From the NCBI GenBank assembly GCA_002104895.1, contig MCFG01000222.1, positions 1 to 64,000 of the forward strand: DNA of 64,000 nucleotides. The letters run 5' to 3'. Origin of the DNA: Anaeromyces robustus (Eukaryota; Neocallimastigomycota; Neocallimastigomycetes; Neocallimastigales; Neocallimastigaceae). Shown here piece after piece: positions 1 to 64,000 of the stretch; positions within the stretch are counted from its first letter, which is position 1, and each line of letters begins with the position of its first letter. The position numbers and the translations under genes are program-made. The notes below the pieces were generated by a model. The model was not told the DNA's origin and made no database searches. It saw nothing but the letters and a program-made list of their open reading frames with translations.

Positions 1-59
1 TTTAATAAAACAAATTTTAAATAAAAAATAAATTAAAATTATACTAATATATATCGACG

Positions 60-750
60 CCGACCTTCCGGGTTAACAAAGGAAAGGTGTTCCGATATTA
101 CAAAGTATAATTAACTTCCTTTTATTTTATTTTCTTTTCGTGTACGTTTTCAATATTGGTGTCAATTGTAATATTGGAACTACCGTTCCGTTACATTTAA
201 TAAATTCTTATTCTGGGTTAAATGGTTCGAAGCCCCTGAATCTAGTGTCCACCAGCTATATTCAATTGGTTCTCTTGAAACATTGTTACATTGTTGATTG
301 GATGAATATGTAGGTTCCTCTTCAAAATTATTATTATAATCGACATTAAACAAATCAGAGTAATCAATCTCTAAAGAATTATCATTTATACAATCATTAT
401 CTTGATTTTTAATAACATAACTAGCTTGATTGTTCCTTTCTATCATTATTTGATTTGTTAAGTCTTTTAGACACTTCTAAAGATAATTGCTTCTTAATTT
501 TACAATCTTTTTTTTTATGTCCTAATTGATTGCAAAAGAAGCATTTAATATTTTGTTTATTATTTTCTTTATTTTTAAAGTTATTACTATTTACTCTCTT
601 GTTATTACTACTAAATTTTGCTGATTTATTATAATTATTAAACTTTGTAAATTTATTATAAATTTTAAATTTTTTATCAGCACTTTCCATACTAAACACC
701 TGGTTTACACTTCCTTGTGTCAAGCCACTTCTATTGTATACGGCTTGAAT
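60..750 (-). mobile_element. Ty1/copia LTR retrotransposon fragment (fossil)
   Basis: On the minus strand there is a Gag-type CCHC zinc knuckle (CFFCNQLGHKKKDC, near 480-550) in an Asn/Lys-rich context, and next to it a piece with the aspartic-protease signature WTLDSGASNHLT (around 190-250), which is typical of the Gag-Pol region of Ty1/copia elements. The stretch at about 60-180 is less AT-rich and may be flanking or terminal sequence of the same element, but no LTR pair was identified. No integrase or reverse transcriptase is visible, so this is only a broken fragment. A MITE-like element begins immediately beside it at about 753. Confidence 0.75.
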
Positions 751-752
751 AT

Positions 753-1423
753 CGATGGAGGTGCATTTCGAAAATTTGTATTTCGAAAACTTGTATTTCG
801 TTAAAGTGCATTTCGGAAAAAATGGCGCATTATAATGTAATAAATAAATAAATTAATAAATAAATTATAAAATAAATAAATTATAAAGTAAATAAATTAT
901 TAAATAATAATAAATAAATTAATAATAAAAAATTAATAAAAATAAATAAATAATAAATAAATTAATAAATAAAAAAAATAATAAATAAAAAAAATTAAAT
1001 AAATTTTATTATAAATTAATCAATATTATAAATATAAAAGTATTTATTATTAAAAATATTTAAAATCATATTAATTGACACTTAAATTAACCATTTTTTA
1101 TACGATTTTAATATCCTAATATAAATTATTTTTAATTCTTGAAATTTTATTCTTCTCTTTTAATAACGTATTAGTATACTTAATAAATAACAATTGAAAT
1201 ATGCTGTTAATTATTATTATTAATCATAAATTAGCGAATAATTTTTTATTTTATTATTATATATTAAAATGTAATTGTGTATACTTTATATTTTTGAATA
1301 AAACTTTAAAGTATAAATTATTAATAAAAAAATAAATTAAGATATCAATATCAAAATCATATATAACAGTATTTTATTTAAAAATGTTTTCGAAATACAA
1401 ATTTTCGAAATGCACCACCATCG
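753..1423. mobile_element. MITE-like element with 38-bp terminal inverted repeats
   Basis: Positions 753-790 and 1386-1423 are inverted copies of each other with one visible mismatch (core GGTGCATTTCGAAAATTTG). The interior of about 600 bp is AAT/AAAT-rich with no coding potential. Long TIRs around a non-coding core are the hallmark of a non-autonomous DNA transposon. No clear target-site duplication was recognised. The TIR sequence is itself modular, repeating 'GTATTTCGAAAA', and a further 39-bp copy lies at 2367-2405. It abuts the end of the copia fragment and may have cut it. Confidence 0.6.
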
Positions 1424-1494
1424 CAAAATACAGCACTCTAATAAATAATAATAATTAGGTTAGGCATTCTTATTAATACCTTTATAATAAAAAA

Positions 1495-2095
1495 TAAAAT
1501 AAAACAAAATAAAAAATAAAAAAACATTTTTTTAAAAAAAATTAATAATAAAATAAATAAATAAAATAATAAATAAAGAAATAATAAATAATTAATAATT
1601 AAATAAATGTTTTATTTTTTTAAATATAAAAAAAAAGAAAATATTTTTTTTTTAAACATTAAAAAAAGTAAAATAAAAATAAGTAAACATTTTATTTTTT
1701 AAACATTAAAAAATAAAATAAAAATAAGTAAACATTTTATTTTTTAAACATTAAAAAATAAAATAAAAATAAGTAAACATTTTATTTTTAAGCATTAAAA
1801 AATAAAATAAACCAAAATAAAAAATAAAAAAAAAACATTTTTTTAAAATAAATAAATAAAATAATAAATAAAGAAATAATAAATAATTAATAATTAAATA
1901 AATGTTTAAAAAATCAATTATTTACTTATTTTTATTTTATTTTTTAATGTTTAAAAAAAAAAGTTTTCTTTTTTTATATTTAAAAAATAAAACATTTATT
2001 TAATTATTATTTATTTATTATTTTTTTATTTATTATTTTATTTATTATTAATTTTTTTTAAAAAAATTTTTTTTTATTTTTTATTTTGTTTTAAT
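1495..2095. repeat. large AT-rich inverted repeat with nested tandem units
   Basis: The A-rich arm at about 1530-1735 reappears as its T-rich reverse complement at about 1918-2090, over long imperfect runs including AAATAAATGTTTTATTTTTT and AAAATAAGTAAACATTTTAT. Within the left arm, units of about 44-47 bp beginning ATTAAAAAA repeat in tandem, starting at 1658, 1705, 1750 and 1794. The arms would fold into a long hairpin. No coding sequence is visible. It could be the end of a foldback-type element or a local inversion-duplication. Confidence 0.55.
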
Positions 2096-2100
2096 TTATT

Positions 2101-2254
2101 CGCCAAATTTTTGGTGGCTTTTATATTTACGTCATAAAATATCAACACAATTATTATTAACGCCATAAATTAAATATATGGCTTTAAAAAAATTGTAGAA
2201 ATAAGCCACAAAACAATGACACAATTGTATATACGCCCCACGTAATTATACGTG
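2101..2254. repeat. series of short hairpins
   Basis: Three short inverted repeats follow each other in a stretch richer in G/C than its surroundings: GCCAAA...TTGGTGGC near 2102-2118, GCCATA...TATGGC at 2162-2182, and CACGTA...TACGTG at 2239-2254. The spacing and the recurring GGCTTTTA/GGCTTTAA sequence suggest degenerate repeats of about 60-75 bp. The role is unknown. It may be part of the repeat complex that includes the TIR copy at 2367-2405. Confidence 0.35.
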
Positions 2255-2366
2255 ACTTAAAAATTTTTGCAAATTGCAACTTTATTTATTTAATTAATTA
2301 TTATTTATTTATTTAATTTTTAATGAAATTAAGTGGCTTTAAATAAAAAATATTCAAGCCATTTTA

Positions 2367-2405
2367 CGAAATACAAGTTTTCGAAATACAAATTTTCGAA
2401 ATGCA
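2367..2405 (-). repeat. third copy of the MITE terminal repeat
   Basis: This 39-bp segment is the exact reverse complement of 762-800, extending the inverted repeat further inward than the 1386-1423 copy does. The next bases (2406-2450) carry two more partial CGAAATGCAC/AGAAATGCAC units. This suggests either a larger element (about 753-2440) with a nested or rearranged interior, or a solo terminus. Confidence 0.6.
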
Positions 2406-2539
2406 ACTCTCCCTCCGAAATGCACGATTCAGAAATGCACTTCTCCCGAAAAATTGAAAGATATTTTGAAAAAAAAACAAGAACAAAAATAATAATTCTT
2501 AAAAATATATTTATATTAAATTTATTTTGTATTTAATTT

Positions 2540-4686
2540 TTGGGTTATAGTAATTAAAAAACTCAATTTTTATTTAAGAATAAAATTTGTTATGAACCTT
2601 AAATTTAAATATGATATGATATTGTAATAATGATATTAATATGCTAAGTTCCTAAATGTATTTAACTTTATTTTTTGATTTCAAAATTTTAATGAAATAA
2701 ATTTTAATAAAACATATTTAATATTTTTAATAATAAAAAAAATTTATTATAAAATGTAATACATACAAGTAAATTTATATTTCACTAATTTTTTTAAAAA
2801 CTTTTTTTCATTATAATTGTTATTTATATAGTATTTTCTTTTAAATAATTTTTATATAATATTCAAAATTTTCAACATATTAAAATATTTTATTAATAAT
2901 AATAGGATAAATATTGAATATCTTATTATGTTAAAATTAAAAAAATAATTTTTTTAAATATATTTATAAATTTTGAAATTATATATTTGTTTTTAAAATA
3001 TTTTTTTATATTATTTCTTATCAATCAATTATTTTTATAATAATTATTTAATAATTATTAAAAAATATTATATACATATAGTAATATTTTTAATATTATT
3101 ATTTTAATTTAATCTTTTATAATATATTGAATAAATGATATTAAAATAATACTTTTTCCTGTGTATCATTTTTTTAATTTTTTTTTTTTTGTATATAAAA
3201 ATATAATTTATGTATTATAAATATATTCAATTTTATTATTTAATAATTTAAGAAGCTGATATAATGTAAATTTTTATAAAACTTTTTATAATATATTTGA
3301 TTTATATACCTATTAAATTATTAGCTAATAAAGTTACATATTTAAATTTTATATTATAAATTTAAAGTTTAATATAAAAATAGACTTAATATTGGGGGTA
3401 ATGTTAATAATATATATATTTATTTATTTAAACATGTAGTATATTAATGTTTTAAATTTTAAATTTTATTTTTCCATTATTATTAATTATTTTTTAATAT
3501 TAAAAAAAGGATTTTAAGGTAAATAAAAAAAAAGGTTTTATTAATTAATATATTAGAAAAAAAATTAAGATATTATTATATGGATAACTTATTAGTAAAA
3601 AAGAATAAAGATATTATTATGTGGATAACTTAATAAACTATAATTTTTTTTAGCTTTGCAGGTATTAGATAATTTTTGCTGAAAAATTTAAATTTTTGGA
3701 TAATTTAAGATATTTTGTTATTTTCATTTATTAATAATATTTATTTAATATAGAATTTTGGAAAAAACCTTTACTTATAAATAATGAAAGGAAAAAAGAT
3801 TTTTTAATAATATATAAAGAATTACATTACGAATGATAATGATAAAATATTAATATATATTTATTTAATTATTTATTATATATATATATATATATATAAT
3901 TGTTAATTAATAGTTAAGTAAAATTTAAGCTGCAGAAATGAGCTTTGAGTATATTTATTTATACATATTAATTTTCATGTTATGTTTTAATGATAATATA
4001 ATAATTTTAATAATTAATATATATAGATTTATTAAGTTCTAATTGTTGTTACTAATTTTATTTATGTAAATAAATCACCTTTTTTTTTTGTATAAAAAAC
4101 TGCAATTACACTTTGATATATTTATATAATTATATAAATAATAACTATATTTGTATATTAATAATTAACTTCATTTTTTATATGATATTTATATATATAT
4201 TATATATTATTTGTTATTAATATAATCTAATATATATTGTTTTAAATAATATTTGACGTTTTAAATAAAAAAAAATAATACATAACAATTAAATAATTAA
4301 AAATATAAAGTTTAAAAATAGATAAAGTTTGATAATTTATGAAAATTTATGATGTAGTATATACTAATTTTTAACTATTATTGTACGCAAGTTTTATAAT
4401 AATATTTATATCACCAAAAAATAAAAAATAAAAAAAATATAGATAAATAAGTTGGATAATAAAGCTTCCAAAAAATAAAAATAAAAAATTAATACATAAC
4501 TAAAAAGTATTAAAGGAATTAAAAATTATAAAGAATATAAAAAATAGATAAAGTTTGATAATATATGTAAATTTATAATATAATATTAATGAAATATATT
4601 AATATTATGGATTGAACAGAAATATTAAAATTCATTATAATTATTTAGCAATAGACGTTTTATTTAATATTTATATTAGTGGAATA

Positions 4687-4720
<34 letters not shown>

Positions 4721-6125
4721 TTATTCTTGGACTAATTAAAATAATAAAACAATCAATTAATTAATATTTAATAATATTATTATACTAATAATTATTTTTT
4801 CTATTTAAGTATTTAAATATTAATATAAAAAATAAAATAATAATAATTATATGTTTAAAACAATTAAAAAGGAATAATTTTATTATTTTAATATAAATTT
4901 AATATAATATTGTTTATATATCTTAAAAATATTTAATACCATTTCATTTTTTATAATAATATATTTTTTAAATTTTCCTGAGTTTTGATTTTTAATTTAG
5001 TTTTAAATATTTATGTTTATAATCTAATTATTTTTTTTTTTTTTTAAAAAATTATTTATCCGTATATTCAATTCAATAAAAAAATATGACTAATCATTTT
5101 TTTTTATATAAAATATATATCATAAAAAATATTTTTATAAATAAAAAAAATTAAAATAATATAGTTTATATTCATAAAGAAATGGATAAAAATAAATAAA
5201 TAAACAAATAAACAAATAAATAAATAAATAAATAAATATATAATAAAATATAATAATAAATAAATTATAAATAATTGAAAAAATCATAATATAAATATAA
5301 AATAAAAAAAATCAAAATAAAGATATTTAAGTATATAAATATATGAAAAATAATATAATTATATATTATATAAATAAAAAAAAATAATTCCTTTTTAATA
5401 TTTTTTATTTTTATAATTAAATATTATTAACTATTATTAATTATTACAATTTCTATTTATATGATAAATAAATAATTATTTTAAAGGAAAGATACTTTTT
5501 TTTTTTTTTTTTTTTTTTTTTGAATAATATTAAGTTTTCATTTATTTTCAATATTACTTACTTTTTGTTTTATTTATCCCATTTCATAAAACGTCAACAA
5601 ATTTTAAATAATATGGTTTTCAATTACACTATTATGAATAAATATACTTTTCTATTTCATTTTCTGTAAAATTACTAAAAATAAAATTGATAATGAAAGA
5701 CCAAGATTTTTTAATTTTTTTAAAAAAAAAAAAAAAAAATTTAATTAAATATAATAAATCTTAAGATTAATATGATATTAATTATTTAAATGTTTTTCCA
5801 TTATTTATAAAAATATTTTTTATTATGAAATTTTATTTATAATAAATTGAAATTTTTAAAATATATATTTAAGAACGTTTTAATGACATCCTTTTTTTTT
5901 TTTTTTTTCTTAATTATGTAATTTATAATTAATATTAATATATATAAGTTTTCAAAAAGAAATCTAAAATCTATTTGTTGTATATGTATATATATAAAAC
6001 TACATATGTGTTAAAAAACTTTGTTTAATTAAAAAAATAAATAAATAAATAAATAAATAAAAAATTTACTATCTTATTTTTATTTATACGTAAAATAATT
6101 CACAATAATAAAAATATTAATATTT

Positions 6126-6159
<34 letters not shown>

Positions 6160-6170
6160 AAATATTAAAA
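2540..6170. other. AT-rich intergenic DNA, no gene seen
   Basis: A long stretch of A/T-only or nearly A/T-only sequence. It holds homopolymers (poly-A near 4689-4719, poly-T near 5502-5521) and AAAT microsatellites near 5190-5236. No open frame has protein-like composition. The last 60 bases before the GH114 start contain a long poly-A run, as upstream of many genes in this window. Confidence 0.6.
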
Positions 6171-7369
6171 ATGAATTTTAAAATTTCAGTTCAATCCATC
6201 ATACTAATATTTTCTTTAATAAGTTTACCAATTGTAAATGCACGTTGGCAACCAAATCCTGGTTTAAAATGGAATTGGTGCTTAGGAGAAAATCCAAATA
6301 GACTTTCAATGTAATTATTTTAATATTAATATATATAAAAATATTCATATATAAATAAAATTTATCCATTTCTTTATAATAATTAAAATTAATATTAAAT
6401 ATATATATATATTTTTAATTTATTTGAATTATATTTATTTTATATATATTATATAATATAATATAATATTATATATATATAAATAGTCCCAAGGGTGAAT
6501 ATGATGTTATAGATATTGATTTATTAGATGTGACTAAAGAAACAATTTCTCATATGCATCATCTTGGATTAAAAGTTATTTGTTATTTCTCAGCAGGTAC
6601 CTATGAACCATTTAGAACAGAATCACAAGGAATGTTGAAAATTCCTGGACTTGTAAGAAATAAAATGGAGGAATGGGATGAAAATTGGCTAGACTACAGA
6701 ATTGAAGGTATTAAACCTTTTATGACAGAACGTTTAGATATTGCTAAAGCTAAAGATTGTGATGGTGTAGAATTTGATAATGTTGATGCTTATACCAATA
6801 CTTTTTGGGATGATCCATTAACTGCAAGTGATCAAATTAAATATAATCGTTGGTTAGCTCAAGAAGCTCATGATCGTGGATTATCAGCTGGATTAAAGAA
6901 TTGTGTAGGATTATTATCTGATTTAGTTAGTAATTTTGATTTTGCTATTAATGAAGAATGTTCAGAATATAATGAATGTCATCAATATTCAATATTTTTA
7001 AACAAAAACAAAGCCGTATTTGTAGCACTTTATGGTTATATTTCTAATTCGAAATTTATGAGTAGAGTTTGTTCAGAAGTTAATAATATGAATTTAAGTA
7101 CTATTATTAAAGATCCAAGTGAAGATCTTAAATATCCATATATTCGTTTTAGCTTTTCAAAATATTGTCATTCAGTATCTTCTAAAACAACTAAAACTTT
7201 ATTAATTTATACTAAAACAGGAATAATTCCAACTTCCACTAATGGTAGATGTGGTACTATATACGGTAAATGTCAAACTGGACGTTGCTGTAGTAAATAT
7301 GGTTGGTGTGGTAAATCTATCAATTATTGTGGTATTGGATGCCAAAAAGCATTTGGAATTTGTGATTAA
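6171..7369 (+). CDS. GH114 endo-alpha-1,4-polygalactosaminidase with C-terminal CBM18
   Basis: Two exons, 6171-6310 and 6487-7369, joined over a 176-bp GT-AG intron, give 340 codons. The join restores an ATT codon and continues in frame into VIDIDLLDV. An N-terminal signal peptide ends at about residue 24 (PIVNA). The body matches the GH114 barrel: KVICYFSAGTYE, FMTERLDIA, the acidic motif GVEFDNVDAYTN (E142, D144, likely catalytic region), and FDFAINEECSEY. A hevein-like CBM18 follows at about 302-339 (CCSKYGWCG, ending GCQKAFGIC). Family members cleave galactosamine-rich polysaccharide, a fungal exopolysaccharide. The chitin-binding module suggests action at a fungal cell wall, its own or a competitor's. 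An exon-2-only model starting at GTG 6530 would lose the secretion signal and the first strand, so the spliced model is preferred. Confidence 0.9.
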
Positions 7370-8332
7370 AAGGTGAAAAAAAATACATAAACAAAAAACG
7401 TAAAAACAAAAAACAAAAAACAAAAAAAAACTAAAAAATAAAAATAAAAACAAATAAACAAATAAGCAAATAAACAAAAAACAAACAAACAATAAAAATT
7501 AAAAAAATTAAATAAAATAAAACAAATAAATAAACAACAAAAAACAAAAAACAACATAATATTGTAAATAATTTAAATATAAACAAAGCATACCATATGT
7601 AAAAATATACACTTTGTAAATATTTAGATTTTAATAAGAAGTATTTTATAATCATCTTGTATATTTAATAGATTTTAGCTTAAAGAGTTATATACACATT
7701 ATATATTTATAAATTTTTATAAGAATCATTCAATTTTTGTATTAAAATATATATAAATATATATATTGTTTATTATAGAAAAAAAACAAACAAACAAACA
7801 AACAAACAAAAAAAAAATACTGGATTTGTAATATAAAAGATGTAACATACATACATAAATAATAATTCTTTAATTTTGAATAATTTTTGATAATTGTCAT
7901 TAATATAATTTATATAATTATTAAAATTTTTCTATCGTATATATAAATAAAAAAATTTTGACTAAATAAGAACTTTTTGTTTATTTGTATAAATAATATT
8001 TTTATACAAATAAAAATAAAAAAAATAAAAAAAATAAAAAATATAAGAATTTAATAAAAAATAATTTAAAACATTAAAAATAATTTATGCTTTATATTAT
8101 GCTGTTTGTATAATTGTTTTATTTATTTATGTATAAAAATTTAATAATTGTGGCTTGAGTAATTGCCACAAGGACATTCTAATGCATCAATAAAAGTAAT
8201 ATATAATTAAAAATATAAAGTTATATAAATAATTATTATTAATAAATCTTATCTTAGTAGATTCTAACAATATTGTTCATATTTTATTTTTTTTTTTAAA
8301 TTTCTTTCTTTCTTTTTTTTTCTTTTTTTTCT
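7370..8332. other. AT-rich intergenic DNA with one hairpin
   Basis: An A-rich 3' flank of the GH114 gene (runs of AAACAAAAAACAAA) followed by AT-only sequence. The only structure is a perfect 7-bp stem with a 10-nt loop at 8148-8171 (TTGTGGC...GCCACAA), which stands out because it contains G/C. No coding frame is seen. Confidence 0.5.
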
Positions 8333-8720
8333 CCATAGACTATCATGTGATTTATACCCTTGAATGTGTCATAAACACATTCATATGTATAAAGTTTTTA
8401 CATGCCTTACTATTTCGGCGTCGAAATAATCTTTCCTTTTAGGCAAAGCTAATATAATACTCTGTGTCTTACACAGCTGAATTAATAGCTAGACAATCAA
8501 CCAGTCAACCAGTAATCTCTTGAACCATTATAAAGGAAAGAATATATTCACAATTACATATATACATATACTTACCTCATGTCGAATTTAACCTCTACAC
8601 AAAACCATAGAAACTGAAGGAAAATCAAATAGATTTATGACATAAGCGGGGGTCGAACCAGAAGTCTTATGTATGCTAAGACAATGCTTTAATATGCATA
8701 TGGAATTGTCTTATAAAGTA
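8333..8720. other. candidate structured non-coding RNA or tRNA-related element
   Basis: About 390 bp clearly richer in G/C than its surroundings, without an ORF. It is dense in perfect hairpins: 8351-8393 (7 bp + 3x3 internal loop + 9 bp, 5-nt loop), 8411-8428 (7 bp, 4-nt loop GCGT) and 8461-8475 (6 bp, 3-nt loop). The minus strand at 8649-8659 reads GGTTCGACCCC, an excellent pol III B box, with a stem-loop just 5' of it (GTCTTA/TAAGAC), but no full tRNA cloverleaf could be drawn. A strong splice donor (AG|GTAAGTAT) lies on the minus strand at 8568-8577. Read on the plus strand, those bases equal the 5' end of U1 snRNA (ATACTTACCT), but no Sm site follows. The best reading is a tRNA-derived SINE-like element or an uncharacterised ncRNA. 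Confidence 0.4.
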
Positions 8721-8740
8721 TATAATATTATATTAATATA

Positions 8741-8774
<34 letters not shown>

Positions 8775-10330
8775 TTTCTTTCTTTTTTATTCAATATTAA
8801 AGTTACCTAAATATCTATGCCATAATTATGGAAATTACCTTCTATTTTATTAAAATATATATTTTATTTTTGAGGAAAAAATCGTAATAAAACACTTAAT
8901 CACAAAATATATAAAATTAATGAAATCTTAATCTTAGTTTCAATTTTTATTTTATTAAATTTAGTGCTTTTTTATTATTACACTTTTTTTACAAATTTTG
9001 TAATTATCATATACAATCTTACTATAATATGAATATACTACTTAAATTTGTACTACATCATAATATATTATCACATTATATTTAAAAAAAAATAGTAATA
9101 TTACAATAATAAAATAAAGATATTATATAAATGTTATCTAAATAAAATTATAATATTGAACTTTATTTCTAACAAATTCTATCATTTTAATTTTATAATT
9201 ATAACAATTATGAGTTTATTAGCTTTTTTTTTTTTTATTAAATATAATATATTTTTATTAGCAGTATTAAATATTTAATATTAATGAAAAATTTTATTTT
9301 TAAACTTTTCATATATAATTAAAAAATATTTTACTATATAAAAATTATTGATATAAAATCATTAAAACATTTTTTTTATTTGTTTAGATGAAAATAAATA
9401 CATATAAATATAAAAAACAAAAGGAAAAAAAAAAAAAAAAAAAAAGCTTTTAATATATGTATATATAATATTTTTAATTAATTTACAAATCCACATATGT
9501 TAAACAGGGATATATTGAAAGCTTTTTTTTTACTAAAATAATATTATATTAATATTAAATATTTTTATAAATAAATACTTATTTTAAATAAAAGTTAGTT
9601 TTTTTTAATAAATATTATATATAAAAATAAAACAATGCATATATTTTTTTAAAATACATGTTAAAATAAAAGTAAAATTTTTTAAATAATTATAAAAATT
9701 TTTATATACATATTTTATATAAAAATAAAATTTTTTAAATATATATTTTAAATAAAAATAAAACAATGCATATGTGCTCAGTTATATATATATATTGTAA
9801 ATTATACTTTTACAAAAAATATATTGGAAAACGCAAATAACTACAAATAAAAAGAAGATATGTAAATACTTTAATTTTTATTTATTTTGTTTTTTTATTT
9901 TATTTTTAATTTTATTTTTTTTTTTATTTTATTTTATTTTTTATTTTTAATTTTAATTTATTTTTTATTTTTAATTTTATTTTTTTTTAATTTTTTTTTT
10001 TTTTTTTATTATTATTTTATTTTTAATTTTATTTATTTTATTTTTCTTTTTGTTTTGTTTTTTAATTATTTTTTATGTTTTTTTTATATTTTTTTTAGTA
10101 ACTGCTTTATTTTTTCTATTTTTATTTTTATTTTTATTTATTTTATTTTTATTCTATTTTATTTTATTTTTTTTTGTTATTAATAATCAATATTATTGTT
10201 ATAATTTTTTGATATTTGATAATAATAATCAATATTATTATCGAAATTTTCGATATTTGATAATAATCAATATATTTGAATATTATTTAATCATTTTTAT
10301 TTTTAATTAAATAATATATATATTATTTAA
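8721..10330. other. AT-rich intergenic DNA
   Basis: AT-rich sequence with poly-T near 8757-8778, poly-A near 9425-9445, and a strongly T-rich block at about 9880-10170 made of TTTTA/TTTTTA runs. The Phe/Leu/Ile-only open frames there are composition artefacts. No gene was recognised. Confidence 0.5.
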
Positions 10331-10888
10331 TTAATTTTTTTTTGTTTTTGTAACAATTGAAATATTACTGATTTTCGCATTAAATGTACATTTATCTTTG
10401 GTTACAAATTTAAAGAGACGTCCATTTATATTTAAATTAGCAATTTTATTTTTTACTACTTCATAAGATAAAAGTTCATTTAAAGTATCTTCTGGTTTTC
10501 TTCCTGATAATACAACTTTAGAAAATACAGTTTTTTCAGTTAATTTACAAGAAGATTTTTCCTTATCTTGATATGGTTTACTCTTAAGGTTAACAGTTAA
10601 TTGATGGTCACCAATATCTTTAAATTCACAATTAATTGTATTTTTATCAATGTTGTATCTACAATTTTTTAATCTATAGTCATTAAGTAAATAACCACCA
10701 TCACCATCTGATTGGGGTCTAGTAACTATTAAATATTCAGTATCACCATCAACATCAACATATGTGTAACCAGATTTATTCTTTGGGAAATATATGTCTT
10801 TACTTGCTGCTTTAACATAAAATTGATTAGAACTCCATTGAAGAGTACAAACCATAACTAAACAACATAAGAATTGAAAGAGTTTCAT
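10331..10888 (-). CDS. small secreted protein of unknown function
   Basis: A 185-codon frame. The N-terminus is a good signal peptide: MKLF followed by the hydrophobic stretch QFLCCLVMVCTLQW, with cleavage plausible near VKAAS at about residue 30. The mature part has balanced composition (DIYFPKNKSGYTYVDVDGD, then many Lys/Asn), four cysteines that could form two disulfides (near residues 77, 87, 114 and 167), and no membrane span, so it looks like a small beta-rich extracellular protein. The ATG is preceded by an A-rich leader, as at the other genes here. No family was recognised. The composition differs sharply from the flanking low-complexity DNA, which supports a real gene. Confidence 0.7.
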   Translation of the reverse strand: MKLFQFLCCLVMVCTLQWSSNQFYVKAASKDIYFPKNKSGYTYVDVDGDTEYLIVTRPQSDGDGGYLLNDYRLKNCRYNIDKNTINCEFKDIGDHQLTVNLKSKPYQDKEKSSCKLTEKTVFSKVVLSGRKPEDTLNELLSYEVVKNKIANLNINGRLFKFVTKDKCTFNAKISNISIVTKTKKN

Positions 10889-11744
10889 TTTTTTTTTTTT
10901 TATTTTGTATTATTAATTACTATTAATTATATTTGTAAAATATAATTATTAAATATTTTAAAAAATGTTGAAAAATTAATTTATTATATAAAACTAATTG
11001 TTTAGAATTATTAATTAAATAAAATGTATTTTAATTATTATATACTTACATTTTTATTTAGTTTATTTATTTTTATTTATTTTATTTTGTTTTAATTATT
11101 ATTATTTTTATTTTACTTTTATTGTTTTTTTTTTTGTTTTTCTTTTATTGTTTTTTTTTTTTTTTGATTTTTTTTTTTTATCCTTTTTTTTTTTTAATTT
11201 TTTTTTTTTTAAATTTTTTTTTTTAATATTTCAAATAATTCCTTTTCCTTTCTTTTATACTTATTTTGTATCAATAATTTTTTCTTCGTAATACAAGTAA
11301 AGTTTCATGAGTCATGGTACAAAAAAGGATTATTAATATAGGTGATACTTATTAAAAAAGAAATTCAATAATAAATGAATATTATATAATAATATATAAT
11401 AATCTAAAAAATTAATTAATAATAAATAAAAATAAAATTCTATAAATTCTAATAATTCTATAATTCTATAATTCTAAAATATATTAATTATTTGTTTTAG
11501 GATTTTTTTTTTTTTTTAGAAATTACTTTAAGGAATTAAGGAATTAAGGATTATATAATATATATGAAACTTGATTATTTTACATAATATTTTAATATAT
11601 GAAAAATTATTTTTTTATTAATTTTTTAAAAATTTTCCTTTTTTGATTATTTTGTACTACGAAAAATTTATTATTAAATAATTAAAAAAAAAAAAAGTTA
11701 ATAAATTATAATTATTAAATAAACAAACAAATAAACAAACAAAC
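10889..11744. other. AT-rich intergenic DNA
   Basis: Long poly-T blocks (11100-11240) and short repeats such as TAATTCTATAATTC (about 11440-11475). No coding frame or recognisable RNA. Confidence 0.5.
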
Positions 11745-11791
11745 AAATAAATGAATGAATGAATAAATAAATAAATAAATGAATGAATGAA

Positions 11792-11862
<71 letters not shown>

Positions 11863-11895
11863 ATGATGAATGAATGAATGAATGAATGAATGAAT
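11745..11895. repeat. (AAAT)n / (AATG)n tetranucleotide microsatellite
   Basis: Continuous AAAT repeats interrupted by blocks of ATGA. The mixed motif also occurs on the other strand near 35225-35265 and 40190-40330 (ATTT with ATTC blocks). Confidence 0.9.
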
Positions 11896-11979
11896 TAAAT
11901 ATTAATTGTTATAAAATTTTTAATGATATATGCATATAAAAATAAAAATATTGGAGTTTTTTACAAAAATCAATATAAA

Positions 11980-12126
11980 TTTTATTTTATTTTATTTTAT
12001 TTTATTTTATTTTATTTTATTTTATTTTATTTTATTTTATTTTATTTTATTTTATTTTATTTTATTTTATTTTATTTTATTTTATTTTATTTTATTTTAT
12101 TTTATTTTATTTTATTTTATTTTATT
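11980..12126. repeat. (TTTTA)n pentanucleotide array
   Basis: Roughly 29 uninterrupted copies of TTTTA over about 145 bp. The apparent Phe-Ile-Leu-Phe-Tyr repeat frames across it are artefacts of the array. Confidence 0.95.
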
Positions 12127-12299
12127 ATATTATATATTTATATTGTTTATTATTATTATTTTCTATTTTTATTATCACCTTTTTAATTTTGTTTTATTTG
12201 AAATTTTGTTAGTTTGGAATTTGTTGTTACGAAATATTACTATTAATATTATAATTATTACTGTTATACTTATAATTAATTTAATAATTTCCAAATTAT

Positions 12300-13253
12300 T
12301 ATTTTAAGAAACAATTAATAATAATGGATAATTTTCATTTATATTTTGTTCATTTATACTTAAAGTAATATTCTTTTCATTAGAATATTTCATTATTAAT
12401 TTAATCATTTCTAAATAATTATTTTCAGAATCTATTAATAATAGAAAATCACCATTTTTACTTTGTTCATTAATTTCTAATAAAATATCATTATTATTTG
12501 TAGAATCTATTAATAATCTGAATTATATATAAATAAATTTAATAATGATTATATTTTTTTTATCTGCTATCAATAATAATAATATTGAAATAATTAATGA
12601 TAATTATTAAATCATATATAAATAGTAAATATATTCAATAAGCATTTCAACTTTTTCAATATTATTTTTATTAATAGCATATTGTAAGGATTAATTTTCA
12701 TTATCATTATATATATTAATATCTGAAATAAATATTATTTTCACCGGTATATTCCATAATTCAATTAATTATTTCAATATCAATATTATCAATTACATAT
12801 AATATTGAATATCATTCACGTTGATTAGCATCATTATTTAAATTTTTTTTTATTTGAATATTCAATCATAATTTTAATTATTTCAATATTATTATTTTTA
12901 TGTGCAACCAAAAGAGGATAATTATTCCAATTATTTTTCATATTTATTTCTAAATAATAATTTTTTTATTTTTGAATATTTAATGATATATTGAACTATT
13001 TTTAGAAATTTCCTGAATAAGAGGATATTTTTTATTATTATTTTATTTATTGATATTTAAAAAAATATTATTATTATTTTCATATTTTATAATATTTTTT
13101 AATTTATTACCATCTTCACCTGAAAGATAATCTTCAAACATTTCTTTATTTTCATTAAAGCTTAATGTTATTTTTTAATCCATTTTCTTTAACATTATAA
13201 TTTTTCATATTTTTATTGTCAATTACATAGCTAGGCATCACTTTCTTTTTCAT
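12300..13253 (-). pseudogene. decayed ankyrin-repeat protein gene
   Basis: Short minus-strand stretches in shifting frames carry ankyrin-like repeat text of the Asn/Ile-rich kind common in AT-rich protists and gut fungi. One segment (about 12310-12500) reads NEQSKNGDFLLLIDSENNY followed by LEMIKLIMKYS. Another (about 12860-12970) reads NYPLLVAHKNNNIEIIKIMI. A plausible start is the ATG at 13253 (MKKKVMPSYVID). Several stops and frame changes separate the segments, so no single frame exceeds a few dozen codons. Helix pairs of the form PLL.A...NN.E..K.LI.Y are the diagnostic pattern. This is probably a host gene lost to mutation. Confidence 0.6.
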
Positions 13254-14230
13254 AATGTTATATCATATTTTTTTACACTTAATTAGAGAATATTCTATTG
13301 ATATAAATATTTAATAAAATATTTTGTTAATTACTAATTTATAAAATATATTTTATTATATTTATATTTTTTAACATTATGTTGAACATGAAATAAGTAT
13401 TTTATTTAGGTATAGCTCATGTAACAAATAAGTAAATATATAATATAAATAAATAATATACATATATTACAAAATGTATTTAGTATACAAAGTAAGTTAT
13501 TTCTAAAAGTTTTAAATGCATACATAAGTCAATGAATGTTTTAAAATATAAATATTAATAATATATTATTTATATTATTTATACTTTAAATTTGAGTATT
13601 AACATTATATATAAAAAAAAAGATTCTATTCATACTATAGAACGTCTAGTTAAAACATATTTTATATGTAATTATTTATTTTATTAATTATGATAATTTT
13701 GATTATTATTTTTTTCTTATTCCTATTAATACTTGTATTCTTTATAAGAATTTATACTAATTAATTAAATTTAATGGTAAATAATTAATATTTATTATTT
13801 ATTATTTAATTGTTTTATTTATTTTTTTTTTTCAATATTTTATTTATTAATTATTATTTGGATAGATAAAATAAAAATTATGTTTAGTTAATAATATCTA
13901 AAAATGTGTATTTATTTATAATAAACTAAGTATTATTAAATATAATACTAATAATAATCATTATTAGTAATACATATAAGTATATATAATATATAGAGTT
14001 ATAAAAAATAATATAATAATTATTCCTCTATTATTATCAAATAATAAAGAAATAAATTACAAAAAATAAATTATTAAATAAAATCAAAGATAATAAATTA
14101 ATTAGTTTTTAATTATTTTAATTAGTTAAAGTAAATAAAAAAAACTTAAATAAGTGAAAATAGATAATTTTAATATTTTAATTATTAAAAATTATTATTA
14201 TTCAAATATTAACAATTGTAAACATTTTTT

Positions 14231-14264
<34 letters not shown>

Positions 14265-14339
14265 CATTATTATTATTTTTTTCTTTTCAATATAAAAATT
14301 TGAAAACATTTTTTTATAGTGGAAAAAAAAAAAAAATGA
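13254..14339. other. AT-rich intergenic DNA
   Basis: No gene seen. Contains a (TAT/ATT)n trinucleotide tract near 14237-14278 and scattered A/T homopolymers. Confidence 0.5.
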
Positions 14340-14740
14340 AAATTATCTCTTACTTGCTTAAGGTCACTATATCTCCAACCACAGTGATTTTTCATAGAAA
14401 TGGGTTTTTACATTGTGGTAAGGTAGTTATTTCAGGTTAAATATTCGAGATGTAGCTATTCAATTCTCATAAAATAATATTAGTATATTGAGTTGAACTT
14501 AGTCATAATAATGTACAGCTTTCAATTACTGGGCAGTCTTTTTGGTAACCACTGTTCGTATGTGGGGCTTATAGACTGAACTTGTTATTAAGTTATTGTT
14601 AGAGTTTAAATACAAATGTAGGAGATATATAAAACATACTAAAAGAGTGTCAACACCGAAATGGTTAAGGAATGAAATCTATAATTCTGATATATTCATG
14701 TGATAACACATGATAAATCTATAAAAAATATACTGGAAGG
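14340..14740. other. candidate structured non-coding RNA (second locus)
   Basis: About 400 bp of mixed composition in AT-only surroundings, without an ORF. Visible pairings: a 9-bp long-range stem TATATCTCC (14368-14376) with GGAGATATA (14621-14629); inside it ACCACAGTG (14378-14386) with CATTGTGGT (14411-14419), 8 Watson-Crick pairs plus one G-U; and downstream a perfect 7-bp hairpin TCATGTG-ATAA-CACATGA (14696-14713). At 14654-14671 the sequence ACCGAAATGGTTAAGG recalls the D-arm/A-box of a Ser or Leu tRNA, but no B box or cloverleaf was found. The strand is undetermined. It could be an ncRNA, a self-folding element or a SINE-like insertion. Confidence 0.35.
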
Positions 14741-14756
14741 ATGTATTTAAATAATA

Positions 14757-14865
14757 TAATATACTATATATAATATAATATAATATAATATAATATAATA
14801 TAATATAATATAATATAATATAATATAATATAATATAATATAATATAATATAATATATTATATAT
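14757..14865. repeat. (TATAA)n pentanucleotide array
   Basis: About 20 copies of ATATA/TATAA over some 105 bp, directly beside the structured block that ends near 14740. Confidence 0.9.
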
Positions 14866-16389
14866 ATTACTTTTGCTAATTAATTAAAATTATGACTGAT
14901 TTTTTTTATTATTACTAATTAAAAATTATTTTTTTTCCTTTATAAAAAAACATGAAATTTTGTGTGTCATGATTATTCAATTGTTTAATCATCTTTCATT
15001 TTTACTTTTTTGGTAATGTTTAAATCTTTTTATATTAACAAAACAAAAAACAAAATGAAAAAAAAATATTTTTAGGTTGTCTCATAAAATAATTATATGA
15101 AGATAAAGATAAGAAAAAAAATTAGGTTGTTAAAATATTATTTTATATGTTTAATTTTTATAATAAAAAATTGAAAGTATTTTATAGTTTTTATTATTAA
15201 TTTAATATTTTAAATATAAATATATAAAAATTATTCTATTTATTTTTATTTGACCTTTTTTTTTTTTTTATCATCTTTTATTAATATTTGTTAAAAAATT
15301 TTTTTTTTCATCTTTATGAATAAATAAATAAATTATTTATCTTTATATTTTGTTTATTACTATTTACATATATTATAATATATTATAAATATATTATAAT
15401 ATTAAATTTTTTTAATTTTTTCTTGTGTTTCATTTTTTTGTAATTTTATTAAATTTTAAACTTTTTTTACTTGTTTCTTTATTAAATTATGAAATTTAAT
15501 CGTCAAAAAGAAAAAAAATTTTTTAATTAAAAATTACCAATAAAAAAATATCAAATAGCTTTATACCAATAAAAAAAATATAAAAATATAAAAATATAAA
15601 AATATAGTTTTTTTTTTTTTTGCTATTCAAAATGAGTAAACAAAATTAAAAAGAAATAAATGATTATTATATATAATATAATTAATATTTATTAACATTA
15701 TATAAATAATTAATTGTAATTAATTGTAGTGGTAGTGATGAGTAATGTGTTAAATTTGTTAGTGTTTTAACTATTTTTATTTATTTTATGTAACCTATGT
15801 AATAATGTATGGATAATAATAATATATGAAAAATTAATAACTTTGTGTAAAATCACATATATAAATCTTAATTTTAATTAATTTTTCCTTTTTTATTTAA
15901 TTGTATACATTATGTAAAAATTGTATATTTTGTTTATTTTTTTTTTTTTTTTTCTATATAAATAAAGAAAAAAGATAATAACTGGATTATTAAAATAAAA
16001 ACAAAAAAAGGAAAAAGAATAAAAAAAAACAATAAACAAAATATATTAAAATAAAATAATATAATAAAATAAAAAAAAAAAAAAAAAGAAATAGTAATAA
16101 TAAAATTTTTTAAATTTAAATTTAAAAAATTAAACAATAAAAAAATATTAAAAAAAAAATAAAATTATAAAAATAAAAATAATAATTGAAATTACATAAT
16201 TAAAAATAAAAATGTTAAAATACTAAAGTTAACTAAAAACAAAAATAGAAAAAAAAAAGAATAATATAAAATATAAATATAAATAAAATAAGAATAAAAT
16301 TAATGAGTAAAAAATAAAAATAAAAATAAAAATAAAAAATAAAAATATAAAAATATAAAAATTAATTACAAAAAAATAATTTTAAAAAA
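14866..16389. other. AT-rich upstream region of the protease array
   Basis: No gene seen. The last 450 bases before the first protease start are almost pure A with some T, on the coding strand. The same A-rich leader precedes the other two full-length protease genes. Confidence 0.5.
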
Positions 16390-19300
16390 ATGAAAAACTT
16401 TTTTATAACATTTACTTTTATTTTATTATTTAAATGTTTTATCGGTGTTTCTACCGAAAAAATTAAAAATGCTAATTATATTGTAGGTATTTTAAGAAAT
16501 GAAAATGATAAAAATTATGATGATGAAAGACCAACAATTCAACAGAAAATTGATGAATTAGTTAATGACAGAATGAATGATATTTATAATGTCATTAGAG
16601 ATAATAAAGATACTTATATTTTAAGTAATGGAAAACAAGATGAAAAATTAAATGAATTAAATTCTTTTCCATTTGAAAAACGTTCTAATGTAACTCGAAA
16701 GTTTTCATTTATTAATAAAAGAAAAAGTTTTAGACATGGTTCTATTCTTTCTTCAGAAAGTTTTCATTTTTTAAAAGATCCTAAAGTTGAATATATTCCT
16801 TTTGAATCACAATTAGTTAGTCATATTTGTCCAATTTCAAATTATTATGCTATTAGTGTATATCTTTCAGAAGATATTGCAGAAATTGTTCGTAATATGA
16901 AAAATGTTTTATTTTGTGAAAAATCAAAAAAGTTAGAAATAGCTTTTCCTTCACCTCTTTCTTCTTCTTCATCACCTTCACCACCTTCACCTCCATCACC
17001 TTCACCTTCATCTCCACTTTCACCACCTTCACCTCCATCACCTCCATCACCTTCACCTTCATCTCCACTTTCACCACCATTACCACCATCACCACCTTCA
17101 CCTCCATCACCTCCATCACCTATAGACAAAGAACATGATAATAAAAATTCAAAAAAATATTATAATATTGAAGCTATTAAAAAGGAAACTCAATGGTCTG
17201 GTGTTAGTGTGCAAGAAATTTCTTATACTCCAAATCATTTATCATTAATTTCTCAATCTCCATTTGTTAATACCAATAGAACAATCGATACTAATTTTTA
17301 TTATCCAAGTTCAGCTGGTAAAGGTATTGATATCTACCTTGTTGATCAAGGGTTATATACAAATCATATAGATTTTAATCAATATAAAGGAACTCCAAAT
17401 GAACGTTCTATAACTTGTGATGCCATTTTCCATGATCATGAAATACATATTACTAAAGAAAATGAAAGAGAAAGATATAGGTGTAATGTAGGTGGTGCTT
17501 ATCCTTATCATGGTATTATGGTTTCCTCTATGGCCGGAGGAACATTATATGGTGTAGCAAAAAAAGCAAATATTCATATGATTGCTTTTGATTATAATAC
17601 TGTTAATGTGTTAAGAAGTTTTGATTATATTTTACTTAATGGTAAACCACATAAAACCATTATTAATATATCTTTTGGTGGTAATACTTATGATAAAGCA
17701 GTAGAAGATAAACTTACAGATTTAATTAATAAAGGTTTTATTATTATAGTTGTTTCTGGTAATGAAACTTCAAATTGTTGTGGTGATAAATCTTCTGGTG
17801 AATTTTTCAGTTTTCCTGGATATCGTAAAGCCATCACTGTTAGTGCCACTCTATCCGAATTAAATGGTGATGGTTATACTATAGCTGATTATTCAAATTT
17901 TGGAGATTGTGTTGATATATTTGCTCCAGGTAGTGTTCTTTATCCATCCCTTAAAGGTGATTCTACTACTAATACAGAAGTTTCTGATGGAACATCATGT
18001 GCTGCTCCACTTGTTGCTGGTATTGCTGCTACTATCATGTCCGAACATCCTGAAATTAGATTTAATAATGAATTAATGAGAAAAGCTTTAATTGAAATGT
18101 CTATCGATAATGCTATAGATCTTTCAAATTTAGATGATACCCCAAATCGATTTGTTAATAATGGAAAACATAGTATTTATTATCCAGATGATATTAATAT
18201 TCAATGTGGAACAGTTACCATTAATAATACTACACTGACGACTACCTGTCTTGATGGATGTTGTACAAAAAATGGGGAATGTATTTCTTTTGAAAATGAT
18301 CCAGGAGATCAATGTTTTTTGGAAAATGGATGTCAAAGTGAATTTGGATATTGTACTACCAAAGAAAAATCGATACAAGAATGTGAAAATGAATTAAAAG
18401 AAATGGAAGAATGTTTAATTAATATTCAACCTCATTTAATTATGGAAGATAAAATTGAAAAATGTCATATTTTTGATAGTCAAAAATGTCAAAAATTTTA
18501 TCAAAATCAATATTCTGGTAATTCTGTTTGTTCCATTGCTAAAAAATATAAAAAATTTAAATATATTGATCATTTTGATAAAGAAAAGTTTAATAGTAAT
18601 AGAAGAATATGTAATGATCTTTTTAATGATAATAAAATCAAATGTGAAAAACATATTAATAGTTTCCATGATTGTATATTAATTAATGATTTATGGATGG
18701 ATAATAGTACTACAGATAAAACAACAATCAATAATATAAAAGAAGAAGGTCATCTTTTCATTCATCAATGTAGTAATGTTAAATCGGAAAGATGTAAAAA
18801 GTTTTATAATAATATGGAAAAAGAAATCGTATCCAATCCTTCCTGTTCCATTTTAAATAAAATGGATAAACTTGAAATTTCCAATTATTTCAATGATGAA
18901 TCTATTGAAAATACATTAAATAATTATGAATTATTAAATAATAAATGTGATCAGTTCATTGATTATCCAGTCAAAGTTGAAAATTGTCATAGAGAATTAG
19001 AACAATATAAGGATTGTTTTCTTGATTTACCAAATGATAGAACAACTGTTCATGAACTTGTCGAAAAATGTTATACATTTGTAAATGATAAATGTTATCC
19101 TTTATATCATAATTATACCTATACTTTACCTAATTGTTATTACGTACAACAATTTGAAAAGGTTCCTTTAGTTGATAATATAAATGAAGTCATTGATACT
19201 TTTTCTGAAATTTGTGAATATAATGCAACAGAAGAGGTCAAAGAAAAATTTGTTACAGATTGTAGTGATGTATTACAAAATAATCAATGTACTTTTAAAT

Positions 19301-20145
19301 ATACACCTGAAGTAACGGAAGAAGAATTAAATCATATATGTAAAATATATAGTGTTGAAGAATGTAATAATTCTAGACATTTATTTGAAGCAAGGAGATA
19401 TTCTTCATGTCGTTTAGTTGATTTTGAAGATATTGATGCTTTATTTATGGATTTACTTCAAGAAAATAGTAAAAATAGCTTTTTATGTAAGAGTATGGAA
19501 GGTGATTATTCGAGTATACAACAAGTTAATTATCAATGTGAAGAACAATTAGCTTCCTATAATATTTGTAATCTTAATGATGAATTAGTGGATGAAAATG
19601 ATTTACAATATAGATGTATTGCTTTCTTAAGTAAAAAATGTCAATCCTTTTATAATAATCCAATGGTATCTATACCAAAATGTCATTTTGCTATGAAATA
19701 TAATAATAAAGATGTTAAAATATTTGATAAATCAAGTGAAAAATATAAATTTTATGAAGAAAGATGTATTCCAACTGATACTGATACCGATACTGATATT
19801 AATACTGATACAACAACCATTATTTTTGATGATAATTTAACAACCACTACCATTATTAATGATGAACCAACAGCTACTATTATTCTTGATGATAATTCAA
19901 TAACTAAACTTGATGATGATAATACCATACCAACTACTTTTCATCATGATGATTCCATAGTTACTACTCTAATTAATGATAATCCAACAATCACTTCTAC
20001 TTCATTTTATTATTCTTCAACCATTGTTCCAGTTGCTTCTTCAACCTCTATGACCATTTCACCTACACCAGCTCCAATTTTAACAGATTTTGATTTTGAA
20101 TCAGAAATTTTTGAAACAGAATATGAAACTTTAACCATAAATTGA
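16390..20145 (+). CDS. secreted subtilisin-like serine protease (S8) with CBM18-like and six-Cys modules, copy 1
   Basis: 1251 codons. Signal peptide 1-20; I9-type propeptide from about 26 (YIVGILRNENDKNYDDE); Pro/Ser-rich linker 187-244; S8 catalytic domain with D319 (DQG), H374 (HGI), oxyanion N458 (SGNE) and S536 (GTSCAAP). Next come a hevein/CBM18-like module 606-655 (CCTKNGEC, GCQSEFGYC) and about 660-1126 with five tandem six-cysteine modules of spacing C-x8/9-C-x15-29-C-x7-C-x11-14-C-x27-35-C. The tail 1127-1251 is Thr/Asp-rich and acidic. All triad residues are present, although DQG and HGI replace the usual D[ST]G and HGT. It is likely secreted, auto-processed and bound to chitin-containing wall. 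It heads a same-strand array of four. The ATG follows an A-rich leader. Confidence 0.92.
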   Translation: MKNFFITFTFILLFKCFIGVSTEKIKNANYIVGILRNENDKNYDDERPTIQQKIDELVNDRMNDIYNVIRDNKDTYILSNGKQDEKLNELNSFPFEKRSNVTRKFSFINKRKSFRHGSILSSESFHFLKDPKVEYIPFESQLVSHICPISNYYAISVYLSEDIAEIVRNMKNVLFCEKSKKLEIAFPSPLSSSSSPSPPSPPSPSPSSPLSPPSPPSPPSPSPSSPLSPPLPPSPPSPPSPPSPIDKEHDNKNSKKYYNIEAIKKETQWSGVSVQEISYTPNHLSLISQSPFVNTNRTIDTNFYYPSSAGKGIDIYLVDQGLYTNHIDFNQYKGTPNERSITCDAIFHDHEIHITKENERERYRCNVGGAYPYHGIMVSSMAGGTLYGVAKKANIHMIAFDYNTVNVLRSFDYILLNGKPHKTIINISFGGNTYDKAVEDKLTDLINKGFIIIVVSGNETSNCCGDKSSGEFFSFPGYRKAITVSATLSELNGDGYTIADYSNFGDCVDIFAPGSVLYPSLKGDSTTNTEVSDGTSCAAPLVAGIAATIMSEHPEIRFNNELMRKALIEMSIDNAIDLSNLDDTPNRFVNNGKHSIYYPDDINIQCGTVTINNTTLTTTCLDGCCTKNGECISFENDPGDQCFLENGCQSEFGYCTTKEKSIQECENELKEMEECLINIQPHLIMEDKIEKCHIFDSQKCQKFYQNQYSGNSVCSIAKKYKKFKYIDHFDKEKFNSNRRICNDLFNDNKIKCEKHINSFHDCILINDLWMDNSTTDKTTINNIKEEGHLFIHQCSNVKSERCKKFYNNMEKEIVSNPSCSILNKMDKLEISNYFNDESIENTLNNYELLNNKCDQFIDYPVKVENCHRELEQYKDCFLDLPNDRTTVHELVEKCYTFVNDKCYPLYHNYTYTLPNCYYVQQFEKVPLVDNINEVIDTFSEICEYNATEEVKEKFVTDCSDVLQNNQCTFKYTPEVTEEELNHICKIYSVEECNNSRHLFEARRYSSCRLVDFEDIDALFMDLLQENSKNSFLCKSMEGDYSSIQQVNYQCEEQLASYNICNLNDELVDENDLQYRCIAFLSKKCQSFYNNPMVSIPKCHFAMKYNNKDVKIFDKSSEKYKFYEERCIPTDTDTDTDINTDTTTIIFDDNLTTTTIINDEPTATIILDDNSITKLDDDNTIPTTFHHDDSIVTTLINDNPTITSTSFYYSSTIVPVASSTSMTISPTPAPILTDFDFESEIFETEYETLTIN

Positions 20146-22050
20146 TTATTATAATAATAATATAAGAAGAGATACTTTTTTTTTTTCTTTTCTTTTCTTT
20201 TTTTTAATTTTATAATATTAAACAAATGAAAATTTTAATTAATTATTAATTTTTTTAATATATATTATAAATAATTATAATATATAAAGGTATAAAGGAA
20301 AAGAAAGAAAAAAAAAAAAAAAAAAAAAAGAAGATTTTTTTTTATTTGATATTAATATTTCTCTAATTTATTTATTTATTTTTGTCAATATAATTAGTTA
20401 TAGTTATATGATGAAATGATAATCTATTAATATTTATATATATTGATAGAATAATTTATTTCTTTAAATATTTTTACTTAATAATAATTTATATATAACA
20501 GTAGATTTTTTTTTAAAAAAAAAAAATATATTAAAAAAAAAAAGAGTAGTTAATTTTTACATAATGTATAAATGTAGAAAAAAAAAAAGTGATATTTTTA
20601 ATTATTTAAAATATGTAAATAAGTATATAAATATTACAAAATGTTTTTATTTATAATCTTATTTAAAATACTAATTGTTTAATAAAAAAAAAATGTTTAA
20701 TTAAAACAAAAAATAGAATATACTATTTAAATATTGTTTTTTTTATTCCCCAATTTCTTTTTTTTTTAATAATTGATATAATATAATAAAAATATATATA
20801 TCTTTATATAATATTTTTATTTTATTTTATTATATATATATTATTTTTATAATAAAATTGTTATATCTTTCAATTTTTTGTTATTCCAATATAGAATATA
20901 GAAACAATATTGTTATTGTTAATAAACATTAATTAATTATTATTGTTATTATTCATTATGTTATTATCATAATATTTAATAATTAATTATTATTTTTTTT
21001 TTTAAATAGATGGAGAAAAAGAATATAATTAGATTATTAAAAAAGAATTTTTTAAATGATAAATTAATTAATTATATAATTAAAAAGAAAAAAAAAATTA
21101 AATCTCTTTTAAGATTTATTTTTTGTACTACAACAATAAAAATTTTTAATGAATTAAATTAAATTTTTAAAAATTTAAAAAAATATATATTTTTTCCTAA
21201 TAATGAAATATATATATTATAAATGGACTATAAATATATTGTAATTATATTTAAATAAATTCATTATAAAAAAAAATAAATTTATATATTTTATAGTTTT
21301 TTGTTAAATATTAATAAAATATTATTATTATTAAAAGATTATTCAAATATTATTATTTTTTATTATTTTTTATTATTGTTATAATTTTTTATTATTATTT
21401 ATCTATATTAATATAAACTCTAAAAATTATTTTTATTATGCATATAACTTTTATTTCAATTTTTTAATAATTTTTTATTAATTTTATGTATAAATTTATG
21501 TTATTAATAATATTTTTTAATTAATCTATGTATTTTATATCACGATTAATAAACATGTGATTATTTATAATTATATATAAATATTTATTAAAATTTATTA
21601 TTAATATTAAAAATGTTTTTTTTTTTTTTTGTTTAAATTATTATGATTTTTGTTATCATATAATATTTTTTTAAAATGATTTTAAAAATATTATTATTGT
21701 TTTATGAGTAACACAAATTTCACACTATTTTTTTCTATTTTAATCATAATAATAATAATTATTAATTAAAATTAATTAAAATTAAATAAAAATTAAAAAT
21801 AAGAAAAAAAAAAAAAAAAAAAATTAAGAATAAAAAAAGTGAATATTTTTTTTTTTTAAATTAAGAAATAATGTAAATAAAATTCAAAAAAAAAAACAAA
21901 AAAAGTAAAAATAAAAAAAGAAAAAAGAAAAAAGAAATAAAAAAGAAAAAAAAGAAAAAAAATAAAAGAAAAAATAATAATAAATGAAAATAAAATTAAA
22001 AAAATTATTTAAGAATTAAATTAATTAAAAAAAAAAAAATTAAATTGAAA
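20146..22050. other. AT-rich spacer between protease copies 1 and 2
   Basis: No gene seen in about 1.9 kb. Contains poly-A near 20310-20330 and an A-rich leader of about 250 bases directly before copy 2. No similarity to the protease coding sequence was noticed. Confidence 0.5.
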
Positions 22051-25000
22051 ATGAACAATTATATAATATTTGTCATAATTTTATTATTAAACAGTTTCAT
22101 TGGTGTTTATACCGAAGAAATTAAAAATTATAACTATATTGTAGCTATTTTAAGAAATGAAAATGATAAGAATTATGATGATGAAAGACCAACAATTCAA
22201 CAGAAAATTGATGAATTAGTTAATGACAGAATGAATGATATTTATAATGTCATTAAGGATAATAAAAATACTTATATTTTAAGTAATGGAGAACAAGATA
22301 AAAAATTAAATGAATTAAATTCTCTTCCATTTGAAAAACGTTCTAATGTAACTCAAAAATTATTATTTATTAATAAAAGACCAAAACTTAATCATAGTTC
22401 GGTACTTTCTTTTGAAAAAAATTCTAAAATTTCAAAGGATTCTGAAATTGAATATATTCCATTTGAATCACAATTAGTTAATCATATTTGTCCAATATCT
22501 AATTATTATACTATTAGTGTATATCTTTCAGTAGAAACTGCAAAAATTGTATGTGATATGGAAAATGTTTTATTTTGTGAAAAATCAATGGAACTAGAAT
22601 TACCTAATCCTCAACTATTAAAAATTCAAAATGATGATAATAATGATAACAAATCAAAAGTCCATTATAATATTGATGCTATTAAAAAGGAAACTCAATG
22701 GTCTGATGTTAGTGTACAAGAAATTTCTTATACCCCAAATCATTTATCATTACTTTCTCAATCTCCTTTCGCTAATACAGATAAAACCATTGATTCTAAT
22801 TTTTATTATCCAAGTTCAGCAGGTAAAGGTATTGATATTTATCTTATTGATCAAGGTTTTTATGCAAACCATGAAGATTTCGATAGATATGAAGGAACTG
22901 AAGATGAACGTACTTTAACTTGTGATGTTATTATCAAAGATAATGATATACATATTATAAAAGATGATGAAGAAGAAAAATATAAATGTACAGGTATTGA
23001 CAGTTATCCTTTCCATGGTATAATGGTTTCATCAATGGCAGGAGGAACACTATATGGTGTTTCTAAAAAAGCAAATACTCATATGGTTGCTGTAAATTTT
23101 ACTTATTTAAGTTTGGTAAGAAGTCTTGATTATATTTTACTTCATGGTAAACCAAATAAAACAGTTATCAGTATTTCTGTTGTTACTTATTCCTATATAA
23201 AAGCATTTGAAGATAAACTTTCCGATTTAATTGATAAAGGATTTATTATCTTTGTTGCTGCTGGTAATGATAATATTAATTGTTGTGATCAAAAAGATAG
23301 TGAACACTTTTATAGTTTTGCAGGATATCGTAAAGCTATAACCGTAGGTGCTACAGATACAGAAATAAACGGTGGTGAAGGTTATACAAAAGCATCTTTT
23401 TCAAATTATGGTAATTGTATTGATATATTTGCTCCAGGTATTGTAACATTCCCATACTTTGAAAATGGTTCTAATACTGATGTTGCAGTATCCCTTGGAA
23501 CATCATGTTCTACACCTCTTGTTGCTGGTATTGCTGCATCTATTATGTCAGAACATCCTGAAATTGAATTTAATAATGAATTAATGAGAAAAACTTTAAT
23601 GGAAATGTCAATTAAAGATGAAATACTTTTTCCAAATTTAGATGACATTAAAGATACTCCAAATCAATTTGTTAATAATGGAAAACGTAGTATTTATTAT
23701 CCAGATAATGTTAATATTCAATGTGGAAAATCTTCCAATAATAATAATAATGGTATTTGTTCTGAAGGATGTTGTACCAAAGATGGTGAATGTATTTCTT
23801 TTGAAAATCATCCAGGAGATAAATGTTTTATTGAAAATGGATGTCAAAGTGAATTTGGATATTGTACTACTAAAGAAAAATCTATTAAAGAATGTGAAAA
23901 TGAATTAAAAGAAATGGAAGAATGTTTAATTGAAATTTCATCAGATTTGACAATAGATGATATTATTACTCAATGTAATACTTTTAATTCTCAAAAATGT
24001 CAAATATTTTATGAAAATCAATTTTCTAATCGTAGTATTTGTTCTATTGCTAAGGAGTTTAAACAATTCAAAAATCTTGATTATTTTGATAAAAAAGATA
24101 TTTATAATAATAATAAAGATATTTGTAAAAATTACTATAAAGTTGATGAAAAAAAATGTAATAAACATTTCAGTAAATATAATGATTGTATAATTTACAA
24201 TTTATATGATGACAGTCGTTATCAAAATATAGATGATTTAAAAGAAAATAAAAATTTCATAGAATTATGTAGTAATATTAAATCTAACAAATGTAAAAAA
24301 TTTTATAAAAATATAGAAGAAGAAATATTAAGTTATCCTTCATGTGCCATTATGTATAAAATAGATCCATTTGATATTTCAGATTATTTCAAAGATTCAG
24401 TCGAATATACATTAAAATATTATGATACATTAAATCAAAAATGTGACAGTGTCATTGATTCTTCAGTTAAAATTGAAAATTGTAATAAAGAATTAGAAGA
24501 ATATAAAGATTGTTTCCTTGAAATGCCAAATAATAATACTACTAATGATGAACTTGTCAATGGATGTTATACATTCTTTAATGATAAATGTTATGAACTA
24601 TATCATAATTATAAAAATATTTTACCAAATTGTTATTATGCTCAACAATTTCAAAATTTCCCATTATTAAATAATTTATCAGAAATTACTGAGACATATG
24701 CTGATATTTGTGAATATAACCCACCTAAAGAAATAAAAAAAAAATTTATTACTGATTGTAGATCAACTTTTAAAAATGAAAAATGTACATTTGAATATAA
24801 TGCTGAAATGACGGATACTGAATTAACTCAAAAATGTGAAACATATTTAGATGAAAATTGTAGTAGAAACCAATATTTATTAGATTATTATGGTAATATT
24901 GCTTGTAGTTTGATTGAAGATGAAGATGTAGTCTATGAATTAAATAATTCCATTAAAAGTTGTGAAATCAATAAATATTTATGTTTGAGTATGAAAAATG

Positions 25001-26343
25001 ATGAAAGTAGTAAAAAACAAATTAATAGTTTATGTGAAGTAGAATTAATACCTTATGAAAAATGTAACCTTAATAATGAAAATATAAATAATTTAGATAA
25101 TAATTGTAGGACTTTCTTAGATGAAGATTGTCAAGCATTTTATGAAAATCCATTTAAATTCATTCCAAATTGTCATTTTATGATGAGAAATAATTTTAGA
25201 AATATTGATATATTTGATAAATCAAATGAAAAATATAAATATTATGAAAATAAATGTATTTCTAATAATAATACTGCTACTATTACTTTAATAACTACGT
25301 CTTCTACTATTTCAATTCCTACAACTATTAAACAAACAACAACTACCAAGAAGACAACAACTACTACTTCAATTCCTACAACTATTAATTCAACAACAAC
25401 TACTACTTCAATCCCTACTACTACTAAAAAAACAACAACTACTACTTCAATCCCTACTACTACTAAAAAAACAACTACTACTACTTCAATCCCTACTACT
25501 ACTAAAAAAACAACTACTACTACTTCAATCCCTACTACTAAAAAAACAACAACTACTACTTCAATCCCTACTACTACTAAAAAAATAACTACTACAACTA
25601 CTAAAAAAACAACAACTACTACATCAATCCTTCCAACCACTAAAAAAACAACTACTACAACTACTACCAAAAAAACAACTACTACATCAATCCTTCCAAC
25701 CACTAAAAAAACAACTACTACATCAATCCTTCCAACCACTAAAAAAACAACTACTACATCAATCCTTCCAACCACTAAAAAAACAACTACTACATCAATC
25801 CTTCCAACCACTAAAAAAACAACTACTACATCAATCCTTCCAACCACTAAAAAAACAACTACTACATCAATCCTTCCAACCACTAAAAAAACAACTACTA
25901 CTAAAAAAGCAATAGTTATTACTAAGAAAATAATAATTACTAAAAAAACATCTACAACTACTAAAAAAACATCTACAACTGCTATAAAAACATCTACAAC
26001 TACTAAAAAAACATCTACAACTACTAGAAAAACATCTACAACTACTAGAAAAACATCTACAACTACTAGAAAAACATCTATTGCTACTAAAAGAACATCT
26101 ACTACTTCTAAAAAAACAACTACTAGTAAAAAAACAACTACTACTAAAAAAACAACTACTAGTAAAAAAACAACTACTACTAAAAAAACAACTACTACTA
26201 AAAAAACAACTACTACTAAAAAAACAACTACTAATAAAAAAACAACTACTACTAAAAAAACAACTACTACTAAAAAAACAACTACTACTAAAAAAACTTC
26301 CACAAAAAAGTCTTCAACTAAAAAGACAAAAACAACTAAGTAA
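22051..26343 (+). CDS. secreted subtilisin-like serine protease (S8), copy 2, with long Thr/Lys tail
   Basis: 1430 codons from the ATG at 22051 (an in-frame TTG lies 6 bases upstream but ATG is preferred). Signal peptide about 1-20; I9-like propeptide (NYIVAILRNENDKN); short Asn/Asp linker near 190-208; S8 domain with D267, H322, N406 and S485 (GTSCSTP); CBM18-like module 558-605; six-Cys modules to 1069. The tail 1070-1430 is about 360 residues of Thr/Lys: 12-13-residue repeats TTSIPTTTKKTTT and then TSILPTTKKTTT, followed by TTTKK runs. The tail is basic, unlike that of copy 1, and would be heavily O-glycosylated. The DNA of the tail is a near-perfect minisatellite. Identity to copy 1 is high in the propeptide and catalytic domain. 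Confidence 0.92.
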   Translation: MNNYIIFVIILLLNSFIGVYTEEIKNYNYIVAILRNENDKNYDDERPTIQQKIDELVNDRMNDIYNVIKDNKNTYILSNGEQDKKLNELNSLPFEKRSNVTQKLLFINKRPKLNHSSVLSFEKNSKISKDSEIEYIPFESQLVNHICPISNYYTISVYLSVETAKIVCDMENVLFCEKSMELELPNPQLLKIQNDDNNDNKSKVHYNIDAIKKETQWSDVSVQEISYTPNHLSLLSQSPFANTDKTIDSNFYYPSSAGKGIDIYLIDQGFYANHEDFDRYEGTEDERTLTCDVIIKDNDIHIIKDDEEEKYKCTGIDSYPFHGIMVSSMAGGTLYGVSKKANTHMVAVNFTYLSLVRSLDYILLHGKPNKTVISISVVTYSYIKAFEDKLSDLIDKGFIIFVAAGNDNINCCDQKDSEHFYSFAGYRKAITVGATDTEINGGEGYTKASFSNYGNCIDIFAPGIVTFPYFENGSNTDVAVSLGTSCSTPLVAGIAASIMSEHPEIEFNNELMRKTLMEMSIKDEILFPNLDDIKDTPNQFVNNGKRSIYYPDNVNIQCGKSSNNNNNGICSEGCCTKDGECISFENHPGDKCFIENGCQSEFGYCTTKEKSIKECENELKEMEECLIEISSDLTIDDIITQCNTFNSQKCQIFYENQFSNRSICSIAKEFKQFKNLDYFDKKDIYNNNKDICKNYYKVDEKKCNKHFSKYNDCIIYNLYDDSRYQNIDDLKENKNFIELCSNIKSNKCKKFYKNIEEEILSYPSCAIMYKIDPFDISDYFKDSVEYTLKYYDTLNQKCDSVIDSSVKIENCNKELEEYKDCFLEMPNNNTTNDELVNGCYTFFNDKCYELYHNYKNILPNCYYAQQFQNFPLLNNLSEITETYADICEYNPPKEIKKKFITDCRSTFKNEKCTFEYNAEMTDTELTQKCETYLDENCSRNQYLLDYYGNIACSLIEDEDVVYELNNSIKSCEINKYLCLSMKNDESSKKQINSLCEVELIPYEKCNLNNENINNLDNNCRTFLDEDCQAFYENPFKFIPNCHFMMRNNFRNIDIFDKSNEKYKYYENKCISNNNTATITLITTSSTISIPTTIKQTTTTKKTTTTTSIPTTINSTTTTTSIPTTTKKTTTTTSIPTTTKKTTTTTSIPTTTKKTTTTTSIPTTKKTTTTTSIPTTTKKITTTTTKKTTTTTSILPTTKKTTTTTTTKKTTTTSILPTTKKTTTTSILPTTKKTTTTSILPTTKKTTTTSILPTTKKTTTTSILPTTKKTTTTSILPTTKKTTTTKKAIVITKKIIITKKTSTTTKKTSTTAIKTSTTTKKTSTTTRKTSTTTRKTSTTTRKTSIATKRTSTTSKKTTTSKKTTTTKKTTTSKKTTTTKKTTTTKKTTTTKKTTTNKKTTTTKKTTTTKKTTTTKKTSTKKSSTKKTKTTK
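25300..26340 (+). repeat. coding minisatellite (Thr/Lys tail of protease copy 2)
   Basis: Blocks of 36-39 bp such as ACTACATCAATCCTTCCAAC followed by CACTAAAAAAACA repeat almost without change between about 25610 and 25890. Earlier blocks use TTCAATCCCTACTACTACT, and later ones are 15-bp ACTACTACTAAAAAAACA-type units. The phase always preserves the Thr/Lys frame, so expansion and contraction change tail length only. Confidence 0.9.
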
Positions 26344-26946
26344 ATATAATACTGTCGTAATGAAATGAGTATTTTTTTTATAAAAAAAAAAAAAAAGCCA
26401 AATAATTAATTAAATTTTTTTATTTTTGTTTATATTATATATAAATAAACAAAAATGAAAAAAATGAAAATGTAAATATATTATAATTAATAATATATTT
26501 TTATTTATTTATTTATATATTTATATATATATTATTAATAATAAGATAAATAATGAAATAGATATAATTATCATAATAAAAATAATAAAACAAATATCAT
26601 AGAAAAAAAAAATAAAAAAAAAAATATATTTTTTAATATTTATTATTAAAATATAATTATCAATATCTAATAAATTAATTTAAGTAAATATATTTGAAAC
26701 ACAAAAACAAAAAAAATTAAAAAAAAAAGGCTAAGATTTATTATAAAATTTAATTTATAGTATATTTGTAGCCATGATAAATTTAAATAAAGTATATTTA
26801 TATATATAATGAAAAATAAAATAAAGAATAACAAAAAATAAAATTGAAAATTACAAATATAACATTTTTAAATAAAAAAAACTCTTTATATCATTTATTT
26901 ATTTATTTATTTATTTAAATATTTATTTATTTATTTATTTAAATAT

Positions 26947-27029
<83 letters not shown>

Positions 27030-27715
27030 TAATTTAATTCATAATTTTTATCAAACCAATTATAATAAATAACAATTTAATTATAAAATATAAAAAAAAA
27101 TATGAAACTAATTTGTATGAATTATAGTAAAATTTAGTGTAACACAGTGATACATAAAATAGAATTTTTAATTATTTAACTTTTTAATTGTTTAACTTAA
27201 ATTTTTATTATTTATTTCATACATTATTAAAAAATTATTTTAGTACTCCAACAAAAAAAATATATATAAAATATAATTAAATATTATTTTAATGGAAATT
27301 CTATTTTTTTTTTTTTTCAAAATTTATATTAAACTCAATGATTTAATAAATAAATAAATATTAAACTTTTTATATTTATATAGATTATTCATAATCTTTT
27401 ATTCTTTCCAATTATATACAGATTATCTCCTATTTTTTTTTTTTTTTTAATAATTTATTATGTTTTTTCTATAAAAATAAGAAAATTTCTTTATACAAGC
27501 TTTGCAAAAAAAAAAAAAAATTAAATTCATATATAAAATTTTATTAAATTATTAAAAATTAAAAATATAAAAAAATAAAATATAAAAAATAAAATATAAA
27601 AAATAAAATATAAAAAATAATAAAAATAAAATAAAAAAATAATATTAAAAAATAAATTAATAAAATAGTATTACAAAAATAAATGAAAATATATAAACAA
27701 AAATAATATTTAAAA
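26344..27715. other. AT-rich spacer between protease copies 2 and 3
   Basis: No gene seen. Holds a long (ATTT)n array (about 26896-27030) and an A-rich leader of some 190 bases before copy 3. Confidence 0.5.
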
Positions 27716-30700
27716 ATGTATAATAACTATTTATTAATTCTTTTAACTTTATTATTTAATTTTTTTATTTGTGCTTATTCTAAAGAAATAAAAAATGATA
27801 ATTATATTGTAGGTATTTTAAGAAATGAAAATGATAAGAATTATGATGATGTCAGTATAAATATTCAAAAAGAAATTGATGAGTTTATCAATGATAAAAT
27901 GAATGATATTTATAATATTATTAAAGAAAATAAAGATACTTATGGAAAAGATGATGAAAAATTAAATGAATTAAATTCTATTCAATTTAATAAACGTTCA
28001 AATGAAACTGAAAAATTATTATTCATAAATAAAAGATTAAAATCTAATCATAATTCTGTACTTTCTTCAGAATTTTCTAAATCTTCAAAAGGTTCGAAAG
28101 TTGAATATATTCCTATTGAATCAACTTTAGTTAATCATATTTGTCCAATTTCAAATTATTATGCTATTAATGTGTATCTTTCAGATGAAACTGCAAAAAT
28201 TGTACGAAATATGAAAAATGTTATATTTTGTGAAAAATCAATAAATTTAAAATCCACTATTCCTAAACCATTAAAACATAAAGAAAAAAGAAATAATTAT
28301 AGTAATATTAATAATAATGATATTAATAATAATGATATTAATAATAATGATATTAATAATAATGATAATGATGATAATGATAATGATGATAATAATTCAA
28401 AGTTATATTATAATATTAATGCTATTAAAAAGGAAACTCAATGGTCTGATGTTAGTGTACAAGAAATTTCTTATACTCCAAATCATTTATCATTACTTTC
28501 TCAATCTCCTTTAGTTAACAAAAATAAAACTATTGATTTTAATTTTTATTATCCAAGTTCAGCAGGTAAAGGTATTGATATTTATCTAATTGATCAAGGT
28601 TTATATTCAAATCATGAAGATTTCAATAGATATGAAGGAACTGAAGATGAACGTACTATTACTTGTGATGCTATTGTTAAAGATAATGATGTATATATTA
28701 CTAAAGATGATGAAGAAGAAAGATATCAATGTTCTGGAGATGATGATTATCCTTATCATGGTACAATGGTTTCATCTATGGCAGGAGGAACATTATATGG
28801 TGTTTCTAAAAAAGCAAATATTCATATGATCGGTATAAATGTTAATACTCTTAGTACATTAAAAAGTCTTGATTATATTTTACTTCATGGTAAACCACAT
28901 AAAACAGTTATAAGTATATCTATTGGTTTTTATTTTTATGATAAAGCATTAGATGATAAACTTACTGATTTAATTAATAAAGGATTTATTATTGTTACTG
29001 GTGCTGGTAATGATGAAAATAATTATTGTGTTGATAAGTATTCCGATCACTTTTTCAGTTTCCAAGGATATCGTAAATCTATAGTTGTTGGTGCCATTGA
29101 TACTGAATTAAATGGTGATGGATATACTAAATCATTTTATTCAAACTATGGAAATTGTGTTGATATATTTGCTCCTGGTTTAGTAACATTTCCATACAAT
29201 GAATATGGTTCCACTACTGATGTTAATACGCTTGAAGGAACATCATGTGCTACACCTATTGTTGCTGGTATTATTGCTTCAATTATGTCAGAACATCCTG
29301 AAATTAAATTTAATAATGAATCAATGAGAAAAACTTTAATAGAAATGTCAATTAAAGATAAAATTCTTTTCCCAAATTTAGATGACACCAAAGATACTCC
29401 AAATCGATTTGTTAATAATGGAAAGCGTAGTATTTATTATCCAGACAATGTTAATATTCAATGTGGAAAATCTTCCAATAATAATAATAATAATGGTATT
29501 TGTTCTGAAGGATGTTGTACTAAAGATGGTGAATGTATTTCTTTTGAAAATCATCCAGACGATAAATGTTTTATTGAAAATGGATGTCAAAGTGAATTTG
29601 GATATTGTACAACCAAAGAAAAATCAATTGAAGAATGTGAAAATGAAATAAAAGAAAATGAAGAATGTTTAATTGAAATTTCATTAGATTTAACAATAGA
29701 TGATATTATTACTCAATGTAATACTTTTAATTCTCAAAAATGTCAAATTTTTTACCAAAATCAATTTTCTAATCGTAGTATTTGTTCAATTGCTAAAGAA
29801 TTTAAACAATTTAAAAAGTATGATGATTTTGATTTTAATAAATATAATAACAATAAAAATATTTGTAATGATCATTTTGGTACCGATATAATCAAATGTA
29901 AGAAGCATATTACCAGTTTTAATGATTGTATACTTGAAGAAGAATTATTTGATGATTTTAATAATACAGAAATTGATGAATTAAAAGAAAATAAATATTT
30001 CGTTGAAACATGTGGAAGTATCAAATCGGATAAATGTGAAAAATTTTATAAAAATATAGAAGAAGAAATATTAAGTTATCCTTCATGTTCCATCATTAAT
30101 AAATTACAGAAAATAAATATTTCAAAATATTTCGATGATGTATCTGTTGACTATACATTAAATAATTATAAAATATTAAGTAGCAAATGCGATAATATAA
30201 TTGACCTTTCAGTTAAGATTGAAAATTGTAATAAAGAATTAGAAGAATATAAAGATTGTTTCCTTAATATGCCAAATAATACTACTACCGATGATGAACT
30301 TACAGAAAATTGTTATACATTTATTAACCCGAATTGTTACAATTTATACTATGATTACAAAAGTGTCTTACCAAATTGTCATTACGCTCAACAATTTCAA
30401 AATTTCACTTTATTAAATAATTTACCGGAAATTACTAATACTTATATGGATATTTGTAAATATAACCCACCTAAAAATATAAAAGCAAAATTTATTTCAG
30501 ATTGTAGATCTTATTTAATAGATGAAAAATGTATATTTGATTATAATTTTGAAATGACAAATGAAGAATTAATTCAAAAATGTGAAATTTATACTAAAGA
30601 ATGTACTAACAATTACTTAAATCAATATCTAAATATTCCTGGTTGCCGTTTAGTTGAAGATAAGGATGTAATACACGAATTTTATTTTTCAAAATCAAAA

Positions 30701-31498
30701 ATAAAGGATAATAAGCATTTATGTATGAGTATGAAAGGAAATGATAATGATATTCATGAAGTTAATAATTTATGTGAAATAGAATTAGAAAGATATAAAA
30801 TTTGTAATCTTAATACTAATAAGGAGTTTATCAATGAAAATAATTTAAAAAGTAATTGTATTAATTTCTTAAACGAAGAATGTCAAGCATTTTATAAAAA
30901 TCCATTTAAAAATATTCCATATTGTCATTATGCAATGAAAAATAATTTTAGAAATATTGAAATATTTGATAAATCAAATGAAAAATATAAGTATTATGAA
31001 GAAATATGTCTTTCTAATAATAGTACTATTATTTCAACCACTTCTTCTATTATTTCAACTGATGCAACTCCTACTTCATCCCCAACTTCAACTACTAAAA
31101 AAACAACCACTATTAAAAAAACAACCACTACTAAAAAAGAAAACACTACTAAAAAAGAAACCACTACTAAAAAAACAACCATTACTAAAAAAACAAATAC
31201 TACTAAAAAAACAACCTCCACTAAAAAAATAACCACTACTAAAAAAACAAAAACAACCACTATTAAAAAAACAATCTCTACAAAAAAAACAACCACTACT
31301 AAAAAAACAACCTCCACTAAAAAAACAAACACTACTAAAAAAACAACCTCTACTAAAAAAACAAACACTACTAAAAAAACAACCTCTACTAAAAAAACAA
31401 ACACTACTAAAAAAACAACCTCTACTAAAAAAACAATCTCTACTAAAAAAACAACCTCTACTAAAAAAACAATCTCTACTAAAAAAAACAAAAATTAA
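27716..31498 (+). CDS. secreted subtilisin-like serine protease (S8), copy 3
   Basis: 1260 codons. Signal peptide (MYNNYLLILLTLLFNFFICA); I9-like propeptide; an Asn/Asp/Ile linker with NNNDI repeated four times where copy 1 has Pro/Ser; S8 domain with D293 (DQG), H348 (HGT), N432 (GAGND) and S510 (GTSCATP); CBM18-like module 583-631; five six-Cys modules to 1098; Thr/Lys tail 1099-1260 built on TTKKT/TSTKK units. HGT is canonical here, whereas copies 1 and 2 have HGI. Bases from about 28524 to 31703, i.e. from within the catalytic domain through about 200 bp of 3' flank, were duplicated in tandem to give the truncated copy 4. Probably secreted and wall-associated. Confidence 0.92.
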   Translation: MYNNYLLILLTLLFNFFICAYSKEIKNDNYIVGILRNENDKNYDDVSINIQKEIDEFINDKMNDIYNIIKENKDTYGKDDEKLNELNSIQFNKRSNETEKLLFINKRLKSNHNSVLSSEFSKSSKGSKVEYIPIESTLVNHICPISNYYAINVYLSDETAKIVRNMKNVIFCEKSINLKSTIPKPLKHKEKRNNYSNINNNDINNNDINNNDINNNDNDDNDNDDNNSKLYYNINAIKKETQWSDVSVQEISYTPNHLSLLSQSPLVNKNKTIDFNFYYPSSAGKGIDIYLIDQGLYSNHEDFNRYEGTEDERTITCDAIVKDNDVYITKDDEEERYQCSGDDDYPYHGTMVSSMAGGTLYGVSKKANIHMIGINVNTLSTLKSLDYILLHGKPHKTVISISIGFYFYDKALDDKLTDLINKGFIIVTGAGNDENNYCVDKYSDHFFSFQGYRKSIVVGAIDTELNGDGYTKSFYSNYGNCVDIFAPGLVTFPYNEYGSTTDVNTLEGTSCATPIVAGIIASIMSEHPEIKFNNESMRKTLIEMSIKDKILFPNLDDTKDTPNRFVNNGKRSIYYPDNVNIQCGKSSNNNNNNGICSEGCCTKDGECISFENHPDDKCFIENGCQSEFGYCTTKEKSIEECENEIKENEECLIEISLDLTIDDIITQCNTFNSQKCQIFYQNQFSNRSICSIAKEFKQFKKYDDFDFNKYNNNKNICNDHFGTDIIKCKKHITSFNDCILEEELFDDFNNTEIDELKENKYFVETCGSIKSDKCEKFYKNIEEEILSYPSCSIINKLQKINISKYFDDVSVDYTLNNYKILSSKCDNIIDLSVKIENCNKELEEYKDCFLNMPNNTTTDDELTENCYTFINPNCYNLYYDYKSVLPNCHYAQQFQNFTLLNNLPEITNTYMDICKYNPPKNIKAKFISDCRSYLIDEKCIFDYNFEMTNEELIQKCEIYTKECTNNYLNQYLNIPGCRLVEDKDVIHEFYFSKSKIKDNKHLCMSMKGNDNDIHEVNNLCEIELERYKICNLNTNKEFINENNLKSNCINFLNEECQAFYKNPFKNIPYCHYAMKNNFRNIEIFDKSNEKYKYYEEICLSNNSTIISTTSSIISTDATPTSSPTSTTKKTTTIKKTTTTKKENTTKKETTTKKTTITKKTNTTKKTTSTKKITTTKKTKTTTIKKTISTKKTTTTKKTTSTKKTNTTKKTTSTKKTNTTKKTTSTKKTNTTKKTTSTKKTISTKKTTSTKKTISTKKNKN

Positions 31499-31703
31499 CC
31501 ACTACAAAATAAAACAAAAAAAAAGTATTTTACTAAAAAAATATATATATTAAAAAACAGAAAAAAGAATGAAATAAATACCATACAATATAATTCCTTC
31601 TGTAAAGAAATAATTATGATAATATAAATCCAAAATTATTTATAATATTTATAAATAATTTTTTATAAACATTTTATTTAAAAAAATAAAATAAGATATT
31701 TAT

Positions 31704-34700
31704 AAAACTATTGATTCTAATTTTTATTATCCAAGTTCAGCAGGTAAAGGTATTGATATTTATCTAATTGATCAAGGTTTATATTCAAATCATGAAGATT
31801 TCAATAGATATGAAGGAACTGAAGATGAACGTACTATTACTTGTGATGCTATTGTTAAAGATAATGATGTATATATTACTAAAGATGATGAAGAAGAAAG
31901 ATATCAATGTTCTGGAGATGATAGTTATCCTTATCATGGTACAATGGTTTCATCTATGGCAGGAGGAACATTATATGGTGTTTCTAAAAAAGCAAATATT
32001 CATATGATTGGTATGGATATTACTACTCTTAGTGCATTAAGAAGTCTTGATTATATTTTACTTCATGGTAAACCACATAAAACAGTTATAAGTATGTCCG
32101 TGGGTCAACCTGCCTATTTTAAAGCATTTGATGATAAACTTACTGATTTAATTAATAAAGGATTTATTATTGTTACTGGTGCTGGTAATGATGAAAGTAA
32201 TTATTGTGTTGATAAATATTCCGATCACTTTTACAGTTTCCAAGGATATCGTAAAGCTATAGTTGTTGGTGCCATTGATACTGAATTAAATGGTGATGAA
32301 TATACTAAATCATTTTATTCAAACTATGGAAATTGTGTTGATATATTTGCTCCAGGTTTAGTAACATTTCCATACAATCCATATGGTTCCACTACTGATG
32401 TTAATATGCTTCAAGGAACATCATGTGCTACACCTATTGTTGCTGGTATTATTGCTTCAATTATGTCAGAACATCCTGAAATTGAATTTAATAATGAATT
32501 AATGAGAAAAACTTTAATAGAAATGTCAATTAAAGATAAAATACTTTTCCCAAATTTAGATGACATCAAAGATACTCCAAATCGATTTGTTAATAATGGA
32601 AAACGTAGTATTTATTATCCAAATGATGTTAATATTCAATGTGGAAAATCTTCCAATAATAATAATAATGGTATTTGTTCTGAAGGATGTTGTACCAAAG
32701 ATGGTGAATGTATTTCTTTTGAAAATCATCCAGGCGATAAATGTTTTATTGAAAATGGATGTCAAAGTGAATTTGGATATTGTACAACCAAAGAAAAATC
32801 AATTGAAGAATGTGAAAATGAAATAAAAGAAAATGAAGAATGTTTAATTGAAATTTCATTAGATTTAACAATAGATGATATTATTACTCAATGTAATACT
32901 TTTAATTCTCAAAAATGTCAAATATTTTATCAAAATCAATTTTCTAATCGTAGTATTTGTTCAATTGCTAAAGAATTTAAACAATTTAAAAAATATGACG
33001 ATTTAAATTTTAATAAATATCATAACAATAAAAATATTTGCAAAGATCAATTTAATATTGATGAAATCAAATGTGAAAAACATATTAACAGTTTTGATAA
33101 TTGCTTAATCTTAAGTTTATATGATGATGAAGATTATACAAATATCGACGAATTAAAAGAAAATGAATTTTTCATTGAAGCATGTGGAAGTATCAAATCG
33201 GATAAATGTAAAAGATTTTATAAAGATATTGAAAAAGAAATATTAAGTAATCCTTCATGTGCCATTGTAAATAAAATTCATCCTATTGATATTCAATATC
33301 ATTTTGATGATATTTTTATTAATCGAACATTAACATATTATGATCAATTTAATAGTCAATGCGATAATATAATTGACTCTTCAGTAAAAATTGAAAATTG
33401 TAATAAACAATTAGAAGAATATAAAGATTGTTTCCTTGATATGCCAAATAATACTACTACCGATGATGAACTTATAGAAAATTGTTATATATTTGCTAAC
33501 CCAAAATGTTACGATTTATATTTTAATTACAATATTGACTTACCAAATTGTCATTATGCTCAACAATTTCAAAATTTCACTTTATTAAATAATTTACCGG
33601 AAATTACTGATACTTATATGGATATTTGTAAATATAACCCACCTAAAAATATAAAAGCAAAATTTATTTCAGATTGTAGATCATATGTAAAAGATGAAAA
33701 ATGTACGTTTAAATATTATCCTGAAATGACAGATGAAGAATTAAGTCAAAAATGTGAAATTTATTTTGAAGAAGATTGTAGTAGTTTAAATTATTTAGTA
33801 AATTATAGTAGTAGTCCTGCTTGTCAGTTAATTGAAATTAAAGATATTACATATGAATTAAATGCTGCCAGAAATGATGTTGATAATAATAATAATTTAT
33901 GTATGAGTATGAAAGGAAGTGATAGTGATATTCAAGAAGTTAATAATTTATGTGATATGGAATTAGAAGGATATAAAAATTGTAATCTTAATACTAATAA
34001 AGAATTTATCAATGAAAATGATTTAAAAAATAATTGTATAAATTTCTTAAATGAAGAATGTCAAGCATATTATGAAAATCCATTTAAATATATTCCATAT
34101 TGTCATTATGCAATGAAAAATAATTTTAGAAATATTGAAATATTTGATAAATCAAATGAAAAATATAAGTATTATGAAGAAATATGTCTTTCTAATAATA
34201 GTACTATTATTTCAACCACTTCTTCTATTATTTCAACCACTTCTTCTATTATTTCAACTGATGCAACTCCTACTTCATCCCCAACTTCAACTACTAAAAA
34301 AACAACCACTATTAAAAAAACAAGCACTACTAAAAAAGAAACTACTACAAAAAAAACAACCTCTAGTAAAAAAGAAATCACTACTAAAAAAACAACCTCT
34401 ACTAAAAAAGTAACCTCTACTAAAAAAGTAACCTCTACTAAAAAAACAACTACTACTAAAAAAACAAAAACAACTTCTACTAAAAAAACAAAAACAACCT
34501 CTACTAAAAAAACAACTACTACTAAAAAAACAAAAACAACTTCTACTAAAAAAACAAAAACAACCTCTACTAAAAAAACAACTACTACTAAAAAAACAAA
34601 AACAACTTCTACTAAAAAAACAAAAACAACCTCTACTAAAAAAACAACTACTACTAAAAAAACAAAAACAACCACTACTAAAAAAACAACCTCTACTAAA

Positions 34701-34978
34701 AAAACAACCTCTACTAAAAAAACAACCTCTACTAAAAAAACAACCTCTACTAAAAAAAACAAAAATTAACCACTACAAAATAAAACAAAAAAAAGTATTT
34801 TACTAAAGAATATATATTAAAATATTAAAAAACAGAAAAAAGAATTAAATAAATACCATACAATTTAATTCCTTCTGTAAAGAAATAATTATGATAATAT
34901 AAATCCAAAATTGTTTATAATATTTATAAATAATTTTTTATAAATATTTTATTTAAAAAAATAAAATAAGATATTTAT
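31704..34978 (+). repeat. tandem duplicate of 28524-31703
   Basis: The block starts in the middle of the protease catalytic domain (ACTATTGATTCTAATTTTTA, as at copy 3) and runs through the tail and the same 3' flank (CCACTACAAAATAAAACAAA ... AAGATATTTAT). It is joined directly after the 3' flank of copy 3, with a few shared bases (ATAAAAC / TATAAAAC) at the junction. Unit length is about 3.2-3.3 kb; the size difference lies mainly in the Thr/Lys tail. Confidence 0.9.
31707..34769 (+). pseudogene. 5'-truncated subtilisin-like protease, copy 4
   Basis: The open frame runs without a stop from 31707 (ACT ATT GAT, inside the catalytic domain) to 34769. It lacks the signal peptide, propeptide and start of the S8 domain. 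The triad codons are all still there (Asp at 31770, His at 31935, Ser at 32421). The first in-frame ATG is at 31944, after both Asp and His, so a protein made from it (941 codons) could not be a working protease and would not enter the secretory pathway. The CBM18-like module, five six-Cys modules and Thr/Lys tail are intact, so the duplication is recent. Upstream lies a copied 3' flank, not a promoter-like leader. It could serve as a donor for gene conversion. Confidence 0.85.
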
Positions 34979-35120
34979 TTTATTTTAAAAATTATTTTAT
35001 ATACATTATGATGTATTTTAATATATAAACAAATGTAATAATAAAATATAAGTTTTAAATTTTAAAAAAAAAAAAAAAAGGAAACCAAAATTTATCTTAA
35101 TTTTAATTAAAATTATTATT

Positions 35121-35270
<150 letters not shown>

Positions 35271-35325
35271 TATAATTATTTTTACGAATAGAATTATAAA
35301 ATAAGCATAAAAAATAAAAAATAAT

Positions 35326-35400
35326 ACACTTGAATAATAATAAATAATTTTTATTCAAGTGTATTAAGAAGTCTTGATTATATTTTACTTCATGGTAAAC
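35326..35400 (+). pseudogene. orphan 41-bp protease fragment flanked by a hairpin
   Basis: 35360-35400 matches the catalytic-domain segment at about 32032-32073 of copy 4 with only one or two visible differences (AAGAAGTCTTGATTATATTT), with no protease sequence on either side. It begins at the edge of a perfect 12-bp inverted repeat, ACACTTGAATAA (35326-35337) with TTATTCAAGTGT (35351-35362). It looks like a small templated insertion made during repair. Confidence 0.65.
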
Positions 35401-35832
35401 TTTTTTATCTATTCCTATCACTTTATTTCATTTACCTAATACTTTATTTTTTTGTAAATAATAAGTTATAGAAAAATAACTAATTTTTGCATATGACCAA
35501 AATTATAAGGCAATAACTTGTAATATTTAATATTGTTAATGGAGGAAAAAAAAATCCAAGTTCACTTATCAAAGATTTCACAATTATTAAAATATAAATA
35601 AATGATGAACTAATAATATAAATGACTGGATTTTGATAATTTTGTTAACTGAATAATTTTTGATTATTCATATAAAGAAAAATAAGTGAATTTTTAGTTT
35701 TTTTTTTTTTTTAATTTTTTTTTTCTTAAATTGAAATTGCTTATATATTATTTATATTATTTTCTACAAGACTGGAAAATATAAATTTCTTAAATAAAAT
35801 AATAATAAAATATTATAAAATTAATTAATTCC

Positions 35833-35871
<39 letters not shown>

Positions 35872-37086
35872 ATTATTTGGTTTAATTTAATTTTTATTTA
35901 TTTATGTATTATATATTTATTTATTTTTTATTTTTTTATTTATTTACTTAATTTTTTTTTTTATATTATTTTATATTTACTACATATTTTTTCTTTTTTT
36001 TTTTTTTTATTAAATAATTTTTTTTTTTAATCGATATATTTATATTATATTTAACTTTTTTTAAACTTAAAAAAAAAATTCTATATAAAAAGATAATATT
36101 ATTATTATAATATTATTATTGTTTCTAAATATAAAAATTGTAATACTAAATTCTATATTTTACTTTTCTTTTTCTTCATTCATTATATATTTAATTTTAT
36201 CTATCTATCAATAAATAAAATATATTAATAATAATTATGATAATAATATATTATATAAAATATTTTAAATAATATAAATATTAAAAAAAAAAAAAAAATA
36301 AAGAAGTTTTTTTTTTTTTTTTTTTTAAAATAGAACATTAAAAAAAATGAAATGTTAAAAGAATGGAAAATTTTAAAATATAATTATAAATATATATAAT
36401 ATATATAATATATCTTATATTACTATATAACAATAATTATATTATAAGAATTATTTAATATTTTTAAAACTTTAAAAATTGTTTAATATTTTTACTAGAA
36501 AATAAATTATAATCATAACAATAAATAATATATATATAAAATAAAAAGAAATATAAATAAAATAAAAAAATAAATAATTATTCTATTACATTGAAAACTA
36601 TTTATTTAAATTATTTAATTATAATTATTACTATTATTATTATTTAAATTTTTATCTTAAATATTATAAAAATCATGGCAGAAAAAAAAATCTAAATAAA
36701 TAATTTAAAAAATTATTTACATATATAATTATAAATTTATAAAATTAAATATTTAATTAAAACTTTCTCTATTACACTTATAATTTATTTTCAATGTTAT
36801 GGTCTTTTTTTTTTTCTTTCTTCATCTTCTTAATATAATTATTGTTACTTCTTTTTTTACTTTGTTCTTTTTTCTTTTTCCTTTTCCTTATTTTTTTTTT
36901 TCTTCATTTTTGCATTTCATTATCTTCTTCTTCACTACATTCCTTTTAAGTATGCATTTATATATACTTTTGCTTATATATTTTGAAAATGTTCTAATTT
37001 TTTTTTTTTTTTTAAAGAAAAAAAGATTTTATATATAAAATATTATAAAATTTATTTTTTAAATATATATATATATAAAATTAAAT
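35401..37086. other. AT-rich intergenic DNA
   Basis: No gene seen. Contains a poly-A run near 35841-35868, several poly-T runs, and a T/C-rich block (about 36805-36960) whose Phe-rich frames are artefacts. Confidence 0.5.
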
Positions 37087-38302
37087 TTATCCTTGATATG
37101 GTGGTTCAAGTTTAGCGGCTGGTGGAGCTTGACTATTATAAACAGCAATACGTGGAAGTTCATCTTCAGGTATATTATTATTAGCTGGAATATAATCATT
37201 ATTTGATAAGCCTGAATGACGACCAGGAATTCTTTTTGAAACACTACGTGTAAGATTCTTTCTTACAGAAGTAGCTCTACGAGTCAATGCTTCATATTTA
37301 TTTGGATTTTTTTTCTTTAAGAAAAGTAAACCAATACCACCAGCACCAAGACAGGTACCTATAGCAGCAGCTGTATAACCTACAGCAGCACCTGGACCAT
37401 TTTTATCAGAATCATCCTTTTCATTAACAGGTGGGCTAATAACAACAGGTGGTTGATTTTGAGCATTGTTACTTAATTGGGTTGGTGGAGCTAATTTATT
37501 ACCATCATAAGTAATAGTATCATTTTTGTTTGGATTATTTCCAACAGCTGGATTATTACCAGTGGTTGGACTATTAGTAGTGGTTGGATTATTAGTAGTG
37601 GTTGGATTATTACTAGTGGTTGGATTATTTCCAGTGCTAGAGTTAGAATTATTTGAATTATTTGGTATAGCCTTAGGTAATTGATCACCTTGTTTTGGTT
37701 CTGATTTTGCAACATCAGTTGGTTTTACTGTAACTTTGGCGATGGTAGAAGTTGTTTTTCTTATTGTAGTCTTTTTTGAAGTAGTATTTTCTTTAACAGG
37801 TTGGTTATTAGAACTACTACCATGAGAAATAGAGAAATTTCCACTATTTGAATGACTAGCAGCTATTTTTTGAGCAACTACTTTAAAAGCTTCAACAAAA
37901 GTACTCTCACTTAAACCATAAGAACTAGCTACTTTACTGACAGAGTTATAATATGGTCCAGTAAGTAATTTACCACTAGAATTATAAATAGCCCAAATAA
38001 TATCACTTCTACCAACTTTTGCTTCAGTTAATGTGGTAAAAGCAGTTTTTGATAAATCAACATGGTATTTTGCACAACTACTACATGAATCAACAATCTT
38101 TGCTCTTACTGTTTTAATCATAAAGACATTAATTTTTAATTATTGTTTTAATTTTCATTTTTATTGTTATTATTGTTAATTAATAATTATTATTTTATTT
38201 TTCATTTTTATTGTCATTATTGTTAAAATATTTTTAATAATGAATATTAAATTTATATAAATATTATTAATTTTTAATATAAAAATTCTATATTAGTATT
38301 TG

Positions 38303-38333
<31 letters not shown>

Positions 38334-38761
38334 AATATTTTTATAATCTTTTATATTTTATTATTATAATTAATAATACCTAATTTTTTGGCGCCGGATT
38401 TTGTTTCCATAACAACTACATGACTACCACAATAATCATGGTAATGTGATAAACTAGTACTCTATAAAATTTTATCAATATTACAAAAACATTTTATATT
38501 ATTAATCAACATTTCTTTAGTTTTTTTTTTTTTAAATAAATAAATAATAATTAAATTTAAAAAATATGTAGTATTATTTATATTTTTAAATATAATATTT
38601 ACCAAAGCAGCAAAATATTTAGTATCAATTGAATTTTTTCCACAAGAAGGGTTAGCTTGAGAACCACATTCTTCTGGACAACCATAAAAGGTCATCTTAT
38701 TACTAGCTAAAACTGAAAAAGATAGTAATAAAGTTGTTATGAAGAAATTATATAACAACAT
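37087..38761 (-). CDS. membrane-anchored double-psi beta-barrel (expansin/RlpA-like) protein
   Basis: Three exons on the minus strand: 38603-38761, 38380-38461 and 37087-38108 (420 codons). The introns of 141 and 271 bp are GT-AG, with phases that fit (the second splits G|TA). Exon 1 gives the signal peptide and CPEECGSQANPSCGKNSIDT. Exon 2 gives HYHDYCGSHVVVMETKSG. Exon 3 opens with VRAKIVDSCSSCAKYHVDLS. Together they form the CG..D...AA.s...CG..V.V...G....v.vvD.C..C...DLS pattern of the RlpA/expansin barrel (about 22-134; D87, D98). A Thr/Asn/Pro-rich stalk follows, with NNPTT-type hexapeptide repeats (about 237-274), then one membrane span at about 320-344 and a basic cytoplasmic tail ending PPYQG. 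It may loosen or bind polysaccharide at the cell surface. A start at the ATG in 38121 would lose half the barrel. Confidence 0.85.
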
Positions 38762-40225
38762 GTTCGATTATTAATTTTTAGATTATTTGATAAATTTTAA
38801 AGGTATTTTGTTTAAAAAATAAATAAATTATTTTATTATATGGATAAATATTATTTCCTTTTTTTTAATATATAAAATTTAAATTTTAAACTTAAATAAA
38901 TTCTTATTTTATTATATCTTTATTTTTTTTTTTTTTATTTTTATATTTTTATTTTTTTTTTTTTTTTATCTTTTATAAAAATATTTTTTTTAAAAGATAA
39001 ATAAAAATATTAAAAAAAAAATTTATATTATAAAAATTAATTTTATAAATTTTTAAATGAAAAACTTTTTATTTTATATTTTTATAGGATTATCGAATTT
39101 TTTTAATATTGAAAGTATAAAAAGAAAAATGTATAATATATTATTTTAATATATTATATTAATATTTATTATAATTTATTACAATATATTTTAATATAAA
39201 AATTTTATATATTATAATATATTAATAATATATTATAATATATAATAATATATATAAAAAAAGGATAATAAGAAAATGGTTACAATTTTTATTATTTGGT
39301 TCTTGTATAACCATATTTTGAAATTTTAAAAAAACCTTATATTTAATTATTACTTAAATAATCATTAATTAATATATATATATACTTTTCTTATAATTAT
39401 AATAAAAATTCATATATATATAATATTCAGTAATATATTATATCATATATAAATAATATATTTGTATTAATATATATTTATTTTTACATATATTTATGTT
39501 TAAAAAATGTTAATATAAAATGTCAAAAAATAAAACCATATTTATATATATTTTATTATATTTTATTATATTTTATTATATTTTATTATTATAGTATAAT
39601 TTATACTCATTAAAATATTTTTTATAATATGGATAATAGTATAAAAATTAATAAATAAATTTACAGATATTTCATTATTAAATTTTATGTGTTTTATTCT
39701 ATTATTTTATTAGTATTAATAATAAATGTATTAAAATGTAATGTATTAAATTTAATGTACGAGTCACATTGTATTATTATCATAAAATTATATTATATTA
39801 ATAAAGATGACATAATTATTAAAACTAAATTAAAAAATGGTTAATATAAATAAATAAATAAATAAATAAAATAATATTATATAAGAATTAGAGTTATTAC
39901 CATATTTGTAAAAATAAAAAAAAAAAAAAAACAGAAAATCTTTTGTTTTAAAATTTATTAAAAAAAAAAAAAATTAGTATTGAAAAGGGCTGATATTTAA
40001 TCCTTTTAAAATTTAAAAAAAAATTAATAAACTTAAAATTATAATAAAAAGAATTCTTCTCATAATAAAAAAAATTTTTTCATATAATAAATTTATAAAA
40101 ATAAATTTCAAACAACCATTACATTAAAATCGTTTTAAATGGGCAAGAACAACTAATAATAAATAAAATATTATTTATTAACTATTAATTTATTTATTTA
40201 TTTATTTATTTATTTATTCATTCAT

Positions 40226-40256
<31 letters not shown>

Positions 40257-41781
40257 TTTTTTATTCATTCATTCATTCATTTATTTATTTACCTATTTAT
40301 TTATTTATTCCTTTACTTATTAATTCATGTACTTATTTATTTCAAAAACATAATGTAATGAAATTATTAAATATAATTAATATAATTATTAAATTTTATA
40401 TATAATTATTAAATATAATTTTTTAACATTTATTTTTCCGAATCTATGGATTAATTCAACAACATCTAAACAACTTTTTAATCTTTGAAAGAAGGTAAAA
40501 AAATAAAACTTTATATAAAAATTAAAAATATAAAATTAAATTAAACTAAATGAAAAATCGAATTTTTTTCCTTATAGAAAATATTCAAAAAAAAAAATTC
40601 AAATATTTTTATTCTTTAATAATAATCTAATAAATAATAGTATTTCCATATTTTTTTTTTTTTTGAATCATAATTTACATGTATTAAAAAAATTATAAAA
40701 TTATATACTTTAATATTGTTATAATTATTTTTAGGATTGAATAATATTAATTAGTAATATCATGTAAATTTGTAGTATTATATTTATTTCTTTAATCTTT
40801 AATAATATTAAATAATCCTTTTTATTATTATTATTATTATAACAAACTTTTTTTTTATACAGTTTTTGATATTTTTTAAAAAAAATATAAATATATTATT
40901 AATAACAAATTTTTGTGTAACAATACTTATTTTTTATATTAAAAAAAAGTGTGATGAAGTTTTAAAAGAAAAAATAAAAAAAATTAACCTATATGTAAAT
41001 ATATATAAATACATTACAAAATGATAAATATGTATTTAATTAAAATTTTGATCTGATTTATGAAGGATTATCATAAAATTGTGAAGTATTTCATTCAAAA
41101 GAATATTATAGTAAATATGATTTATATAATATTCTCGGATATTATTTGAATTATATTATTTGATGTTTATAATCATTCTGATAAAGAATATTTTTTAGTT
41201 AATATTTATGTGTGTATATAATTAAAGCTTTATTCAACATATATATAAGCATAAATAAATTAATATGTAAATAATGATGATTCTATGATTACTTCTCCTT
41301 TGATTGTTCCAACGTTAATTAAAAATATTTAAAGTATTACTGCTACTATTAAAGATTCAATAGCTACTTCTGTTTTATATTAAGATAAATATGTAATCCT
41401 TATATTTAGATCATATACCAAAAATTAATACAATATAATCGATAAAATATATTATTTTCTATTTTATTTAATATTTTTTTTTGTTTTTACTTTATTATAT
41501 TTTCAATAAGAAAAATTTTCAACTGTTCTATTTTTTTATTTACTAAATTAACAACATACTTAATTAATTAATAATAAAATCACTTGATAAAATGATTTTA
41601 AAAAAAAAAAAATTTAAAATAAACATATTTCTATTTCTATAAATTAAAAAAAAACAATAATGAATATTGAATACTGAATACTGAATAAATTTATATTATA
41701 TTTTATTATTTTACCTAATATATAATATATTAATCATTGTTTTTCAAAAATTGTTGTATATGTTTTATATATACAATTAAT

Positions 41782-41787
<6 letters not shown>
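38762..41787. other. AT-rich intergenic DNA
   Basis: About 3 kb without a recognisable gene. It holds an (ATTT/ATTC)n array at 40190-40330 and many TATAATA runs. A stretch at 41050-41395 is a little richer in G/C and may hold decayed coding sequence, but nothing could be assigned. Confidence 0.45.
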
Positions 41788-41835
<48 letters not shown>

Positions 41836-44800
41836 GCACACAATTTGTACGTCAACTTTATTGAATTTAAATATTAAAATACATGAATCATAAAAAAAAC
41901 ACATAATGAAAAAAAAATGATACTACTAAAAAAAAATAAAAACCAGTAATATATTATAGATAATAATAAATAATACTGGAGGGAAAAAAAATAGTATAAT
42001 AATATTTAAAAACAATAAATCCATACAAGCCCTTAATTCTAAATATAGAATTAAAGTAAAATTGATCTATCCTATTCCACTAGGGTCGGAAATAGGATCG
42101 GCATTTGCCCTACTAGGCTGTCCTACTGTGTTATCAGCATTGACGTTCCTGGAGAGGTTGGTTTTAAATTTATTGAACAATATATGTTGTCTTTTACAGA
42201 CAACAGGCATGATATCATTCAACAGAGCCGCAGATCGCAACAAGAATGGGGATTTTGAATAAGTACCAGATTCAGTCTGACACTTAAACAAACATTCCCA
42301 TTCCATTTTGTATGGACTATCGTTAATTCTATCACTAAAACCATAATCCCTTCCACCAATTAAAAAAATATAAATACTATACCTATTAACTATTTTTTTA
42401 TTACCTAATATATCTATATTACTAATACAATTAAACCTCATATTATTACTATTTTTATAACCCTTAACAATACTATTAATTCTATTATCTACACTAGGGT
42501 TATTACTGGTCCTAACTAAACTATTAAAAAGACTATCTAAAAAATAAAAAAAATTTCTATCTAGATCAGAGAAGTGATCAATACGAAGATTTTTAAATAA
42601 GAAACAATTTATAAACCAATGATCAATTCTCTGATAACTGTCACAATGGAAACAACATGAATAACAATTAGGACAAGAATTATTAATCATTTTTGCAGCT
42701 TTAGCAACTCTAGCATCGATTTTATATCCACATCTTGCCCTAAGTATCCACCGAAAACCTTTGCTATATTCAGGATATTCTAGATTAAGTTTTAAGTAAT
42801 TCCTTGATTCTTCAAATTTGTACATTTTATAAGTTTTAGCTTTAATTGATTTATCACTGTTCATGTCTCTGTCCCAATAGAATTCCATAATTTCTTTAGA
42901 AGAGGATGAAATATTGTTTAATTTATCATTTAATATTTTACTTTCTTTGTCCCAAGTCCATTTTCTTGTTGTAGCAACATTATTAACTATCTTAGAGATA
43001 ATGCAGTTGGAGTCCTTCCACTTATTAAAACATCTAACCTGAGCTAAAGCACATTTACCAGAAAGTGGAGGAATATTGAGTTCTTTTGAGATGCAATAAA
43101 TAGAAACAAAAGAATTAGGTTTCGAGTAGCCTAAAATCCAATAAAAACCTTTGTTAATAATTGTTTGTGTAGAACTAGTATTGTTTTTGTTAGAACCAAG
43201 CAAAGGAGCGTAATAGGAAACTTGTCCAATAACTTTTGCAGAGAATAAAGTTCTTTTAAGAGGAATAGGAATCAGATCATTTTTTAAAAAACCTTGAATT
43301 GAAAACAAAGCCTTACTAACTTTATTTTTCATTTTACTAATAACGAATTTTAAATCTAGAGATTTGTGAAAGGGAACACCAAGGTAAGTATAACAATCTG
43401 TTTTAGGGATTGGGATTCCTGTTAAATAAAAGGTAGGGTCTTCTCTAAGAATATATTCCGAATTTTCATGTCTAACAGCAAATGTGGCACATTTATTAAT
43501 TCCAAAAGTCATCTCATTGTCCTTAGCCCATTTACTAACTGAGCGAAGAAGTTTATTCATACGAGATCTACTAGGGGCACAAAGAACAATATCATCAGCA
43601 AATAATCCTCCACAGCAATATTCAGTATCTATTTTCACACCATTATGCAGGCAATCGTTGAAGATGTCGTTGATAAACAAATTAAAAAGTATAGGAGATA
43701 AGGGACATCCTTGTCGAACTCCTTTAAGTATACTGAAGGAATCGGAAAATTGTCCATTAATTTTAACACAAGCTTTGGAAGACAGATATAGGTTCTCCAA
43801 AAATTGAAAGCATTTTCCTTGTATACCAAGGGTATAAATTTTCGATAAAATGTTATAGATGGGCACAGAATCGTAAGCTTTTTTAAGATCCAGAAAAGCT
43901 AAATAAGTATCTTCCCCTTTGAATTTACGTCTTTGACAAATAGAAAGAATAGAGATAAAAAGACTAATACATTCTTCCTTATTCCGAAAGCCAAATTGTT
44001 CTGGTCTAATGAATCCATGACTTATACCATATTCAGAAATTCTAGAAGCAATAATTTTCGAAAGAATCTTAATACCATTATTGATAAGAGAGATACCACG
44101 ATAGTTATCACAATTAGAAAGATCGCCTTTTTTTGGGATAGAAACAATGGATGCATTATTCCAAAAAATAGGAAAATCACCATTCCAAATACGATTAATT
44201 AAGAAATGGAAACAACTAAGACCAGCCGGAATATAGGAATCATTATTTGCAGAGTCATCTGAAGAGGAATCAGGAATTAAAGCTTTATAAAATTCAATAG
44301 GGATACCGTCGGGACCCGAGGCTTTAAAGTTAGGGATAGAAAGGATGGCCTTTTTGATTTCTTCAATGCTGATATCTTGGTTAATATCCCATACTATGTT
44401 ATTTCCACTCTTTATACGATTGATAGCGGGAGAATACTTCCAGAATTTTTTATTCATGCTATGTCCAGTAGAGTCATTACTAAGTTTCTTATAATAATTA
44501 CACCAAACATCTAATTGATCTTTAGTACTATACACTAAGTTATCTTGGTGGTCTCTGATAGGATGAGGTATAAATAACTCCTGATTGTTATTTTTAATAT
44601 TCTTCTTAATCCATGACCATGATTTTCTGCTGTCATTTTTTAAGGTAGCCTCGCAGCCTATTTTAATCCAAAATAAATAGTTTTGTCTTCTAAATTCATT
44701 ACATTTTTTATGAATAGATTGGCATAATTTATTATAAGATGCAACAAGGATAATAAATTGATTAGGTTCATAATCTAAATGGCTCTTTTTAATTTGTCGA

Positions 44801-46376
44801 TACTTCAAGCTTTTAATTCTTTGAAGACAGTAAATATTACGTGACATATGGAACATTGATTTCCTAATTTCAGTAGAAGATGTAATTTCAAGATCCTCTG
44901 CAATTGAATTAGATGTATCAATAAACTTATCAACTAGATCATCAATAGAAAGATAAGGATTATTAAAAATCTCATTATTTAAAATAGCAAACTTGTTATT
45001 GTCAACAATATCGTTTTTCATTTCCTTACAGCGAATTCTATTCCATTGAACAACCTTTTTTGGGTGAGTAAAGGAGAGATCAACAAAGTTTTTCTTACAA
45101 TATACTAGCATTGGTTTATGATCAGAGACTGGGTGATAATCAATAAAAGAAGCATACGATATAAGGTTCAACATTTTATAATTAACCAAAGCATGATCAA
45201 TATCTGAAGATAGATTACCTTGAACCCAAGAGATTCTTGAACTATTGAGAGGTAAAATCATCCAACCATTAATTTGTGATATTTTTTCTTCAAGGTCCAC
45301 TGTTTTCATGTTAAAATCCCCAACAAGAATAGAAGCATGATCACGATGAATATTAAGCCATTCAATAACTTCTGCTAAAGCACACTTCACTTGTGTAGAA
45401 TGAGAGCTGACGGGGATATATACATTTCCAACAGAGCATTTAGAGTCGTAGATATTATAATTGGTTAAGGAAATAATGTAATTAAATGAATTCTCTTCAA
45501 GTATTGCTTGACAAGATTTATGATAACCTAAAAATAAACCTCTCATGCCTGGAATACTATCAACGGCTCTTCTAACAAAATAACGGTAATTGGGAATAGT
45601 GACTTTACATGGTTGACTACTATTGGAACCAGAACCATTCTTTGTTTCTTGAAAACAGAGGAAAAGAGGTTTGAATAATGTGATAAAGTATTCGATACTA
45701 TCTTTCTTTTCATGGTTCCATCCATTGGTATTCCAACTGAGACAAAAAGTAAACTTATCTTTGATAGAATTAAGAGAGTTGAGATTAGAGTGTATACTAA
45801 CTAATGAGTTGCGTTGAGAAGAATCTGAAGTATTAGATTGTGAGGATGTTGTAGTAGAATTACTTTGGTTATTAATTGAATCATTAAAGTTTGTTGTAGA
45901 ATTACTTTGGTTATTGATTGAATCATTAAAGTTTGTTGAAGAAGAAAATAGTTGATTTCTGGTCTGTTGAAGTGATCTTTTACGAATATAATGAGTGCAA
46001 TTACTATACGACAAGCGAGCATTTGAGATATGTGATACAAATTTCTTTTTGAAATCATCAAATTTGAAGTCAGATGATAAAACCTTGATCCTAAAATACC
46101 AACCTCTAGAACACATAGATCGTTTAACTGAAAGAATGTACTTGTTGAACTCCTTAAATTTCGATTCCAGAAAATCCATCATATATGCATTGGTCCATGA
46201 GTGAAGGCCATTGATGAAGATAATGCTAGTGTTGTTAATATCAATTCCATAACAACGGAAACCACGAACAAACACATTACTATTTTCGTTACTATTATAA
46301 AAATTCCGTACCATTGTGATTATATATATTTAATATTGAAAAAAATAAAAAAGAAAAATGAAAGTGCAAAACTAAA

Positions 46377-46390
<14 letters not shown>
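41788..46390 (-). mobile_element. LINE (non-LTR retrotransposon), apparently full-length ORF
   Basis: On the minus strand a single long ORF (42067-46314) is followed by a 3' UTR of about 235 bp and an uninterrupted poly-A tail (a T run at 41788-41832 on the plus strand). This is the arrangement of a LINE inserted by target-primed reverse transcription. A second T run at about 46394-46423, just upstream of the ORF, may mark the poly-A of another element that this one abuts, or lie within its 5' UTR, so the 5' boundary is uncertain. No target-site duplication could be fixed by eye. Confidence 0.9.
42067..46314 (-). CDS. LINE polyprotein: endonuclease, reverse transcriptase, zinc finger
   Basis: 1415 codons, no interruption. 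The N-terminal ~130 residues (FRCYGIDINNTSIIFINGL...) are unassigned and may be a nucleic-acid-binding domain, followed by an Asn/Ser-rich linker with a tandem FNDSINNQSNSTT repeat. An APE-type endonuclease covers about 190-410: SWNTNGWN, FCFQETK-like LCFQETKNG, VGDFNM (D333, N335) and SDHKPML. The reverse transcriptase covers about 650-980: GPDGIPIEFYKAL, NYRGISLIN, FLDLKKAYDSV, GVRQGCPLSPILFNLFIND, and the active site FADD (D907, D908). A C-x2-C...H-x4-C finger lies near 1214-1240 (CPNC...DHWFINC), as in L1- and I-type LINEs. No RNase H was seen. The clade is not fixed; L1/Tx1-like or Tad-like are the candidates. The intact frame suggests recent activity. Confidence 0.93.
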   Translation of the reverse strand: MVRNFYNSNENSNVFVRGFRCYGIDINNTSIIFINGLHSWTNAYMMDFLESKFKEFNKYILSVKRSMCSRGWYFRIKVLSSDFKFDDFKKKFVSHISNARLSYSNCTHYIRKRSLQQTRNQLFSSSTNFNDSINNQSNSTTNFNDSINNQSNSTTTSSQSNTSDSSQRNSLVSIHSNLNSLNSIKDKFTFCLSWNTNGWNHEKKDSIEYFITLFKPLFLCFQETKNGSGSNSSQPCKVTIPNYRYFVRRAVDSIPGMRGLFLGYHKSCQAILEENSFNYIISLTNYNIYDSKCSVGNVYIPVSSHSTQVKCALAEVIEWLNIHRDHASILVGDFNMKTVDLEEKISQINGWMILPLNSSRISWVQGNLSSDIDHALVNYKMLNLISYASFIDYHPVSDHKPMLVYCKKNFVDLSFTHPKKVVQWNRIRCKEMKNDIVDNNKFAILNNEIFNNPYLSIDDLVDKFIDTSNSIAEDLEITSSTEIRKSMFHMSRNIYCLQRIKSLKYRQIKKSHLDYEPNQFIILVASYNKLCQSIHKKCNEFRRQNYLFWIKIGCEATLKNDSRKSWSWIKKNIKNNNQELFIPHPIRDHQDNLVYSTKDQLDVWCNYYKKLSNDSTGHSMNKKFWKYSPAINRIKSGNNIVWDINQDISIEEIKKAILSIPNFKASGPDGIPIEFYKALIPDSSSDDSANNDSYIPAGLSCFHFLINRIWNGDFPIFWNNASIVSIPKKGDLSNCDNYRGISLINNGIKILSKIIASRISEYGISHGFIRPEQFGFRNKEECISLFISILSICQRRKFKGEDTYLAFLDLKKAYDSVPIYNILSKIYTLGIQGKCFQFLENLYLSSKACVKINGQFSDSFSILKGVRQGCPLSPILFNLFINDIFNDCLHNGVKIDTEYCCGGLFADDIVLCAPSRSRMNKLLRSVSKWAKDNEMTFGINKCATFAVRHENSEYILREDPTFYLTGIPIPKTDCYTYLGVPFHKSLDLKFVISKMKNKVSKALFSIQGFLKNDLIPIPLKRTLFSAKVIGQVSYYAPLLGSNKNNTSSTQTIINKGFYWILGYSKPNSFVSIYCISKELNIPPLSGKCALAQVRCFNKWKDSNCIISKIVNNVATTRKWTWDKESKILNDKLNNISSSSKEIMEFYWDRDMNSDKSIKAKTYKMYKFEESRNYLKLNLEYPEYSKGFRWILRARCGYKIDARVAKAAKMINNSCPNCYSCCFHCDSYQRIDHWFINCFLFKNLRIDHFSDLDRNFFYFLDSLFNSLVRTSNNPSVDNRINSIVKGYKNSNNMRFNCISNIDILGNKKIVNRYSIYIFLIGGRDYGFSDRINDSPYKMEWECLFKCQTESGTYSKSPFLLRSAALLNDIMPVVCKRQHILFNKFKTNLSRNVNADNTVGQPSRANADPISDPSGIG

Positions 46391-46423
<33 letters not shown>

Positions 46424-46428
<5 letters not shown>

Positions 46429-46860
46429 AAAAAGATCGAGTTAAAAAAAATGTAGACTAGTAATAACTGAATGTAAATTTTTCACTGTTGTTTAAATTTT
46501 ACAATTGTTTATCTTCTTTACACTATTATAAAAACACTTTTAGAATATTGATAGTTGTTATAAAATCTCTTTTTGCGAATGTAAATATATTTGAAATCTT
46601 GTAAATTCTTAAATTCATGAAATTAAAAAAAAGTTAAAGGTGAAGAACTCAAAAATAACTATTCTAAATTCTAATAAAGTATAAGCACATGCATTTGAGT
46701 GAATCAAGCTCATACAATAATTAACGCAATTACAATGGATTCATACAGTGATAATATACAGAAATACATGAAAGGTAAATTTAAAAGAAAATACAAATAT
46801 CTCATTTCCTGCATATCCAGCTTATACATATTATTAGAAAAAAGAACAATTATTTAGGAG
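46424..46860. other. non-coding sequence upstream of the LINE
   Basis: Less AT-rich than most of the window and without an ORF. It starts at the T run (poly-A on the minus strand) and continues to the two hairpins at 46869-46956. It may be LINE 5' UTR or another element in the same orientation. Confidence 0.4.
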
Positions 46861-46868
46861 ACTTCATA

Positions 46869-46956
46869 AAATGCCCTTAACGTCGCCATGTATCGACAGG
46901 CATTTACCCTCTTCTGAGCATTCCAAATGAATGGAAGTACAGGTCCTCAGAAGAGG
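46869..46956. other. two adjacent strong hairpins (structured RNA candidate)
   Basis: Hairpin 1: AAATGCC (46869-46875) pairs perfectly with GGCATTT (46899-46905) and encloses GTCG/CGAC (46882-46885 with 46894-46897). Hairpin 2, only 2 nt later: CCTCTTCTGAG (46908-46918) pairs perfectly over 11 bp with CTCAGAAGAGG (46946-46956), with ATTC/GAAT-like pairing in the loop. Such G/C-containing stems are otherwise almost absent from the surrounding AT-only DNA. The position is about 550 bp upstream of the LINE start codon on its strand. Hammerhead and HDV-type cores were looked for and not found. Confidence 0.45.
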
Positions 46957-47490
46957 AATTATAATAATAATAGAAGTTATAAACAAGGGTTAAACCCAAA
47001 CGTTCAATTATATATTTAACTAAAATTTCACTTACAATTAAAGATATATTAAATAATGGGGTTTTACCATCTCTACCTTATAAATATTAATGTATTATTT
47101 AATGAAAGTAAAATTAATATTTTATTCTATAATATTCAAAAAATATTAAAAAATTATTATTTTAATTGAATAAATTATATATAAATAAAAAAAAAATTAC
47201 TTTTAAAAAAGATATAACATTTAAAATTTGTTTATAAAGATTGTTATTATATTAAATAAAATATAATAACAATTTTTATAATAATTTATTTAATATAATA
47301 ATTTATTTAATGTTCAATATATATATTAAATAAATATTAGCAATTAAATAAATATTAGCAAAGATAAAAATTCAAGTTAATAAGTTACAAAAAAAATTAT
47401 TAACAAAAAAAAATTTAAAAGTATTTCGTATTAATAAATTCCATATATATATATATTATATTTTAATTTTTTTTATATTATTTTTATTTT

Positions 47491-47795
47491 TTATAATTTT
47501 TATTTTTTTTTTTTAATTTTATTTTTTATTTTAATTTTTATTTTTATTATTTTTTATTTTTTATTATTTTTATTTTTTATTATTTTTATTTTTTATAATT
47601 TTTATTTTTTTTTTTTAATTTTATTTTTTATTTTAATTTTTATTTTTATTATTTTTTATTTTTTATTATTTTTATTTTTTATTATTTTTATTTTTTATAA
47701 TTTTTATTTTTTATTTTAATTTTTATTTTTATTTTTATTATTTTTATTTTTTATTTTTTATAATTTTTATTTTTTATTTTAATTTTTTATTTTTA
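47491..47795. repeat. T-rich tandem repeat, unit about 102 bp
   Basis: TTATAATTTTTATTTTTT recurs at about 47491, 47593 and 47692, with the intervening pattern of A positions conserved between the first two units. The rest is degenerate. Confidence 0.6.
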
Positions 47796-48116
47796 TCATC
47801 TTTATTTTAATTATAGTATTTATTTTTATGTTATTTCAATTTTTTTAATTAAAATGGACTGTGTAAGGAGTGTAGATTAAACTATAATCTCCAAGTGAAA
47901 GATTTTAATATATAATTAGACAACACTCATTATTCTACTTTCTTTTAATTTATTTAATTTAATGTGATTTAAAGAAAAAATAATCCATTTAGAGAGTTTA
48001 AAGAAAAAATCACATACAGCGTTAACTCTACATACTTTAATAAAAGAATAGAATTAACTCTAATTAACTTTAAAAGCTAATTTTTATTTTAATTTTATTA
48101 TTTTTAATTACTCTGT
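47796..48116. other. 3' flank of the 195-codon gene
   Basis: Non-coding. Contains an inverted pair, GTTAACTCTACATAC (about 48021) and GAATTAACTCTAATTAAC (about 48050), and two near-repeats of AAAGAAAAAAT. No gene seen. Confidence 0.35.
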
Positions 48117-48704
48117 TTAATCTTTTCTTTTCTTTTCTTGTAAAGCTTTAGCCATTCTTCGACCTAGTTCCTTAAAGCGTTCTGGTGTACATGATTTCAA
48201 ATAACATTCTTTAAGATACTTAAAATAGGTTGGACCAACCCATATCTCTTTGGTATTTTTATTATTATTAGCAACAACAGAGAGTCCACTCTCAGGTTCT
48301 CCTGAACAAAATTTAACATAATGACATGTTGCAATTTGACCATTCTGTCTTGGCCATACCATAGCACACTCAGTCCATGTCGTACGGGCTTCTCCAAATC
48401 TCTCATAGGCTCTAACATCAAATAAATGACCTTGTGAACTTTTGTATCTTAACCTCAATGGGGCCTTACTACATACCTCTGTATGATCACCAGGGCAAAC
48501 ATAAAGAGTTTCACAATCATCATAGTCAATCATATTAAAATTATCATCTTTAAATTTTCCAGCCTTAAAACCAAAATCTCCTATTGTGACAATTCCAGAA
48601 ACTGCCCCAATAATATTAAGTAATGTTGTGACTGCTGCAGGATTTGCCCTAACTTCAATCATCAATGTTAGGATCGTAATAACGTAGAGAGAAATAATCT
48701 TCAT
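48117..48704 (-). CDS. secreted Cys-rich protein of unknown function
   Basis: 195 codons. The N-terminus is a signal peptide (MKIISLYVITILTLMIEVRA, cleavage near residue 20). A small-residue hydrophobic stretch follows (AAVTTLLNIIGAVSGIVTIG), and then a mature domain with eight cysteines in pairs (DCETLYVC, EVC, EC, TC, FC, EC, SC) and several Trp (TTWTEC, VWPRQ, IWVGP). The C-terminus is basic (ALQEKKRKD). Base composition is markedly less AT-rich than that of neighbouring genes, so it could be a recent arrival or under strong selection. No family was recognised. An extracellular enzyme inhibitor, effector-like or antimicrobial role is possible but unsupported. Confidence 0.75.
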   Translation of the reverse strand: MKIISLYVITILTLMIEVRANPAAVTTLLNIIGAVSGIVTIGDFGFKAGKFKDDNFNMIDYDDCETLYVCPGDHTEVCSKAPLRLRYKSSQGHLFDVRAYERFGEARTTWTECAMVWPRQNGQIATCHYVKFCSGEPESGLSVVANNNKNTKEIWVGPTYFKYLKECYLKSCTPERFKELGRRMAKALQEKKRKD

Positions 48705-50377
48705 TTTTAGGATTAATCAGACTGAATTAAATATAATAAAACAATTTTTTTAAAAACCGCTGATACGGAAATGTTATATTTTTTTATTAATATATATAAT
48801 AAAAAATAAATAATATATTTTTATAAATATTATTCTTATTTTTTTTATATATACTGTTTTATTTTTATTACAAGAAATATTTCGTACTTTATATACTTTT
48901 TCTTTGATATAAATATTTCTTTTTGTGATAGTTTTTATAATCATATGATTAATAATTAACTTCATTTATTTTCAATTTAAAAACAATAGTTTTACTTAAA
49001 AAACTTTTAATTTATAAAATTTTTACTATTATTTTAAATTGAAAATAAATGGATATAACTAATTTTCATTAAATAAATTAATAATTTATATTATTTTAAC
49101 TTTATTTTTCTTTGTAAAAAAATAAATAAAAAAAAATAGCAACAAATATTGACTGTATTATTTATGGCTAAAATGTTATTAAAAAAATAAAATGGAATAT
49201 AGTTGAAATTATATTTATATATCTTTATTCTTTTTCTCTTTAAAATAAATAAATATTAAATAAATAAATATTAATAAAATATATTTTAGTCATAGATAAT
49301 AATAATAAATATATATAAATATTTATTATAAAATTTAATTTAACATATATATATATTTACATAAAATATTTAAAAATAATATATATATATTCATAATATT
49401 TACATGATTATTTATATGTTAAATTCTTATCATTCAATTATATTAAGTTTTTATTATTTTTTATGAAATATTATTATTATTTATTATATTTCATAATATT
49501 TATTAATTAAAAATAATTTTGTCTTCTTTTTTTTTTTTTTTTTTTTTCATATTTTTTATTTTAAAAATTATATTTATATTAAAATAATTTTTAAAAGAAA
49601 TAAACAATAGTAAAAAAAAAAGTATAATAATTACACAATATTATACTTTTTTTTTTTTTTTAATTAATACTTATTAATATTTATTAATGTTTTTTTATTT
49701 TATTAAATTTAGGCACAAAAAAATTAAAAAATTTAATTAATAATGATGATGAACCATAAAATTTTCCATTTATGGATACATTTTTTTTAAAGTTACTTTA
49801 AAAAAAAAAAAAAAAACATTCTAATTATTTACTTTTAATTATAATAAACTTTTTTTTATTTTATTTTTAATTTTTTTTTTACTATTGTTTATTTCTTTTA
49901 AAAATTATTTTAATATAAATATAATTTTTATGTTTCAGGAAATTATAAAAGTTTTAATTAATTTTTTTGTTACATTTCTTATCAATAAATTTATTAGTTA
50001 AAATAATTTATTAGTTATTTTAACTAATAAATTATTTTAATATATAACTAAAGGAATAAGTAATAAAGTATTTATAAATAATTAATAAATAAATAGTATA
50101 TATAATTTAATGTATAAAAAAATTCTAATATTTTATATTTTTAAGAAAAAAATACATTAATGATATATATATTTAATCTTTGATATATCTTTATTAAAAA
50201 AAAATAAAAAAGATAAAGAATAATGTAAAATAGAAATAAAAAAATAATAAATCTTTGAATAATAGCTTAACAATAAATAAAATAATAACTAATTATTAGT
50301 TTTTTGATTATTTTTAATAATAATATTATACCATTTATCTTAAAATTTAAGTATAAAATAAATTATAATTTCTTTAA
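48705..50377. other. AT-rich intergenic DNA
   Basis: No gene seen. Several poly-T runs (about 49530-49547, 49648-49662) and an A run near 49799-49816. Confidence 0.5.
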
Positions 50378-50717
50378 ATAAATATTTTTTATTATATAAA
50401 GCTATTTATAGTAATCAAGTAGAATTTATGAAATATTTACTTGAAAAGGTGTTGATACATATAAAAAAAAGCAAAAACAATAAAAAAAAAAAAAGGAAAA
50501 TTTTTTATAGTTTATATATTTATTATGTACTAAATTATTCTGATATACTAAATAATTCAATATATGTAGGAAATATTGAAATAATAAAGATTTTAATTTA
50601 TATTTTTGTTATTATAATTATTATTATTATATCAAAATTTTATTTTTACATACAAAAGACAAAAGGACGTACGAATATTTTAAATTTTACATATATTTTT
50701 GTTATTAAGAAATAATT
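50378..50717 (+). pseudogene. ankyrin-repeat gene remnant
   Basis: From about 50379 the plus strand reads YFLLYKAIYSNQVEFMKYLL, a typical ankyrin helix pair. After a Lys/Asn-rich stretch it reads LNNSIYVGNIEIIKIL, a second repeat. The frame starting at ATG 50428 is only 95 codons and ends in low-complexity Ile/Phe. No start with a proper N-terminus and no further repeats are visible, so this is a decayed fragment related in type to the one at 12.3-13.25 kb. Confidence 0.5.
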
Positions 50718-52274
50718 ATATAATTAAATATTTAAAAAATAAAAATTTTGAATTCAGAATAAAAGAATATTGTATTTGTTATATTCAACTGACATTTAAA
50801 TATTTTCAAAATAACTATATTATATAATATTCGCTTTTTAATTTCAGTATAGATATTAAAAAGGAAAACTAAAATAATATATAATAAATAAATAAATAAA
50901 TAGATAGATAGATAGATAGATTAACAAATAAATAAATAAATAAATAAATAAATATAACTTATTTATTTATAATATATATTATATTATTTTTTTAGTGTCA
51001 TTATTTACACATTAAATATTAACCTTGTATTATAGGTAAGGTTTTAAATGTTTTATTTCGTTTCTTTTCTGTGTATAAATAGTTTACATGAGTAAAAAAT
51101 AATAAAATACATGAGATAAATGATAATATAAAAAAAAAGGTAATGTACCGAAATACAAAAATATCTAATTGTATAAAAATTACATACATAAAAATAATGT
51201 CTTTAATGCTATGTACAACGAATCAAAACCTTACTTTAATGTATTCCATTCCTACTCTCTCTGTATTATATATATATTAACGTTTATTACGTGATCTGCA
51301 ATACATGATATATTACAATACTTAATTATATAATGTATATATGTAAATTCTTATAATTATAAATTAATAAAAAAGAAAAGAAAAAAAAATTAAAAACAAT
51401 AAAAAAATAGCAATATATAAATAAAATATAAATTAAATAAAAAAATAAAAATAAATAAAAGCCATCATAAATCTTTTAAAGTAATTAATTGGTTTTTTTA
51501 ATTTAATAAATTTTTTTCGAATATTTAATATTTTTGGAATAACTTTATTAAAAAAAATAGATAAAAATGATAAAAAGAAAAAATAAAAATAAAAACGTAA
51601 TATTAAAAAATAATTTTAATAAAACAAAAAAAATCTTTATTATATATTTCATTATCATCTATGATAATTAATATTTTAAAAAATATTTAAAACATGTATA
51701 TATATATTATATTATATTATATTATATTATATTATATTATATTATATTATATTATATTATATTATATTATATTATATTATATATATTTATTTATTAAAAT
51801 TAAATAAACAAAAAATCATTTTATGGAATGTATATATATCTATATTTTTTTCTTTTAAAAAAAGAATATTTATTGCTTTTTAAACTTTTATTTTATTTAT
51901 AATTTAATTACTATTTTTAATCGATATAATTTTTATTATAATTTTTATTTTTTTTTTAAGGAAATAAAAAAAAATTAAAAATTTAATTTACTAATTATTA
52001 TTAAAAATTTAATATAAAATTCAAAAATTATATATAAATCCTATTAAAAAAAAAAAAATACTTTTAATTTTATTACAAATACTGAGTGTTTTATTTAATG
52101 TTTGTGTGTGTGTATTTTGATAAAAAGCTAAACTTTTAGACTCTATTTATCAACTTTTATTGTCGTATTTATCCTTTCTTTTAAAAATAGACTTATTTTT
52201 ATTATTATTAATTTATTATATAATTTTATTTTTTGATTCTTCACAAAATTTTTTTTATATAAAGCATATTAATA
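50718..52274. other. AT-rich intergenic DNA with repeats
   Basis: Holds an (AAAT/AGAT)n microsatellite (50880-50955); a segment at about 51031-51095 resembling 63155-63220 (TGTGTAT...AGTTTA.ATGAGT); a somewhat G/C-richer block at 51150-51310 without an ORF; and a (TATTA)n array at about 51700-51782. Confidence 0.45.
51700..51782. repeat. (ATATT)n pentanucleotide array
   Basis: About 16 tandem copies of TATAT/ATATT. Confidence 0.9.
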
Positions 52275-54035
52275 GCATTTGCATACAGATTTACATTATT
52301 TAGATTATTCACTTTTGAATTTTACTATTTGATTTATTTTGATTGGAATTATTGTTCTTAATTACTATCAATAATTTTTTTTTTTTATCTAAATATTTAT
52401 TTAGTTTAAACTAATATTAATAAAATTGTAATGAGTTATATAATTTAATAGATTATTATATTAATTAAAGAATAAATATATAAATGATTTTTATTATTTT
52501 TTTTTATTTTAATAATCTTTTCAATAACAACAATAGATATTAATATAAATATAAATATAAATACAATTATTAATAATTATATAATGTAATTGATTTTATA
52601 TCTTTTACTATTTGAAATACATAACTATTTTGATAATTATTATCATAATAAATTATTGATATTTCATAATTAAAAAATATGAATGCTTATTTAATAAATG
52701 TTTTGAATTAATATTAATATATAAGTTATATAAATTAAAACATGTATTAAAATAATTATTTAATTTAATAATAATTAACAGTATTTATCAAATGTTAGAA
52801 TTTTTAATCTTTTATTTTTTTATGTTTATTTTTTATTATTAATTTAATACAATAACACAAACATAAACTAATTAAAATAAATATAATTATAATAATTAAA
52901 TAATACATTTCAACAAGAACAAGAATATATTCCTCACCTGAAGGTCTTTTTGGCCTTGCACAAATATTATTATTTTTATATTTAAAACAATTATATGACG
53001 AACATTCTTTATTTCTTTTACATATATCACCTATTTCTCTACCACAATGCATATATGAATGTCCACCAAAAATAATTGAAAAACTATAATTATAAGTACA
53101 CATTTCAGTTGGATTTTCTTTATTAAAAATACAAAAGCCATCAATACATTTATTAGTTATACATTGGGAATCTGAATTACATTCAAAAGAAATAAGAACG
53201 CTAGTGTAACAATTTTCATTACTTTGATTGTTTATTTGTTCATTGGTAGATGTACAATTGCTACGTCCTTCATATGTTTTTTTATCATATTTCTTATGAT
53301 AATAAGAAGATTGAATAATATATCTTTTTATATTACCTTTTTCATCTGGAATTTCCGCAAATTCTTCTAAAAAATCAGTGCTTACTGGAATACAAATATC
53401 ATTTTTACATAAATAGTTAATATTATAATCACCTTCACTTTTTAAAACTTCACTCTTTTTTAAAACTTTATTTTTATCATAAATATATATATGCTTTGAA
53501 TACTTATCATAATCAGTAATATTATCATAAGTATAACTTAAAACATAAGAATAAATAATTTGAACATAAGTAATAATAAAAATAAAATATATCAATAATG
53601 ATTTATTATACATTTTTTTTTTTTTTTTGATAATATTTTTTTTTAATTATTTTTAATAAATATTAGTTTTAAAAAATCATTTTGTTATATATATATATAT
53701 ATATATACATTTTTTTTGTATTATAATAAATATAAAATTATTTAAAAAAATTAAAGTTCACTTTTATATTTTTATTTATTTATTAAATAATTTTAAATAT
53801 TTTTTTAATTATGTTAAGATTTTTTTTTAATGATAAATTCAAAGATTATTAATTAGCGTACAAATCATAACGCTTTTTGTTACACCAGCATTACAATTAA
53901 TGTATAATATATTTTAAATTGGCAAATTTTACTTTATTTATTATTTAGATTGGATGTACTCCATTTTTATTTCTGTTTATCAAGGGATTCCTAAAAAAAT
54001 TTTCTTTAAATATAATTATTAAATATAATTATTAA
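52275..54035. repeat. tandem segmental duplication, unit 1
   Basis: Carries one copy of the 269-codon gene with both flanks. The 3' flank (CATTATTTAGATTATTCACT, from 52290) and the 5' flank (TTAATTAGCGT...CATAACGC, about 53849-53872; GGATGTACTCCATTTTTATT, 53952-53971) are nearly identical to those of unit 2 at 54341-56210. Confidence 0.85.
52804..53613 (-). CDS. Cys-rich single-pass membrane protein, family copy A
   Basis: 269 codons. Signal peptide or signal anchor at about 5-23 (SLLIYFIFIITYVQIIYSY). A Tyr/Lys/Asp-rich ectodomain follows, then two short Cys motifs of spacing C-x5-C-x4-C (CNSDSQCITNKC and CKRNKECSSYNC), each followed by another Cys 4-8 residues later, as in small EGF- or Dickkopf-like disulfide modules. 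One transmembrane helix near 231-257 (ILVLVEMYYLIIIIIFILIS) precedes a short Lys-rich cytoplasmic tail. Topology is therefore type I with the Cys modules outside. The function is unknown; a surface receptor- or adhesin-like protein is possible. It is nearly identical to copy B and alike in layout to the remnant at 56.5 kb. Confidence 0.8.
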   Translation of the reverse strand: MYNKSLLIYFIFIITYVQIIYSYVLSYTYDNITDYDKYSKHIYIYDKNKVLKKSEVLKSEGDYNINYLCKNDICIPVSTDFLEEFAEIPDEKGNIKRYIIQSSYYHKKYDKKTYEGRSNCTSTNEQINNQSNENCYTSVLISFECNSDSQCITNKCIDGFCIFNKENPTEMCTYNYSFSIIFGGHSYMHCGREIGDICKRNKECSSYNCFKYKNNNICARPKRPSGEEYILVLVEMYYLIIIIIFILISLCLCYCIKLIIKNKHKKIKD

Positions 54036-54962
54036 ATATAATATAATATAATATAAAATATAAAATACAAAATAAAATATAAAATAAAATATAAAATAAT
54101 ATATGAAATAGATTAAATAGAATATATTTAAATATTTAATTTTATTTTATATTTAAATAATACTTTTTTATATTACTAATTAAAATTAAATATAAATAAT
54201 TATATATATTTTGACTATATAAAATAAAATAGAAATAAAAATAATAAGAATAAAAAATATTTTTATAAAAGGTTATATATAATTTTTGAATTTTATATAT
54301 TAAATTTTTAATGATAATTAGTAAATATAAAATTGTAATAGCATTTTCATACTGATTTACATTATTTAGATTATTCACTTTTGAATTTTACTATTTGATT
54401 TATTTTGATTGGAATTATTGTTCTTAATTACTATCAATAATTTTTTTTTTTTTTATCTAAATATTTATTTAGTTTAAACTAATATTAATAAAATTGTAAT
54501 GAGTTAAATAATTTAATAGATTATTATATTAATTAAATAATAATAAATATCATTTATATATTTATTTTTTATTTTAATATTTTTTTCAATAACAACTATA
54601 GATATTAATATAAATATAAATATAAGTACAACTATAAATACAATTATTAATAATTATATAATGTAATTGATTTTATAACTTTTACTATTTAAAATACTAT
54701 AGATTTATAATATTGAACTTAATATTTTTTAATAATTTATATTTTAATATTATATATCATGTAATATTCATCATAATACATATATTACTATTTTGACAAT
54801 TATTATCATAATAAATTATTGATATTTCATAAATAAAAAATATTAATGTTAATTTAATAAATGTTTTGAATTGATATTAATAAGTTATATAAATTAAAAC
54901 ATGTATTAAAATAATTATTAAATTTAATAATAATTAATAGTATTTATCAAATGTTAGAATTT

Positions 54963-55772
54963 TTAATCTTTAAATTTTTTATGTTTATTTTTTATTATTA
55001 ATTTAATACAATAACACAAACATAAACTAATTAAAATAAACATAATTATAATAATTAAATAATACATTGCAACAAGAACAAGAATATATTCCCCACCTGA
55101 AGGTCTATTTGGCGTTGCACAAACAGTTTTATTTTCATATTTAAAACAATTATATGACGCACATTCTTTATTTCTTTTACATATATCACCTGTTACTTTA
55201 CCACAATACATATATGAATGTCCACCAAAAATAATTGAAAAACTATAATTATAAGTACACATTTCAGTTGGATTTTCTTTATTAAAAATACAAAAGCCAT
55301 CAATACATTTATTAGTTATACATTGGGAATCTGAATTACATTCACAAGAAATAAGAATGCCAGTGTAACAATTTTCGTTACTTTGATTGTTTACATGTTC
55401 ATTGGTGGATGTACAATTGCTACGTCCTTCATACATATTTTCTAAATATTTCTTATTATAATAAGAAGATTGAATAATATATCTTTTTATATTACCTTTT
55501 TCATCTGGAATTTCCGCAAATGGTTTTGAAATATCAGTGCTTACTGGAATACAAATATCATTTTTACATAAATAGTTAATATAATAATCACCTTCACTTT
55601 TTAAAGCTTCACTCTTTTTTAAAATTTTATTTTTATCATAAGTATATATATGCTTTGAATACTTATCATAATCAGTAATATTATCATAAGTATAACTTAA
55701 AACATAAGAATAAATAATTTGAACATAAGTAATAATAAAAATAAAATATATCAATAATGATTTATTATACAT
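54963..55772 (-). CDS. Cys-rich single-pass membrane protein, family copy B
   Basis: 269 codons, the same length as copy A, with scattered substitutions (for example DFLEEFAEIP becomes DISKPFAEIP and EVLKSEGDYN becomes EALKSEGDYY). All motif cysteines are kept, and there is one extra Cys (ISCECNSDSQC in place of ISFECNSDSQC). Signal segment, two C-x5-C-x4-C motifs, membrane span and Lys-rich tail are as in copy A. That both frames are intact while flanking A/T runs differ in length suggests selection on both copies. The shared 5' flank implies the regulatory region was copied too. Confidence 0.8.
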   Translation of the reverse strand: MYNKSLLIYFIFIITYVQIIYSYVLSYTYDNITDYDKYSKHIYTYDKNKILKKSEALKSEGDYYINYLCKNDICIPVSTDISKPFAEIPDEKGNIKRYIIQSSYYNKKYLENMYEGRSNCTSTNEHVNNQSNENCYTGILISCECNSDSQCITNKCIDGFCIFNKENPTEMCTYNYSFSIIFGGHSYMYCGKVTGDICKRNKECASYNCFKYENKTVCATPNRPSGGEYILVLVAMYYLIIIIMFILISLCLCYCIKLIIKNKHKKFKD

Positions 55773-56127
55773 TTTTTTTTTTTTTTGATAATATTTTTTT
55801 TTTATTATTTTTAATAAATATTAGTTTTAAAAAATCATTTTGTTATATATATATATATACATTTTTTTTTTGTATTATAATAAATATAAAATTATTTAAT
55901 AATTAAAGTTCACTTTTATATTTTTATTTATTTATTAAATAATTTTAAATATTTTTTTAATTATGTTAAGATTTTTTTTAATAATAAATTCAAAGATTAT
56001 TAATTAGCGTAAAAATCATAACGCTTTTTGTTACACCAGCATTACAATTAATGTATAATATATTTTAAATTGGCAAATTTTACTTAATTTATTTTTGGTA
56101 GGTGATTATTATTTATTATTATTTAAT

Positions 56128-56150
56128 AAAAATGGATGTACTCCATTTTT
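56128..56150. promoter_or_regulatory. perfect hairpin in the conserved 5' flank of the duplicated genes
   Basis: AAAAATGGA and TCCATTTTT form a 9-bp perfect stem around TGTAC. Unit 1 keeps the GGA-TGTAC-TCC core at 53952-53962 with a shorter stem. It lies about 360 bp upstream of each start codon, in the only non-AT part of the flank. The role as a control site is inference. Confidence 0.3.
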
Positions 56151-56267
56151 ATTTCTGTTTATCAAGAGAATCCTAAAAAAATTTTGTTTAAATATAATTA
56201 TTAAATATTATATAATATAATATAATATAAAATACAAAATAAAATATAAAATAAAATATAAAATAAT

Positions 56268-56335
56268 ATAAAATAATATAATATAATATAATATAATATA
56301 ATATAATATAATATAATATAATATAATATAATAAA
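56268..56335. repeat. (AATAT)n pentanucleotide array
   Basis: About 12 tandem copies of ATAAT, set in AAATATAAAATA-type degenerate repeats from 56200 to 56400. Confidence 0.85.
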
Positions 56336-56459
56336 ATACAAAATACAAAATAATATAATATAAAATAAAATATAAAATATAAAATAATATATGAAATAGA
56401 TAAAATAGAATATATTTAAATATTTAATTTTATTTTATTTTTAAATATTATTTTCTTTT

Positions 56460-56904
56460 AAAATTAAAAAATAATGAAAATTGTGTAAAAAGTCGTATTT
56501 ATAATTATTCTGAAGGTACTGTTAGAGCTCATGTTACATGTAATTCGGATTCTGAATGTTTCTTTAATAAATGCATTGATAATTATTGTGTTTTTAATGA
56601 AGAATCAAGAATAGAACATTGTGATATTATTTATAAATATTTTGCTGTATTTGAATTTTCACATATACATTGTGGTAAAACCTATAGCCAATCATGTAGT
56701 AATGATAATGAATGTTCTTCTGAACGTTGTCGTAAAGGATTATGTAGTTCATTTGTAAAAGTTCCTAATGATACAGCTTCTTTTGCTAGAAATCTGGTAT
56801 CTGTTTTTTGTTTAACAATATTTGTTGTTATAATTGTAATTATATCTTTCATTTGTCTTAATTATCGTTGTTGTATTAAAAAATATAAAAAAATTGATAA
56901 ATAA
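56460..56904 (+). pseudogene. divergent third copy of the Cys-rich membrane protein (5'-truncated)
   Basis: The plus-strand frame ending with TAA at 56902-56904 reads NNENCVKSRIYNYSEGTVRA, then CNSDSECFFNKCIDNYC, HIHCGKTYSQSCSNDNECSS, a hydrophobic helix (SVFCLTIFVVIIVIISFICL) and a Lys-rich tail. This aligns with the C-terminal half of the 269-codon proteins (NENCYT..., CNSDSQCITNKCIDGFC, HCGREIGDICKRNKEC). There is no ATG and no signal peptide upstream; the frame enters AT repeats. It is either a 5'-truncated copy or the last exon of a gene whose first exon was not found. It lies head to head with the tandem pair and is much more diverged. Confidence 0.65.
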
Positions 56905-57392
56905 ATATTATTTATTGTTTAACTTTTTTTTTTTTTTAAAAGTATATTTCGTTAAATACATTGTATAAACGAATACTATAATTGATAATATTATAATTTT
57001 AACTATATCAAATATTAGAACTATTAACTATGTTACATATTAATTAATATTTATCAATAAATTTAACTACTTTATCTGACATTTTTTTTATCATTATTTT
57101 AACAAATAATTTTTTTATATCTCTATTTTTCTTTTTTATACTGCAACTGTCAATATATTAGTTAATAATTGATATAATTAGATAGTATTTTATATAAAGT
57201 AGTTTTCAAATAAAATAATTAAATTATTACATATTATATGTATTTTAATTACATATTAGAGTTATGATATAAATATTTTATTTTTTTATTATTTTATAAA
57301 TAGGAGAAAAAAATGTAACTATTATTTATAAAATGATTATTCTATAAATAAATATACAAAAAATAAAATAATATAATTATATATTATTAAAT
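56905..57392. other. AT-rich intergenic DNA
   Basis: No gene seen. The last 80 bases before the next start are an A-rich leader. Confidence 0.5.
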
Positions 57393-58418
57393 ATGAAATT
57401 ATTATTTATCATCGTCATACCTATTTTAATTAATTGTACTTATTGTAGTATAAGTAGAGGCACAAGATTTACAGGTTCGTATCTTGAATTAGATAATGTT
57501 TCTACAACAACTTATATGTTCGCTAATAGTGACTGTACAAAAGTATATCTGTGTAAAAGATATAAGAGTAAATCATTTATATCAGGTGGATTAGTTTCAA
57601 CATGGAATGCTTTAGAAGATTTGTATTTTAGAAGTGAATTAATAAATTATGAATTTGAAGATTTAGCTGAAAAACTAGAAGAGGTTAGTATTTTAAATAC
57701 TAAAAAAGTATTTGGTGAAGAATATAATAGTTATTTTTATAAAGAAAAAACTATTCCAACACTTGGTGTTGCAAATGGTAGTATAGTTATACTTACACGT
57801 CCTGATTATGTATATAAGGGTAGTAATAATAATAATATCAGGATTGGTCTTAAATTAGATATACCAGATATGGGAGATTGTAAATATTATGGCACTATAG
57901 CTAATACTGGTGAAGAATGCTATCCAGTGGTAGTTGGTAACTATAGTTTTCAAGATAATTATAATTTAGATGAAGAAGATAAATGGAAATTAGTACAAGA
58001 AATGCTAGATCATAAAATTCCATCTAGGAGTGATAAAACAACGGAATCAAATGGAAATTATAAGAAAAAAATTACAGTTTATGGAATAAATGATCCTATA
58101 ACTAATAAATTTTATGATACAGCAAATAAAGATGTATTTACCATTATTTTTATGAATGTAGCATTAAGCAAATTGGAAATTGGAAATAGTGCTTATGTAA
58201 TTGTACAGCGTTTTTGTCGTGAAACAATACAATATATATCTGAAAAAACTAAATATATAAATAATAATTTATCTGATTATATTGATGAAGAAAAACCAAC
58301 ATTTCATAATGAATGGTTTATTTTATATTTTCCAACTAATGATCTTACACATAAAATTTATGAAAGTAATTTTAATAGAAAAGAATATAAAAGTAACAAA
58401 ATTCAAATAGATAGTTAG
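57393..58418 (+). CDS. secreted protein, N-terminal part of a dockerin-bearing gene that is now broken
   Basis: 341 codons. Signal peptide (MKLLFIIVIPILINCTYC); an ectodomain with a few Cys (DCTKVYLC, DMGDCKYYG, GEECYP, RFCRE) and ordinary globular composition; no membrane span. No family was recognised. The frame ends with TAG at 58416, but coding sequence of the same style continues downstream in another frame with further stops up to 59172, ending in two fungal dockerin remnants. The 341-codon frame is therefore probably the front of a gene originally some 590 codons long. It may still make a secreted protein that can no longer dock. A role as a cellulosome-associated protein is inferred from the dockerins only. 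Confidence 0.6.
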   Translation: MKLLFIIVIPILINCTYCSISRGTRFTGSYLELDNVSTTTYMFANSDCTKVYLCKRYKSKSFISGGLVSTWNALEDLYFRSELINYEFEDLAEKLEEVSILNTKKVFGEEYNSYFYKEKTIPTLGVANGSIVILTRPDYVYKGSNNNNIRIGLKLDIPDMGDCKYYGTIANTGEECYPVVVGNYSFQDNYNLDEEDKWKLVQEMLDHKIPSRSDKTTESNGNYKKKITVYGINDPITNKFYDTANKDVFTIIFMNVALSKLEIGNSAYVIVQRFCRETIQYISEKTKYINNNLSDYIDEEKPTFHNEWFILYFPTNDLTHKIYESNFNRKEYKSNKIQIDS

Positions 58419-59172
58419 ACCGTTTTTACAGATTTTGATTATAATCACTTTTTAAATATATTCGAGATAATAATAATTTAGAAATAAAAGCATGTCTTCA
58501 ATGTAAATTTGTAACTAATAAGCAAAGTAATAAATAAGATTTAGTAAAAACTAATTATAAATGTTTATATGTTATGAATTCTCAAAATGCAAGAATGGTT
58601 GAATTTAGCAAAGCCGACGATCAAATTAATTATTATATTCACTTCAAAATCGTTGATAATAAATATATCTGTATAAAGAATAATGTGGATCCTACCGATC
58701 ATTGTTTGTACGGTAAGACTTTAAATTTTGAAACAAATAAGAGTGAATATTCTGAATGAATTATTGAAAAATTAAATGATGATGGAAAAATCATTGATTC
58801 TATTGATAGTATTATTCAAAATAATCCTGATTTAGTTGATACTAATTATAACCCTAAAAAAACCTTTTTACCTAGTACAACAATCACATCTGATATTAAA
58901 CCTAATTCATCTAATTGCTATTTTGAATATTTAGGTCGTCCATGTTGTTCTGATCAAAATACTAAGGTCATTGAAATTGATGAAAATGAAAAATGAGGTG
59001 AGGAAAATAGATAATAGTGTGATATGATTGATCCTACAATACTATTTCAGTAACACCTATATCTACTGTTAAATCTACTTCAGATGGTTACATTAAAACT
59101 GGTTATCCATGTTGTTCCTCCGGAAATACTGTGGTAGTTTTTGTTGATTTCAGAATGGAAAATGGTGTTTAA
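58419..59172 (+). pseudogene. decayed 3' half with two fungal dockerin (CBM10-type) remnants
   Basis: A frame change near 58465 shifts into a stretch reading EIKACLQCKFVTNKQ, broken by TAA at 58535, then LYVMNSQNARMVEFSKADDQ. A TGA follows at 58757, then dockerin 1 from 58916 (CYFEYLGRPCCSDQN, VIEIDENEK) with TGA at 58994 where the family has Trp, TAA at 59012, and TAG at 59015 where it has the Trp before Cys. After another frame change comes dockerin 2 at 59085-59172 (GYIKTGYPCCSSGNTVVVFV), ending at MENGV-stop without the usual W..WCG end. Fungal dockerins read roughly GYPCC....TVVYTDEDGKWGVENN.WCGI, which makes the assignment firm. Confidence 0.75.
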
Positions 59173-60870
59173 ATATTTAAATGATGATTAAGAAGGGTTT
59201 TTTTTACCTTTTAAATATTATGTTAATGATTTAAAAGATAAAAAAAAATTAAAAATAATTAATTTTTATTATTGGTTTTTTATAAAAAATATCTGTAAAG
59301 TTTATTTTTTAATTTCTATTTTAATTTATTTTTTTTTAAAATATTATTATAATATATATTAATAATCGCAAAATTATAAATATATAATTAAATAATGGAA
59401 ACAACAGAAAAAAAAATAAAATGAAAAACAATGTATTTAATTTATTTATTTATTTATTTATTATACTTTTTATAATGATTATTAATAATATTTAACAATT
59501 AATAAAATAATGGAAATTTATTTTTACTTCTTTGTCTAAAATAAAAATAAAATATAATAAAAATAAAAATTATTACATATGTAGTGTATAAGTTCGTAAT
59601 ATATTTATAAAACATGGATTTAATATACATAAGAGGAAAATGAAAAGTATGAAAAAATGGAATTAATAATAAAATGAAATTAATACATAGGAAAAATATG
59701 AGGAAAAAAGAAAACAAACGGTAATAATACATACATATAAATAAATAAAAAAGTATTTTTATTTTTTTTAAAAAAAAAAATGGTAATTCTCATATATTTT
59801 AGATGAACTTTAAACACTAATTTAATAATGGATCCAATAATCATTACAAATCCACATAGGAATAATGGTTACTGTTACCAAAGAAACCACTTAATTATAA
59901 TTTAGAACTTTTTTTTTATTATAATAATTATTAATATTTTTAGTATTATATTGTGTATAAAAACATTTATTACGCTTTTATTAATGATTATTATATATAA
60001 TATTATATAAATAATATGTTCAAAAAAAAATTTTTTATATATTAATTTATAAATTATATATATTTAATAATGAATCATACATTTTAAAGTACAAATAATA
60101 ATCATTTTAAACATTTTTTTTTTTTAAATCAAAAACTAATTTTATTGGTTCTTTAAATTAAAAAATTATTATAAATTATATGTATTTAATAATGAATCAT
60201 ACATTTTAAAGTACAAATATATTAATAATTATAATAAACTTAAACAATTTTTTTTCTTTAAAATCAAAAAACTAATTCTTATTGGTTCTTTAAATTACAG
60301 ATGATTCTTTAAATTAAAAAAAATTTATATATAAAGTTAAAAAAAATTTATTAAAAATAATTTTTTATAAATATACAAAATTATATTAAAAAAAATTTTT
60401 TTTTCTTTCCCAAAAACCATGTGCATTTTTTTATTTTATATGAACTTAATTTATGAAAGAATGATGAAATATTTAAAATAGATTATAATTCTTTTTATTT
60501 ATCATATACCAAAAATGATTTATTTATTATAAAGTTAATGTAAGTAATTTAATTAGTAAAAAATAATGATAAAAATATTAATATAATTAAATTAATAGTG
60601 TAAAATATAGGTAACAATATCAAAAAAATAAATAAAAATATCATCAAATTTATTATATTTAAAGTGTTTTAATAAAAGAATTATAATGTTTTTTTTTCCT
60701 TCATCTATTTCTTTGTTATTATTTTATTATTTGTTTTTATTATTGTTTATTATGTTATCATTTTTTATTTTTTATTTTATTTATTATTTATTTTTGTTAT
60801 TTATTTTGTTACGGCTGTTGTCGTTTATTGAATATTATTCCTATTATTTTTTTTAAATTAAATATTCATT

Positions 60871-60872
<2 letters not shown>
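59173..60872. other. AT-rich intergenic DNA with a dispersed repeat
   Basis: No gene seen. GAATCATACATTTTAAAGTA occurs twice (60071 and 60193) with similar flanks (AAATCAAAAACTAATT.TATTGGTTCTTTAAATTA), i.e. a local direct repeat of about 120 bp. The block at 60250-60470 is also found at 63772-64000. Confidence 0.5.
60250..60470. repeat. dispersed repeat, copy 1
   Basis: About 220 bp nearly identical to 63772-64000, same orientation (ATTCTTATTGGTTCTTTAAA, TTTCCCAAAAACCATGTGCA, GAACTTAATTTATGAAAGAA). No ORF. Not a microsatellite. Confidence 0.85.
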
Positions 60873-60911
<39 letters not shown>

Positions 60912-61279
60912 GCAATAAAATAATGAAAATTTTATTTAAATTTAATTTAAAAAGTACATGTTATAAAGTAATTGTACATATTAAAACTTAATCTAATAAA
61001 GAATAATAATTTATTATTTAATAGATAGTAATAATTTATAATTACTTCATATGGTATAGTGTATATTATTAAATTAAATCAAGTTGGAAAGTTATTATCA
61101 TTATTAGATGCGTGTGACCTACTGTCTTGTCCTACTGAATTGTCAGCTTCGACGCTCTTGGTTAGATTGTTGGGATACCTATTGAATAATGACCAGATCT
61201 GGCCACTAACAGTAGGCATAATTCTAAGTAAAAGTGCGGATGTACGTACCAAAAGTGGAACATCCGAAAAGGTATTCAT
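60873..61279 (-). mobile_element. 5'-truncated LINE copy
   Basis: The minus-strand frame at 61079-61279 (DVPLLVRTSALLLRIMPTVS, NLTKSVEADNSVGQDSR) aligns with the last ~60 residues of the LINE protein at 42 kb (SPFLLRSAALLNDIMPVVC, NLSRNVNADNTVGQPSR). It is followed by a 3' UTR of about 170 bp and a poly-A tail (T run at 60873-60910). Only the last ~400 bp of the element is present, as expected of aborted reverse transcription. Protein divergence shows it belongs to a different subfamily from the full-length copy. Confidence 0.85.
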
Positions 61280-61976
61280 TTATTATATATTCTATATTAA
61301 ATTTTTTAAAAAAAATTATTATTATAGAGAATTATTTAAAGTTTGATTTGTAGAAAATTAATTAAAAATTTTATTTAATAAATGATTAATTAATCATTAG
61401 TATATTATATTTTTTTTCCATTGTTACATTTTTTAAAATCATTGTTCTAAGTAATAATAAATAATTTTCTGTAATTATTTACTATTTTTCCATCTTAGAA
61501 TAATGAGTGAACATTTCTTGATACAAATTTCAAAAAAGTAAAACAGAATTATTAAAGGATTAAATTAAATATACTTAATAAATAAAAATAATAAATGTAA
61601 ATAATTCAAATTAATTACTATTAATTTGAATTAATAATTTTAGTTCACTAAATTTAGTGATAGTTTATATCTTAATATTAAATAAGATTTATTAGAATAG
61701 TTTTAAATAAAAATACATTATAATTAAATAGAGAAAATATATTATTAGTTTATTGAAGAAAATTTAAATAGAAATATATTATAACTAAATAAGAAAATAT
61801 ATTAGAATGTAATTAGGAAAAAATATAAATAGAAGATATTTTTACAAAAAAAATCGATTTTTATAATAGTTTAAAAAATAAAATTTAATAAAATTTTATA
61901 ATTAAAAAACTAAATTTCTTTTAAAACAATTTATTTTTATTATAATATTCATTATTTTAAAGAGATAATATTTATC
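61280..61976. other. AT-rich intergenic DNA
   Basis: No gene seen. Diffuse repeats of AAATAAATAGAAATATATTA between about 61690 and 61830. The bases before 61977 are an A/T leader. Confidence 0.45.
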
Positions 61977-62303
61977 ATGATTGGATTCTCTAAATTATTA
62001 ATACAAATCTCTTTGTTCATTGTATGCTTTTTTGAGTTTGCATTAGCAGGTACTGGTGACAATTATAGTGGTGTTCAACCATGCAGCTCAACCAATTATT
62101 GGAAAGCTCGTCAATCAAATAAATGTTATGATGTTGAAATGTCTTGTAATGATCCCAATTTCTGCTCAGTATGGTCATGGTCAGGTTCAGCAACACTTCA
62201 GAAAACTAACAAAGGATGTAGAATTTGTAATACCAACCCATATAGTTGGTTATACATATGTTTAAGTAATTATTACAGTGGTTGTGGTGGTCGTATAAAT
62301 TAA
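61977..62303 (+). CDS. small secreted eight-cysteine protein
   Basis: 108 codons. Signal peptide 1-24 (FSKLLIQISLFIVCFFEFAL, cleavage after ALA). The mature peptide of about 84 residues has eight cysteines (PCSS, KCYD, SCND, FCSV, GCRI, ICNT, ICLS, GCGG), enough for four disulfides, and is rich in Ser, Asn, Trp and Tyr (NYWKARQ, VWSWSG, YSWLY). There is no membrane span and it ends GGRIN. Less AT-rich than its surroundings, which supports a real gene. No family was recognised. Size and Cys density resemble secreted antimicrobial, effector-like or carbohydrate-binding mini-domains, but none can be claimed. Confidence 0.8.
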   Translation: MIGFSKLLIQISLFIVCFFEFALAGTGDNYSGVQPCSSTNYWKARQSNKCYDVEMSCNDPNFCSVWSWSGSATLQKTNKGCRICNTNPYSWLYICLSNYYSGCGGRIN

Positions 62304-63232
62304 AATAATGTAATATTATTTTAAATTGTTTTTAATTATAGATATTATTATTAATATTAATAATTATTATATATTAAAATATTAATTAATATATATTTAT
62401 AATTATAATAACAAATATTAATAAAATTAAAATACATACATATACATATATATATATTATTAAAATTACATTTTCATTATATATAGATTATTCTATATAT
62501 TATTTTAATATTATTTATAATAAAAATAAAGTTAAATCAATCAGTATATATAGAATATATAATAATATAATATATATAATTAAATTACTTAGTAATTATA
62601 AATATGATATTTAAAGAAATAAATATAATATATATGTATACATTTAAATATAAAAAATTTATATATTTCATTTATTAAAAAAAAATAGTACTTTTTTTAT
62701 TTACTCTTTTCTTTTTCAGTTTAACTTTAAACTTTAAAAAGAACAAGAGATGATGTGATTACAAAAATAAAAAATTAACAATTAAATAAAATAAAATAAA
62801 ATAAATAAATAAATAAATAGATAAAATGCAAATAAAAGAATACAAATAAATAAAATTAATCAATAAATAATTAAATAATTAAATACTAAATAATATGAAA
62901 AATAAAAATATGAAAAATAAAAAATATGAAAAATTTAATAAATTATTTTTATAAATTATTTTAATAAATTATTTAAATTATTTCAATCATTAATTTTAAA
63001 TATTAAATTTTAAATCATTATATAATAATAATAATAATAATTAATAATAATAAATATAAAAAAAGTTTTTTAATCGATAAAATATATAAATTTTAAACTT
63101 ATCAATAAAAGAAATTGTAGTTAAAAGTAAAAAAAAAAAAAGTAATAAAAATAAAGGGTTAAGTTTAAATGCTTTATTAACGTTTCTTTTTTGTGTATTG
63201 GGAGTTTATATGAGTTAAAAAAAAATAAGTAA

Positions 63233-63271
<39 letters not shown>

Positions 63272-63771
63272 AATTTAAGTTGTGAAGAATATTTACCCAT
63301 TTATGAATAAAAAAATAAAATAATAATATAATAAAATATAAAAATCATATACAAATAAAATAAGTTCAGAATAATTATTTTTTTAATTCATATATTTTAT
63401 TCTAATTTTTTTAATATTGTTATTTTATTCATTATTAATTACTACAACAACAATAACCTAGTATATGTGAATAACTCATATTCATTACAACTAGTAAGAA
63501 TTAGAATAGATTATTATTATTATTGTTATGGCTATTATTGTCTTGATTACCGTTATTATTATTGATGTTGGGATGTTCAAGAAAATTTGGATGATTTATT
63601 ATTTAAATAAAAAAAATTAAAAAAATAATGGATATTTTCCACGACAATAGTAATCATCATCATATATTTCTTGACGTGTAATCAATTATTATAATGTATT
63701 TATAAATATTTTGTATTGTTTTAAAATAAATCAATAAAAAAGTATTCTTATTTTTTTTTTTAAAAAAAATT
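62304..63771. other. AT-rich intergenic DNA, possible minus-strand coding remnant
   Basis: Mostly AT repeats. An (AAAT)n array lies at about 63230-63270. The segment 63155-63220 resembles 51031-51095. On the minus strand 63523-63690 reads RQEIYDDDYYCRGKYP and, after an A/T interruption, NHPNFLEHPNINNNNGNQ, which has protein-like text but no start, so it may be the end of a gene or a remnant. Confidence 0.35.
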
Positions 63772-64000
63772 CATTTTTTTTCTTTAAAATCAAAGAACTA
63801 ATTCTTATTGGTTCTTTAAATTACAGATGATTCTTTAAATTAAAAAAAATTTATATAATAAAGTTAAAAAAAATTTATTAAAAATAATTTTTTATAAATA
63901 TACAAAATTATATTAAAAAAAAAATTTTTTTTTTCTTTCCCAAAAACCATGTGCATTTTTTTATTTTATATGAACTTAATTTATGAAAGAATGATGAAAT
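63772..64000. repeat. dispersed repeat, copy 2 (cut by the window end)
   Basis: Same sequence and orientation as 60250-60470, up to the last base of the window, so its right end is unknown. The shared 5' part may extend further left through T/A runs. Confidence 0.85.

Follow-up and report, generated by a model that had tools for sequence, protein, structure and literature searches.

Four tandem subtilase genes of Anaeromyces robustus carry arrays of a six-cysteine repeat without a significant match in Pfam, NCBIfam or the PDB

Results

The window, that is, the whole stretch of DNA analysed, covers 64,000 nucleotides of Anaeromyces robustus (assembly GCA_002104895.1, contig MCFG01000222.1, positions 1 to 64,000, forward strand). 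Its translation reveals four tandem plus-strand genes for proteinase-K-like subtilases, each carrying five six-cysteine repeats (Table 1). In gene 1 a putative signal peptide is followed by a propeptide-like region, the S8 domain, a hevein-like module, repeats R1 to R5 and a T/D-rich tail; the tails of genes 2-4 are T/K-rich. Signal peptides and propeptide-like regions were read by eye from the translations of genes 1-3, and no propeptide model matched. Judged by their translations, genes 1-3 look like complete proteases. A sequence-only reading had described the locus as an array of proteases, which holds with an amendment for gene 4. This gene is truncated, stemming from the second unit of a tandem duplication of 3.28 kb; it has neither signal peptide nor propeptide, and no methionine lies upstream of residue 84, itself three residues past the catalytic His.

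Table 1. Coordinates in the window of the four subtilase genes and their domains.
Feature	Position	Strand	Basis or remark
Gene 1	16390..20145 (open frame 16366-20145)	+	Translation; Pfam S8; tail composition
S8 catalytic domain, gene 1	17317..18102	+	Asp-His-Ser motifs present; aqualysin-1 4dzt match
Hevein/CBM18-like 8-Cys module, gene 1	18205..18354	+	Aromatic pair absent
Six-Cys repeat R1, gene 1	18367..18624	+	
Six-Cys repeat R2, gene 1	18628..18960	+	
Six-Cys repeat R3, gene 1	18970..19227	+	
Six-Cys repeat R4, gene 1	19246..19500	+	
Six-Cys repeat R5, gene 1	19522..19779	+	
Gene 2	22051..26343 (open frame 22000-26343)	+	Architecture of gene 1; long T/K-rich tail
S8 domain, gene 2	22822-23607	+	
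Hevein-like module, gene 2	23722..23865	+	
R1-R5, gene 2	23878..25269	+	23878-24138, 24142-24456, 24466-24723, 24742-24996, 25018-25269
Gene 3	27716..31498 (open frame 27707-31498)	+	Architecture of gene 1; T/K-rich tail
Hevein-like module, gene 3	29462..29608	+	
R1-R5, gene 3	29621..31021	+	29621-29878, 29882-30202, 30212-30469, 30488-30736, 30758-31021
Gene 4	31695..34769	+	Truncated copy of gene 3; neither signal peptide nor propeptide in the open frame
Hevein-like module, gene 4	32640..32783	+	
R1-R5, gene 4	32796..34199	+	32796-33053, 33057-33374, 33384-33641, 33660-33914, 33936-34199
Tandem duplication unit, second copy	31702..34978	+	3.28 kb; first copy 28524-31703; 88.9% identical

The Pfam peptidase S8 family (PF00082, curated cut-off 21.8 bits) was matched by gene 1 at 86.4 bits (E 2.8e-24), gene 3 at 87.5 and gene 4 at 89.6; the trimmed protein of gene 2 scored 83.1 bits (E 2.9e-23) and its whole protein gave no match. 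The triad motifs (VDQG or IDQG, YHG or FHG, and GTSC) are present in all four frames. In a PDB search the S8 domain of gene 1 aligned to aqualysin-1 (4dzt, E 8.6e-21), and proteinase K was among the best 60 of 109 matches. The window genes share with these MEROPS S8A enzymes the catalytic domain and the triad motifs, as well as, by eye and in genes 1-3, a putative signal peptide and propeptide, but differ from proteinase K-like subtilases in what follows the catalytic domain, namely the hevein-like module, the five six-cysteine repeats and the T-rich tail.

The core of the hevein-like module, with eight cysteines, a CC-x5-C centre and the ending GCQ-x-x-(F/Y)G-x-C, matches the canonical modules of the genome and is like that of CBM18/hevein (PF00187). 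However, PF00187, searched up to E 1, matched neither genes 1, 3 and 4 nor the N-terminal parts of genes 1 and 2 after trimming. The two aromatics of the binding core, at positions that we take from hevein, occur together in 5 of 11 canonical copies (5 more have one of them) and in 0 of 43 variant modules (36 distinct). As the pair is missing throughout the variants, chitin binding by the module is doubtful, and we reject a typical CBM18 beside the protease; the CBM18-like module proposed earlier is atypical. The GH114-linked module at 6467-7369 matches lectin-C in the PDB (1ulk, E 2.8e-14), whereas the window variant has no PDB relative (best chance match E 0.25).

Five tandem six-cysteine copies follow the module in all four frames, as had been claimed, and in copy 1 the repeat block (18367-19779) spans 471 residues compared with 262 for the S8 match, in keeping with the earlier estimate of about 470 residues, larger than the catalytic domain. 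The spacing in copy 1 is C-x8/9-C-x15-31-C-x7-C-x13-16-C-x25-33-C; the sequence-only reading had the x8/9 and x7 steps right, including the invariance of C-x7-C in the five repeats of this copy, whereas the upper end of its x15-29 and its ranges x11-14 and x27-35 were slightly off. R4 of copy 3 has x6 at the C-x7-C step, and R4 of copy 2 has one additional cysteine. Long, low-complexity, N/D-rich insertions are located in the C2-C3 and C5-C6 loops, and across the 20 window repeats full invariance is confined to the six cysteine columns. Homology was tested by scoring each repeat with a profile built from the other array positions, against 500 shuffles per repeat in which the cysteines were held fixed. 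Sixteen of the 20 repeats outscored all 500 shuffles; the others were R2 of P0004 (1 shuffle as good) and R4 of P0001, P0002 and P0004 (21, 2 and 2 equally good). In 16 of 20 tests, then, the scores support homology of the window repeats beyond their cysteines.

No significant match to the repeat was found in Pfam, NCBIfam or the PDB with the window proteins, the repeat blocks or 34 diverse repeats, which agrees with the earlier view that it belongs to no named family, and no Pfam family was matched by more than one of the 34. On these comparisons the repeat is a domain family undescribed by the databases searched and not a new kind of system. We found no description of the domain in the open-licence papers searched, including the available text of PMC10978972, PMC8262932 and PMC8778642, which does not prove the domain undescribed. 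No relative turned up in prokaryote or viral contigs, each set scanned with two short peptide patterns, a weak test of the earlier suggestion that the domain is specific to these fungi; a wider repeat profile had no stretch conserved enough for contig scanning, and a near-identity plasmid search, uninformative here, gave no match.

Across the genome the six-cysteine domain lies downstream in 48 of 131 subtilase (S8) matches. A further 58 matches to the domain lie outside the protease frames, and for 50 of these the frame is 109-326 residues long. With a profile of the 20 window repeats alone, 27 of 30 single-domain candidates scored above all 200 cysteine-fixed shuffles (for L073, L074 and L078, 3, 1 and 2 shuffles were as good). 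One domain is fused to ZinT (E 6.6e-23), with no protease in the part read, and in one protein the domain accompanies a canonical CBM18. The occurrence of the domain on its own in small secreted proteins and in the ZinT fusion shows that it is neither protease-specific nor confined to chitin-module subtilases. The fetched frames carry 1 to 8 repeats each, 242 in all; 200 are full-length, of which 197 retain six cysteines.

In 88 of 90 comparisons the nearest relative of a repeat in another protein occupied the same array position (1 in 5 expected), and in 86 of 90 after arrays at least 45% identical were dropped. The ordered array therefore predates the gene family; simple homogenisation of a tandem array is rejected, since the repeats retain their position identity. 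Between genes 3 and 4, dS in R2 and R4 is higher than in the other segments by a factor of about 2.6 to 11 (dN/dS 0.64 and 0.78, respectively), which makes mosaic exchange likelier than positive selection. Ratios near or above 1, all of them resting on few synonymous changes, were obtained for genes 2/3 (R5 1.08), genes 2/4 (R4 1.12, R5 1.16), genes 1/3 (R4 0.97, R5 1.04) and the S8 domain of genes 3/4 (0.95), and we make no claim of positive selection on the repeats.

A survey of lost cysteines, run at a loose threshold, covered 268 matches; 4 with withheld letters were dropped, 207 had all six cysteines, and the 57 others were mostly cut ends or displaced cysteines, two being chance matches. 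By eye, C3 and C6 were lost jointly twice, in a protease repeat on contig C59 and in the single-domain protein L059, and C2 and C4 once, in L075 (C5 and C6 placed by eye). Single losses affected C1 once, C2 once, C5 twice and C6 twice, one of the latter at a frame end. From the three double losses we propose, provisionally, the pairing C1-C5, C2-C4, C3-C6. Along the consensus, the hydrophobic moment was greater at 100 degrees than at 160 in 18 of 23 windows, and a crude propensity average was not clearly helical; the fold is probably mostly helical and probably held by three disulfides.

Discussion

We propose that the six-cysteine repeat forms an extracellular domain some 85 residues long and that the array is most likely a protease-resistant binding arm on secreted proteases, a reading to which we assign a probability of roughly 0.55. 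An extracellular location, as argued earlier, fits the context of signal peptides read by eye and of conserved cysteines. Delivery and maturation of the enzyme would fall to the signal peptide and propeptide, and cleavage of protein to the catalytic domain; the five-repeat array would hold the enzyme on a partner or surface, and the T-rich tail may be a glycosylated anchor. Conservation by array position is easier to reconcile with distinct sites than with a homogenised spacer. Against a binding arm, the mosaic divergence of R2 and R4 in genes 3 and 4 may reflect recombination rather than ligand selection, and the lack of a signal peptide argues against secretion of gene 4.

Alternatively, the array might serve as nothing more than a stiff spacer or stalk, raising the protease above the wall without binding anything. 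The tolerance of long N/D-rich insertions, the restriction of invariance in the window to six cysteines and the variable copy number would suit such a stalk, which we nevertheless regard as unlikely given the position-specific conservation and the presence of single domains in small secreted proteins with nothing to space. Given the 131 S8 matches of the genome, these many single-domain proteins could also be read as secreted protease inhibitors or chaperones, with the arrays acting in cis on the enzyme. The disulfide order of Kazal inhibitors is C1-C5, C2-C4, C3-C6, the same as our provisional pairing; their spacing and sequence, however, do not match, no inhibitor family appeared among the Pfam matches of three single-domain proteins or the 34 repeats, and the ZinT fusion shows no protease in the part read, so that a role in regulating proteolysis seems improbable.

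We think it very unlikely that the repeat belongs, as a diverged member, to a known domain family, for instance that of the CHCH/Cx9C helical hairpin. It has the C-x9-C step in a likely helix in common with these hairpins, and weak matches recur: CX9C was matched by two of the four repeat blocks in the window (best E 0.061), CHCH by one of the four (0.32) and in the window protein scan (0.35), and COX17 by 1 of 34 repeats (0.095). Yet it differs in its six cysteines, its C-x7-C second step and its secreted context, the scores, where given, were 11.5 bits against a cut-off of 27.2 and 11.9 against 26.4, and no family recurred among the diverse repeats. In CHCH domains C1 pairs with C4 and C2 with C3, with which the double losses clash, and membership in CHCH/Cx9C is rejected on this misfit together with the sub-threshold scores. 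That the repeats are a cohesin-like docking receptor, serving the fungal cellulosome or an assembly system parallel to it, is an idea to which we attach hardly any weight. The genome is rich in dockerins (683 candidates, of which 150 were scored and gave 150 PF02013 matches) and, according to the available text of PMC8262932, a conserved fungal cohesin domain is still elusive. However, PF02013 (fungal dockerin/CBM10) found no match in genes 1, 3 and 4 or in the four repeat blocks, and the scaffoldins described in that text, which exceed 500 kDa, are repeat-rich and bind dockerin, are by description unlike five-copy protease tails.

A broader version of the binding arm, which we offer as speculation with long odds, is that the domain is a general extracellular recognition fold of anaerobic gut fungi and builds, alongside the dockerin cellulosome, another system for assembly or attachment, in which protease arrays and the single domains of small secreted proteins would bind each other or a ligand in common, on the wall or the plant. 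Should the domain be a binding module, it would tag about a hundred genes of partly known or obscure role in this one genome (the 48 subtilase matches and the 58 others) and would offer a handle on the sites of action of the expanded subtilases; the domain databases would also gain a new cysteine-anchored family. Anaerobic gut fungi attract study as degraders of plant biomass, and we found little literature on their protein-degrading secretome. The available text of PMC8778642 reports S08 homologues as frequent and expanded in Neocallimastigomycota, and we found in it no account of accessory domains such as those described here. The same text places the S08A copy number among the lowest in Neocallimastigomycota, which is in tension with the number of S8 matches counted in this genome.

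An ordered array of five six-cysteine repeats

Four consecutive plus-strand subtilase frames occupy 16.4 to 34.8 kb of the window (genes 1-4), and all four have what the sequence-only reading had described, five tandem six-cysteine repeats (R1-R5, by array position) behind a CBM18-like module. The S8 catalytic domain is followed in order by this eight-cysteine module, the repeats and a low-complexity tail, T/D-rich in gene 1 and T/K-rich in genes 2-4. By eye, the S8 domain of genes 1-3 is preceded by an N-terminal signal peptide and a propeptide-like region; three of the four proteases appear secretable, as judged from sequence, and have the triad motifs. Among the matches listed, aqualysin-1 is the closest PDB match of the gene 1 protease.

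Features of the window
Feature	Position	Strand	Remarks
GH114-like glycoside hydrolase with C-terminal canonical CBM18	6467-7369	+	Pfam 3.8e-62 and 7.6e-07
Gene 1	16366-20145	+	
Gene 2	22000-26343	+	
Gene 3	27707-31498	+	
Gene 4	31695-34769	+	
Duplicated unit (~3.28 kb)	28524-31703		88.9% identity to its copy
Copy of the unit	31702-34978		
Expansin-like frame	37087-38139	-	weak DPBB match (0.00021), below cut-off; membrane span by eye
Resembles LINE-type retrotransposon protein	42067-46329	-	1420 codons; endonuclease and reverse transcriptase motifs by eye
Small cysteine-rich protein	52804-53646	-	weak EB-module match (0.0025), below cut-off
Small cysteine-rich protein	54963-55820	-	
Related piece	near 56428	+	

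In gene 1 the repeats are spaced C-x8/9-C-x15-31-C-x7-C-x13-16-C-x25-33-C and share 16-27% identity with one another, as against 33-63% with their counterparts at the corresponding array position in the paralogues; across the 20 window repeats only the six cysteines are invariant. Each position was scored with a profile built from the remaining four, and 500 shuffles with the cysteines fixed served as control: 16 of the 20 repeats beat every shuffle, the exceptions being R2 of the window protein P0004 (1 equal or better shuffle) and R4 of P0001 (21), P0002 (2) and P0004 (2). As three of these four exceptions are R4, this position is the least certain member of the family. Long N/D-rich low-complexity runs lie within the cysteine domains of five contigs of the genome (C128, C254, C212, C59 and C200), in the loops between the second and third and the fifth and sixth cysteines.

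The genome (70.2 Mb, 769 contigs) was searched by scoring the best candidates, so that match counts are lower bounds. The gene 3 repeat block found at least 88 matches and the S8 domain at least 131, which are matches rather than genes, some genes being split. For 48 of the 131 S8 matches a repeat match begins no more than 1500 bases downstream, on the strand of the S8 match, the repeat list consisting of the 88 block matches and four added ones, with one overlapping case missed. An iterated profile search of the window and of fetched stretches, which were chosen because they contain matches, gave 242 repeats, distributed over 65 of 503 frames. Of the 200 that are full-length, 197 retain all six cysteines. 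Twenty frames carry five repeats, and 18 were compared, leaving out those on C200 (a gap between repeats) and C193. The nearest repeat in another protein occupied the same array position in 88 of 90 cases, and still in 86 of 90 after exclusion of proteins with at least 45% whole-array identity. Because nearest relatives share position, the ordered array predates the expansion of the family, and its five members are not interchangeable. Several repeat-bearing subtilase matches are clustered on each of contigs C419, C193, C672, C77 and C1; a stretch of C672 contains ten in-frame stops, and C193 has copies that are broken across frames. An expansion of S08 proteases in anaerobic fungi is reported in one source, which also places S08A copy number among the lowest in anaerobic fungi (PMC8778642).

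Gene 4 lacks signal peptide and propeptide because the duplicated copy starts inside the protease; its first methionine is residue 84, past the catalytic His (residue 81), and the frame is open over 1024 codons. Between genes 3 and 4 dS is low (0.04-0.13) in the S8 domain, the hevein-like module, R1, R3 and R5, and high in R2 (0.42) and R4 (0.35), an unevenness which suggests that their divergence is a mosaic from exchange among paralogues.

Relation to known families

The repeat had not been recognised as a named domain, and profile and repeat searches of Pfam, NCBIfam and the PDB bore this out with no significant match. Neither the four window blocks nor 34 diverse repeats matched a Pfam model above cut-off. 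The best matches of the blocks were CX9C in two of four (best E 0.061) and CHCH in one (0.32), and membership of CX9C was rejected, its score being far below cut-off; no family was matched by more than one of the 34 diverse repeats, the best single match being DUF753 (0.0067). NCBIfam gave one chance-level match (0.12), the PDB nothing up to E 1 with the window profile and only tektin-4 (E 2) with the diverse profile. Prokaryote and viral contigs, scanned with two short peptide patterns each, yielded no relative.

The domain outside proteases

A non-protease frame used as query found further matches, and a query from one of those gave at least 77. By hand count 18 lie in protease-type frames and 58 elsewhere, 50 of the latter in frames of 109-326 residues; one further match, in a frame of 227 residues on contig C101, looks like a protease fragment. 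Thirty of the 58 were fetched, ten at length (stretches L051-L060). By eye each of these ten starts with a signal peptide, continues with a single six-cysteine domain and then shows a CP step followed by a C-x-x-x-x-C step, except that two of the six cysteines are missing from L059; L051 additionally bears a canonical CBM18. As the 30 had been preselected by similarity, the argument for kinship rests on shuffles: with a profile built from only the 20 window repeats, 27 of the 30 outscored every one of 200 shuffles that kept the cysteines fixed. ZinT is a zinc-recruitment domain family best known from bacteria, and on contig C766 (2600-3800) a six-cysteine domain precedes a ZinT domain (Pfam E 6.6e-23) in a frame of 1738 residues; what looks like the beginning of another copy of the linker suggests repetition within this frame.

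Fold, function and the hevein-like module

Each repeat probably consists of short helices held together by three disulfides. The helical hydrophobic moment of the consensus dominates in 18 of 23 windows; a crude propensity average is not clearly helical. Paired cysteine losses, three events only, hint at a putative pairing C1-C5, C2-C4 and C3-C6. Conservation by array position and the occurrence of the domain on its own both favour a putative binding role over that of a simple spacer.

The "chitin module" of these enzymes, which lies between protease and repeats, resembles hevein-like modules in the order of its eight cysteines and in ending with GCQ-x-x-(F/Y)G-x-C. The fetched frames contain 43 such variant modules (36 distinct), 42 of them sharing a frame with repeats. 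Scored at the binding-core positions that we take from hevein, none of the 43 has both aromatics and one has a single one, compared with both in 5 and one in 5 of 11 canonical modules; the pair is thus lost throughout the variant class, though canonical modules vary too. Unlike the CBM18 of the window's glycoside hydrolase, which matches lectin-C and wheat germ lectin in the PDB, the variant module has no PF00187 match and no PDB relative. On present evidence the name chitin-binding is better withheld from these enzymes.

Window and genome setting

CBM10-type dockerins are abundant in the genome (at least 150 matches, with 150 of 683 candidates scored). G+C in the window is very low, 0.10-0.31 per 2 kb, and the two features taken together are consistent with an anaerobic gut fungus. 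The small cysteine-rich proteins of the window are apparently membrane-anchored, and two of them are near-duplicates.
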